Shown here in pieces: positions 1 to 64,000 of a stretch of DNA of 64,000 nucleotides; position 1 is the first letter of the stretch; every line of letters begins with the position of its first letter. The notes under the pieces are model-generated. The model searched no databases, was not told the DNA's origin, and worked only from the letters and a program-made list of their open reading frames with translations. The translations under genes were made by a program, and so were the position numbers. The DNA is taken from NCBI RefSeq assembly GCF_037975245.1, contig NC_092564.1, positions 1,937,984 through 2,001,983 on the forward strand. Direction: 5' to 3'. The stretch comes from Apostichopus japonicus. Lineage: Eukaryota; Echinodermata; Holothuroidea; Aspidochirotida; Stichopodidae.

Positions 1-552
1 GGACAACACCGTCAGGAATAAGAAGGTGTTTAGGAAGTGCTGGAGATGATGGCGAAAGATGGATCCGAACGGACGCAAACACAGATTAGGACCAAAGTCA
101 ACAATTTAAAGAGCTGGTATCCATAATATTTCGCTGTGTTTTACGAATGAATATGCGTCTACACACTCTCCGTCGGCGAACAGCGGCTTCTTGTCTTTGC
201 AGGAATGCTGCTTCCAATATGTGACACCTCCTTCGTAATACAAATCTCATAAGAATCAATGCGCTACGGCAAAGTGAGCTTCCATAGCCATCATTTACTA
301 CTTACAACTAAAAACCCTGCGAAACATCGTCAAAACCGTGACCCTTGACCGACCCAACGCAACTGCGCATGATAGCTTTGCGAAAGCATAATTAACTCAC
401 TGATGCATGTGTCCACGAAATAACTATCGTCCGAATATAGTACAATTAGTCGTGTGAGTACGCGTGACCGCTACCGTAGTTAGTTTAATATGGTCGGACT
501 ATAGTTAAGAAACGATGGTTGGAAGATGCAATTTTATACGTGTGACCGGGGT
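1..552 (+). mobile_element. Right part of Harbinger-like non-autonomous element (diverged copy)
   Basis: The window opens inside the element that is complete at 28,710-29,775. Positions 1-146 carry a decayed copy of its Myb/SANT-like reading frame, with more stops than the other copies, and the right terminal inverted repeat ends near 552 (GTGACCGGGGT). The base after it begins CTTAG where the other copies have ATTAG, so the flank has mutated. The left end lies outside the window. Confidence 0.55.
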
Positions 553-1079
553 CTTAGTTAATAAGTAATAATGTTCACACCAGCATTCATTTCTATATCA
601 ATACATTGTGCAACCTGCTGGAGTTTGGTGTTACGTGATTCCTAATTTAACTTTACATGATTGAGAATATATAATAAAGGAGTCAATTGAAAATCTTTAA
701 ACATGTAGTTACCCTCCTAGGTTGTTTTTCTTTCTTTTCTGTATGTGAAAAAGGAAACACAAATGAAGCTGGTTTTGTGAAATACAGCTGTACGAGCCAG
801 CTATGATGAAAGTGTAATGTGGTTTAGTGGCAGCAGCCTACATAAATCCAACAAATCCTCCCTGTGCCTTTCTTGGAGTTTTTTATCTGGGAATGTGTAT
901 TCAGTCATATATCTGGTATCCAACAAATTCCTCTCAAAGTGGTAATGGTATTCCTATTATTTTTATTCCTCTCCAAAGATATTAACCAAACGTTTAGGTA
1001 CGGTTAGTCTATAAATTGTATACATTGCAACTCCTGACAGGAGTTTATGATATTATGTTTGATTGCACCCTCTCTACAG

Positions 1080-1214
1080 AGGTCTACCGTTAGAGGACGC
1101 CCACCATCCCCCGGACCCTTACGTCAGGATCTACCTGCTCCCAGATAAGAGCAAGTCTGGCAAGAGGAAGACAGATGTGATCAAGGAGATGAGAGATGCA
1201 ACATATGATGAGAT
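1080..1214 (+). CDS. Extended synaptotagmin, C-terminal C2 domain exon 2 (A1 copy)
   Basis: This exon encodes the core of the last C2 domain: GLPLEDAHHPPDPYVRIY, then LLPDKSKSGKRKT. The DPYV calcium-loop motif followed by Y-L-L-P-D-K and a K-R-K-T tract is typical of the last C2 domain of extended synaptotagmins, which tether ER to plasma membrane and transfer lipid. A cag acceptor ends at 1079 and a GTGAGA donor begins at 1215. The entry phase (one base completing Leu) and the exit phase (two bases) match the neighbouring exons. It differs from the 30,312 copy by one residue (IKEM versus IKET) plus silent changes, as expected for a constrained exon. Its upstream partner lies left of the window. 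Confidence 0.85.
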
Positions 1215-2036
1215 GTGAGAATCAAATATTTTTACACCCCCCCCCCCCAAAAAAAGAAACATGCCATATTAAGATCTGCAAGCAGAATTCAAACATATAA
1301 ATGTGGTATTACATGTTTGAAAGGGTTCATATAGGCCCCTTGACCTCGGGGCCCCTTGACCTTGGGGGCCCCTTGACCATATAGGCCCCTTGACCTTGGC
1401 CCAGGCATCATTTCTCTATTGGGTAATCCAGCAATGATTGTACCCACACGGTATCCTGCCCTACTAAATATGTTATGTAGGTATTTAGAAAAGTAATTTG
1501 ATTTGAATTGTAATATGTTCTCGTTTTCCTCTGTGTTTGTTCGCGGTCATTAGAAAACGTTTGCCCGGAAGAAGTCTCATACATTTATGTTACTGTGTTA
1601 AAAGTTGATAACATTGATTCGATTACTCAACAATGCTTACATGACAAGTGGCTCTATAACAGATATTTAATCAGGCAATCTAGCCCCCACCTCCTACCAC
1701 CCATCAACATTGATTATATCACCCCTGACCCCTCTCCCATCATCTCCACCCCCCCCCCTTACCATCAAGGCATGAACTGTGGATAAAGTTAAGTGTTGAT
1801 CCTGTTAGTGCTAATCTTCTTAGAATTATGGAATGTTCATCCCATTGACAGTTATGTTCAAAGTACGGACAACAAAACAATGAAAGTGCTAGTTTATGTC
1901 AGTATGGCTTTTTTCTTTAATATACCGGTATCTGTGCTTTGTCATCTCATTCAGTTCAATGTTACAGTAAACCCACGTCAGTGACCTCTAGACAGAGAAT
2001 CACTCCTTTTTGTTGTTTCCATTTTATATACATCAG

Positions 2037-2142
2037 ATTTGTGTTTCCCTGTAAAAGAGCTGACCTTTCTGACCGGACGCTGGACATTGCAGTCAAGAAT
2101 GATTCGTCTTTTATGGCTTTGTCGAATCCACTTCTTGGAAAG
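2037..2142 (+). CDS. Extended synaptotagmin, last C2 domain exon 3 (A1 copy)
   Basis: This exon encodes FVFPCKRADLSDRTLDIAVK followed by NDSSFMALSNPLLGK, 35 codons plus one leading base. The segment R-T-L-D-I-A-V-K-N and the N-P-L-L-G-K end correspond to beta strands 6-7 of the C-terminal C2 domain of E-Syt proteins. The acceptor catcag ends at 2036 and the donor gtacga follows. The phase joins the exon at 1080-1214 to give YDE-I-FVF. Confidence 0.85.
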
Positions 2143-2989
2143 GTACGATCAAGATCATTTTATGTCACAAAGTTTGTTTGTTTTTTGGGAAAATATTTTT
2201 GAAAAAATATGAGCGATATGACAGGGAAATTCAAAGCAATCACATTTTCCTTGTAGCTTAAATAATAATAATAATAATAATTTACTTTTTAAATCGTAAA
2301 ATCCACAAGAGTGCTCCAAAACGCTATGTAACAGTAAAACAAATACATGATTCATAATGTGTAGCAAAACTGCAGAATAAAATACAATCAAACTTGACCA
2401 AATGTTGAGGATATTCTTTTGATTGTCTGACTTACAAGAGTCAGTGAAAAAAAAAATTCATGAATACTTTACAACAATGCTTAAGTTGCATGTAGATATT
2501 AATTATGAATATTTTCTGCTTTGACGTCTGGATTGTAGGTCTTATTCCATCATGGACTCATACTCCCAACCTGATGCTCAGTTCTGCTAAGGGTCTTTTT
2601 TGACGTTTTTAGTTCAGTTATTAACATCCTAAGCATGAAAATAAATTTACCATCAACATTCCTCAGCATTATGACATATTTATAGTGCAATCATTTCATA
2701 CTTATTTCCCATCAACCTTTCCAAGCGCCTTCCAAGCCCTTCTTAAAAGTCCTGACAAATGTATCAAGCTATCAGTGGTTTCATTTGTAGTAGTATATCG
2801 AGTAAGAACATCTCCATGAATATGCATGATTTAATTAGCATGTAAAAGACCTAAGACATACTCTGTAGTCTTTGGTTGGTGCAGTTGTATTATTTACTTG
2901 GTTGAAACCATGGAAACAGCAGTCGGCCAAAACGATGGACTTATTTGTACTCTATTCATGTTTTATATTTTTTAATTTTTTCTTAACAG

Positions 2990-3039
2990 CTTTCTCTAAA
3001 TCTTGGCAATCTCGATCTTGATGAATCTGTGACAGAATG
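2990..3039 (+). CDS. Extended synaptotagmin, last C2 domain exon 4 (A1 copy)
   Basis: A 50-nt exon encoding LSLNLGNLDLDESVTE plus the first two bases of a Trp codon. This is the last-strand region of the C2 domain, normally followed by W-Y-x-L. The acceptor is ttaacag and the donor gtaaaa. Splicing to 4,310 gives WYNLSAE-stop; splicing to 8,333 gives WFFLDRD and a longer tail. Confidence 0.8.
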
Positions 3040-4309
3040 GTAAAAATTTGATATTTCTTGTCTTGTTTTTTTTTCATTTGTTTTGGTTGTTTGTTTGTTA
3101 GTAAATGTTTTCTTATCTCATAGGTTAATAACTGCTTTGCCATTGTTGAAATGCTGTTATTGGTAGCATTTGTATGATTGTTGCATTTACCAGTGCAAAT
3201 TAAACAACAGTATGCCGTCTTGCTATGTCGAGACTTCTCTATTAACTGCTGACCTCGTCTTCACAAACTAACATCACTTTTATTTCTGAAAAAGTGCAGA
3301 TTGAACAATCAAGAGGGGGCGGCGGGAGTGGATGGTGAGGCAAGGAAGCTTTAAGTAAATCATTTGAAGTGTGTGTTTTGCAGCAGTTTAGTCTAAAATG
3401 GGCCAATCAAGTGTTTAACAACATTTGTAAAGTGTGACTCTTATATTCTGTGTTGAGATTTATATTCTAAGGCCAAAATTTAACCACATATTTTTTCCAT
3501 AATTAGTATAGGGACAGGGTGGTGCTAAAACTGTGCGGGAAAATTCGGGGGGGGGGGGCCTGAAATCTCTGATACGTTGATTAATATTCTTATATTGAGT
3601 TGCAGTATATCTATTTTCTAGAACCTCATGTGTTTGAAATTGTTTTGCATATAATAAATAATAATAATAATATCTATTTATGTAGCGCTTTACATTAAAG
3701 AATAATATCAAAGCACTTCTATGGGGACTATAGTAAAATCTGACAAAAAAACAAGTATAAGATAAGTACAGGTTAAATAAAAGGAATAAAGTAGTCAAAG
3801 CAAAATCATAAAAAAAATAAAAAATTAATGAAACTAATATGAATAATATTAAACAGACAAAAACAAGATCAGTCATTAAAGAACATGATAAAAAGATAAG
3901 TTTTAAGTTGGGACTTAGTGCAATCAAAGAGTTGGTAACAAGACAAATTATTTTAACTCAAAAATAAAACGGGGAACGAACCAAAAAGATTTCTGTTTGA
4001 CTGAGATAAATGTCATGAAGATACCCCATCTTGAGACTGACTTGAATCCTTAATAAAATGTTAACATTTCTATTATCTAAGGCTTTAATAGGTATTAATG
4101 AAGACCCAAATGTATCACATTATGTTTTTTTATATATTTTTTTATTGGCCGTTTAAATATGATAAAATAATGCTGCCTAATGAATAAAACGCATGGGTTC
4201 GTATAAAAATAAAAGTCTGAGGACTAAACCGCAACTGAAAGAGAACCCACACTGACTGATCAAGCATGAATTTGAAGAGGTTTGTCTTGTGTTTTTATTT
4301 TCTGCACAG

Positions 4310-4331
4310 GTATAACTTGTCTGCAGAGTGA
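4310..4331 (+). CDS. Extended synaptotagmin, short terminal exon (A1 copy)
   Basis: The coding part is only 22 nt: after the acceptor ctgcacag it completes Trp and adds YNLSAE and TGA. The W-Y-x-L end is what E-Syt C2 domains show. The A2 copy at 34,186 differs by one silent base (GAG/GAA). It competes with the alternative terminal exon at 8,333. Confidence 0.75.
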
Positions 4332-4826
4332 GTGGCTTCTACACCTTGCATGAGTTAACCAAAGAAATATCTACTGAACCGAAACTGCCGTCCCAGTAGT
4401 ACCTGTTGTGAAAGGGTTTGAGGTCAATTGGAGTGACACCATCCTATTGATCTACAAGTCATGAATTTGTTTGTTTTAAGCAATTTATCTTTTACATTTT
4501 GTAATATGTCTTGCTTTGTTAACAGTGCATTGAAAATGCTGTCATATATTTGTCAGGTTGGCCTTTATTTGTCATTACAAAAGTCAGTTGAGCTTCTACT
4601 ATGATCACTGGTGTTCTAGTGAGTGTAATACAATGGTTCTATGTTGTCAGTGAAACAGAGAAATATCTGTGGACTCGGAGGCCTTGTAAGCTTGTAAGGC
4701 CTTAAGAAGGGGGGCGAGGGAGGGGGGAGGATTCAGGTGTTAGATTCTTAAAAATACAGCTGACTACATAATTAAAAAGTTAAAGTGCCTCGCTTTGATC
4801 ACTGATGGACCACTTTCACGTCGTTG

Positions 4827-5066
4827 TTATGTGGGCCTTTATTTTGTGTTATTTTGTTATTTGGGCCTTTATTTTGTGTTATTTTGTTATGTGGGCCTTT
4901 ATTTTGTGTTATTTTGATATGTGGCCCTTTATTTTGTGTTATTTTGTTATGTGGGCCTTTATTTGGTGTTATTTTGTTATGTGGCCCTTTATATGGTGTT
5001 ATTTTGTTATGAGAGCCTTTATTAGGTGCTAGTAGTTATGTGGGCCTTCATTTGGGTGTATTTCGG
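4827..5066. repeat. 30-bp minisatellite, about 8 units
   Basis: The unit reads TTATGTGGGCCTTTATTTTG plus TGTTATTTTG, and two units fill each 60 bases. The last units are degenerate. The overlapping open frames translate to a ten-residue repeat only because the period is a multiple of three. The homologue is at about 34,706. Confidence 0.9.
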
Positions 5067-5773
5067 GTTCAATATTGCATACCAGTCATGAGAAATTTGC
5101 TATGAAAGTTTAGTACCTTTTCAGTACAGTTCGTTTTGGTTTTATTCAATGTCCAAGAAAGTATAGAGATGGGAGGTCTGCTTTTGAATTAGATCATTCT
5201 CTGAAAGACTCTAAAGGGAAATCATATTTTCACAACAGTGAAATTAGCTTGAAAATGTCAGGTACCAAATGTCACAGGGGTTAGGGGGGGGGGGGCGGGG
5301 GGGGAGATTGATGGAGGGTATTTGTCATTCTACTGGCTTTGAATGTCCAGCTTGACTTGTTTTGAAAACATTGCTTCCTACATTTGCTACAGTAAGTAAG
5401 AAGAATACAAGCTATAGGTCTGGTGGTTATTTTCAGTACTACTTACCTTGAAATTAATTTTAATATCCTTTTCAATTCGTGCTTATCTGTGAATTTGCCA
5501 CTATCGTCTGTTTTTTATAAGAGTTGGAAACTGTCATTTGTTTTTTTTTTACTATGTGGTTTATAGCAGATTGTTTATATTTTCACAAACACAAGAAAAG
5601 ACAAATGCATTTTTTTTTTGTGTCACACTGTAGTTAAGAAGCATAATCCATTGTTATTGATGACTGCCTCTGCTTATTCCTAATCCAGACTGGTGACTTC
5701 ACAATCATTTCAGAAAGGAATTGTTACTAAACTGCTTATCTATCGCAAAAAGAAAAAAAATGGTCTAGTCTGC

Positions 5774-5806
5774 CTATGAAGAAGATCCTGCTAGGATTGA
5801 AACGTC
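5774..5806 (+). other. Degenerate hammerhead-ribozyme-like motif
   Basis: TATGAAGA, then a small hairpin (GATCCT-GCT-AGGATT), then GAAAC and GTC. The A2 homologue at 35,658 has the canonical CTGAAGA core. The arrangement resembles minimal type I hammerheads carried by Penelope-like retroelements. Here the first core base run is altered, so activity is doubtful. Confidence 0.35.
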
Positions 5807-6186
5807 GGGCCCTCTAACTTTGACATATTTAGTGTTTCTGTTTAAAGAGCCATCCAGAAACATCACTTAAATAGAGTGAATCATCTGTTTGTGTAATGAC
5901 AAAAAGAAATGAAATAGATTGATGGTTGCTAGATTGAAGGAAGTTCAAGAATTAAAAGTTATAGAAGGAAAATAACTGAAATGATCAGTTGGAAGTGGAC
6001 ATACTTCTAGTGTGAGTACAATGTCCCAAGTATGAGTACAAGTACTGACCTATGTGTACAGACTGGAGTACCTGGAAGGGAATAATTCATTTGCAGTTTG
6101 CTGCATTCATCAATTCTTTCTGAGGTCGTATTGCACAAACGAGATACCATTGGTGAACTGTAATCTGAAAGCAAGATGGCTGTGAT

Positions 6187-6486
6187 GTATGTATGGGTGC
6201 ATATGTGTGTATGTATGTGTGTTTGTATGTATGTGTATGTGTGATTGTATGTATGTATTTTAGATCCTCCAGCAAGCAGGATCTCGCTTAGAAGCCATCA
6301 GAGGCTTATCAAAGCCGCAAGCTGACCGAAGTCAGTCTCTTAGATTCATATTTTAACGTCCATGATTATGAGTTGTCAATTGTCAACAACTCTGTAACTG
6401 GACAACATACATTAATCTTGGAGTGACTCGAACTCAGGACCTTATGATTGAAAGGCACCGGCGTTAACTACTGAGCTAACACTCCC
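6187..6486 (-). mobile_element. tRNA-derived SINE with TG-rich tail (A1 copy)
   Basis: On the minus strand a tRNA-like head begins at 6486 with GGGAGTGTTAGCTCAGTAG (A box) and contains GAGTTCGAGTC (B box). GGAGTG at the 5' side pairs with CACTCC at 6420. A ~170-bp body follows, and the element ends in a long TACA/CACA-type simple tail at 6187-6262. D-stem pairing is poor and the head is about 67 nt, so it is a SINE head and not a functional tRNA. The tail is much shorter in the A2 copy at 36,073-36,318. Confidence 0.65.
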
Positions 6487-6865
6487 TTGTCAAATTTCAC
6501 TCCATCAAAACACAATTTGTACAGTTTTTAAAGAGAGCCGAATTAGAAGCAATTGTTCAGCTTCGCAATGAGTAATGTCTCCAGTCACTCAATCTCTAAT
6601 GTGATAAGACTTGAATATATTTGTTATGTTTTGCTCGCCTAGAAATAGCACAATACAGAAATGTATAGTAGTGCATCAATTTTACCTTTTAATGAAATGA
6701 CTTACTACGGCCCTGCAATGAATACAGAAGCTTCATGCCAACTACTTACACTAAATGTACAGTACTCTCATAGTAGATTAGATACTTGATACTAGTCTTC
6801 TAGTTCCATAAAATACTTGTGTTTGTCAAGTTATGTCAAGCCAATGTTTTGTCAATTTAGCAGAC

Positions 6866-7146
6866 TTATTACCAGCTTATTGTACCACTATGGTGGCTTA
6901 TTACCAGCTTACTGCACCATTATAGTTACAAGCTTACTGCGCCATTATGATGACTAATTGCCAGCTTACTGCACCATTATGGTGACTAACTACCAGCTTA
7001 CTGCACCATTATGGTGACTAACTACCAGCTTACTGCACCATTATGGTGACTAATTAACAGCTTACTGCACCATGATGGTGACTAATTACCAGCTAACTGC
7101 ACCATTATGGTGACTAAATGCCAGCTTACTGCACCATTATGGTTGC
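6866..7146. repeat. ~31-bp minisatellite (A1 copy)
   Basis: Repeated units of the form AGCTTACTGCACCATTATGG plus TGACTAATTACC, about nine of them. The A2 copy at 36,650-37,045 is longer and has subfamilies (TTATAGTTACA units and CATCATCATGG units), showing recent expansion. Confidence 0.9.
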
Positions 7147-8332
7147 AAAGAAATGGTTTGAAGCACTTGTGTGGGTCATGCACTAGTTAAAATATCTAGA
7201 AGTATATCCTGTTGTGAAGTTGCTCTGTACTTTTGAAATTTAATATATCAGTATGCACTTCATGAAGTTCCTGTAGATTTATTGTTACTGCAAGTTGCTG
7301 GTAGGATCTTTGTTTTTAAGTTACATTTTGTTTGATTCAGCCTTAGTGTGTCCATTAGAAGGTGCAGCTTTTATTCAATTGTTTTTATCCTTTACTTTCC
7401 CAAGATTGATTCTTTTTTGAGGTTGTTTTCTGTTGTGAATTTGTTTGAAGCCTTGCTTTATTTTACATTTGTTTGGTGCATTTCTCCGAAATGATAGAGG
7501 TTTTATTTGTTTTTTTATTTACTTGTTTTGTTTTCTTGCAATTTTTTTTTTTTGTATTTTAAGACCAAACTGAAATTGTACTCTTATCAGCTTTTACCAT
7601 ATGTGTTTTTTGTCCTCAAGTGTCTGGAGGGTCTTATTTTTATTTTATTTTTTTTTATTTTTTGGGGTGCAAATTTCAGTAATTATATGTTTCCACTGAA
7701 TGAATGAGACATTTCACACCCTTTGCCTAGTTAATTCCTCTTTATTCAGTTAAAAACAGATCTGATGTTTCCATATATTCTGCTAGAAATTTCATAATTC
7801 AATATTCATTCACTTTTTCTCCATGAATGTAGTCATGTAAGTGTGAAGCCAAATCACCTCCAAGTATGTTACAACATCTGAAACTGATCAACTCTGACCA
7901 AAGTTGGCGATTTTGTTGCTTTCGTCATTTCCATGGTATCTTGTTGTCATAGAAAACGATTATTAATCTTATTTGATCAGAATCAGTGCCAGAGGATTGC
8001 ATGTTGAAAATTTAGACCTATCTAATGAAATTTTGACATTTTTGGAGGAAAATGGCCCAGGTTTTAAAGCAACTTTTTGTGCTTGGTTGGTCAATTTTAA
8101 GATTGCTACTGTCAAGTATCGATTCATAAATTCTCAAATGAATATTGCGATGGACTGAATCAAACTAAGACACTCTTCCATGTCTTTGTACTCAATGTAG
8201 GCCAACCAGTAAATAATTAAACATACCTTCTGGTTCTCAATATTTTGTCGCCAAGGCACTAGTTTTCAAATAAGTATTTTAATTCAGTATACACTTGTCA
8301 ACTTTCATTTTAACCTTTGATGTTTTCGCCAG

Positions 8333-8411
8333 GTTTTTCCTTGATAGGGATAATCCGGAGGAAGTATCCATGAATTCTATATCTGCTACAGCTGCAGGTA
8401 ATGATCTCTGA
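8333..8411 (+). CDS. Extended synaptotagmin, alternative terminal exon (A1 copy)
   Basis: After the acceptor ttttcgccag the exon supplies the G completing Trp, then FFLDRDNPEEVSMNSISATA, AGNDL and TGA. It is phase-compatible with the donor at 3039, giving EWFFLDRD, which keeps the aromatic-x-Leu pattern that ends E-Syt C2 domains. The A2 copy at 38,279 keeps the frame with two silent changes, one Phe/Cys replacement and an in-frame GCA insertion. That pattern argues for real coding sequence. A GTAATG inside the exon (8398) could also act as a donor toward 9,584. Confidence 0.65.
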
Positions 8412-8929
8412 GGAAAGACTAAGAGGCTCTTGATCATATTTAAACTGATATATTCAACTGTTGTGTGCTTTTGTGTATACACTACATTGTTTTGTGAAGC
8501 CTTCATTTAAAATTCTATACTGTCTTCGAGACCTTGTGTAAGTAAATTCTTGAATGTATTATCAACACGAATGTCTTATGATTTTACCAGTATTTGGAAA
8601 GAGGGACTCTTACTACTACAAGTCCATCTCTCAAATGTCAAGATGACTTAAAAGTCAAGATACCCAGACTATTAGTTTTATTTTCATTAAGATTGTGGCA
8701 AGTTGAATGGTATGTTTCCATTCCTAATTAATTGAAACTTGATGTAACAAGTTAAGATGACAGCATTGTTTTAAGTGTTGCTATGTCCACATTACATTTC
8801 TATAGATGGTATTTTCATAAAGCATGGAAATCCTGCAAGGCAATGCATGATGTTAAATAATTTAGTCAAATCATGTTTTCATATTTGTTAGTAATATAAT
8901 GACATGTTAACCGTCACACCTCACAACCT

Positions 8930-9420
8930 TCTACCCCTGTCTGTTTCTCCTGCACAATTCTCCTGTTTCTTTCCTGATCCCTATCCTCTTTCTTCCTCCA
9001 CTTCCCTTTCTACCCCTTCTCACCCTTCCCCATGCCTCTTTTACATCTCTCAGCCCTTCTCCATCCTCCTTCCAATTGCAATTAACCTTTTCCCTTCCTC
9101 CCCCTTCCCTTCCCTTCCTCTCCTCTCCTCTCCTCTTTCTTCCTTCCCTTACTTCCCTTCCTCCCCCTCCTCCCCTCTCCTTTATCCACCTCCTCTTCCT
9201 ACCCTTCCTATCCCTCCCCATCCCCTTCCTCCACTCCCTACCCTCTCCTTACCAACCCCCTTCCCCTCCTCTCCTTCCTCCCCCTTCCTTCCTCCCTCTC
9301 CTCCCCCTCCCCCTACCTCCTCTCTCCTTCCACTCTCCTCCCCTTCCTCCATTCTCCATCTTCTCCCTTCCATTCCTTCCTCCCCATTCCTGACTACCCT
9401 ACCCTCTCTCCTCTCTGGAC
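8930..9420. repeat. Polypyrimidine tract, ~490 bp (A1 copy)
   Basis: Almost uninterrupted C and T (CCTTCC, CTCC and TCCCC runs) on the + strand. The long open frames across it (up to 218 codons, all Pro/Ser/Leu/Phe; the complement Gly/Arg/Glu) are a composition effect. The homologue is at 38,800-39,310. Such mirror-rich tracts can form triplex DNA. Confidence 0.85.
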
Positions 9421-9583
9421 ATTTCTCTCCTCAGTGCTTTAAATGTCCTGTAGGAATTGTTTATGTTTATTCATGTGCCTTATATTGTGTTTATCTTACA
9501 CTAATACAAGTTGGTGTTTGGTATTCACTATTCAGTTCCTCATTATTCAGTGGTGGGTAACTAACTGCCTCTGTTTCAATCAG

Positions 9584-9618
9584 GTCAACACAGAGAAAGT
9601 ATCTACTATGCCGGGTAG
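9584..9618 (+). CDS. Candidate third terminal exon of extended synaptotagmin (A1 copy)
   Basis: The acceptor tttcaatcag is followed, in phase with the internal GTAATG donor at 8398, by GQHRESIYYAG and TAG. The A2 copy (39,473) differs by one base, which is silent in this frame but would change Pro to Arg in the phase-0 frame (VNTEKVSTMPGRELPA-stop). The A2 donor would be GCAATG rather than GTAATG, so use there is less certain. Evidence is thin. Confidence 0.3.
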
Positions 9619-11556
9619 AGAATTACCTGCTTGATACCATTTTGTTCTAGTGTATTGTGCTAACATTAGTTCATAACACATTTACTAAGTGCTCTATCTG
9701 AATTTCTTTTTTTTCAAAAATGTGTTCATTTCTACCTTTACTACAGCTGTTGTGTACATATATTCCTAATACAAGATAATTGGTATATCAGGTTATCATG
9801 TCCTACAGGATGAATATCCTGTTATTTGAGTTATTTAGTTAATAATTGAAATTTTTACAAGAATGAATTCTTTGCTTGTAAGTCTGACAATGGGTTGGAC
9901 ATCAGTCACCCTCCTTCCACCTCTTGTACACACACATACCAAGAGGAGTCACAGTTTGGCAGATTTAACTACCTCTTGGACTATTAACCCAAGAGTACTG
10001 TTTTAGTCACTCAGATCACCGGGAAATTTCAAACGTAATAACTAGTAACAGTAAGAGGAGTACAACCTCCCACCAGGGGTGGAGTGGGGCGAGTGAAAGT
10101 CTTGAAGCAGAGGGAATGTTTAAAACTGGAACATTATGTACTTTAAACATAGTTGTGAATGGCCTCTATAGCTCCCCTCCCCCATCCTGTCAACTACACA
10201 TGCCGTGTGGGGTGGGGTTCAGTAGTTGGACTGGTGGCCACAACAACCATTTGAAAATTTTGCAAGATAAAACGTGGTAAGAGAGATGAATATATTTACG
10301 TATGCAGTTTATGTAATGTTTTCTTGAATGAAAAACGAAAGATTATTTTTATCTTGTGAATCGTTGCTGTGATTAATCTTGAAAATAAATTGAAATCAGA
10401 AATGAACAGGGTTTGTTTCCATAATTTATTGGATTTTCAAACGAACTTGTTCATCAATTTATTTTGTTTATATTTGATGGGCCATCGATGATGGTACACC
10501 TGGTGGGTAAGATCTCAGGGGCTACGGGGGGGGGCGGGGCGCAAGTGTCCCCAGCCCCGCACACTATAATTACCACTTCCTGCTAATGACAACTATACTT
10601 TTATACGGGTCTGCTGAGAAAGCCGAGCAGGAAGGAAGTTGTACAGCGGGTGAGCTCTCGAGATATCTCATAAATTTGAAAGTTCTTGAATGTTTCCAAT
10701 AAATTGATCTCGAGCCATGACACATGATGGTACTATCTAAATATCTTACGAGTATTTCACTGTAAGGTGATACTGTCTTATATTCAATTGATCAAATAGA
10801 ATGATGAGCGAGGAAATATGATAGAATAATTTATAAAGACTTGAGAAGTTCTCGAATGTTCAAACTTCAAAACAAAAAAGGAACATGATAGGCATACTTG
10901 CATCTCAGTTTAAAAGGAGCCCAGTCTTCTATATATCACTGACAATATTAATGGTACGACAAAGTCACCAGCTTTCCCTTCTCCGCTTACACTCCTTCAT
11001 AAAATGGAAGAATCAAGACGGAAATAGTAAAATATGATTTATAAAGTTTTTCAGAGGTGCTCGACCTTTATACATTGAAATGTTTGTCAAAATATTTCTA
11101 CGGATAAGATGTTCATTCATCATTAGTAAGAAGAAAAGGCCAAGACTAAAACGCACAGAAGAAGAAGAGGATAATTCATGATTAGATTTAACAATATCAA
11201 CCCAGATAAAATGTTCCCATGCAGACCTACAATCAGGTCTAGCACATATATGATTGTTTACTTCTTTTATTACGGAATCAGCCAGAAGAAATGGCGGTTG
11301 ACATGACTTTCAATATAAAGTTATGAAACTGTTCATAAATCGTGACGAACTTGGGCCGCTTGGTCTACTTGTTAACACTGAACTTTTGTAGACCTACTAG
11401 TCCGGAACTTCGTCATGTATTAAGGGTATCAGACCTGAAGGGAATTATTTTACTTTATCACTTTGAAAGTATGGTATGTAAAGGCTTCCGTTCACTGTGA
11501 AACAATAGATGGGCACTCTAAAGTTTTTTTTAGTTTTTTTTAAGTTTTCAATTGAC
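9619..11556. other. Intergenic, no gene recognised (A1 copy)
   Basis: AT-rich single-copy sequence between the E-Syt 3' end and the RNase A-like gene. A 149-codon frame seen in the A2 homologue at 40,763-41,212 is broken by stops here, so I do not treat it as a gene. Confidence 0.6.
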
Positions 11557-11563
11557 TATAAAT
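11557..11563 (+). promoter_or_regulatory. TATA box of RNase A-like gene (A1 copy)
   Basis: TATAAAT, 184 bases upstream of the inferred ATG, predicts a start of transcription near 11,590. The same box is kept at 41,416 in the A2 copy, inside well-conserved flanking sequence. Confidence 0.5.
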
Positions 11564-11746
11564 GAACTCTTCAACCAACAATACTTGAATTCGTGACATC
11601 TTAAAAGCAGCCTCACTCATTCTTTAACCAGAATGTGTCTCGCACTGTATGTGTAAACCACAAACTATCCAGTTAGCAAATCTAGTTGCCTTGCATTTAC
11701 TTTGCAAAATAAAATTGTGAATACAGAGAAAAAGAGCAGACACACG

Positions 11747-12226
11747 ATGGGTTCTCCAGTTCGAATCATATGCATCCTCCTTTTTGTTGGGTTCACCACT
11801 GGTGAATTCTTTCCCGCTTTCAGACCGTGTGCAGGAGCTGTCCTCACACCCGAAATGCGAAGAGAGTGGTATGATTTTCAAAGGAAGCACGTGTGTGTTG
11901 GTTCAAGCGAGAATTACAACAAACAATTTTGGCGAGATTTGGCACGTACTCGTCTGACAAAGGAGGAGCACGGAAACGCTCGACCAAAGCAGTCCTTCAT
12001 CCGTGTCAATAACTTAAACGACGTCGTTAGAGGCTTCGAGGGTGCGCACCGATCTTGTGGGCTGGGTCTCACATGGAGTGAAGATAAGTTTAACTTGATC
12101 GAAATGGAATGGGATACTGATTTGAAAAATTACTGTGTCTCCGACAAAGGCCCTAAATTTATCTGCGCCACCCTTGTCGGCGGAGAGCCGACTCATTTTC
12201 ACAAATCCTCATATAAAAGAAATTGA
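11747..12226 (+). CDS. Secreted RNase A-like protein, variant 1
   Basis: Intronless frame of 159 aa. I choose the ATG at 11,747 over the upstream one at 11,702 because it has a good context (A at -3, G at +4), starts a clean signal peptide (MGSPVRIICILLFVGFTTG) and is the start shared with the A2 copy. In the mature chain, F44-QRK-H48 matches the F8-x-x-x-H12 pattern of pancreatic-type ribonucleases, RPKQSF (79-84) matches the K41-to-F46 segment with Arg in place of Lys, and P148-x-H150-F151 matches the H119-F120 end. Spacing is 31 and 66 residues, against 29 and 73 in RNase A. Mature cysteines are at 28, 50, 104, 130 and 140, unlike the usual eight. Predicted role: extracellular ribonuclease or a derived host-defence protein. 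Family assignment is my inference; a single coding exon also fits the family. Confidence 0.65.
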   Translation: MGSPVRIICILLFVGFTTGEFFPAFRPCAGAVLTPEMRREWYDFQRKHVCVGSSENYNKQFWRDLARTRLTKEEHGNARPKQSFIRVNNLNDVVRGFEGAHRSCGLGLTWSEDKFNLIEMEWDTDLKNYCVSDKGPKFICATLVGGEPTHFHKSSYKRN

Positions 12227-15200
12227 AAATAAGAAGAGCTGCAGTAGAATCATCTTTAGTAGGGGCAGATGTTGGTATTCGGTTGATATTTTATCTGACA
12301 TTTAGACTGACAGGATATCGTTTAATACAAGCTACTGTTACATGTTATCAGAATGTTTCAAACACTTTTGTTTATATATTCCAATGGCATATGTGAGGTT
12401 TAAGAAATGAACAGTTGTCTGAAAATTGTATTGAGACCGTGGAGGGGAGGGGGGGGGGGGTATAATCGAGAAGTAGTTATAACTATGGCAGAAGAATGTT
12501 ATCTCCTCTTCTCTTCTCTGGAAGTGTCGTCATTTATCATCTGAAGTACTGTACATGTATGGGAGTGACCAACCCCTCCACCAGATAAGCCGTTCAATAT
12601 ATAATCGAAAGTGCTGTAAACAACATTAATGCAACACAACACATTGAATGTGATATTATGTAATAACTGGGAGTGTCGTCATGAAGCATCCGGCGTATAT
12701 CATGCATGAGAGTCGTCGAACCTAACATCAGTTCAGCCGTTACATTGTCGATAGCGACCTGTGTCAATAATATTTCATAGACGAATTCAGACAAGCTGGC
12801 AAAGGAATCCCTACCATTCCGTGTATATCTTGTCCATTGGAGGATAAACAAGAACATTAGCATAGTAAAGTATAACAACAGCATTTCAGCAATAGCATAT
12901 ACAGTTTCAAGAATTTGCTTTCAGAAGTATTTATAAACCCATCACACTGTTGTATTTGTTTTGTTTCAAAGGATTAATTATCACTAATAATATTCTCCAA
13001 CTTGAAAGGAAGCATTGGATAATCAACACCAGGTTAGAAGTTAATGAGAAAATACGCCATCCTTCCTGGAACACATGCACCTCTTCTACAAAGTCGTCTA
13101 GCGATTCATACAGATTGCCATGGCTGCCGTCGTGTTTTCTTTCATAGACGAGTTCAACATTGTCAAGATGGACAAGAAATCGCATCAGGTTAGCATCTAC
13201 CTTGGCAAACGTGGAAAGCTGGAAGTCCATTCACATAGTATAGAAATGACTCTTCGTATATACATAAATAAAATGTAGGCATGTAAGAAATAATCAAATC
13301 TGACAGTACTTATTGTCATAACTTGGAACATAATCCATTGAAGTTTTAACATAGTTTCGTTTCGATTTAAAACCTAATTAAAAGAACGTTACTCAATAGT
13401 TGACTTATCTCAACCCAATTCAGACCTTTGTTCAGTTGTTATTTTAGAATATACTTTGCCATTTCTCTGAGTTAAACAATAGTAAGCGTCTCTCTTTATC
13501 TTCATCTGAAATGATATTACCTTTTACAGTACTCCAAGCCAAACGGACATACCTGTAACAGCAATGCTTTGTTTATTTGATTAGAACTGGTTAATTGCGG
13601 TGAAGTGGTAACACCTGACACTGTCAGGTAAACCTTATAAATTAAGGAATCTCTCGCTTATTGATTTTAATCTGATCAACTTGAAGTACCTTTAAATATT
13701 AATCCTTCCAAGAGTACCATCCGGGAAATCGTCAATTCGAATGAATTGTTGCATCACATATAGTGGAAACCTTTGCTGAATCCTCGTTGAGGGAGGTGAG
13801 TGCAATAATAGTGATAGCTAACGTACCCCCTCTCCCCTCGGGTGCACCCTCTTCGCCGTAAGTCAGTGTGTTTTGCATTTAATACAATATGTGTTGTCGA
13901 TGGGTAGCAAATCACTCTTTGGACAAGGTATGCATCACTTTTGGATGTACGGTCTCCCTCGACGTATGTATTCAACAGCAACCCCCCCCCCCCCCATCCC
14001 AACATCCAGTAACTATACACCACTACATGAATCTACTGCGTATATCAGATCCAGTATAAGGAAGAAACGTTTGACTGTTCCAGCGTTTTTTGTTGTTGCA
14101 TATTTTAGATTGTAAAGACTCGGTTCCCCGCTTTATGAAAACCGGCCAATCAATATCGTTAATATAGGCCTAGTCTCACAGCGCTGTCGTATACCACAAC
14201 TGGCGTTTGTACTGACGCGTGCGTATTTGGTTGATGATTTCTTAAAATTTGGCGATTGAAGCGAAAAACGACTTTCGGCTGTGAACTTAGGCGTGGGTGG
14301 GCTGCCCCCCACCCCCACCCCCAACAAGATATTCCTTGAAAATTCGGAGCAATGTGCTGATATTGTTTCGGGCACTAATGTGACAAAATTAAATAAACTT
14401 CAATGTGCCTAATTCTGTTTGATGAGAGTCAGTAGTTCCGTACAAACACCAGCCTCAGGTAATTAGCCTAACGTTCTAAGCTTGCCCGAATGATCTGACA
14501 TTGATGTTGTGGAGTTTTCATCGTTCGTACTCCATGCTTTCCTTCTCTGTCCCAAGAAGATGTTATGATAATCCACTATTGGCATTCGTTATAACAATCG
14601 AATTTAAAAGGTCAGGGGGATCTCACCAGTAAGACCCTATTGGCTACATTAGTCGGGCAAATCGTTACAGCCCCTCCCCCCCCCCCCGACGTGTAACGTT
14701 TAACGTTAAGTACTGTCAAATATTTGCATTGACGAAGTCAGATTTTGTTTAGTTCAGCGCGGAGTTCATGAAACAGTTTTATGAAGCACACTTTATAAGG
14801 CACTACTTCATTAAGGATGCTTGCGATGAGATATGTAACTCAGTGGATTGCCTTTATTTGGCAACGTTCTTGTTGATGTGTCTACCTTGTTCTTGGTTTG
14901 GTAAACGGACTTTTCAGTTTAACTATCGCGCGCCCTCATTCGAAAGACTTTGTTGGCATATAATGTTTTGAGTAGGTAGCAGGGCTCTAGTACTCTACGG
15001 AGTCCATTCTCTGCGGAATCGAATTCTGGCTCTGGTTGGCTTACACTCGGACCTGGAGTGCCATGGATTGCTGACAGAGTCCATTAAGTTTCTAATCATC
15101 TTAATTGCAAGATGGCATGCAAGGATTTCATATTTTAATTCTCTTTGAAATTGTTAAATATAAATGATCTCACTAAAAAAGGAGTGAATTACATTGCCTT

Positions 15201-17248
15201 ATTAAAAAAAAAAAGGTTTAGGTTTAATTTAGTTTAGAAAAAAAAGAATCAGGAGGGACATAAAGTCCCCATCAAGGACCCTATGACAAATATCTAAACA
15301 AAGAAGTCTAAATTCCTATTCTTAAGTATCCAAAGCAATTTGATATTTTACAAGTGTAGCATCTCTTAGAGCAAAAATATTCTCTTGTTCAGAGCAAATG
15401 CCTCATTACGTCTTGAGTCTCAACTGTCTAAATATATGAGGATGTAATTTTTTGCCAGAATTTTGGCTCATTCGCATAATTTGAAGGACTGAAATATTCA
15501 GGCAATAACATCACCTCTGTTAATCAACAAAAAAAAAAAATACATTCGGGCGCGTCACCGGTCAGATTTCAAAACTTCAACACTAGTTGAGAATTAGTTG
15601 TGCTTAGTCACTCAGTATAAGGTAACCTTATTCTTCACTACTGAAAATTTGACAAACGGCTTCAGGCAGAATTAATATTTCATAAGAAAAGAAAAATAAC
15701 CTGCGCCATTTTAGAATTTTATTACTTATTTAATTTTATTTCCCGGTAATTTAGGAAATTTTGGGATTGGCAGGACATTTGAAATAATAGATATTATGCT
15801 ATCAGATTGAGATTCAGGTCACTCCATTGGACCATGTTTTCTAACAAAAGAGTTTTTAATCCACTCAATTGGTAGCTCCAATGAAAAATTTGCGGGGCCA
15901 ATGTGACCTAATATATAGTTTTGGCGTAGCGTCATTACCACTGCGTAATTAACACTGTTCTAAATCTGCAGGGACAATAATCTGCTTTATAGTGATCAGT
16001 TTCTAACATAGTGTGCTAATTCATGCTTTTAAATAGTTAAATTGTAGCCATGCTTCGAGCAGAGGGTGGGATACGTCATCTCTTTAGTGGGAAAACCAGG
16101 TAATAGGTAGGTGGGGTGTTGGTGGGGCGATGGGGAGGGGGGTGGTGGTGCAGGTGCAGAAGACAAAATTTCTGCCTTCACTAACACATTACTGCTGTAG
16201 TTTTCAGATGGAACCATTTCATGAGCCAAAAGAGTTGGAGACAATCCAGAGATCATATTTTTATTATCATTTACACCTTACGATTGATATACATTTTGAA
16301 GAAGTAGACAAAAAATCAAAATGTAGAGATTTATTATCCAAATTTTGAAAGAAGTCTCAAATAGTTTGACGTAAAAGGTCGGATATAATATTATTTTTAA
16401 ATTTCGAGATAAGAAAACAAAATTGTAGCAAAATTTAGTCAAAATTCCAACCCCACCTCCACCCCCCCCCCCCCCGCCTGGACCCACCAAAGCGTTGAAA
16501 TACATTCCAATGTCAGCATGGTCCAACACTCATGATTATAAAGAGTAATAAAACAATAATCAAGAACAAAATATGATATAAAAGGTTGTTCTCTCTGTTT
16601 TTATTTAGATCTATCCATTTCCCTTTTTTATCATTTATTATGCTAACAAAATGCTATACTACGTTGGGCTTTACGATAGAAACGGCTGAAATTCAAGTCT
16701 TCTCAGAGATATAATTCTGTGCATTAAAATTGCTCCGTCGAGAACTACAAATATCTACAAATGCTGCAGCTGAAATCCTCGTGATCCTTACGAGGGCTTG
16801 GAAGCAATTCAGAATATTTAACTACCCTGTCTTTGTGTGTTTCTATATATACTTCATTGTTCATTTTCCATTGATAAGAACTTTACCAATGCGGATTATA
16901 TATTTTTTTTTGAAGATTTCAGTTCGACCCAATATTATAATTTTATTCCACTAGCAAGACTGTATACATTCAGCTCGACAATAAGAAAATACAAACCAAG
17001 AAAAACAAAGAGTAAAAGCAAAGAATTTCTTACGCACTATGACGTCACATACTAATAAAATGCTAGCATCCTGACACAACCTTGGAAATCAGGGTATCTG
17101 GTATTAAAGAGAGAGAGAGTAGTGTAGTAGGCCTAATCAAAGAAGCATGGCTTTCTAGACACAAATGTTCACTGAGTTTTAAATTATGTTCACTGAGATT
17201 TAATGTTCACTGAGATTTTCACTGAGATGTTCACTGAGATTTAAATTA
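12227..17248. other. Gene-poor interval with possible minus-strand relic
   Basis: At 12,500-13,230 three minus-strand segments look distantly related to one another (see findings), but no family is recognised and differences between copies change amino acids. From about 13,100 the sequence is nearly identical to 42,962 onward, so comparison gives no coding signal. Poly-C runs occur at about 13,982, 14,681 and 16,462. A small TGTTCACTGAGATTT repeat lies at 17,168-17,245. I see no convincing gene. Confidence 0.5.
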
Positions 17249-17428
17249 TTATATTTCAATTTTTTGAGCTAAACGCTCAAAGAGGTCGATCATCTTCACC
17301 AAATGTTGATGAGTAAATTCGCTGTTTGATAAAATCATCTGCCAGAAGTTAGCCTTATCCTTGACTGGTTGATACGCCATCATCAAGACCCCTGACGTCA
17401 TCATTTCCTGTTTCAAAAGTGGCGCAAA
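17249..17428 (-). CDS. Glutamate decarboxylase-like protein, last exon (copy 1)
   Basis: On the minus strand, after the acceptor tcaacag, 59 codons and TAA: FAPLLKQEMMTSGVLMMAYQ, PVKDKANFWQMILSNSEFTH, and a tail QHLVKMIDLFERLAQKIEI. The pattern A-P-x-[LI]-K-x-x-M-M-x-x-G, then M-x-x-Y-Q-P, then D-K-x-N-F and ISN-like, and a closing E-R-L is the C-terminus of the PLP-dependent GAD/CSAD/GADL1 group, which decarboxylate glutamate or cysteine sulfinate. The D-K-A-N-F stretch leans toward GAD. The catalytic lysine and the PLP site are encoded upstream and are not found here, so this is a 3' fragment. Confidence 0.85.
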   Translation of the reverse strand, partial: FAPLLKQEMMTSGVLMMAYQPVKDKANFWQMILSNSEFTHQHLVKMIDLFERLAQKIEI

Positions 17429-17752
17429 CTGTTGATGAAGAATTCACACAAGCAACAAAAATAAAGTAAAAAGGGGAATCAAAAACATATACTAAGATGT
17501 TATAAATAATCCAACACACCTATCAGGAGTTACGGACTCTCATATTATGTCAATAAATAAAATATTTCAATATGCCAATAAATTTGTCAACATTCAAAAT
17601 TCAATCCTACTTTTGAAAGTTCATAGAACAATAATTTACATATCGATGTGCACGATTACCTGTTTCTCTTGTCATACATCATGAGTGAATGGATATAAAA
17701 TAATGAGTGTTTAGATATCTTGATGGTGGCTTTCATAGCAAACTATTCTTAC

Positions 17753-17842
17753 CTTATGCAACATGTCAAATAGTTCTGATCCATCTGGTAAGTTACGTAA
17801 TGACGGTGGAATGTACCAGAAACAGACGTTAGTGCACTCAGG
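17753..17842 (-). CDS. Glutamate decarboxylase-like protein, penultimate exon (copy 1)
   Basis: Thirty codons in phase 0: [20 protein letters not shown] then [10 protein letters not shown]. The P-E[14 protein letters not shown] segment is a hallmark of GAD/CSAD-type decarboxylases. The acceptor cctctaag and donor GTAAGA (minus strand) are intact; the 324-bp intron joins it to the exon at 17,249-17,428. Upstream exons should lie to the right (higher coordinates), but none was recognised before the E-Syt exon at 21,303. Confidence 0.85.
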
Positions 17843-19309
17843 CTTAGAGGAGAGAGATTGAAAACATGATTAAATTAATAAATCAAGATTTTATCAAAGT
17901 AAATATAAATCATAGTAATATATAACTACAATGAATGTCAGGAGGAAAAAAGACACAGAGCATGGATTATATGCGTTATATCACCACACCTAAGTTACCA
18001 CCAAAACCTCTCTATTTTGGCTGGTGTTGAAAGTAACCAACAATTAGTACAGTCTATAGCACGTCACATGGGTTGGAGGACGTGCACAATATATGAGGGT
18101 ATAGATATATTTGAGGAACGAAGTTTTCAAAGTAGAAAGATGAACAAGAGCATACGCAAAGCTGGATATTCTGCCAAAGACTGGTCTGTGCGAACATCCG
18201 TTTTGAATGGCAAGAAAAGATGTGTACAAGCCTGTTTAATCGGCGATGAGATCAGTGGTATATGATGAACGGAGCATTCATTTCGTGAAATGAAGAATTC
18301 TTGGAATTGAATTAATTTCATAAGTTTTCGGATGAAAGACGTGGAAACATTACACATAAATGATTCATAATTTATATATGATTCACGCCTCCTTGCATGG
18401 TGATAGAACAAAGAGATATAATGCAATACCCGATAACCCATAAGTCCAGTGCTGAACTCGTAGAGATGCACCCATTAGAGCAAGGTTTCCCTAAATTTAT
18501 CCCCCCCCCCCCCCCACGAACCAAAATTAGTGTTGGAAGCACCCACACAGCATGTTATGAAGCTAAGCTAGCATATCGTACGTGATACGTGCTTCCTATA
18601 AAAAATTATTACACTGCTAAATATGAAATTTTATATTGTTCATCAGTTCATAAGTTCGTCAAATGTATTATTGGACAATAAACAAGAATCACCCTGCTGG
18701 AAAAATTGTGAAAGGGCACTATGTTTGTCTTTCTGATATACTATGTAAAAGATCGAACATGGAAAAGAATAATTCAAACCGGAACAAATCTGCTGATAAT
18801 ATGATATCATATGATATGATGAAACTGGGAAAACATTGCACCAGATCGCATCTAAGGACCTTCAATTGTTCAAAAATTTCTCCCCCATATCAATCGCAAA
18901 ATGTGCTTCCTACCCCCCCCCCCCTTGCAAATTCCTGGCTACGTCGCTGTGCTAGAGAGTACACCGGAGACGGTCTTTCGTGGTTCACAACCAAAGTGTG
19001 TGTCCCTACTTTAGATCATTAAACGGTATGCATGACATTTCCATATGGTATGCACCGCATTTCATAATACTTTGGGTGATGTGCATACGATCTACACATT
19101 GCACACGAACTTCTTTTATTTGCAAATGTTACTAAACTCTTCATGTATATATCTGTCACGGGTAAGGTAAAACTATTCGACTGGACAACGTAAATACTCG
19201 GATGGCGTGTGTCTTTTCTATGAGCTTTATTTAGTCCTCGTAACCAGGGGCAAAAAATCCTGAAACAAAACGTAAAATGTACGCATTGTATAAACAAATA
19301 TTTCACACA

Positions 19310-19651
19310 AATAAGACGTTACATCGGCAATAGGAAACATATCAAACATGCATTGATCTCGCTGTATGATCCCATATATTTTACACCTTCTTAACACTCT
19401 TCACATATTCACAATATACCCTCCCTGTACAGAAATTCAATGCTAACAAACTTCTCATAAATATATTTTATACGTGCTTTCCAATCTTTAACATATTCCG
19501 GCCTCGCTACACTCAAATAAGAAACAAGAATACGACTAACTAGTTGCGTTCCCTCTACTGCATAGTAAGGTTTGACTTAGTATACATAAGAAAATGAGAC
19601 ACTTACGGAATTCGGTCAGTTTCCGGCTTTTTACACGTATCGGTACGTCTT
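19310..19651. repeat. Segment X, source-like copy of a 342-bp duplicated block
   Basis: Identical by eye to 21,635-21,976 (offset 2,325), where the block sits between two direct copies of segment Y. No coding content recognised. Confidence 0.9.
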
Positions 19652-20109
19652 TTAAGATATCTGAAAAGATATATAATACCACGAATTCATCAGCGGGGAA
19701 CTTACATTGCCCCTACCTATACTATAGTAAAATAGCGAAGTACTGCGGGCTAACGTCTACCAACGGACATCGTGTCCAACTGCAACAAGTAACTGCTGTG
19801 GTGCACCCAGCACCCTTGCACCAAGTATAGTACCAAATACGAATACCACGCCCTGACCTGCTTACTCGGCCTATTCATACCGACCCTTTACCTGCATTTT
19901 ATGCAATGCAAAGTAATCAAAACAAAGACTTGCACAAATTCTATTGATGCCCGTGGAGCAATCAGTAAATTAAACAAAGCATATACTAGAATGTCGTATG
20001 TTACTAATGCGAACTTCGTGAGCAAAACAGACAACAAATGAATATTCATCGGTAAATTTATCCAGCTGCACGATAGTCGTTAGACTTGCGTCAAGCATAC
20101 TCGTGACAC

Positions 20110-20500
20110 TTGGGGTGAGTGAATTGAACTGCATATTCAGTGTATAAAGCTCAGGGTGATTGCATTGTACTGCATATTCAGTGAATAAAGCTCATGGTGT
20201 GTGCATTGTACTGCATATTCAGTGTATAAAGCTCAGGGTGCTGCCTATTCAGTGACATATTAAGTAGAAACACACTGTAAGGAATCAAACTCTGTCTCAG
20301 GGTGAGTGCATTGTAATGCATATTCAGTGTATAAAGCTCAGGGTGAGTGTATTGTACTGCATATTCAGTGTATAAAGCTCAGGGTGAGTGCATTGTACTG
20401 CATATTCAGTGTATAAAACTCAGGGTGAGTGCATTGTACTGCATATTCAGTGTATAAAGCTCATGGTTAGTGCATTGTACTGCATATTCAGTGTATGAAG
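20110..20500. repeat. 41-bp minisatellite, first array (copy 1)
   Basis: Units of the form GGGTGAGTGCATTGTACTGC plus ATATTCAGTGTATAAAGCTCA, with some truncated units and one interruption carrying TAGAAACACA. Confidence 0.9.
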
Positions 20501-20704
20501 TAGAAACACATAATAAGGAATGAAACTGAACTCTTATATATGATAGAACTACCTATGATACAGCCTCAGTGTGTATCATGTGCTTTGATAACTGAACTGA
20601 ACAGTGAGTTGAAAGTAGTGTTACTTAATCAATAAAACACAGACCATCTTATATACAAGGTAAGTAATGGACTATGGCTTGGCAAAGATTCACATTCCTG
20701 TTGG

Positions 20705-21030
20705 CTGATGGTGCATATTACAAACAGGTGAAACAAGTGTAGGTATACAGAACCATATAACAGACAGATGAAACAAGCTAAGCTATTACATAACCATATA
20801 GTAGAAATGAAACAAGCTTAGCTATTACATAACCATAAAACAGTCATGAACAAGGTTAGCTATTACATATCCATATAGTACACAGATGAAACAAGCTTAG
20901 CTATACATAACCATGTAACAGACAGATGAAACAAGGTTAGGTATTACATATCCATATAGTACACAGATGAAACAAGGTTAAGTATTACATACCAATATAA
21001 TACACAGATGAAACACGGTTAGCTGTTACA
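20705..21030. repeat. 41-bp minisatellite, second array (copy 1)
   Basis: Units near ACAGATGAAACAAGGTTAGC plus TATTACATAACCATATAGTAC, about eight, with one-base length variants. It is unrelated in sequence to the array just upstream but has nearly the same period. Confidence 0.85.
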
Positions 21031-21302
21031 TAACTATACCACACAGTGTTCTCAGTCCACGTCACATCTCTATGGTACACTGTACAGCAGTTTTTATTAA
21101 GTTAAATATCCATCATGTTGCCTCATTAAAAGTGTTTTTATAGCATTTTCAAACAAATGCTGACAAAGACCTAGTTTCTTCCACCTTTTTTCGGTCATAT
21201 CAATTCTTGCTTGTATTGGCATCACCAGTAGTGCACAACTAACTGCATCTTTTCCTTGTTATGATAAGCTCTGATTGGATTCTTGTTTCATTTTATCGAC
21301 AG

Positions 21303-21359
21303 GCTTTGAAACCGACAACCAGTATTGTGGCAACAGAAACTGACCTAAAGGAGCTCCTG
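21303..21359 (+). CDS. E-Syt linker exon a (copy 1)
   Basis: A 57-nt exon in phase 0 at both ends, encoding ALKPTTSIVATETDLKELL, with acceptor tatcgacag and donor GTATGG. It reads into the following exon at 22,709. Assignment to E-Syt rests on strand, phase and position before the linker exon; the short peptide itself is not diagnostic. Confidence 0.5.
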
Positions 21360-22052
21360 GTATGGATCTTAAGATATTAACTAATTGAGATATAGAGACT
21401 AATGATTATAATTTTTGACTCATTCAGGCATGGCAACATCTCTGTTTCAGGCCCTTATAGGGTGTGAAGACTCGCGCTCAAAGAAACTTCTCATGCCGTT
21501 AATCTGACCTAGTTTCGAATGAGGTGTAACAGAAGTGTTAGACACCACCGTCGATCCTAGAAAATACACACACAGCTTGCTACCGTTGGTAATTAGACAC
21601 TAGTGCACAGTCAGTACTTGCAGCTACGGTCAATAATAAGACGTTACATCGGCAATAGGAAACATATCAAACATGCATTGATCTCGCTGTATGATCCCAT
21701 ATATTTTACACCTTCTTAACACTCTTCACATATTCACAATATACCCTCCCTGTACAGAAATTCAATGCTAACAAACTTCTCATAAATATATTTTATACGT
21801 GCTTTCCAATCTTTAACATATTCCGGCCTCGCTACACTCAAATAAGAAACAAGAATACGACTAACTAGTTGCGTTCCCTCTACTGCATAGTAAGGTTTGA
21901 CTTAGTATACATAAGAAAATGAGACACTTACGGAATTCGGTCAGTTTCCGGCTTTTTACACGTATCGGTACGTCTTAGTAGTGCACAACTAACTGCATCT
22001 TTTCCTTGTTATGATAAGCTCTGATTGGATTCTTGTTTCATTTTATCGACAG

Positions 22053-22109
22053 GCTTTGAAACCGACAACCAGTATTGTGGCAACAGAAACTGACCTAAAG
22101 GAGCTCCTG
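22053..22109 (+). CDS. E-Syt linker exon a', duplicate (copy 1)
   Basis: Exact duplicate of the 57-nt exon at 21,303 with the same acceptor and donor. Because it is phase 0/0 it could be included as an in-frame second 19-residue insert or used alternatively. Confidence 0.45.
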
Positions 22110-22708
22110 GTATGGATCTTAAGATATTAACTAATTGAGATATAGAGACTAATGATTATAATTTTTGACTCATTCAGGCATGGCAACATCTCTGTTTCAG
22201 GCCCTTATAGGGTGTGAAGACTCGCGCTCAAAGAAACTTCTCATGCCGTTAATCTGACCTAGTTTCGAATGAGGTGTAACAGAAGTGTTAGACACCACCG
22301 TCGATCCTAGAAAATACACACACAGCTTGCTACCGTTGGTAATTAGACACTAGTGCACAGTCAGTACTTGCAGCTACGGTCAATACCCACAAATATCACT
22401 GATGGACATCTCAGGTCTAGATAAAAGATAACAAGGTTTCACGTTTCATTACTGTCTGCATTTTGTAGCGACACAAAAAAAACGTCACTTGCAAGCAACG
22501 GAAAGTAAACTTTTTCAGATGGCCGCACACGGTTTGGGGCGAGTCTTCAAAGCCTTTAAGATATTGAGACTGAATTATGAGGCTTGCAAAATATGTATTT
22601 CTATCCCAAGTTAGCTATTCAACACTTTAAGGTGAGGAAACAATTTAAAGTTTACACTCTACTTCAAAATTTTTAATTTTGTTTTTTTAATACTATCCCT
22701 TAATTTAG

Positions 22709-22928
22709 CTTTCAGAGGAACCCAGTACAGATAAAACAATGGAGACGCCTCCTGAGAAAGCTTTGGTTGAAGAGGCGTGAAGATGAGTGAAGATAAGGAG
22801 GAGGATGTTACATCATCATCATCATCTCCAGTCCGTAACACTCAGACACCCCCTGTGAATGATATCAATTCACCTCCCACACCAACTGGAACAGAGCTCA
22901 GGAAACGAGTAACTGACAAATCAAACAG
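22709..22928 (+). CDS. E-Syt linker exon b with frameshift (copy 1)
   Basis: After the acceptor taatttag the frame reads LSEEPSTDKTMETPPEKALV then EEA and TGA (22,778). One base out of frame it continues VKMSEDKEEDVTSSSSSPVR, then a Pro/Thr-rich stretch and TELRKRVTDKSNR to the donor GTTTGA. A Ser/Pro-rich linker ending in [ET]-L-R-x-R-[LV]-T just before the last C2 domain is typical of E-Syt proteins. The exon is 220 nt; 221 nt would satisfy the phases on both sides, so a single base is missing near 22,776. It is missing in both copies of the unit. Confidence 0.65.
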
Positions 22929-23508
22929 GTTTGATGCAACTGTTTATGCACAGAGTACTCAATAGTTCTCATTCTGTATAACAAAGTCACACTGAGTAGC
23001 ATCAAATATATTAGTAGCTTGCCTGTAGAAACATTTATACCATTCGTAGCAGTCTGTAACTCTTTGCATTTAAGATGCGGGTCCAAAATTGTCACGGTGA
23101 CAGGCTGGTAAGGCAATGCCAGCTCTTTGTGACTGTGATTTGGTGAGAAGCAATCCTTGATTGCATTGATATTGAATACAACACTGGCCACTGAAGTGAT
23201 TTTGACAGGAAGGGGACCAGGGGTGGGCACTAAATGGATCTTGTGGGCCTCATGAAAAAGTTTGTACCCACAAGACTCAAGGATGTACCTTACCCTGTAA
23301 AATGGGAATCTTGAATAATAAATGGGCCAAAGCCAAAATTGGTCATCCTCAAATCCCAAAAGTAAAGTTATTTCTCTGGGAGAAATTTATTTTGGGCTCA
23401 TGGCAGTACTAATTAACACTTAAGAGTAAAAAAAAAATAAAAAAATCCGAAAAATTTCGTTATCAGTGATATAGAGGTCGTTGAAATCTAAAAAGATGCG
23501 CACTAGGT

Positions 23509-23878
23509 GCGAGGGACAGAATTTAGTCAAATTGACCTAGCTGAAAATTAGGATGGGTGAGGTAAATTTGGTTTTCTGTAATTTGATGTTCATCTCTAGT
23601 GCAAATTATTCATTGGAAAAGTTTTGAATTTTTTTTGAAGAAAAATGAAGAAAAATAGGAAAAAACGGTTCAAAATTCCGTCCCTCGCATTTTTTGACAC
23701 AATTTTTTTTTTTTGAGAGAGAGGAAATAGTACAGTATGCATAAAAATCTGCAAAGTATCAACTATCAGTGACTTGAACATTTGTAGTGATGAAAGAAAC
23801 TGAACAAAAATATGAATGGTGCATTATGGGTAATCAACATTTTCGCGAGGGACGGAATTCAGTGCGAGGGACGGAATT
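23509..23878. repeat. GCGAGGGACGGAATT motif cluster with inverted copy (copy 1)
   Basis: Four occurrences: 23,509 (one mismatch, +), 23,674-23,688 (inverted), 23,845-23,859 and 23,864-23,878 (+). The inverted copy can pair with any of the others. It lies directly upstream of the transposase-like frame and may be part of that element's end. Confidence 0.7.
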
Positions 23879-23934
23879 CTGTTACAGTTTGGTGCTACAC
23901 GTCTGTAGTACTAATCTGTCGCTAATAGAAATAG

Positions 23935-24357
23935 TTGGCAGAACATACGCGTAAATTTCAACGACACAACTATAGCAGAATTCGACAGCATGCTGAACTT
24001 GCAAAGTTGAAGAAGGCACTTCCAGGAACAAACAGTGCTATCATCCAAGTGGACTTCAGCGAGAACTATGCTACCACCCAAAAGAATGAAATACAGTCGG
24101 CATACTTTGGCCACGAGAATTTCACATTGTACACTGTTTGTGCATGGTACGCTGAAGGTGAGGAAGTGAAGTGCAAAACCTACTGTGTCATCAGTGATTA
24201 CATGTCACATGACAAGTTCTTGGGCTTGCACTTCAATAAAGCTATCATTGCAAAGGTCCAACAGTTTGTTCCAAATCTGGATGAGGTTTACTTTTGGTCC
24301 GATGGCTGTGCTAGTCAATTTAAATCAAAATATTGCTTTAACTTCCTTGCCATCTGT
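23935..24357 (+). pseudogene. DDE-like transposase fragment (copy 1)
   Basis: A 141-codon frame with IQVDFSENYATTQKNEIQSA, then VISDYMSHDKF and YFWSDGCASQFKSKYCFNFL before a stop. The V-D-F-x-E-N and S-D-G-x-x-S-Q-F-K motifs look like the first two acidic positions of an RNase H-fold transposase seen in a protein type common in invertebrate genomes. The domain is cut at a stop where intact relatives continue, and the start is not a convincing N-terminus. I judge it a transposon remnant in the E-Syt intron. Confidence 0.55.
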
Positions 24358-25205
24358 TGAAGTATCACAAATACGCCTTGTAGGCTACATTACCACCCCA
24401 AAGAACCTTAAAGGCTGCAGAAGTTTAACACAATCCCATACATTGTACTATGCAACATGTCACCATCTAGGCTTCCATAGTAGTACCTGGTTGTCTGTCA
24501 TAATCATACTCCACCTTTCACCTGATTCATTTCTCTGGCAGTGTTTCATATGAGATAGCGTTCCCTCTGTCATCGTAAACGGCACAATTTAGCCTTTATT
24601 TAACCTAAATACTTTAACAAACAATAATGGCTTCATCCCAGACTCACATATAAAGTAGACCAACTATTTGTTTTCTATTATGATTATTTCAAGTTTTATT
24701 TAAGAGGGTACTCATTTAGCCAGAGCTAATCTTTAACAATAATGCAAACTAAATAAATAATACCAAAAAAAATCTAGTGAAACTCAAATAGATACAAATT
24801 TAAAACTTTATTAAATACATGAAAGTTCAAGCTAAAATGTTGTAAATTGACTGTGCACAGTAGCTGTAAAAATGGGGTTAGGTGTAGGATCCTAGAGTTA
24901 ATGTTGATTGGAATGGAAATCTTCAGGTCTAAATCGCATCCTCAAAGCATTTTAGCCAAGGTGAAAACGAATGATACTTTGTGAATGCATCTGGCAACGT
25001 TAGAGTGAATGATGTCACCATGACAATGGAGTTGATATTATCTTCGTTTTTTTCTTAACGATGTTTAAATCATTTGTGCACAATGGAATATATAAATACA
25101 GAGAACATTTAGAGCCAAAGCAAGCTTTCAAAAATGTACAACATGTAAGGATGATGGATCAAATATGATTATAGTAGGAAAAATTAGCTTTGAAGAAAAT
25201 CTGGC

Positions 25206-25556
25206 ATGATGACATTATAAATGACATCATAGATGACATTATACATGACATCATAGATGACATCATTAGATGACATAGATGACATCATTAGATGACATCA
25301 TAGATGACATCATTGATGACATCATTAGATGACATTATTAGATGACATCATAGATGACATCATTGATGACATCATTAGATGAAATCATAGATAACATCAA
25401 AGATGAAATCATAGATGACATCATAGATGACATCATTATATGACATCATAGATGACATCATTGATGACATCATAGGTGCCATTATAGGTGACATCATAGA
25501 TGACATCATTAGATGACATTATTAGATGACATCATTAGATGACATCATAGATGACT
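25206..25556. repeat. ATGACATCAT(T)AG short tandem array (copy 1)
   Basis: Around 27 units of 12-14 bp, each with TGACATCA, one base from the CRE palindrome TGACGTCA. It lies in the E-Syt intron and recurs at 55,070-55,420. Confidence 0.9.
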
Positions 25557-28500
25557 TCCTGTGATCAGGTTTCTGAAGGAAAGGAGAGTTAAGCCAGTCA
25601 AAATAGTTAACATTCTATCAATCCTATCTGGAATTAGGATATTAGGAAGGTATATTGAGAAGGAGTTTTCTTCAACTAACAACGTGGAATATTTTTTCTC
25701 TTGAGACATCTTGCATTGCTTGCTCTCAAAACACCACTGTTTGCTGATAATTGTAAGGTTTTGTGTTAGCTGTATTCATCGTTATCATGTTATGCAACGT
25801 GATTTAAGCTGCTTTAATTACATTTATACAACAATGCATAGAATTCTTCTGTATATAACAACTTCTTTTATTTTGGTATCATATCATAAACAAAAATATA
25901 TGCTGGTTCTGTGTGCTTTCTTCTCTGTCTCACCAAATTCCTCGCTAAATGCTTCCCTCTGCTTTGGTATGTTCAGTTCAATTAACAGCCTCCTTTCTGT
26001 GTTTGAAAGCATCATTGTTCTTTGTTTGTATCATTCCTGTTGCTCAGATGTCATTTTATTAATTGCTTTTATCTGTTGTAACTGTCATGTACTGTTATCT
26101 ATGATATGCTGTCAATTTGCAATAATTCTGTTTAAAACCAACCATTGTTTCTGTTCAATTTTTGCCAAGTAGACAAGAAAAATTGAATTGATATTCAAGA
26201 AATTCAATGAAAACTGACAAATTCATGAGTTTTATCACTGAGGCGTGAAAAAACAGAAGTGTTTATTAAATAGTTATCACTGGCAGAGTGGGATTGCAGT
26301 ATTCAAGTTGGAGATATTATTGTAGGCATTTGGAACACTATATTTTTGCTTGTGCTCATGTTTAACAAGCACATAAATGTTTTTGAGAGAGCATTTTGTT
26401 TTAGAACATTGTGTTTTTATAGTATTATTCAGAAAACCATTATTGTATACTTACAGTATGGAAAAGCAATAAGTTTATGCAACTGTTCTGACAAAATAAG
26501 TATTGTTGAGAAACCTCATTACAGTTTGTGAGATGGTAAAATTGATCATCTCCTTAGATGTCACTGAATATTAAACGGATTAATTTTGTTAACTTACTAA
26601 TCACATCTATGATCAGACTCTGTCAAAACCACTGTTGCAATGACATGACCTGTACCTGACCTTTACCTAGATGTGTCAAGATTCAAATAATCATGTTCAA
26701 TCATATTCTATTCTTGTAGTAGTTGGAATCATTCCATGAACAACCAACTGGAACGCCAAAGCTTTTATATATAGGATTCAATAAATTAAACTCACTGCCT
26801 TCTTTCCCTTCTGTATCATAGCCAGGAAATGTTTAACGTTAATCTGATCTTTCACTTTGTGTGACAAATCGGGTACTGTATAACAGGAAAAGATATTATA
26901 ATTTATCATCCGCGGTTACAATAATTTGTCCTTAATGTTGAACTTCTGCCTTCAGGGTTTTTCTTTGGTTTTTCTTTGTTAGTTCCATTAAAATTTAAAT
27001 GATTAATCCAACTTGCATTTAGCTTCAAGGTTAAATCGTGGGACAATGAATTTGAATTGAATTAAAAAACTTGAATTAAATTGAAGAAATGATACAATGA
27101 GAGTGAGTATTCATGCTACCAAATACATGATTCAGATTTAAGTCTCCTTGGGTTTATATATATGGATCAAATAAGGCCTTGAATCCAACCAGTGTGGTAA
27201 TTGCCTTTTCAAGAGATGTTCAAGTTTTTTATGTTGTAACCTTATAAATAATATCTTGTTGTAGTTTAGAAGCTAACAGCTTTGTATTCTCAGCTCTGCT
27301 TTGCCCTTCTTCAGCTTTGTTTTTGTTTGCAATCCTTTTGTTTCATTATTGTTTGACTATCCTCTTTCCTTAAAGTACTATTGTTTTTCAACCTGTTTTC
27401 CTATTGTGTTATACTAACCATGCATGTTCCCTGTCAGCTGTTCAATATACAGTCAAAGTTAACAACAAGGTCAACAGATATTTTGGTCTTCTTTTATCTC
27501 GTCATTTTTACTGCTATTGTCTTTTGTCTATTGTCTTTTGTCTTTTGTTTTGTTTTTGTACAGCTTGTGCTTGCTTTGCTTTTCATTTCATACTTCTAAC
27601 ATTAACATCGCTGTAATTTAATATATTATACTTTTCAAACATGTATGAAGCATCACCATATTGTCTGGTTGTGTCTAACATAGTAAACTGAAATAGAAAG
27701 TAAGCTTTCTCCTTGTCGCGCGATAACAAAAACATGTGTTAGTAGCTTTTCCTATCGATCGGGGGTGTGTTTCATTTAGTAGTCAAGAAATAGTTTTGTT
27801 TGCGTTTCATATGTACACAAACAAGGAGAGTCATATGTATGGTTCAGTGATATTCATCTGTTTCGATATGAATTATCTCAGATTATTAAAGGGGTAGTGT
27901 CTATGAAATACCAGTGGTCATGCTTCGTGAAAGTGATCCTGGAAACTGAATTGATGGAACATTTGCAAGTAATAGCATTGGGGTTGGTACAGTTTATTAT
28001 TTGGGCCATTCATACTTCAGCTTTGCGAGACAGGTTGGAGTGGGGGACAGGTTGGATTGGGAGAGGGTCTAATTATGGTCATCAAACGGTTTGGGTGGGA
28101 TATGAGCCGAGAAGTGGAAGACAAGATTTAGAAGTGGAGACTAACCTTTCTGCTTAAACAGTGATTTTTTAATAAATATGTGTTTGTTGTTTATTAAATG
28201 TTCAGTCAATGTACAATCAAATGACATAGGTTGGTAAGGAAAAGTTTTCAAAACACGGTGTTAGATGAAGATGTTTTTGTTTTATGAGATGTGGCTGGGG
28301 GGCGGGGGGGGGGGGGACAGGTGGGAAGGATGGATGTGTGTGACATAGAACAAAAACTGTAGCTATTCATATCAAAGAAACAAGTTAGAATTTGAAATAA
28401 TCACTTTGGAAGCAGCCTCTGTTCATAATTTCATTTTTTTCATTTTTTTTTTTTACCGTTAAAATGTTGAACCATTTATGACCAGCCAAACCCCAACAGC

Positions 28501-28577
28501 CTACATCTAAGATGTACTGTGTGTAGTTATGTTAGGCTTTGTGTACATAACATCTTCACCTTTGTATTTTTATTCAG

Positions 28578-28661
28578 TGATCCCTCTGCCAGTGGTAAAA
28601 TACAGCTGACGTTAAACTTTGACGAGAAGAACCAACTATCAGTGACAGTCCATAAAGCACT
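28578..28661 (+). CDS. Extended synaptotagmin, last C2 domain exon 1 (copy 1)
   Basis: The acceptor tattcag is followed by SDPSASGKIQLTLNFDEKNQ then LSVTVHKA and two bases of Leu. G-K-I-Q-L-T-L plus L-x-V-x-V-H-x-A is the opening of the C-terminal C2 domain of E-Syt2/3-type proteins. Phase 2 on entry matches the end of exon b (N-S junction). The donor is GTTAGT. It splices over the Harbinger-like element to 30,312. Confidence 0.85.
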
Positions 28662-28709
28662 GTTAGTTCATTTTTTCTCTTGGTTTGGTGTGTTGTTGTC
28701 AATGATTAG

Positions 28710-29775
28710 ACTCCGGTCACAGGTACATTTTTTCAGACATAACGATGGTCCGACCATGGTACGGTATGCGTGTGACCGCTCTCTACTATGGTCTGACCAT
28801 CGTCCGACCATCGTCCACTAAAGATGGTAATAAGCATCATTAGCCCCGAATTAAGCATGGTCCGACCATCGTTAGCAGGAAGAACCATGCGTGTGACTGC
28901 AATTGCGTTATACGACTATGCATTTTAGCATTAACACTGATCGCTGGAAATCCAGATTTCAATCCCTTGACATAGCGACGCGTGCCTAGATACATACGAT
29001 GTAAACAACACAAACCTGCAATGCACTGCATACTGTACACTAATACATGAACTGTACATACACACGTACGGTTTCTACCACAAAACAACACAACAGTCAA
29101 CACTCCGGACAATTGGACAAGACAACTCGCAATGGCGGCCACAGCTCCCGGTAAAACCTGGGAGGAACAAGAAGTCCTGACACTCATTGATATATTTTTG
29201 GGGAAGAAGATACAGAGTATGGTGGACAACACCGTCAGGAATAAGAAGGTGTTTTGGAAGTGCGGGAGATGATGGCGAAAGAGGGATACGAACGGACGCA
29301 TACGGAGATTAGGGCCAAAGTCAACAATTTAAAGAGCTGGTATCCATTATATTTCGCTGTGTTTTAGGAATGAATATGCGTCTACACGCTCTCCGTCGGC
29401 GAACAGCAGCTTCTTGTCTTTGCAGGAATGCTGCTTCCAATATGTGACGCCTCCTTCGTAATACAAATCTCATAAGAATCAATGCGCTACGGCAAAGTGA
29501 GCTTCCATAGCCATCATTTACTACTTACAACTAAAAACCCTGCGAAACATCATCAAAACCGTGACCCTTGACCGACCCAATGCAACTGCGCATGATAGCT
29601 TTGCGAAAGCATAATTAACTCACTGATGCATGTGTCCGCAAAATAACTATCGTCCGAATATAGTACAATTAGTCGTGTGAGTACGCGTGACCGCTACCGT
29701 AGTTAGTTTAATATGGTCGGACTATAGTTAAGAAACGATGGTTGGAAGATGCAATTTTATACGTGTGACCGGGGT
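28710..29775 (+). mobile_element. Harbinger-like element with Myb/SANT relic (copy 1)
   Basis: The element is 1,066 bp. The left end ACTCCGGTCACAGGTA and right end TACGTGTGACCGGGGT form imperfect terminal inverted repeats. Both sides are flanked by ATTAG (705-709 and 776-780 of the respective blocks). Subterminal regions repeat ATGGTCCGACCAT-type palindromes. It encloses a broken Myb/SANT-like gene, the accessory protein typical of PIF/Harbinger elements, and no transposase. It sits in an intron of E-Syt. Confidence 0.7.
29132..29367 (+). pseudogene. Myb/SANT-like DNA-binding domain, frameshifted (copy 1)
   Basis: From ATG 29,132 the frame reads MAATAPGKTWEEQEVLTLID, then a helix to NKKVFWKC, and hits TGA at 29,270. 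One base out of frame it continues EMMAKEGYERTHTEIRAKVN and NLKSWYPLYFAVF-stop. The W-x-x-x-E start, V-F-W and K-V-N-N-L-K-x-x-Y end fit the trihelix/Myb-SANT domain of Harbinger accessory proteins. One missing base breaks it. The A1 copy at the window start is more decayed. Confidence 0.6.
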
Positions 29776-30311
29776 ATTAGTTATAAGTAATAATGTTCAC
29801 ACCCTTTCTATATCAATACATTGTACAACCTGCTGGGGTTTGGTGTTACATGATTCCTAAATTAACTTTACATGGTTGAGAATATAATAAAAGAGTCAAT
29901 TGAAAATGTAGTTACCCTCATAGGTTTTTTTTTTCTTTATGTGAAAAAGGAAACACAAATGAAACTGGTTTTGTGAAATAGAGCTGTACTAGCCAGCTAT
30001 GATGAAAGTGTACTGTAGTTTAATGGCAGCAGCCTACATAAATCCAACAAATCCTCCCAAAAAAGGGCTTTTCTGTGCCTTTCTTAGAGTTTTTTATCTT
30101 GAAATGTGTATTCAGTAATATATCTGGTATCAACCAACAAATTCCTCTCAAAGTGGTAATGGTATTCCTATTATTTGTATTTCTCTCCAAAAGATATTAA
30201 CCAAACGTTTAGGTACAGTTAGTCTATAAATTGTATACACTGCGGCTACATTAAATTTGACATTTCTGACTGGAGTTTATGATATCATGTTTGATTGCAC
30301 CCTCTCTACAG

Positions 30312-30446
30312 GGGTCTACCATTAGAGGATGCCCACCATCCCCCGGACCCTTACGTCAGGATCTACCTGCTCCCAGATAAGAGCAAGTCTGGCAAGAGGA
30401 AGACAGATGTGATCAAGGAGACGAGAGATGCAACATATGATGAGAT
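30312..30446 (+). CDS. Extended synaptotagmin, last C2 domain exon 2 (A2 copy)
   Basis: Same exon as 1,080-1,214. Completes Leu and reads GLPLEDAHHPPDPYVRIY, LLPDKSKSGKRKTDVIKETR, DATYDE. Acceptor ctacag, donor GTGAGA. Sequence is fully open and in phase with 28,578-28,661 and 31,252-31,357. Confidence 0.85.
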
Positions 30447-31251
30447 GTGAGAATCAAATCATTTTACACCCCCCCCCCCCAAAAAAAAGAAACATGCCAT
30501 ATTAAGGTCTGCAAGCAGAACCCAAACAAATATAAATGTGGTATTACATGTGTGAAAGGGTTCATATAGGCCCCTTTGACCTTAGGGGCACACCTTGGCC
30601 CAGGCATAATTTCTCTATTGGGTAATCCGGCAATGATTGTACCCTCACGGTATCCTGCCCTACTAAATATATTATGTAGGTATTTAGAAAAGTCATTTGA
30701 TTTGAATTGTAATATGTTCTCGTTTTCCTCTGTGTTTGTTCACGGTCATTGGAAAACGTTTGCCCTGAAGAAGTCTCATACATTTATGTTACTGTGTTAA
30801 AAGTTGATAACATTGATTCGATTACTCAACAATGCTTACATGACAAGTGGCTCTATAACAGATATTTAATCAGGCAATCTAGCCCCCACCTCCTACCACC
30901 CATCAACATTGATTATATCACCCCTGACCCCTCTCCCATCATCTCCACCCCCCCCCCTTACCATCAAGGCATGAACTGTGGATAAAGTTAAGTGTTGATC
31001 CTGTTGGTGCTAATTTTGAAACTGATGGGCACTTCTTGGGATTATGGAATGTTCATCCCATTGACAGTTATGTCCAAAGTACGGACAACAAAACAATGAA
31101 AGTGCTAGTTTATGTCAGTATGGCTTTTTTCTTTAATATGCCGGTATCTGTGCTTTGTCATCTCATTCAGTTCAATGTTACAGTAAACCAGGTCAGTGAC
31201 CTCTAGACAGAGTATCACTCCTTTTTCTTGTTTCCATTTTATATTCGTCAG

Positions 31252-31357
31252 ATTTGTGTTTCCCTGTAAAAGAGCTGACCTTTCTGACCGGACGCTGGAC
31301 ATTGCAGTCAAGAATGATTCGTCATTTATGGCTTTGTCGAATCCACTTCTTGGAAAG
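31252..31357 (+). CDS. Extended synaptotagmin, last C2 domain exon 3 (A2 copy)
   Basis: Identical in protein to the A1 exon at 2,037-2,142 (R-T-L-D-I-A-V-K-N, N-P-L-L-G-K). Acceptor ttcgtcag, donor gtacga. Confidence 0.85.
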
Positions 31358-31963
31358 GTACGATCAAGATCTCTTTATGTCACAAACTTTGTTCGTTTTT
31401 TTTGGAAAATATTTTTGAAAAAAGATGAGCGATACGACAGGGAAATTCAAAGCAATCACATTTTCCTTGTAGCTTAAAAATAGTAATAATAATAATAATT
31501 TATTTTATAAAGCGTAAAATCCACAAAAGTGCTCTAAAACGCTATGTAACAGTAAAAAAAATATATGACACATAATATGTAGTAAAACTGCAGAATAAAA
31601 TACAATCAAACTTGACCAAATGTTGAGGATTTTCTTTTGATTGTCTGACTTACAAGAGTCAGTGAAAAAAAAATCATAAATACTTTACAACAATGCTTAA
31701 GTTGCATGTAGATATTAGTTATGGATATTTGTAGCTTTGGCCTGTGGATAGTAGTTCTTATTCCATCAAGGATTCATACTCCCATCTTGATGCTTAGTTC
31801 TGCTAAGGGTCTTCTTTGACGTTTTAAGTTCAGTTATTAACAACCTAAGCATGAAAATAAATTTTACCATCAACATTCCTCAGCATGATGACATATTTAT
31901 AGTGCAATCATTTCATACTTATTTCCCATCAACCTTTCCAAGCCCTATCCAAGCCCTTCTTAA

Positions 31964-32573
31964 AGCAGCATTTAGCGTCCTCTCCTATGATTTTTCTCAA
32001 CCTCACTGACTCCACTATGCCATAACTGCATACATAACTAGCTTGTCTATTTAAATCTTACTTCAAATGGTGGCATAAAAGTCGAAAAATTTGCAACTTT
32101 CAACTTTGTTTTTCTCCAAGATATTTTCCGTTGGGATCCCATTAAACCTCGCCCATAATATGAATATTTAAACACTACGAACGTCATTGACCAATACGTA
32201 ATACAGCACCATGTTTGATTTGTGTACAGTCTATATGGCAGTTGTACCAGGGAGTTCCATAACAACTCCCTGGTCGTACCAACGCAAAGTCTTGAATCTA
32301 TTTTTAGCAACGGCTCGTAACTAAAACTGCATCTCTGATTGGTTGAATTCACACTAGTGGATTTGGGGGAACTGTATGCGATTAATTTTAAATGTGGAAT
32401 TTGTCGTGGACACTTTTCTCATTATCTGCAAATATCCTTAATTACTCGCCAATTAACGTTGTTGGCAGGGAAAAACTTGGCTAATATCCTAGTTTGCTGT
32501 TTTGTGATTGATGTAAAAAACTTGATGGACATATCAAAAAGTAGAAAATGGCAACCAAACACAAAATGCTGCT
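31964..32573. mobile_element. TTAA-flanked MITE, 610 bp (A2 copy)
   Basis: Bounded by TTAA at 31,960-31,963 and 32,574-32,577, with inverted ends AGCAGCATTT and AAATGCTGCT. The A1 homologue has an uninterrupted CTTCTTAAAAGTCC at about 2,741-2,754, so this is a clean filled/empty pair. TTAA targets are used by piggyBac and Kolobok-type transposases. An internal ACCAGGGAGTT...AACTCCCTGGT hairpin lies near 32,247-32,275. It sits in an E-Syt intron; the 127- and 101-codon frames across it are not genes. Confidence 0.85.
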
Positions 32574-32873
32574 TTAAAGTCCTGACAATGTATCAAGCTA
32601 TCAGTGGTTTCATTTGTAGTAGTATATTGTGTATATCTTCAGTATCTTGTATCTTCATTTGTAGTAGTATCTTGAGTATATCTTCAGTAGTATATCTTCA
32701 TGAATATGCAAGAATTCATTAGCATGTTAAAGACCTAAGACATACTCTGTAGTCTTTGGTTGGTGCAGTTGTATTATTTACTTGGTTGAAACCATGGAAA
32801 CAGCAGTCAGCCGAAACGGTGGACTTATTTGTGCTCTATTTATGTTTTATATATTTAATTTTTTTTGTAACAG

Positions 32874-32923
32874 CTTTCTCTAAATCTTGGCCATCTCGAT
32901 CTTGATGAATCTGTGACAGAATG
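32874..32923 (+). CDS. Extended synaptotagmin, last C2 domain exon 4 (A2 copy)
   Basis: Encodes LSLNLGHLDLDESVTE and the start of Trp; one Asn/His difference from the A1 exon at 2,990. Acceptor tgtaacag, donor GTAAGA. Confidence 0.8.
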
Positions 32924-33524
32924 GTAAGAATTTGATACTTTTTGTCATGTTTCTGTTTTGTTTTCATTTGGTTGTTTGTAAATATTTTCATATTGCATAG
33001 GTTAATAACTGCTTTGCCATTGTTGAAATGCTGTTATTGGTAGCATTTGTTTGATTGTTGCATTTACCAGTGCAAATTAAACAACAGTATGCCGTCTTGC
33101 TATGTCGAGACTTCTCTATTAACTGTTGACCTCATCTTCACAAACTAACATCACTTTTATTTCTGAAAAAGTGCAGAGTGAACGATCAAGAGGGGGTGGC
33201 GGGAGTGGATGGTGAGGCAAGGAAGCTTTAAGTAAATCATTTGAAGTGTGTGTTTTGCAGCAGTTTAGTCTAAAATGGGGCAATCAAGTGTTTAACAACA
33301 TTTGTGTCAAAGTGTGACTCTTATATTCTGTGTTGAGATTTATATTCTAAGGCCAAAATTGACCCACATATTTTTTCCATAATTAGTATAGGGACAGGGT
33401 GGTGCTAAAAATATGCGGGAAAATTCGGGGGGGGGACCTGAAATCTCTGACACGTTGATTATTCTTATATTGAGTTGCAGTATTCTATTTTCTGGAACCT
33501 CAGGTGTTTGAAATTGCTTTGCAT

Positions 33525-33620
33525 ATAATAAATAATAATAATAATATCTATTTATGTAGCGCTTTACATTAAAGAATAATATCAAAGCACTTCTATGGGG
33601 ACTATAGTAAAATCTGACAA
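33525..33620. repeat. (AAT)n with adjoining TTTATGTAGCGC module
   Basis: AATAATAATAATA is followed by TCTATTTATGTAGCGCTTTA, an arrangement seen at ends of dispersed retroelements in marine invertebrates. The A1 homologue is at 3,650-3,740, and related modules with TTATTTTATAAAGCG lie at 31,484 and (degenerate) 2,263. The element family is not identified. Confidence 0.45.
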
Positions 33621-34185
33621 AAAACAAGTATAAGATACAAACAGGTTAAATAAAAGGAATAAAGTAGTCAAAGCAAAATCATAAAAAAAAAAAAAAAAAA
33701 AAGTTAATGAAACTAATATGAATAATATTAAACAGACAAAAACAAGATCAGTCATTAAAGAACATGATAAAAAGATAAGTTTTAAGTTGGGACTTAGTGC
33801 AATCAAAAGTGGGTAAAAAGACAAATTATTTTAACTCAAAAATAAAATGGGGAACGAACCGAAAAGATTTCTGTTTGACTGAGATAAATGTCATGAAGAT
33901 ACCCCATCTTGAGACTGACTTGAATCCTTAATAAAATGTTAACATTTCTATTATCTAAGGCTTTAATAGGTATTAATGAACACCCAAATGTATCACATTA
34001 TGTTTTTTTATATATTTTTTTATTGGCCGTTTAAATATGATAAAATAATGCTGCCTAATGAATAAAACGCATGGGGAATTGGTTCGTATAATAAAAGTCT
34101 AAGGACTAAACCGCAACTGAAAGAGAACTGACTGATCAAGCATGAATTTGAAGAGGTTTGTCTTGTGTTTTTATTTTCTGCACAG

Positions 34186-34207
34186 GTATAACTTGTCTGC
34201 AGAATGA
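34186..34207 (+). CDS. Extended synaptotagmin, short terminal exon (A2 copy)
   Basis: Completes Trp and encodes YNLSAE-TGA after ctgcacag. Differs from the A1 exon only by a silent G/A in the last codon. Confidence 0.75.
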
Positions 34208-34705
34208 GTGGCTTCTACACCTTGCATGAGTTAACCAAAGAAATATCTTCTGAACCGAAACTGCCGTCCCAGTAGTACCTGTTGTGAAAGGGTTCGTGGT
34301 CAATTGGAGTGACACCATCCTATTGATCTACAAGTCATGAATTTGTTTGTTTTAAGCAATTTATCTTTTACATTTTGTAATATGTTTTGCTTTGTTAACA
34401 GTGCATTGAAAATGCTGTCATATATTTGTCAGGTGGGCCTTTATTTGTCACTACAAAAGTCAGTTGAGCTTCTACTATGATCACTGGTGTTCTAGTGAGT
34501 GTAATGCAATGGTTCTTTGTTGTCAGTGAAACAGAGAAATATCTGTGGACTCGGAGGCCTTGTAAGCTTGTAAGGCCTTAAGAAGGGGAGGGGGAGGCTT
34601 CAGGTGTTAGATTCAGCTGATTACATAATGGAAAACTCAATGCATTTTTGCATTCTGATTAAAGTGCCTAGCTTTGATCACTGACGGACCCCTTTCACGT
34701 CGTTG

Positions 34706-34945
34706 TTATGTGGGCCTTTATTTTGTGTTATTTTGTTATTTGGGCCTTTATTTTGTGTTATTTTGTTATTTGGGCCTTTATTTTGTGTTATTTTGATATG
34801 TGGGCCTTTATTTGGTGTTATTTTGTTATGTGGGCCTTTATTTGGTGTTATTTTGTTATGTGGCCCTTTATATGGTGTTATTTTGTTATGAGAGCCTTTA
34901 TTAGGTGCTATGAGTTATGCGGGCCTTCATTTGGGTGTATTTCGG
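34706..34945. repeat. 30-bp minisatellite (A2 copy)
   Basis: Same eight-unit array as at 4,827, with some units differing in TTTTGTG versus TTTGGTG, which shows internal exchange between units. Confidence 0.9.
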
Positions 34946-35657
34946 GTTCAACTTATTGCATACCAGTCATGAGAAATTTGCTATGAAAGTTTAGTACCTT
35001 TTCAGTACAGTTCGTTTTGGTTTTATTCAATGTCCAAGAAAGTATAGAGATGGGAGGTCTGCTTTTGAATTAGATCATTCTCTGAAAGACTCTAAAGGGA
35101 AATCATATTTTCACAACATTGAAATAAGCTTGAAAATGTCAGGTACCAAATGTCACAGGGGTTAGGGGGGGGGCAGGGGGGAGATTGATGGAGGGTATTT
35201 GTCATTCTACTGGCTTTGAATGTCCAGCTTGACTTGCTTTGAAAACATTGCTTCCTACATTTGCTACAGTAAGTAAGAAGAATACAAGCTATAGGTCTGG
35301 TGGTTATTTTCAGTACTACTTACCTTGAAATTAATTTTAATATCCTTTTCAATCCGTGCTTATCTGTGGATTTGCCACTATCGTCTGTTTTTTATAAGAG
35401 TTGGAAACTGTCATTTGTTTTTTTCTTTACTATGTGGTTTATAGCAGATTGTTTATATTTTCACAAACACAAGAAAAGACAAATGCATTTTTTTTTTGTG
35501 TCACACTGTGGTTAAGAAGCATAATCCATTGTTATTGATGACTGCCGCTGCATAATCGTAATCCAGACTGGTGACTTCACAATCATATCATAAAGGAAAA
35601 AATTGTTACTAAACTGCTTATCTATCGCAAAAAGAAAAAAATTAGTCTAGTCTGCCT

Positions 35658-35688
35658 CTGAAGAATGTCCTGCTAGGATTGAAACGTC
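35658..35688 (+). other. Hammerhead-ribozyme-like motif (A2 copy)
   Basis: CTGAAGA (the conserved CUGANGA core), a hairpin GTCCT-GCT-AGGAT, then GAAAC and GTC. This is the order of a minimal type I hammerhead with a very short stem III, as described for Penelope-like elements. No reverse transcriptase remains nearby. Confidence 0.45.
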
Positions 35689-36072
35689 GGGCCCTCTAAC
35701 TTTAACATATTTAATGTTTCTGTTTAAAGAGCCATCCAGAAACATCACTTAAATAGAGTGAATCATCTGTTTGTGTAATGACAAAAAGAAATGAAATAGA
35801 TTGATGGTTGCTAGAATGAAAGGAAGTTCAAGAATTGAAAGTTATAGAAGGAAAAGAACTGAAATGATCAGTTGGAAGTGGACATACTTGTAGTGTGAGT
35901 ACAATGTCCCGAGTATGAGTGCAAGTACTGAATTATGTGTACAGACTGGAGTACTGTACCTGGAAGGGAATAATTCATTTGCAGTTTGCTGCATTCATCA
36001 ATTCTTTCTTTCTGAGGTCGTATTGCACAAAAGAGATGCCATTGGTGAACTGTAATCTGAAAGCAAGATGGT

Positions 36073-36318
36073 TGTTATGTATGTATGTATTTTAGATCCT
36101 CCTGCAAGCAGGAACTTGCGAAAAAGCCATCATTAGCTTATCAAAGCCACAAGCTGACCGAAGTCAGTCTCTTAGATTCATATTTTAACGTCCATGATTA
36201 TGAATTGTAAATTGTCAACAACTCTATAACTGGACGACATACATTAATCTTGGAGTGACTCGAACTCAGGACCTTATGATTGAAGGGCATCGGCGTTAAC
36301 CACTGAGCTAACACTCCC
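36073..36318 (-). mobile_element. tRNA-derived SINE (A2 copy)
   Basis: Same element as 6,187-6,486. The tRNA-like head is at 36,252-36,318 (minus), and the tail is reduced to a few TACA units. Confidence 0.65.
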
Positions 36319-36649
36319 TTGTCAAATTTTACTCCATCAAAACACAATTTGTACAGTTTTTAAAGAGAGCTGAATTAGAAGCAATCGTTCAGCTTTGCAA
36401 TGAGTAATGTCTCCAGTCACTCAATCTCTAACGTGAAAAAGACTTGAATATATTTGTCATGTTTTGCTCGCCTAGAAATAGCACAACTTACTACAGCCCT
36501 GCAATGGATACAGAAGCTTCATACCAACTACTTACCCTAGATGTACAGTACTCTGGTAGTAGATTTAGGTACTTGATTCTAGTCTTCTAGTTCCATAAAA
36601 TACTTGTGTTTGTCAAGTTATGCCAAGCTAATGTTTGTCAATTTAGCAG

Positions 36650-37045
36650 ACTAATTACCAGCTTATTGTACCACTATGGTGGCTCATAACCAGCTTACTG
36701 CACCATTATAGTTACAAGCTTACTGTGCCATTATAGTTACAAGCTTACTGCGCCATTATAGTTACAAGCTTACTGCGCCATTATGATGACTCATTACCAG
36801 CTTACTGCACCATTATGGTGACTAACTACCAGCTTGCTGCACCATGATGGTGACTAATTAACAGCTTACTGCATCATCATGGTGACTGATTAACAGCTTA
36901 CTGCATCATCATAGTGACTAATTAACAGCTTACTGCATCATCATGGTGACTAATTAACAGCTTACTGCACCATGATGGTGACTAATTACCAGCTAACTGC
37001 ACCATTATGGTGACTAATTGCCAGCTTACTGCACCATTATGGTTG
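36650..37045. repeat. ~31-bp minisatellite, expanded (A2 copy)
   Basis: Homologous to 6,866-7,146 but longer by roughly 110 bp through amplification of a TTATAGTTACAAGCTTACTG subunit and a CATCATCATGGTGACT subfamily. Confidence 0.9.
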
Positions 37046-38278
37046 CAAAGAAATGGTTTGAAGCACTTGTGTGGGTCATGCACTAGTTATAATATCTAGA
37101 AGTATATCCTGTTGTGAGGTTGCTCTGTTCTTTTGAAATTTAATATATCAGTATGCACTTCATGAAGTTCCTGTAGATTTATTGTTACTGCAAGTTGCTG
37201 GTAGGATCTTTGTTTTTAAGTTACATTTTGTTTGATTCAGCCTTAGTGTGTCCATTGGAAGGTGCAGCTTTTATTCAATTGTTTTTATCCTTTATTTTCC
37301 CAAGATTGATTCTTTTTTGAGGTTGTTTTCTGTTGTGAATTTGTTTGAAGCCTTGCTTTATTTTACATTTTTTTTGGTGCATATCTCCGAAACGATAGAG
37401 GTTTTATTTGTGTTGTTTTATTTACTTGTTTTGTTTTCTTGCAATTTGTTTTTGTATTATAAGACCACACTGAAATTGTACTCTTATCAGCTTTTACCAT
37501 ATGTGTTTTTTGTTCTCAAGTGTTTGGAGGGTCTTATTTTTATTTTGTTTTTTATTTTTTGGGGTGCCAATTTCAGTTATTATACATTACCACTATATCT
37601 GAATGAATGAGACATTTCACACCCTTTGCCTAGTTAAGTCAAACTTAACGTAAAATTAATTCCTCTTTATTCAGTTAAACTCAGATCTAATGATTCCATA
37701 TATTCTGCTAGAAATTTTCATAATTCAATATTCGTTCATTTTTCTCCTACCCTATGAAAACTACATGAATGTAGTCATGTAAGTGTGAATCCAAGTCACC
37801 TCCAAGTATGTTTAATACAACATCTGAAACTGATCAACTCTGACCAAGGCTGGCCATTTGTTGCTTTCGTCATTTATATGGTATCTTGTTGTCATAGAAA
37901 ACGATTATTAATGTTATTTGATCAGAATCAGTGCCAGAGGATTGCATGGTGAAAATTTAGACCAATCCAATGAAATTTGACATTTTTGGAGGAATATGGC
38001 CCAGCTTTGAAAGCAATTTTTTGTGCTTGGTTGGTCAATTTTAAGATTGCTACTGTCAAGTATAAAATCATAAATTCTCAAATGAATATTGCGATGGACT
38101 GAATCAAACTGAGACACCCTTCTTTGTCTTTGTACTCAATGTAGGCCAACCAGTGAATAATTAAACATACCTTCTGGTTCTCAATATTTAGTTGCCAAGA
38201 CACTAGTTTTCAAATAAGTATTTTAATTCAGTATACACTTGTCAACTTTCATTTTAACCTTTTGAATGTTTTCGCCAG

Positions 38279-38360
38279 GTTTTGCCTTGATAGGGATAAT
38301 CCGGAGGAAGTATCCATGAATTCTATATCTGCTACTGCTGCAGCAGGCAATGATCTCTGA
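38279..38360 (+). CDS. Extended synaptotagmin, alternative terminal exon (A2 copy)
   Basis: Completes Trp, then FCLDRDNPEEVSMNSISATA, AAGNDL and TGA. Relative to 8,333-8,411 there are silent ACA/ACT and GGT/GGC changes, one Phe/Cys change and one in-frame Ala insertion, consistent with selection on the frame. Confidence 0.65.
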
Positions 38361-38799
38361 GGAAGACTAAGAGGCTTTTGATAATATTTAAACTGATTTA
38401 TTCAACTGTTGTGTGCTTTTGTGTATACATACACTACATTGTTTTGTGAATCCTTTCAAATTCTTGTGTAAGTAAATTCTTGAATGTTTTATCAACACGA
38501 ATGTCTTATGATTTTACCAGTATTTGGAAAGAGGGACTCTTACTACTACAAGTCATCTCTCAAATGTCAAGATGACTTAAAAGTCAAGATACCCAGACTA
38601 TTAGTTTTATTTTCATTAAGATTGTGGCAAGTTGAATGGTATGTTTCCATTCTTAATTAATGGAAACTTGATGTAACAAGTAAAGATGACAGCAATGTTT
38701 TAAGTGTTGCTATGTCCAGATGCATGATGTTAAATAATTTAGTCAAATCATGTTTTCATATTTGTTAGTAATACACTCACATGTTAACCTTCAAACCTC

Positions 38800-39310
38800 A
38801 CAACCTTCTACCCGTGTTCGTTTCTCCTGCATGATTCTCCTTTCCCTATTCCTATCCTCATTCTTCCTCCACTTCCCTTTTCTCTCTTCTCACCCTTCCC
38901 ATCCCTCTTGTACATCTCTCAGCCCTTCTCCATCCTCCTCCCAATTCCAATTGACCTTTTCCCTTCCTCCCCCTTCCCTTCCTCTCCTCTCCCCTCCTTC
39001 TTCCTTCCCTTCCTCCCCTCCTCCCCTCTCCTTCATCCACCTACCCTTCCTCTCCCTCCCCATCCCCTTCCTCCCCTCCTTCCTCCTCTGCTTCCTACCC
39101 TCTCCTTACCAACCCCTTTCCCCTCCTGTCCTTTCTTCCTTCCCTTCCCTTCCTCCCCCTTCCTCCCTTTCCTTTTCCTTCCTCCCTCTCCTTCCCCTCC
39201 CCCTACCTCCTCTTTCTTTCCACTCTCTCCCCTTCCTCCATTCTCCGTCTTCTCCCTTCCATTCCTTCCTTCCCATTCCTGACAACCCTACCCTTTCTCC
39301 TCTCTGGACA
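38800..39310. repeat. Polypyrimidine tract (A2 copy)
   Basis: About 500 bp of C/T-only character, with numerous small length differences from 8,930-9,420. Overlapping open frames (193 and 124 codons) are compositional. Confidence 0.85.
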
Positions 39311-39472
39311 TTTCTCTCCCCAGTGCTGTAAATATTCTGTAGGAATTGTTTATGTTTATTCATGTGCCTTACATTGTGTTTATCTTACACTAATACAAGT
39401 TGGTGTTTGGTATTCACTATTCAGTTCCTCATTATTCAGTGGTGGGTAACTAACTGCCTCTGTTTCAATCAG

Positions 39473-39507
39473 GTCAACACAGAGAAAGTATCTACTATGC
39501 GGGGTAG
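39473..39507 (+). CDS. Candidate third terminal exon of extended synaptotagmin (A2 copy)
   Basis: After tttcaatcag: GQHRESIYYAG-TAG in the phase of a possible GC donor at 38,347. The only base change from the A1 copy is silent in this frame. Weak support. Confidence 0.28.
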
Positions 39508-41415
39508 AGAATTACCTGCTTGATGCCATTTTGTTCTAGTGTATTGTGCTAACATTAGTTCATAACACATTTACTAAGTGCTCTATCTGAATTTCTTTTT
39601 TTCAAAAGTGTGTTTATTTTTACCTTTACTACAGCTGTTGTGTACATATATTCCTAATACAAGATAATTGGTATATCAGGTTATCATGTCCTATAGGATG
39701 AATATCCTGTTATTTAAGTTATTTAGTTAATAATTGAAATTTTTAAAAGAATGAATTCTTTGCTTGTAAGTCTGACAATGGGTTGGACATCAGTCACCCT
39801 CCTTCCACCTCTTGTACACACACATACCAAGAGGAGTCACAGTTTGGCAGATTTAACTACCTCTTGGACTATTAACCCAAGAGTACTGTTATAGTCACTC
39901 AGATCACCGGGAAATTTCAAACGTAATAACTAGTAACAGTAAGAGGAGTACAACCTCCCACCAGGGGTGGAGTGGGGCGAGTGATAGTATTGAAGCAGAG
40001 GGAATGCTTAAAACTGGAACATTGTGTACGTATAAACATAGTTGTGAATGGCCTCTATAGCTCCCCTCCTACATACTGTCAACTGCACATGCCGTGTGGG
40101 GTGGGGTTCAGTAGTTGGACTGGTGGCCACAACAACCATTTGAAAATTTTGCAAGATAAAACGTGGTAAGAGAGATGAATATATTTACGTATGCAGTTTA
40201 TGTAATGTTTTCTTGAATGAAAAACGAAAGAGTATTTTTATCTTGTGAATCGTTGCTGTGATTAATCTTGAAAATATATTGAAATCAGAAATAAACAGGG
40301 TTTGTTTCCATAATTTATTGGATTTTCAAACGAACTTGTTCATCAATTTATTTTGTTTATATTTGATGGGCCATCGATGATGGTACACCTGGTGGGTAAG
40401 ATCTCAGGGGCTACGGGGGGGGGCAAGTGTCCCCAGCCCCCGCACACTATAATTACCACTTCTTGCTAATGACAACTATACTTTTATACGGGTCTGCTGA
40501 GAAAAGCCGAGCAGGAAGGAAGTGGTACAGCGAGTAAGCTCTCGAGATATCCCATAAATTTGAAAGTTCTTCAATGTTTCCAAATAAATAGATCTCGAGC
40601 CATGACACACGATGGTACCATCTAAACATCTTAGGAGTAATTCACTGTAATGTAATACTGTCTCAAGTTCAATTGATCAAATAGAATAATGAGCAAGGAC
40701 ATACGAAAGAATAATTTATAGAGACTTGAGAAGTTCTCGAACTTTCAAAACGAATAAGGAACATGATATGCATACTTGCATCTCAGTTTAAAAGGAGCCC
40801 AGTCTTCTATATATCACTGACTATGTTAACTGGTAGGGTACGACAAAGTCACCAGCTTTCCCTTCTCCGCTTACACTCCTTCATAAAATGGAAGAATCAA
40901 GACGGAAATAGTAAATTAAGATTTATAAAGTTTTTCAGAGGTGCTCGATCTTTACACATTGAAATGTTTGTCACAATATATCTACGGATAAGTTGTTCAT
41001 CCATCTATAGTAAGAAGAAAAGGCGAAGACTAAAAAAGAATAAATTCACGATTAGATTTAACAACATCAACCAAAAGAAAATGTTCCCATATAGACCTTT
41101 AAGCAGGTCTAGCACATATATGATTGTTTACTTTTTTTGTAACGGAATCAGCCATGGAGAGATTTCGGTTGACATGAGTTTCAATATAAAGTTGCGAATA
41201 AAATGTACATAAATCGTGATGAACTCGGGTCGCTTGGTCCATTTGCATGTTAACACTGAACTTTTGTAGACCTACTAGTTGGGAACTTCGTCATGTCATG
41301 TCCTGAAGAAATTACTTTACTCTATCACTTTGAAAGTATGGTATGTAAAGGCTTCCGTTCACTATGAAACAATAGATGAGAACTCTAAAGTTTTTTTTTT
41401 TAATTTTCAATTGAC
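39508..41415. other. Intergenic, no gene recognised (A2 copy)
   Basis: Homologue of 9,619-11,556. The 149-codon frame at 40,763-41,212 is basic and Lys/Arg-rich, has no recognised domain and is not open in the A1 copy. Confidence 0.55.
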
Positions 41416-41422
41416 TATAAAT
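41416..41422 (+). promoter_or_regulatory. TATA box of RNase A-like gene (A2 copy)
   Basis: TATAAAT, 183 bases before the ATG, at the same relative position as in the A1 copy. Confidence 0.5.
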
Positions 41423-41604
41423 CAACTCTTCAACCAGCAATACTTGAATTCGTGACATATTAAAAGCAGCCTCACTCATTCTTTAACCAGAAAGAGTCTC
41501 GCACTGTTTTTGTAAACCACAAACTATCCAGTTAGCAAATCTAGTTGCCTGCATTTACTTCGAAAAATAAATCTGTGAATATAGAGAAAAAGAGCAGACA
41601 CACG

Positions 41605-42084
41605 ATGAGTTCTCCAGTTCGACTCATATACATCCTCTTCTTTGTTGGGTTTACCACTGGTGAATTCTTTGACGATTTCGATCCGTTTGAAGAAGCTGTC
41701 CTCACAGCCAAAAGGCGGCCGCGTCCATGGCGTGCATTTAAATGGAAGCACGTGTATTCTCGGCACCGCACCTGTCCCAAGAATATATCATGGCAAGATT
41801 TGGCACAAAAGCGTCTGGGACAGCAGTACGGAGAACAACGAGAAAATCAGTCCTTCATCTGTGTCTGGAACGATATGGCAATCACTGATGGCTTCACAGG
41901 TGATCTCATACCTTGTGGGAAGAATGACCAATTCAAATGGAGTAACCGTCCGTTTGACTTGGTCCATATGGAGTGGAATCACCGTGATGATACTTACGAT
42001 GTCATATACAAAGGCCCTGGGTATATCTGCGTCAAGCTCGTAGGCGGAAAACCGGTTCATTTTGACTCTTATAAAAAAAGTTAG
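41605..42084 (+). CDS. Secreted RNase A-like protein, variant 2
   Basis: 159 aa, no intron, signal peptide MSSPVRLIYILFFVGFTTG, same length as variant 1 despite internal indels. F45-KWK-H49, R79-ENQSF (79-84) and P150-V-H152-F-D correspond to the His12, Lys41 (Arg here) and His119-Phe-Asp regions of RNase A; spacing is 30 and 68 residues. The C-terminal PVHFD is closer to vertebrate RNases than the variant 1 form (PTHFH). Cysteines at 57, 86, 104 and 142; only 104 and 142 have counterparts in variant 1. Residues kept in both include K-H-V, D-L-A-x-x-R-L, Q-S-F-I, M-E-W, K-G-P-x-x-I-C and L-V-G-G-x-P-x-H-F. An upstream ATG at 41,545 would add 20 residues and hide the signal peptide, so I reject it. 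Confidence 0.68.
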   Translation: MSSPVRLIYILFFVGFTTGEFFDDFDPFEEAVLTAKRRPRPWRAFKWKHVYSRHRTCPKNISWQDLAQKRLGQQYGEQRENQSFICVWNDMAITDGFTGDLIPCGKNDQFKWSNRPFDLVHMEWNHRDDTYDVIYKGPGYICVKLVGGKPVHFDSYKKS

Positions 42085-45000
42085 TTTTGAAAATAAGAAG
42101 AGCTGCATTAGAATCATCTTTAGTAGGGGCAGATGTTGGTGTTCGGTTGATATTTTATCTGACATTTAGACTGACAGGTTATCGTTTAATACAAGCTAGC
42201 GTCGATTGATATCAGTATTTTTCAAACACTTTTGTTTCTATTTTCCAATGGCATATGCGAGGTTTAAAAAATGAACAGTTGTCTGAAAACTGTATTGAGA
42301 CCGGAGGATGGGGTATAATCGAGAAGTAGTTATAAATATCGAAGACGAATGAAGAAGAATGTTATCTCCTCTCCTCTTCTCTGGAAGTGTCGTCATTCAT
42401 CATCTGAAGTACTGTACATTATATGGGAGTGACCAACCCCTCCACTAGATGAGCCATTCCGTACCATCTTGATAATCGAAAGTGCTGTAAACAACATTAA
42501 TGCAGCACAAAACATTGAATGTGATATTATGTAATAACTGGGAGTGTCGTCATGAAGCATGCATGAGACTCGTCGAACCTAACACCAGTTCAGCCGTTAC
42601 ATTGTCGATAGCGACCTGTGTTAATAATATTTCATAGACGAATTCAGACAAGTTGGCAAAGGAATCTCTATCATTCCGTGTATATCTTGTCCATTGGAGG
42701 ATAAACAAGAACATTGGCATAGTAAAGTATAACAACAGCATTTCAGCAATAGCAAATACAGTTTCAAGACTTTGCTTTCAAAAGTATTTATAAACCCATC
42801 ACACTGTTGTATATGTTTTGTTTCAAAGGATTAATTATCACTAATAATATTTTCCACTGAACTTGAAAGTAAGCATTGGATAATCAACACCAGGTTAGAA
42901 GTTAAGTGAGAAAATACGCCATCCTTCCTGGAACACATGCACCTCTTCTACAAAGTCGTCCAGCGATTCATACAGATTGCCATGGCTGCCGTCGTGTTTT
43001 CTTTCATAGACGAGTTCAACATTGTCAAGATGGACAAGAAATCGCATCAGGTTAGCATCTACCTTGGCAAACGTGGAAAGCTGGAAGTCCATTCACATAG
43101 TATAGAAATGACTCTTCGTATATACATAAATAAAATGTAGGCATGTAAGAAATAATCAAATCTGACAGTACTTATTGTCATAACTTGGAACATAATCCAT
43201 TGAAGTTTTAACATAGTTTCGTTTCGATTTAAAACCTAATTAAAAGAACGTTACTCAATAGTTGACTTATCTCAACCCAATTCAGACCTTTGTTCAGTTG
43301 TTATTTTAGAATATACTTTGCCATTTCTCTGAGTTAAACAATAGTAAGCGTCTCTCTTTATCTTCATCTGAAATGATATTACCTTTTACAGTACTCCAAG
43401 CCAAACGGACATACCTGTAACAGCAATGCTTTGTTTATTTGATTAGAACTGGTTAATTGCGGTGAAGTGGTAACACCTGACACTGTCCGGTAAACCTTAT
43501 AAATTAAGGAATCTCTCGCTTATTGATTTTAATCTGATCAACTTGAAGTACCTTTAAATATTAATCCTTCCAAGAGTACCATCCGGGAAATCGTCAATTC
43601 GAATGAATTGTTGCATCACATATAGTGGAAACCTTTGCTGAATCCTCGTTGAGGGAGGTGAGTGCAATAATAGTGATAGCTAACGTACCCCCTCTCCCCT
43701 CGGGTGCACCCTCTTCGCCGTAAGTCAGTGTGTTTTGCATTTAATACAATATGTGTTGTCGATGGGTAGCAAATCACTCTTTGGACAAGGTATGCATCAC
43801 TTTTGGATGTACGGTCTCCCTCGACGTATGTATTCAACAGCAACCCCCCCCCCCCCCCATCCCAACATCCAGTAACTATACACCACTACATGAATCTACT
43901 GCGTATATCAGATCCAGTATAAGGAAGAAACGTTTGACTGTTCCAGCGTTTTTTGTTGTTGCATATTTTAGATTGTAAAGACTCGGTTCCCCGCTTTATG
44001 AAAACCGGCCAATCAATATCGTTAATATAGGCCTAGTCTCACAGCGCTGTCGTATACCACAACTGGCGTTTGTACTGACGCGTGCGTATTTGGTTGATGA
44101 TTTCTTAAAATTTGGCGATTGAAGCGAAAAACGACTTTCGGCTGTGAACTTAGGCGTGGGTGGGCTGCCCCCCACCCCCACCCCCAACAAGATATTCCTT
44201 GAAAATTCGGAGCAATGTGCTGATATTGTTTCGGGCACTAATGTGACAAAATTAAATAAACTTCAATGTGCCTAATTCTGTTTGATGAGAGTCAGTAGTT
44301 CCGTACAAACACCAGCCTCAGGTAATTAGCCTAACGTTCTAAGCTTGCCCGAATGATCTGACATTGATGTTGTGGAGTTTTCATCGTTCGTACTCCATGC
44401 TTTCCTTCTCTGTCCCAAGAAGATGTTATGATAATCCACTATTGGCATTCGTTATAACAATCGAATTTAAAAGGTCAGGGGGATCTCACCAGTAAGACCC
44501 TATTGGCTACATTAGTCGGGCAAATCGTTACAGCCCCTCCCCCCCCCCCCCGACGTGTAACGTTTAACGTTAAGTACTGTCAAATATTTGCATTGACGAA
44601 GTCAGATTTTGTTTAGTTCAGCGCGGAGTTCATGAAACAGTTTTATGAAGCACACTTTATAAGGCACTACTTCATTAAGGATGCTTGCGATGAGATATGT
44701 AACTCAGTGGATTGCCTTTATTTGGCAACGTTCTTGTTGATGTGTCTACCTTGTTCTTGGTTTGGTAAACGGACTTTTCAGTTTAACTATCGCGCGCCCT
44801 CATTCGAAAGACTTTGTTGGCATATAATGTTTTGAGTAGGTAGCAGGGCTCTAGTACTCTACGGAGTCCATTCTCTGCGGAATCGAATTCTGGCTCTGGT
44901 TGGCTTACACTCGGACCTGGAGTGCCATGGATTGCTGACAGAGTCCATTAAGTTTCTAATCATCTTAATTGCAAGATGGCATGCAAGGATTTCATATTTT

Positions 45001-47112
45001 AATTCTCTTTGAAATTGTTAAATATAAATGATCTCACTAAAAAAGGAGTGAATTACATTGCCTTATTAAAAAAAAAAAGGTTTAGGTTTAATTTAGTTTA
45101 GAAAAAAAAGAATCAGGAGGGACATAAAGTCCCCATCAAGGACCCTATGACAAATATCTAAACAAAGAAGTCTAAATTCCTATTCTTAAGTATCCAAAGC
45201 AATTTGATATTTTACAAGTGTAGCATCTCTTAGAGCAAAAATATTCTCTTGTTCAGAGCAAATGCCTCATTACGTCTTGAGTCTCAACTGTCTAAATATA
45301 TGAGGATGTAATTTTTTGCCAGAATTTTGGCTCATTCGCATAATTTGAAGGACTGAAATATTCAGGCAATAACATCACCTCTGTTAATCAACAAAAAAAA
45401 AAATACATTCGGGCGCGTCACCGGTCAGATTTCAAAACTTCAACACTAGTTGAGAATTAGTTGTGCTTAGTCACTCAGTATAAGGTAACCTTATTCTTCA
45501 CTACTGAAAATTTGACAAACGGCTTCAGGCAGAATTAATATTTCATAAGAAAAGAAAAATAACCTGCGCCATTTTAGAATTTTATTACTTATTTAATTTT
45601 ATTTCCCGGTAATTTAGGAAATTTTGGGATTGGCAGGACATTTGAAATAATAGATATTATGCTATCAGATTGAGATTCAGGTCACTCCATTGGACCATGT
45701 TTTCTAACAAAAGAGTTTTTAATCCACTCAATTGGTAGCTCCAATGAAAAATTTGCGGGGCCAATGTGACCTAATATATAGTTTTGGCGTAGCGTCATTA
45801 CCACTGCGTAATTAACACTGTTCTAAATCTGCAGGGACAATAATCTGCTTTATAGTGATCAGTTTCTAACATAGTGTGCTAATTCATGCTTTTAAATAGT
45901 TAAATTGTAGCCATGCTTCGAGCAGAGGGTGGGATACGTCATCTCTTTAGTGGGAAAACCAGGTAATAGGTAGGTGGGGTGTTGGTGGGGCGATGGGGAG
46001 GGGGGTGGTGGTGCAGGTGCAGAAGACAAAATTTCTGCCTTCACTAACACATTACTGCTGTAGTTTTCAGATGGAACCATTTCATGAGCCAAAAGAGTTG
46101 GAGACAATCCAGAGATCATATTTTTATTATCATTTACACCTTACGATTGATATACATTTTGAAGAAGTAGACAAAAAATCAAAATGTAGAGATTTATTAT
46201 CCAAATTTTGAAAGAAGTCTCAAATAGTTTGACGTAAAAGGTCGGATATAATATTATTTTTAAATTTCGAGATAAGAAAACAAAATTGTAGCAAAATTTA
46301 GTCAAAATTCCAACCCCACCTCCACCCCCCCCCCCCCCCGCCTGGACCCACCAAAGCGTTGAAATACATTCCAATGTCAGCATGGTCCAACACTCATGAT
46401 TATAAAGAGTAATAAAACAATAATCAAGAACAAAATATGATATAAAAGGTTGTTCTTTCTGTTTTTATTTAGATCTATCCATTTCCCTTTTTTATCATTT
46501 ATTATGCTAACAAAATGCTATACTACGTTGGGCTTTACGATAGAAACGGCTGAAATTCAAGTCTTCTCAGAGATATAATTCTGTGCATTAAAATTGCTCC
46601 GTCGAGAACTACAAATATCTACAAATGCTGCAGCTGAAATCCTCGTGATCCTTACGAGGGCTTGGAAGCAATTCAGAATATTTAACTACCCTGTCTTTGT
46701 GTGTTTCTATATATACTTCATTGTTCATTTTCCATTGATAAGAACTTTACCAATGCGGATTATATTTTTTTTTTTGAAGATTTCAGTTCGACCCAATATT
46801 ATAATTTTATTCCACTAGCAAGACTGTATACATTCAGCTCGACAATAAGAAAATACAAACCAAGAAAAACAAAGAGTAAAAGCAAAGAATTTCTTACGCA
46901 CTATGACGTCACATACTAATAAAATGCTAGCATCCTGACACAACCTTGGAAATCAGGGTATCTGGTATTAAAGAGAGAGAGAGTAGTGTAGTAGGCCTAA
47001 TCAAAGAAGCATGGCTTTCTAGACACAAATGTTCACTGAGTTTTAAATTATGTTCACTGAGATTTAATGTTCACTGAGATTTTCACTGAGATGTTCACTG
47101 AGATTTAAATTA
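42085..47112. other. Gene-poor interval (A2/B copy)
   Basis: Homologue of 12,227-17,248. Near-identity with copy 1 starts at about 42,962. Lacks an 18-bp segment present at about 12,690. No convincing gene; poly-C runs near 43,843, 44,539 and 46,325. Confidence 0.5.
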
Positions 47113-47292
47113 TTATATTTCAATTTTTTGAGCTAAACGCTCAAAGAGGTCGATCATCTTCACCAAATGTTGATGAGTAAATTCGCTGTTTGATAAAATC
47201 ATCTGCCAGAAGTTAGCCTTATCCTTGACTGGTTGATACGCCATCATCAAGACCCCTGACGTCATCATTTCCTGTTTCAAAAGTGGCGCAAA
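47113..47292 (-). CDS. Glutamate decarboxylase-like protein, last exon (copy 2)
   Basis: Same sequence as 17,249-17,428: 59 codons and TAA encoding the GAD/CSAD C-terminus (M-A-Y-Q-P, D-K-A-N-F, F-E-R-L). Intact acceptor on the minus strand. Confidence 0.85.
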   Translation of the reverse strand, partial: FAPLLKQEMMTSGVLMMAYQPVKDKANFWQMILSNSEFTHQHLVKMIDLFERLAQKIEI

Positions 47293-47616
47293 CTGTTGAT
47301 GAAGAATTCACACAAGCAACAAAAATAAAGTAAAAAGGGGAATCAAAAACATATACTAAGATGTTATAAATAATCCAACACACCTATCAGGAGTTACGGA
47401 CTCTCATATTATGTCAATAAATAAAATATTTCAATATGCCAATAAATTTGTCAACATTCAAAATTCAATCCTACTTTTGAAAGTTCATAGAACAATAATT
47501 TACATATCGATGTGCACGATTACCTGTTTCTCTTGTCATACATCATGAGTGAATGGATATAAAATAATGAGTGTTTAGATATCTTGATGGTGGCTTTCAT
47601 AGCAAACTATTCTTAC

Positions 47617-47706
47617 CTTATGCAACATGTCAAATAGTTCTGATCCATCTGGTAAGTTACGTAATGACGGTGGAATGTACCAGAAACAGACGTTAGTGCA
47701 CTCAGG
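47617..47706 (-). CDS. Glutamate decarboxylase-like protein, penultimate exon (copy 2)
   Basis: Same as 17,753-17,842: [16 protein letters not shown] core, phase 0 at both ends, intact splice sites. Upstream exons again not recognised to the right. Confidence 0.85.
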
Positions 47707-50700
47707 CTTAGAGGAGAGAGATTGAAAACATGATTAAATTAATAAATCAAGATTTTATCAAAGTAAATATAAATCATAGTAATATATAACTACAATGAAT
47801 GTCAGGAGGAAAAAAGACACAGAGCATGGATTATATGCGTTATATCACCACACCTAAGTTACCACCAAAACCTCTCTATTTTGGCTGGTGTTGAAAGTAA
47901 CCAACAATTAGTACAGTCTATAGCACGTCACATGGGTTGGAGGACGTGCACAATATATGAGGGTATAGATATATTTGAGGAACGAAGTTTTCAAAGTAGA
48001 AAGATGAACAAGAGCATACGCAAAGCTGGATATTCTGCCAAAGACTGGTCTGTGCGAACATCCGTTTTGAATGGCAAGAAAAGATGTGTACAAGCCTGTT
48101 TAATCGGCGATGAGATCAGTGGTATATGATGAACGGAGCATTCATTTCGTGAAATGAAGAATTCTTGGAATTGAATTAATTTCATAAGTTTTCGGATGAA
48201 AGACGTGGAAACATTACACATAAATGATTCATAATTTATATATGATTCACGCCTCCTTGCATGGTGATAGAACAAAGAGATATAATGCAATACCCGATAA
48301 CCCATAAGTCCAGTGCTGAACTCGTAGAGATGCACCCATTAGAGCAAGGTTTCCCTAAATTTATCCCCCCCCCCCCCACGAACCAAAATTAGTGTTGGAA
48401 GCACCCACACAGCATGTTATGAAGCTAAGCTAGCATATCGTACGTGATACGTGCTTCCTATAAAAAATTATTACACTGCTAAATATGAAATTTTATATTG
48501 TTCATCAGTTCATAAGTTCGTCAAATGTATTATTGGACAATAAACAAGAATCACCCTGCTGGAAAAATTGTGAAAGGGCACTATGTTTGTCTTTCTGATA
48601 TACTATGTAAAAGATCGAACATGGAAAAGAATAATTCAAACCGGAACAAATCTGCTGATAATATGATATCATATGATATGATGAAACTGGGAAAACATTG
48701 CACCAGATCGCATCTAAGGACCTTCAATTGTTCAAAAATTTCTCCCCCATATCAATCGCAAAATGTGCTTCCTACCCCCCCCCCCCCCTTGCAAATTCCT
48801 GGCTACGTCGCTGTGCTAGAGAGTACACCGGAGACGGTCTTTCGTGGTTCACAACCAAAGTGTGTGTCCCTACTTTAGATCATTAAACGGTATGCATGAC
48901 ATTTCCATATGGTATGCACCGCATTTCATAATACCTTGGGTGATGTGCATACGATCTACACATTGCACACGAACTTCTTTTATTTGCAAATGTTACTAAA
49001 CTCTTCATGTATATATCTGTCACGGGTAAGGTAAAACTATTCGACTGGACAACGTAAATACTCGGATGGCGTGTGTCTTTTCTATGAGCTTTATTTAGTC
49101 CTCGTAACCAGGGGCAAAAAATCCTGAAACAAAACGTAAAATGTACGCATTGTATAAACAAATATTTCACACAAATAAGACGTTACATCGGCAATAGGAA
49201 ACATATCAAACATGCATTGATCTCGCTGTATGATCCCATATATTTTACACCTTCTTAACACTCTTCACATATTCACAATATACCCTCCCTGTACAGAAAT
49301 TCAATGCTAACAAACTTCTCATAAATATATTTTATACGTGCTTTCCAATCTTTAACATATTCCGGCCTCGCTACACTCAAATAAGAAACAAGAATACGAC
49401 TAACTAGTTGCGTTCCCTCTACTGCATAGTAAGGTTTGACTTAGTATACATAAGAAAATGAGACACTTACGGAATTCGGTCAGTTTCCGGCTTTTTACAC
49501 GTATCGGTACGTCTTTTAAGATATCTGAAAAGATATATAATACCACGAATTCATCAGCGGGGAACTTACATTGCCCCTACCTATACTATAGTAAAATAGC
49601 GAAGTACTGCGGGCTAACGTCTACCAACGGACATCGTGTCCAACTGCAACAAGTAACTGCTGTGGTGCACCCAGCACCCTTGCACCAAGTATAGTACCAA
49701 ATACGAATACCACGCCCTGACCTGCTTACTCGGCCTATTCATACCGACCCTTTACCTGCATTTTATGCAATGCAAAGTAATCAAAACAAAGACTTGCACA
49801 AATTCTATTGATGCCCGTGGAGCAATCAGTAAATTAAACAAAGCATATACTAGAATGTCGTATGTTACTAATGCGAACTTCGTGAGCAAAACAGACAACA
49901 AATGAATATTCATCGGTAAATTTATCCAGCTGCACGATAGTCGTTAGACTTGCGTCAAGCATACTCGTGACACTTGGGGTGAGTGAATTGAACTGCATAT
50001 TCAGTGTATAAAGCTCAGGGTGATTGCATTGTACTGCATATTCAGTGAATAAAGCTCATGGTGTGTGCATTGTACTGCATATTCAGTGTATAAAGCTCAG
50101 GGTGCTGCCTATTCAGTGACATATTAAGTAGAAACACACTGTAAGGAATCAAACTCTGTCTCAGGGTGAGTGCATTGTAATGCATATTCAGTGTATAAAG
50201 CTCAGGGTGAGTGTATTGTACTGCATATTCAGTGTATAAAGCTCAGGGTGAGTGCATTGTACTGCATATTCAGTGTATAAAACTCAGGGTGAGTGCATTG
50301 TACTGCATATTCAGTGTATAAAGCTCATGGTTAGTGCATTGTACTGCATATTCAGTGTATGAAGTAGAAACACATAATAAGGAATGAAACTGAACTCTTA
50401 TATATGATAGAACTACCTATGATACAGCCTCAGTGTGTATCATGTGCTTTGATAACTGAACTGAACAGTGAGTTGAAAGTAGTGTTACTTAATCAATAAA
50501 ACACAGACCATCTTATATACAAGGTAAGTAATGGACTATGGCTTGGCAAAGATTCACATTCCTGTTGGCTGATGGTGCATATTACAAACAGGTGAAACAA
50601 GTGTAGGTATACAGAACCATATAACAGACAGATGAAACAAGCTAAGCTATTACATAACCATATAGTAGAAATGAAACAAGCTTAGCTATTACATAACCAT

Positions 50701-51090
50701 AAAACAGTCATGAACAAGGTTAGCTATTACATATCCATATAGTACACAGATGAAACAAGCTTAGCTATACATAACCATGTAACAGACAGATGAAACAAGG
50801 TTAGGTATTACATATCCATATAGTACACAGATGAAACAAGGTTAAGTATTACATACCAATATAATACACCGATGAAACACGGTTAGCTGTTACATAACTA
50901 TACCACACAGTGTTCTCAGTCCACGTCACATCTCTATGGTACACTGTACAGCAGTTTTTATTAAGTTAAATATCCATCATGTTGCCTCATTAAAAGTGTT
51001 TTTATAGCATTTTCAAACAAATGCTGACAAAGACCTAGTTTCTTCCACCTTTTTTCGGTCATATCAATTCTTGCTTGTATTGGCATCACC
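47707..51090. other. Putative duplication-junction interval (copy 2)
   Basis: Second copy of 17,843-21,226, with segment X at 49,174-49,515 and the two 41-bp arrays at about 49,974-50,364 and 50,569-50,894. No gene recognised. Confidence 0.5.
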
Positions 51091-51166
51091 AGTAGTGCAC
51101 AACTAACTGCATCTTTTCCTTGTTATGATAAGCTCTGATTGGATTCTTGTTTCATTTTATCGACAG

Positions 51167-51223
51167 GCTTTGAAACCGACAACCAGTATTGTGGCAACAG
51201 AAACTGACCTAAAGGAGCTCCTG
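51167..51223 (+). CDS. E-Syt linker exon a (copy 2)
   Basis: ALKPTTSIVATETDLKELL, phase 0/0, acceptor cgacag and donor GTATGG. Confidence 0.5.
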
Positions 51224-51916
51224 GTATGGATCTTAAGATATTAACTAATTGAGATATAGAGACTAATGATTATAATTTTTGACTCATTCAGGCATGGCAA
51301 CATCTCTGTTTCAGGCCCTTATAGGGTGTGAAGACTCGCGCTCAAAGAAACTTCTCATGCCGTTAATCTGACCTAGTTTCGAATGAGGTGTAACAGAAGT
51401 GTTAGACACCACCGTCGATCCTAGAAAATACACACACAGCTTGCTACCGTTGGTAATTAGACACTAGTGCACAGTCAGTACTTGCAGCTACGGTCAATAA
51501 TAAGACGTTACATCGGCAATAGGAAACATATCAAACATGCATTGATCTCGCTGTATGATCCCATATATTTTACACCTTCTTAACACTCTTCACATATTCA
51601 CAATATACCCTCCCTGTACAGAAATTCAATGCTAACAAACTTCTCATAAATATATTTTATACGTGCTTTCCAATCTTTAACATATTCCGGCCTCGCTACA
51701 CTCAAATAAGAAACAAGAATACGACTAACTAGTTGCGTTCCCTCTACTGCATAGTAAGGTTTGACTTAGTATACATAAGAAAATGAGACACTTACGGAAT
51801 TCGGTCAGTTTCCGGCTTTTTACACGTATCGGTACGTCTTAGTAGTGCACAACTAACTGCATCTTTTCCTTGTTATGATAAGCTCTGATTGGATTCTTGT
51901 TTCATTTTATCGACAG

Positions 51917-51973
51917 GCTTTGAAACCGACAACCAGTATTGTGGCAACAGAAACTGACCTAAAGGAGCTCCTG
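51917..51973 (+). CDS. E-Syt linker exon a', duplicate (copy 2)
   Basis: Exact duplicate of 51,167-51,223 with the same splice sites. Confidence 0.45.
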
Positions 51974-52572
51974 GTATGGATCTTAAGATATTAACTAATT
52001 GAGATATAGAGACTAATGATTATAATTTTTGACTCATTCAGGCATGGCAACATCTCTGTTTCAGGCCCTTATAGGGTGTGAAGACTCGCGCTCAAAGAAA
52101 CTTCTCATGCCGTTAATCTGACCTAGTTTCGAATGAGGTGTAACAGAAGTGTTAGACACCACCGTCGATCCTAGAAAATACACACACAGCTTGCTACCGT
52201 TGGTAATTAGACACTAGTGCACAGTCAGTACTTGCAGCTACGGTCAATACCCACAAATATCACTGATGGACATCTCAGGTCTAGATAAAAGATAACAAGG
52301 TTTCACGTTTCATTACTGTCTGCATTTTGTAGCGACACAAAAAAAACGTCACTTGCAAGCAACGGAAAGTAAACTTTTTCAGATGGCCGCACACGGTTTG
52401 GGGCGAGTCTTCAAAGCCTTTAAGATATTGAGACTGAATTATGAGGCTTGCAAAATATGTATTTCTATCCCAAGTTAGCTATTCAACACTTTAAGGTGAG
52501 GAAACAATTTAAAGTTTACACTCTACTTCAAAATTTTTAATTTTGTTTTTTTAATACTATCCCTTAATTTAG

Positions 52573-52792
52573 CTTTCAGAGGAACCCAGTACAGATAAAA
52601 CAATGGAGACGCCTCCTGAGAAAGCTTTGGTTGAAGAGGCGTGAAGATGAGTGAAGATAAGGAGGAGGATGTTACATCATCATCATCATCTCCAGTCCGT
52701 AACACTCAGACACCCCCTGTGAATGATATCAATTCACCTCCCACACCAACTGGAACAGAGCTCAGGAAACGAGTAACTGACAAATCAAACAG
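52573..52792 (+). CDS. E-Syt linker exon b with frameshift (copy 2)
   Basis: Same 220-nt exon as 22,709-22,928, with the same one-base shortfall and TGA after VEEA. Confidence 0.65.
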
Positions 52793-53798
52793 GTTTGATG
52801 CAACTGTTTATGCACAGAGTACTCAATAGTTCTCATTCTGTATAACAAAGTCACACTGAGTAGCATCAAATATATTAGTAGCTTGCCTGTAGAAACATTT
52901 ATACCATTCGTAGCAGTCTGTAACTCTTTGCATTTAAGATGCGGGTCCAAAATTGTCACGGTGACAGGCTGGTAAGGCAATGCCAGCTCTTTGTGACTGT
53001 GATTTGGTGAGAAGCAATCCTTGATTGCATTGATATTGAATACAACACTGGCCACTGAAGTGATTTTGACAGGAAGGGGACCAGGGGTGGGCACTAAATG
53101 GATCTTGTGGGCCTCATGAAAAAGTTTGTACCCACAAGACTCAAGGATGTACCTTACCCTGTAAAATGGGAATCTTGAATAATAAATGGGCCAAAGCCAA
53201 AATTGGTCATCCTCAAATCCCAAAAGTAAAGTTATTTCTCTGGGAGAAATTTATTTTGGGCTCATGGCAGTACTAATTAACACTTAAGAGTAAAAAAAAA
53301 ATAAAAAAATCCGAAAAATTTCGTTATCAGTGATATAGAGGTCGTTGAAATCTAAAAAGATGCGCACTAGGTGCGAGGGACAGAATTTAGTCAAATTGAC
53401 CTAGCTGAAAATTAGGATGGGTGAGGTAAATTTGGTTTTCTGTAATTTGATGTTCATCTCTAGTGCAAATTATTCATTGGAAAAGTTTTGAATTTTTTTT
53501 GAAGAAAAATGAAGAAAAATAGGAAAAAACGGTTCAAAATTCCGTCCCTCGCATTTTTTGACACAATTTTTTTTTTTTGAGAGAGAGGAAATAGTACAGT
53601 ATGCATAAAAATCTGCAAAGTATCAACTATCAGTGACTTGAACATTTGTAGTGATGAAAGAAACTGAACAAAAATATGAATGGTGCATTATGGGTAATCA
53701 ACATTTTCGCGAGGGACGGAATTCAGTGCGAGGGACGGAATTCTGTTACAGTTTGGTGCTACACGTCTGTAGTACTAATCTGTCGCTAATAGAAATAG

Positions 53799-54221
53799 TT
53801 GGCAGAACATACGCGTAAATTTCAACGACACAACTATAGCAGAATTCGACAGCATGCTGAACTTGCAAAGTTGAAGAAGGCACTTCCAGGAACAAACAGT
53901 GCTATCATCCAAGTGGACTTCAGCGAGAACTATGCTACCACCCAAAAGAATGAAATACAGTCGGCATACTTTGGCCACGAGAATTTCACATTGTACACTG
54001 TTTGTGCATGGTACGCTGAAGGTGAGGAAGTGAAGTGCAAAACCTACTGTGTCATCAGTGATTACATGTCACATGACAAGTTCTTGGGCTTGCACTTCAA
54101 TAAAGCTATCATTGCAAAGGTCCAACAGTTTGTTCCAAATCTGGATGAGGTTTACTTTTGGTCCGATGGCTGTGCTAGTCAATTTAAATCAAAATATTGC
54201 TTTAACTTCCTTGCCATCTGT
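53799..54221 (+). pseudogene. DDE-like transposase fragment (copy 2)
   Basis: Identical to 23,935-24,357 (V-D-F-S-E-N and S-D-G-x-x-S-Q-F-K motifs, then a premature stop). Confidence 0.55.
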
Positions 54222-55069
54222 TGAAGTATCACAAATACGCCTTGTAGGCTACATTACCACCCCAAAGAACCTTAAAGGCTGCAGAAGTTTAACACAATCC
54301 CATACATTGTACTATGCAACATGTCACCATCTAGGCTTCCATAGTAGTACCTGGTTGTCTGTCATAATCATACTCCACCTTTCACCTGATTCATTTCTCT
54401 GGCAGTGTTTCATATGAGATAGCGTTCCCTCTGTCATCGTAAACGGCACAATTTAGCCTTTATTTAACCTAAATACTTTAACAAACAATAATGGCTTCAT
54501 CCCAGACTCACATATAAAGTAGACCAACTATTTGTTTTCTATTATGATTATTTCAAGTTTTATTTAAGAGGGTACTCATTTAGCCAGAGCTAATCTTTAA
54601 CAATAATGCAAACTAAATAAATAATACCAAAAAAAATCTAGTGAAACTCAAATAGATACAAATTTAAAACTTTATTAAATACATGAAAGTTCAAGCTAAA
54701 ATGTTGTAAATTGACTGTGCACAGTAGCTGTAAAAATGTGGTTAGGTGTAGGATCCTAGAGTTAATGTTGATTGGAATGGAAATCTTCAGGTCTAAATCG
54801 CATCCTCAAAGCATTTTAGCCAAGGTGAAAACGAATGATACTTTGTGAATGCATCTGGCAACGTTAGAGTGAATGATGTCACCATGACAATGGAGTTGAT
54901 ATTATCTTCGTTTTTTTCTTAACGATGTTTAAATCATTTGTGCACAATGGAATATATAAATACAGAGAACATTTAGAGCCAAAGCAAGCTTTCAAAAATG
55001 TACAACATGTAAGGATGATGGATCAAATATGATTATAGTAGGAAAAATTAGCTTTGAAGAAAATCTGGC

Positions 55070-55420
55070 ATGATGACATTATAAATGACATCATAGATGA
55101 CATTATACATGACATCATAGATGACATCATTAGATGACATAGATGACATCATTAGATGACATCATAGATGACATCATTGATGACATCATTAGATGACATT
55201 ATTAGATGACATCATAGATGACATCATTGATGACATCATTAGATGAAATCATAGATAACATCAAAGATGAAATCATAGATGACATCATAGATGACATCAT
55301 TATATGACATCATAGATGACATCATTGATGACATCATAGGTGCCATTATAGGTGACATCATAGATGACATCATTAGATGACATTATTAGATGACATCATT
55401 AGATGACATCATAGATGACT
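55070..55420. repeat. ATGACATCAT(T)AG short tandem array (copy 2)
   Basis: Same unit number and order as at 25,206-25,556. Such an unstable array being unchanged indicates very recent duplication or a duplicated assembly path. Confidence 0.9.
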
Positions 55421-58400
55421 TCCTGTGATCAGGTTTCTGAAGGAAAGGAGAGTTAAGCCAGTCAAAATAGTTAACATTCTATCAATCCTATCTGGAATTA
55501 GGATATTAGGAAGGTATATTGAGAAGGAGTTTTCTTCAACTAACAACGTGGAATATTTTTTCTCTTGAGACATCTTGCATTGCTTGCTCTCAAAACACCA
55601 CTGTTTGCTGATAATTGTAAGGTTTTGTGTTAGCTGTATTCATCGTTATCATGTTATGCAACGTGATTTAAGCTGCTTTAATTACATTTATACAACAATG
55701 CATAGAATTCTTCTGTATATAACAACTTCTTTTATTTTGGTATCATATCATAAACAAAAATATATGCTGGTTCTGTGTGCTTTCTTCTCTGTCTCACCAA
55801 ATTCCTCGCTAAATGCTTCCCTCTGCTTTGGTATGTTCAGTTCAATTAACAGCCTCCTTTCTGTGTTTGAAAGCATCATTGTTCTTTGTTTGTATCATTC
55901 CTGTTGCTCAGATGTCATTTTATTAATTGCTTTTATCTGTTGTAACTGTCATGTACTGTTATCTATGATATGCTGTCAATTTGCAATAATTCTGTTTAAA
56001 ACCAACCATTGTTTCTGTTCAATTTTTGCCAAGTAGACAAGAAAAATTGAATTGATATTCAAGAAATTCAATGAAAACTGACAAATTCATGAGTTTTATC
56101 ACTGAGGCGTGAAAAAACAGAAGTGTTTATTAAATAGTTATCACTGGCAGAGTGGGATTGCAGTATTCAAGTTGGAGATATTATTGTAGGCATTTGGAAC
56201 ACTATATTTTTGCTTGTGCTCATGTTTAACAAGCACATAAATGTTTTTGAGAGAGCATTTTGTTTTAGAACATTGTGTTTTTATAGTATTATTCAGAAAA
56301 CCATTATTGTATACTTACAGTATGGAAAAGCAATAAGTTTATGCAACTGTTCTGACAAAATAAGTATTGTTGAGAAACCTCATTACAGTTTGTGAGATGG
56401 TAAAATTGATCATCTCCTTAGATGTCACTGAATATTAAACGGATTAATTTTGTTAACTTACTAATCACATCTATGATCAGACTCTGTCAAAACCACTGTT
56501 GCAATGACATGACCTGTACCTGACCTTTACCTAGATGTGTCAAGATTCAAATAATCATGTTCAATCATATTCTATTCTTGTAGTAGTTGGAATCATTCCA
56601 TGAACAACCAACTGGAACGCCAAAGCTTTTATATATAGGATTCAATAAATTAAACTCACTGCCTTCTTTCCCTTCTGTATCATAGCCAGGAAATGTTTAA
56701 CGCTAATCTGATCTTTCACTTTGTGTGACAAATCGGGTACTGTATAACAGGAAAAGATATTATAATTTATCATCCGCGGTTACAATAATTTGTCCTTAAT
56801 GTTGAACTTCTGCCTTCAGGGTTTTTCTTTGGTTTTTCTTTGTTAGTTCCATTAAAATTTAAATGATTAATCCAACTTGCATTTAGCTTCAAGGTTAAAT
56901 CGTGGGACAATGAATTTGAATTGAATTAAAAAACTTGAATTAAATTGAAGAAATGATACAATGAGAGTGAGTATTCATGCTACCAAATACATGATTCAGA
57001 TTTAAGTCTCCTTGGGTTTATATATATGGATCAAATAAGGCCTTGAATCCAACCAGTGTGGTAATTGCCTTTTCAAGAGATGTTCAAGTTTTTTATGTTG
57101 TAACCTTATAAATAATATCTTGTTGTAGTTTAGAAGCTAACAGCTTTGTATTCTCAGCTCTGCTTTGCCCTTCTTCAGCTTTGTTTTTGTTTGCAATCCT
57201 TTTGTTTCATTATTGTTTGACTATCCTCTTTCCTTAAAGTACTATTGTTTTTCAACCTGTTTTCCTATTGTGTTATACTAACCATGCATGTTCCCTGTCA
57301 GCTGTTCAATATACAGTCAAAGTTAACAACAAGGTCAACAGATATTTTGGTCTTCTTTTATCTCGTCATTTTTACTGCTATTGTCTTTTGTCTATTGTCT
57401 TTTGTCTTTTGTTTTGTTTTTGTACAGCTTGTGCTTGCTTTGCTTTTCATTTCATACTTCTAACATTAACATCGCTGTAATTTAATATATTATACTTTTC
57501 AAACATGTATGAAGCATCACCATATTGTCTGGTTGTGTCTAACATAGTAAACTGAAATAGAAAGTAAGCTTTCTCCTTGTCGCGCGATAACAAAAACATG
57601 TGTTAGTAGCTTTTCCTATCGATCGGGGGTGTGTTTCATTTAGTAGTCAAGAAATAGTTTTGTTTGCGTTTCATATGTACACAAACAAGGAGAGTCATAT
57701 GTATGGTTCAGTGATATTCATCTGTTTCGATATGAATTATCTCAGATTATTAAAGGGGTAGTGTCTATGAAATACCAGTGGTCATGCTTCGTGAAAGTGA
57801 TCCTGGAAACTGAATTGATGGAACATTTGCAAGTAATAGCATTGGGGTTGGTACAGTTTATTATTTGGGCCATTCATACTTCAGCTTTGCGAGACAGGTT
57901 GGAGTGGGGGACAGGTTGGATTGGGAGAGGGTCTAATTATGGTCATCAAACGGTTTGGGTGGGATATGAGCCGAGAAGTGGAAGACAAGATTTAGAAGTG
58001 GAGACTAACCTTTCTGCTTAAACAGTGATTTTTTAATAAATATGTGTTTGTTGTTTATTAAATGTTCAGTCAATGTACAATCAAATGACATAGGTTGGTA
58101 AGGAAAAGTTTTCAAAACACGGTGTTAGATGAAGATGTTTTTGTTTTATGAGATGTGGCTGGGGGGCGGGGGGGGGGGGACAGGTGGGAAGGATGGATGT
58201 GTGTGACATAGAACAAAAACTGTAGCTATTCATATCAAAGAAACAAGTTAGAATTTGAAATAATCACTTTGGAAGCAGCCTCTGTTCATAATTTCATTTT
58301 TTTCATTTTTTTTTTTTTACCGTTAAAATGTTGAACCATTTATGACCAGCCAAACCCCAACAGCCTACATCTAAGATGTACTGTGTGTAGTTATGTTAGG

Positions 58401-58441
58401 CTTTGTGTACATAACATCTTCACCTTTGTATTTTTATTCAG

Positions 58442-58525
58442 TGATCCCTCTGCCAGTGGTAAAATACAGCTGACGTTAAACTTTGACGAGAAGAACCAAC
58501 TATCAGTGACAGTCCATAAAGCACT
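58442..58525 (+). CDS. Extended synaptotagmin, last C2 domain exon 1 (copy 2)
   Basis: Same as 28,578-28,661: SDPSASGKIQLTLNFDEKNQ and LSVTVHKA, phase 2 in, phase 2 out. Confidence 0.85.
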
Positions 58526-58573
58526 GTTAGTTCATTTTTTCTCTTGGTTTGGTGTGTTGTTGTCAATGATTAG

Positions 58574-59639
58574 ACTCCGGTCACAGGTACATTTTTTCAG
58601 ACATAACGATGGTCCGACCATGGTACGGTATGCGTGTGACCGCTCTCTACTATGGTCTGACCATCGTCCGACCATCGTCCACTAAAGATGGTAATAAGCA
58701 TCATTAGCCCCGAATTAAGCATGGTCCGACCATCGTTAGCAGGAAGAACCATGCGTGTGACTGCAATTGCGTTATACGACTATGCATTTTAGCATTAACA
58801 CTGATCGCTGGAAATCCAGATTTCAATCCCTTGACATAGCGACGCGTGCCTAGATACATACGATGTAAACAACACAAACCTGCAATGCACTGCATACTGT
58901 ACACTAATACATGAACTGTACATACACACGTACGGTTTCTACCACAAAACAACACAACAGTCAACACTCCGGACAATTGGACAAGACAACTCGCAATGGC
59001 GGCCACAGCTCCCGGTAAAACCTGGGAGGAACAAGAAGTCCTGACACTCATTGATATATTTTTGGGGAAGAAGATACAGAGTATGGTGGACAACACCGTC
59101 AGGAATAAGAAGGTGTTTTGGAAGTGCGGGAGATGATGGCGAAAGAGGGATACGAACGGACGCATACGGAGATTAGGGCCAAAGTCAACAATTTAAAGAG
59201 CTGGTATCCATTATATTTCGCTGTGTTTTAGGAATGAATATGCGTCTACACGCTCTCCGTCGGCGAACAGCAGCTTCTTGTCTTTGCAGGAATGCTGCTT
59301 CCAATATGTGACGCCTCCTTCGTAATACAAATCTCATAAGAATCAATGCGCTACGGCAAAGTGAGCTTCCATAGCCATCATTTACTACTTACAACTAAAA
59401 ACCCTGCGAAACATCATCAAAACCGTGACCCTTGACCGACCCAATGCAACTGCGCATGATAGCTTTGCGAAAGCATAATTAACTCACTGATGCATGTGTC
59501 CGCAAAATAACTATCGTCCGAATATAGTACAATTAGTCGTGTGAGTACGCGTGACCGCTACCGTAGTTAGTTTAATATGGTCGGACTATAGTTAAGAAAC
59601 GATGGTTGGAAGATGCAATTTTATACGTGTGACCGGGGT
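58574..59639 (+). mobile_element. Harbinger-like element with Myb/SANT relic (copy 2)
   Basis: 1,066 bp, same ends and ATTAG flanks as 28,710-29,775. The frameshifted Myb/SANT-like frame is at 58,996-59,231. Confidence 0.7.
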
Positions 59640-60176
59640 ATTAGTTATAAGTAATAATGTTCACACCCTTTCTATATCAATACATTGTACAACCTGCTGG
59701 GGTTTGGTGTTACATGATTCCTAAATTAACTTTACATGGTTGAGAATATAATAAAAGAGTCAATTGAAAATGTAGTTACCCTCATAGGTTTTTTTTTTTC
59801 TTTATGTGAAAAAGGAAACACAAATGAAACTGGTTTTGTGAAATAGAGCTGTACTAGCCAGCTATGATGAAAGTGTACTGTAGTTTAATGGCAGCAGCCT
59901 ACATAAATCCAACAAATCCTCCCAAAAAAGGGCTTTTCTGTGCCTTTCTTAGAGTTTTTTATCTTGAAATGTGTATTCAGTAATATATCTGGTATCAACC
60001 AACAAATTCCTCTCAAAGTGGTAATGGTATTCCTATTATTTGTATTTCTCTCCAAAAGATATTAACCAAACGTTTAGGTACAGTTAGTCTATAAATTGTA
60101 TACACTGCGGCTACATTAAATTTGACATTTCTGACTGGAGTTTATGATATCATGTTTGATTGCACCCTCTCTACAG

Positions 60177-60311
60177 GGGTCTACCATTAGAGGATGCCCA
60201 CCATCCCCCGGACCCTTACGTCAGGATCTACCTGCTCCCAGATAAGAGCAAGTCTGGCAAGAGGAAGACAGATGTGATCAAGGAGACGAGAGATGCAACA
60301 TATGATGAGAT
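60177..60311 (+). CDS. Extended synaptotagmin, last C2 domain exon 2 (third copy)
   Basis: Identical to 30,312-30,446; in phase with 58,442-58,525. Confidence 0.85.
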
Positions 60312-61115
60312 GTGAGAATCAAATCATTTTACACCCCCCCCCCCCCAAAAAAAGAAACATGCCATATTAAGGTCTGCAAGCAGAACCCAAACAAATATAA
60401 ATGTGGTATTACATGTGTGAAAGGGTTCATATAGGCCCCTTTGACCTTAGGGGCACACCTTGGCCCAGGCATAATTTCTCTATTGGGTAATCCGGCAATG
60501 ATTGTACCCTCACGGTATCCTGCCCTACTAAATATATTATGTAGGTATTTAGAAAAGTCATTTGATTTGAATTGTAATATGTTCTCGTTTTCCTCTGTGT
60601 TTGTTCACGGTCATTGGAAAACGTTTGCCCTGAAGAAGTCTCATACATTTATGTTACTGTGTTAAAAGTTGATAACATTGATTCGATTACTCAACAATGC
60701 TTACATGACAAGTGGCTCTATAACAGATATTTAATCAGGCAATCTAGCCCCCACCTCCTACCACCCATCAACATTGATTATATCACCCCTGACCCCTCTC
60801 CCATCATCTCCACCCCCCCCCTTACCATCAAGGCATGAACTGTGGATAAAGTTAAGTGTTGATCCTGTTGGTGCTAATTTTGAAACTGATGGGCACTTCT
60901 TGGGATTATGGAATGTTCATCCCATTGACAGTTATGTCCAAAGTACGGACAACAAAACAATGAAAGTGCTAGTTTATGTCAGTATGGCTTTTTTCTTTAA
61001 TATGCCGGTATCTGTGCTTTGTCATCTCATTCAGTTCAATGTTACAGTAAACCAGGTCAGTGACCTCTAGACAGAGTATCACTCCTTTTTCTTGTTTCCA
61101 TTTTATATTCGTCAG

Positions 61116-61221
61116 ATTTGTGTTTCCCTGTAAAAGAGCTGACCTTTCTGACCGGACGCTGGACATTGCAGTCAAGAATGATTCGTCATTTATGGCTTTG
61201 TCGAATCCACTTCTTGGAAAG
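61116..61221 (+). CDS. Extended synaptotagmin, last C2 domain exon 3 (third copy)
   Basis: Identical to 31,252-31,357 with the same splice sites. Confidence 0.85.
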
Positions 61222-61829
61222 GTACGATCAAGATCTCTTTATGTCACAAACTTTGTTCGTTTTTTTTGGAAAATATTTTTGAAAAAAGATGAGCGATACG
61301 ACAGGGAAATTCAAAGCAATCACATTTTCCTTGTAGCTTAAAAATAGTAATAATAATAATAATTTATTTTATAAAGCGTAAAATCCACAAAAGTGCTCTA
61401 AAACGCTATGTAACAGTAAAAAAAATATATGACACATAATATGTAGTAAAACTGCAGAATAAAATACAATCAAACTTGACCAAATGTTGAGGATTTTCTT
61501 TTGATTGTCTGACTTACAAGAGTCAGTGAAAAAAAAAAATCATAAATACTTTACAACAATGCTTAAGTTGCATGTAGATATTAGTTATGGATATTTGTAG
61601 CTTTGGCCTGTGGATAGTAGTTCTTATTCCATCAAGGATTCATACTCCCATCTTGATGCTTAGTTCTGCTAAGGGTCTTCTTTGACGTTTTAAGTTCAGT
61701 TATTAACAACCTAAGCATGAAAATAAATTTTACCATCAACATTCCTCAGCATGATGACATATTTATAGTGCAATCATTTCATACTTATTTCCCATCAACC
61801 TTTCCAAGCCCTATCCAAGCCCTTCTTAA

Positions 61830-62439
61830 AGCAGCATTTAGCGTCCTCTCCTATGATTTTTCTCAACCTCACTGACTCCACTATGCCATAACTGCATACA
61901 TAACTAGCTTGTCTATTTAAATCTTACTTCAAATGGTGGCATAAAAGTCGAAAAATTTGCAACTTTCAACTTTGTTTTTCTCCAAGATATTTTCCGTTGG
62001 GATCCCATTAAACCTCGCCCATAATATGAATATTTAAACACTACGAACGTCATTGACCAATACGTAATACAGCACCATGTTTGATTTGTGTACAGTCTAT
62101 ATGGCAGTTGTACCAGGGAGTTCCATAACAACTCCCTGGTCGTACCAACGCAAAGTCTTGAATCTATTTTTAGCAACGGCTCGTAACTAAAACTGCATCT
62201 CTGATTGGTTGAATTCACACTAGTGGATTTGGGGGAACTGTATGCGATTAATTTTAAATGTGGAATTTGTCGTGGACACTTTTCTCATTATCTGCAAATA
62301 TCCTTAATTACTCGCCAATTAACGTTGTTGGCAGGGAAAAACTTGGCTAATATCCTAGTTTGCTGTTTTGTGATTGATGTAAAAAACTTGATGGACATAT
62401 CAAAAAGTAGAAAATGGCAACCAAACACAAAATGCTGCT
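61830..62439. mobile_element. TTAA-flanked MITE, 610 bp (third copy)
   Basis: Same element and TTAA flanks as 31,964-32,573. Confidence 0.85.
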
Positions 62440-62739
62440 TTAAAGTCCTGACAATGTATCAAGCTATCAGTGGTTTCATTTGTAGTAGTATATTGTGTAT
62501 ATCTTCAGTATCTTGTATCTTCATTTGTAGTAGTATCTTGAGTATATCTTCAGTAGTATATCTTCATGAATATGCAAGAATTCATTAGCATGTTAAAGAC
62601 CTAAGACATACTCTGTAGTCTTTGGTTGGTGCAGTTGTATTATTTACTTGGTTGAAACCATGGAAACAGCAGTCAGCCGAAACGGTGGACTTATTTGTGC
62701 TCTATTTATGTTTTATATATTTAATTTTTTTTGTAACAG

Positions 62740-62789
62740 CTTTCTCTAAATCTTGGCCATCTCGATCTTGATGAATCTGTGACAGAATG
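62740..62789 (+). CDS. Extended synaptotagmin, last C2 domain exon 4 (third copy)
   Basis: Identical to 32,874-32,923. The following short terminal exon would fall near 64,051, just beyond the window. Confidence 0.8.
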
Positions 62790-64000
62790 GTAAGAATTTG
62801 ATACTTTTTGTCATGTTTCTGTTTTGTTTTCATTTGGTTGTTTGTAAATATTTTCATATTGCATAGGTTAATAACTGCTTTGCCATTGTTGAAATGCTGT
62901 TATTGGTAGCATTTGTTTGATTGTTGCATTTACCAGTGCAAATTAAACAACAGTATGCCGTCTTGCTATGTCGAGACTTCTCTATTAACTGTTGACCTCA
63001 TCTTCACAAACTAACATCACTTTTATTTCTGAAAAAGTGCAGAGTGAACGATCAAGAGGGGGTGGCGGGAGTGGATGGTGAGGCAAGGAAGCTTTAAGTA
63101 AATCATTTGAAGTGTGTGTTTTGCAGCAGTTTAGTCTAAAATGGGGCAATCAAGTGTTTAACAACATTTGTGTCAAAGTGTGACTCTTATATTCTGTGTT
63201 GAGATTTATATTCTAAGGCCAAAATTGACCCACATATTTTTTCCATAATTAGTATAGGGACAGGGTGGTGCTAAAAATATGCGGGAAAATTCGGGGGGGG
63301 GACCTGAAATCTCTGACACGTTGATTATTCTTATATTGAGTTGCAGTATTCTATTTTCTGGAACCTCAGGTGTTTGAAATTGCTTTGCATATAATAAATA
63401 ATAATAATAATATCTATTTATGTAGCGCTTTACATTAAAGAATAATATCAAAGCACTTCTATGGGGACTATAGTAAAATCTGACAAAAAACAAGTATAAG
63501 ATACAAACAGGTTAAATAAAAGGAATAAAGTAGTCAAAGCAAAATCATAAAAAAAAAAAAAAAAAAGTTAATGAAACTAATATGAATAATATTAAACAGA
63601 CAAAAACAAGATCAGTCATTAAAGAACATGATAAAAAGATAAGTTTTAAGTTGGGACTTAGTGCAATCAAAAGTGGGTAAAAAGACAAATTATTTTAACT
63701 CAAAAATAAAATGGGGAACGAACCGAAAAGATTTCTGTTTGACTGAGATAAATGTCATGAAGATACCCCATCTTGAGACTGACTTGAATCCTTAATAAAA
63801 TGTTAACATTTCTATTATCTAAGGCTTTAATAGGTATTAATGAACACCCAAATGTATCACATTATGTTTTTTTATATATTTTTTTATTGGCCGTTTAAAT
63901 ATGATAAAATAATGCTGCCTAATGAATAAAACGCATGGGGAATTGGTTCGTATAATAAAAGTCTAAGGACTAAACCGCAACTGAAAGAGAACTGACTGAT

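Follow-up and report, generated by a model that had tools for sequence, protein, structure and literature searches.

The RNase A superfamily (PF00074) includes RNase 1, the angiogenins and the fish RNases, whose genes combine an uninterrupted coding frame with a signal peptide, and its mammalian host-defence members are marked by duplication with positive selection, as set out in part of PMC3845642. The same part places RNase genes in vertebrates only and reports their absence from tunicates, amphioxus and invertebrates; the family is termed vertebrate-specific in passages of PMC2720953 and PMC6794472, and a passage of PMC5964141 states that there is no putative invertebrate intermediate and that the origin of the superfamily is not known. 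Among the amphibian members (onconase, amphinase and the bullfrog RNases), onconase carries Lys9 at the place of Gln11, where it matters for catalysis and is aligned by the N-terminal pyroglutamate (part of PMC3397563). RNases 9–13 lack some canonical RNase features (another passage of PMC5964141). RNase A-type chemistry has also been proposed for the bacterial toxin domains CdiA-CT Ykris and MafB2-CT, and the former has no disulfides according to part of PMC9086364.

A tandem gene array of the sea cucumber Apostichopus japonicus encodes proteins that resemble the vertebrate RNases in domain length, signal peptide and uninterrupted coding frame and that, like the mammalian host-defence RNases, appear to have diversified by duplication with positive selection. 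They are distinguished by their echinoderm host and by an acidic propeptide with a dibasic site. Searching the complete assembly with a protein query revealed seven tandem copies on C4, named A1–A7 (Table 1), and two of them, A1 and A2, lie in the window, the stretch of 64,000 nucleotides analysed here (C4:1937984-2001983). The family occupies at least ten genomic places at E ≤ 0.001, namely the seven on C4, one piece on C21 and two copies on C22; two extra single-protein searches of the assembly yielded no new family places, and these counts are lower bounds. For A2, assignment to the family relies on its place in the array and on a match to A1 at 48% identity (E 1.6e-30), and the open 159-codon frames that the initial annotation had described for both genes were borne out.

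Table 1. Features of the RNase A-like array, with positions counted in the window and gene starts on C4.
Feature	Window position	Strand	Start on C4	Description
A1	11747..12226	+	1949730	open frame, 159 aa; paralogue compared with A2
A2	41605..42084	+	1979588	single open frame for a predicted 159-aa prepro-RNase A-like protein; member of the family of at least ten places
A3			2009551	array copy
A4			2021137	array copy
A5			2033579	array copy
A6			2044016	array copy
A7			2058264	array copy
Tandem unit, about 29.86 kb	12144..42007	+		first 26.6 kb recurs from 42008 on (self-BLAST)
A2 upstream conserved stretch	41455..41604	+		putative core promoter (TATTAAAA) and 5' UTR
A2 signal peptide	41605..41664	+		20 codons, by eye; hydrophobic start conserved in the seven array copies
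A2 acidic propeptide	41665..41727	+		ends in the basic run KRRPRP; cleavage predicted
A2 RNase A-like domain	41728..42081	+		from family profiles and joint alignment
A2 His49	41749..41751	+		aligned with RNase A His12; invariant in 16/16
A2 Arg79	41839..41841	+		aligned with RNase A Lys41; Arg in 9/9 echinoderm sequences
A2 His152	42058..42060	+		aligned with RNase A His119; invariant in 16/16
A2 3' UTR	42085..42240 (end approximate)	+		2–10% divergence over 21 pairs
A1 RNase A-like domain	11867..12223	+		from profiles and joint alignment
A1 His48	11888..11890	+		aligned with H12
A1 Arg79	11981..11983	+		aligned with K41
A1 His150	12194..12196	+		aligned with H119

The two C22 copies lie about 360 kb apart and make up a further family branch that is more distant. 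One (L009, C22:25632968-25633480) is intact and has a hydrophobic start different from that of the array copies; the other (L008, 25993408-25993874) contains a stop and a frame change. The piece on C21 (L007, C21:20127530-20127904) is 78% identical to the array genes and has no signal peptide, its DNA similarity of about 390 bp covering essentially the domain alone. Within the array, A6 shares only about 766 bp (the gene and its near flanks) with the other copies, and unit-like sequence begins again only at a distance of about 4 kb in each direction, an arrangement that would result from movement of the gene as a cassette or from replacement of its flanks. A6 nevertheless keeps about 143 bp of the A2-type upstream conserved stretch between otherwise unrelated adjoining flanks, and this stretch probably comprises the 5' UTR and a putative core promoter. 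Elsewhere in the assembly, five COX1-like pieces with internal TGA at C29:14745-31219 resemble mitochondrial DNA in a rearranged stretch. The mitochondrial COX1 of the assembly uses AAA for Asn, and the frame after it, named by eye, resembles nad4L, which is the echinoderm gene order.

The relationship to RNase A emerged from searches of the protein domain and of family profiles. With phmmer against the PDB sequences, the A4 domain (C4:2021137) matched human RNase 1 with an E-value of 9.2e-5 over residues 5–114 of 116, and five of its eight matches belonged to the RNase A superfamily; A1 alone found amphinase-2, an RNase A relative, in first place (E 0.57), two of its three matches being of this kind. 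The A2 protein and the C22 protein, each searched alone, found no RNase at E ≤ 10 among the PDB sequences, and because of this the case for A2 rests on its paralogues. A profile of nine members had 32 PDB matches at E ≤ 10, of which 26, among them the 23 highest-ranking, belong to the superfamily (best E 3.2e-4), and a domain-only profile of eight members had 28, of which 26, with all of the first 22, belong to it (best E 4e-4), many of the matched chains being variants of the same few proteins; neither CdiA-CT Ykris nor MafB2-CT was among these 32 and 28 matches. The reversed sequences of the eight domains gave no PDB match. The frame-broken C22 copy entered none of the alignments, and the C21 piece entered the nine-member and the joint 16-sequence alignments but not the eight-member domain alignment.

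Profile-to-profile comparison by hhalign aligned the family with seven vertebrate RNases over 110 columns at 97.2% probability (E 4.7e-11), compared with 0.3% for the reversed family profile; with bovine RNase A alone the value was 1.1%. Identity of the echinoderm sequences to bovine RNase A is 14–23%. A Pfam scan of nine family members returned no family at cut-off, RnaseA being touched by one of the nine (E 0.11) among four weak families, and a search of the genome with PF00074 did not find the array. Superfamily members share a kidney-shaped alpha+beta fold; AlphaFold on the A1 and A2 proteins, in both orders, produced low-confidence models (pLDDT 33.9 and 35.8). Taken as a family, the array proteins are well supported by these profile alignments as homologues of the RNase A superfamily. 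This identity goes beyond the initial annotation, in which the protein was left unnamed.

When nine echinoderm sequences were aligned jointly with seven from vertebrates, F8, H12, F46, S75, P117 and H119 proved invariant in 16/16, so that both catalytic histidines are present in all nine echinoderm sequences, as is Phe120. The catalytic Lys41 of the vertebrate enzymes is replaced by Arg, and the signature CKxxNTF by RxxQ[S/T]F, in 9/9; Gln11 is Lys in 9/9, Gln takes the place of Asn44, and the Thr45 position carries Ser or Thr. In RNase A, the K41R substitution costs most of the activity. Of the six to eight cysteines conserved in the superfamily, the six that are invariant among these vertebrate sequences are not conserved here: the positions of C26, C95 and C110 are occupied by invariant Trp, Val and Leu, C84 by Met in 8/9, and C58 by Phe in 7/9, the C22 sequence having Tyr and the C21 piece Cys; the C40 position varies. 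Two other cysteines, at the alignment positions of C65 and I107, occur in 8/9, the C21 piece having neither, and their pattern fits a single disulfide that they may form. Lys41, CKxxNTF and the conserved cysteines of the vertebrate RNases were each looked for and are not retained in the array, and for this reason it is placed beside the superfamily, as a homologous and divergent sister branch, and not among its canonical members.

Onconase, amphinase and the bullfrog RNases share with the array the spacing Q-x-W-x-x-F-x-x-K-H, with a Lys adjoining the catalytic His. This K-H pair, before and at the first catalytic His, is found in 9/9 echinoderm sequences. The Gln corresponding to Q1 of the onconase module Q1...K9-H10 is found in four of the seven array copies and in both C22 copies, where the motif follows a dibasic site at onconase spacing, with KR before Q in A4, A5, A6 and A7 and RR before Q in the two C22 copies. 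The remaining three array members have no KR|Q; A1 has RR before E, and in A2 and A3 this place is taken by other basic residues. At the YIC/FC position of the amphibian RNases, 8/9 array-type sequences carry the Cys as well. The C-terminal disulfide is specific to the amphibian RNase branch, and its C-terminal partner Cys is absent here. Further differences from the amphibian enzymes are an Arg at Lys31 and an N-terminus that would be generated by a dibasic cut. The coding frames, read from the genome sequence, are single and open with a hydrophobic N-terminus (signal peptide judged by eye), in keeping with secreted proteins of intronless coding region; most copies show, by eye, an acidic propeptide, and the mature pI is 8.5–9.3 in seven of eight proteins and 5.1 in A6.

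The seven array copies were aligned with 1.5 kb on each side and compared by segment. Between A1 and A2, 7.2% of bases differ in the far 5' flank, 6.3% in the roughly 175 bp preceding the ATG and 10% in the signal-peptide codons, after which the value rises to 36.7% (63% identity) in the rest of the coding sequence and falls to 8.6% in the 3' UTR and 2.3% in the far 3' flank; identity of the mature proteins is 43%. The estimates of the initial annotation, about 60% at the nucleotide and 40–45% at the protein level in the mature part, between a conserved signal peptide and conserved flanks, are therefore close to the measured values. Its claim that the change runs from the cleavage site to the stop was right in that divergence rises just after the signal peptide and falls at about the stop, and needs correction in that the propeptide also lies inside the divergent part. 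The contrast extends to 14 of the 15 pairs among the six copies with homologous flanks, in which the coding sequence after the signal peptide differs by 23–37% and the far flanks by 2–9%; A6, with its unrelated adjoining flanks, was left out of this comparison. The exception is the recent pair A4–A7, with 2.0% in this part of the coding sequence against 3.3% and 5.8% in the flanks.

A similar pattern is familiar from the snake-venom phospholipase A2 isozyme genes, whose coding exons outpace the non-coding parts after duplication. In both systems the non-coding sequence is conserved and the coding exons are faster, but the phospholipases are unrelated proteins from genes with introns, and none is apparent in the coding frame of the array.

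A1 and A2 had been read as haplotypes or units. As two of seven tandem paralogues on one scaffold, they are not shown to be haplotypes. Window positions 12144-38721 recur at 42008-68600, running beyond the window end, with 99.2% identity over 26.6 kb, and other exons of the two units therefore look identical. For the same reason the near identity of E-Syt exons, which the initial annotation had set against the divergence of A1 and A2, fails as an independent control: anything inside this block is near-identical. One possible E-Syt candidate, the ORF at 28519, had no Pfam match. The stretch C4:1897447-1903942, 34–40 kb upstream of the window, holds three same-strand matches to the SMP domain, of which one exceeds the family cut-off; they are perhaps exons of the E-Syt-like gene that was meant. 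The 26.6-kb duplication stops about 3 kb short of the following gene copy, identity falling there to 90%, and a boundary of this kind points to unequal crossing-over that left a chimaeric end. Both units also contain an identical 141-codon ORF (window 23935-24360 and 53799-54224) that looks mobile-element-like by eye and had no Pfam match at cut-off.

Codon analyses of the array, from which the C21 piece and the frame-broken C22 copy were excluded, place the excess of change in the secreted part. By the NG86 method, pooled pN/pS is 1.31 after the signal peptide, 1.40 in the domain and 0.76 in the signal peptide, and omega after the signal peptide exceeds 1 in 17 of 21 pairs and is below 1 in four. 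A codon likelihood model gave an omega of 2.40 (2dL 25.9 against omega 1) for the part after the signal peptide, 2.73 in the domain (2dL 27.9) and 0.93 in the signal peptide; both halves of the domain lie above 1 (4.02 and 2.18). M2a was preferred over M1a with 2dL of 74.9 (after the signal peptide) and 78.5 (domain), assigning 50–54% of sites to an omega of 5.2–6.5, figures that recombination among the copies can inflate by breaking the single-tree assumption. The largest 2dL in null simulations was 3.39 in 24 M1a runs and 5.11 in 24 omega-1 runs, which covered the gap-free domain only, used one optimiser start compared with two for the observed M2a, and resolve p only to about 0.04. Forty-two domain sites have P(omega>1)>0.9, none of them at the columns of the two catalytic histidines or Arg79.

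Fourfold degenerate sites in shared codon families differ, over all 21 pairs, at 55 of 596 sites (9.2%) after the signal peptide and at 11 of 241 (4.6%) inside it, which puts the neutral level near that of the flanks. One idea considered was that an old mature exon had been kept while gene conversion homogenised its flanks, as NG86 dS values of 0.12–0.56 (all pairs but A4–A7) had hinted. It was dropped on likelihood dS values of 0.05–0.18 in five pairs and on the fourfold sites, both far closer to the flanks, some excess being left; dS of array pairs is still somewhat above flank divergence. For A1 and A2 alone, the domain has an omega of 3.50 (dN 0.62, dS 0.18, by maximum likelihood), quite different from two fixed paralogues with dN/dS below 1, the case named beforehand as speaking against selection. 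Of the diversifying or balancing selection originally proposed, it is diversifying selection on the secreted part, acting among paralogues, that these analyses support, by omega in most NG86 pairs and by likelihood against simulated nulls.

The array thus very probably encodes secreted RNase A homologues under positive selection, and a defence role for them stands at about even chances. The most likely reading is that of secreted, proteolytically activated defence ribonucleases, in which both activity and role are deduced from sequence. The signal peptide would send the protein out of the cell, the acidic propeptide may hold it latent, and a dibasic-site protease would cut at KR|Q or RR|Q. Since the Gln lies behind the dibasic site at onconase spacing, such a cut would put it where onconase has its own first residue, and there it could cyclise to pyroglutamate. 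By their alignment, His48/49 and His150/152 would cleave RNA by acid-base catalysis, the invariant Lys that precedes the first of them could act as Lys9 does in onconase, and Arg would replace Lys41. Tandem duplication may then have been followed by positive selection that altered about half of the domain sites and kept the catalytic histidines; an arms race against microbial or viral opponents, or against an inhibitor, would fit such fast change. RNase A homology makes the defence role more plausible and is no proof of it.

The same RNase A-like protein could instead be a digestive enzyme whose copies have adapted to differing gut conditions. Sea cucumbers feed on bacteria-rich sediment, and in leaf-eating monkeys RNase copies have become adapted to differing gut conditions. 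A secreted protein that is presumably activated by proteolysis, with mature pI values from 5.1 to 9.3, agrees with such a function, but selected sites spread over about half of the domain at an omega of 5–6.5 exceed, in our judgement, what pH tuning needs, and the digestive reading is unlikely. We consider slightly less credible a non-catalytic RNase A-like scaffold for gamete recognition or signalling. Reproductive proteins typically change rapidly, and the replaced Lys41 and the absence of CKxxNTF point in this direction. The human RNases 9–13, which have neither motif nor triad, offer a precedent, being linked mainly to male reproduction according to part of PMC5964141. Against this, 9/9 copies retain both catalytic histidines, Phe120 and the Lys of onconase type while about half of the domain changes, which suggests that catalysis is under constraint.

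It is very unlikely that the contrast between A1 and A2 is mainly an effect of assembly or gene conversion, with homogenised flanks or with haplotypes placed end to end. The 99.2% identity of the units over 26.6 kb and a likelihood dS of 0.18 for A1–A2, above the flank divergence of 2–7%, speak for it; against it stand an N-free stretch of 134 kb that holds all seven copies, unevenly spaced, fourfold sites that differ at only 9.2% (55/596), near flank level, and an omega above 1 against the simulated nulls. A chance similarity of a lineage-specific secreted family unrelated to RNase A, to which the missing Pfam assignment at cut-off, the 14–23% identity to bovine RNase A, the fruitless searches with A2 and C22 proteins alone and fold models with pLDDT below 36 would correspond, is most improbable in view of the phmmer, profile and hhalign matches against empty or 0.3% reversed controls and of two catalytic histidines that align in the correct context.

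A report of an invertebrate RNase A was not found by title or abstract among the open-access papers listed in our searches, and later or unlisted reports may exist; the main text of the H. glaberrima genome preprint (PMC13228809) does not contain "ribonuclease", "RNase" or "angiogenin", and the whole-word term "RNase A" is absent from PMC3710099. The A6 protein had no relatives in one viral and one prokaryotic scan. In an unrooted tree of the 16 sequences, the echinoderm clade has a support of 100 and a long branch; grouping with frog and vertebrate monophyly fit this tree equally, and descent and old transfer are not separated by it. A tentative reading of the array, to which we give somewhat less than even odds, would imply that the superfamily predates the echinoderm–vertebrate split and was lost or overlooked elsewhere, and would set the array between the disulfide-free bacterial toxins and the vertebrate RNases.

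An echinoderm homologue, if confirmed as such, would make the origin of the superfamily testable through searches of other deuterostomes with the array profile. For folding research, the array would provide a naturally occurring relative of RNase A that lacks the conserved disulfides, and for echinoderm immunology it would offer a candidate for a fast-diversifying secreted effector.
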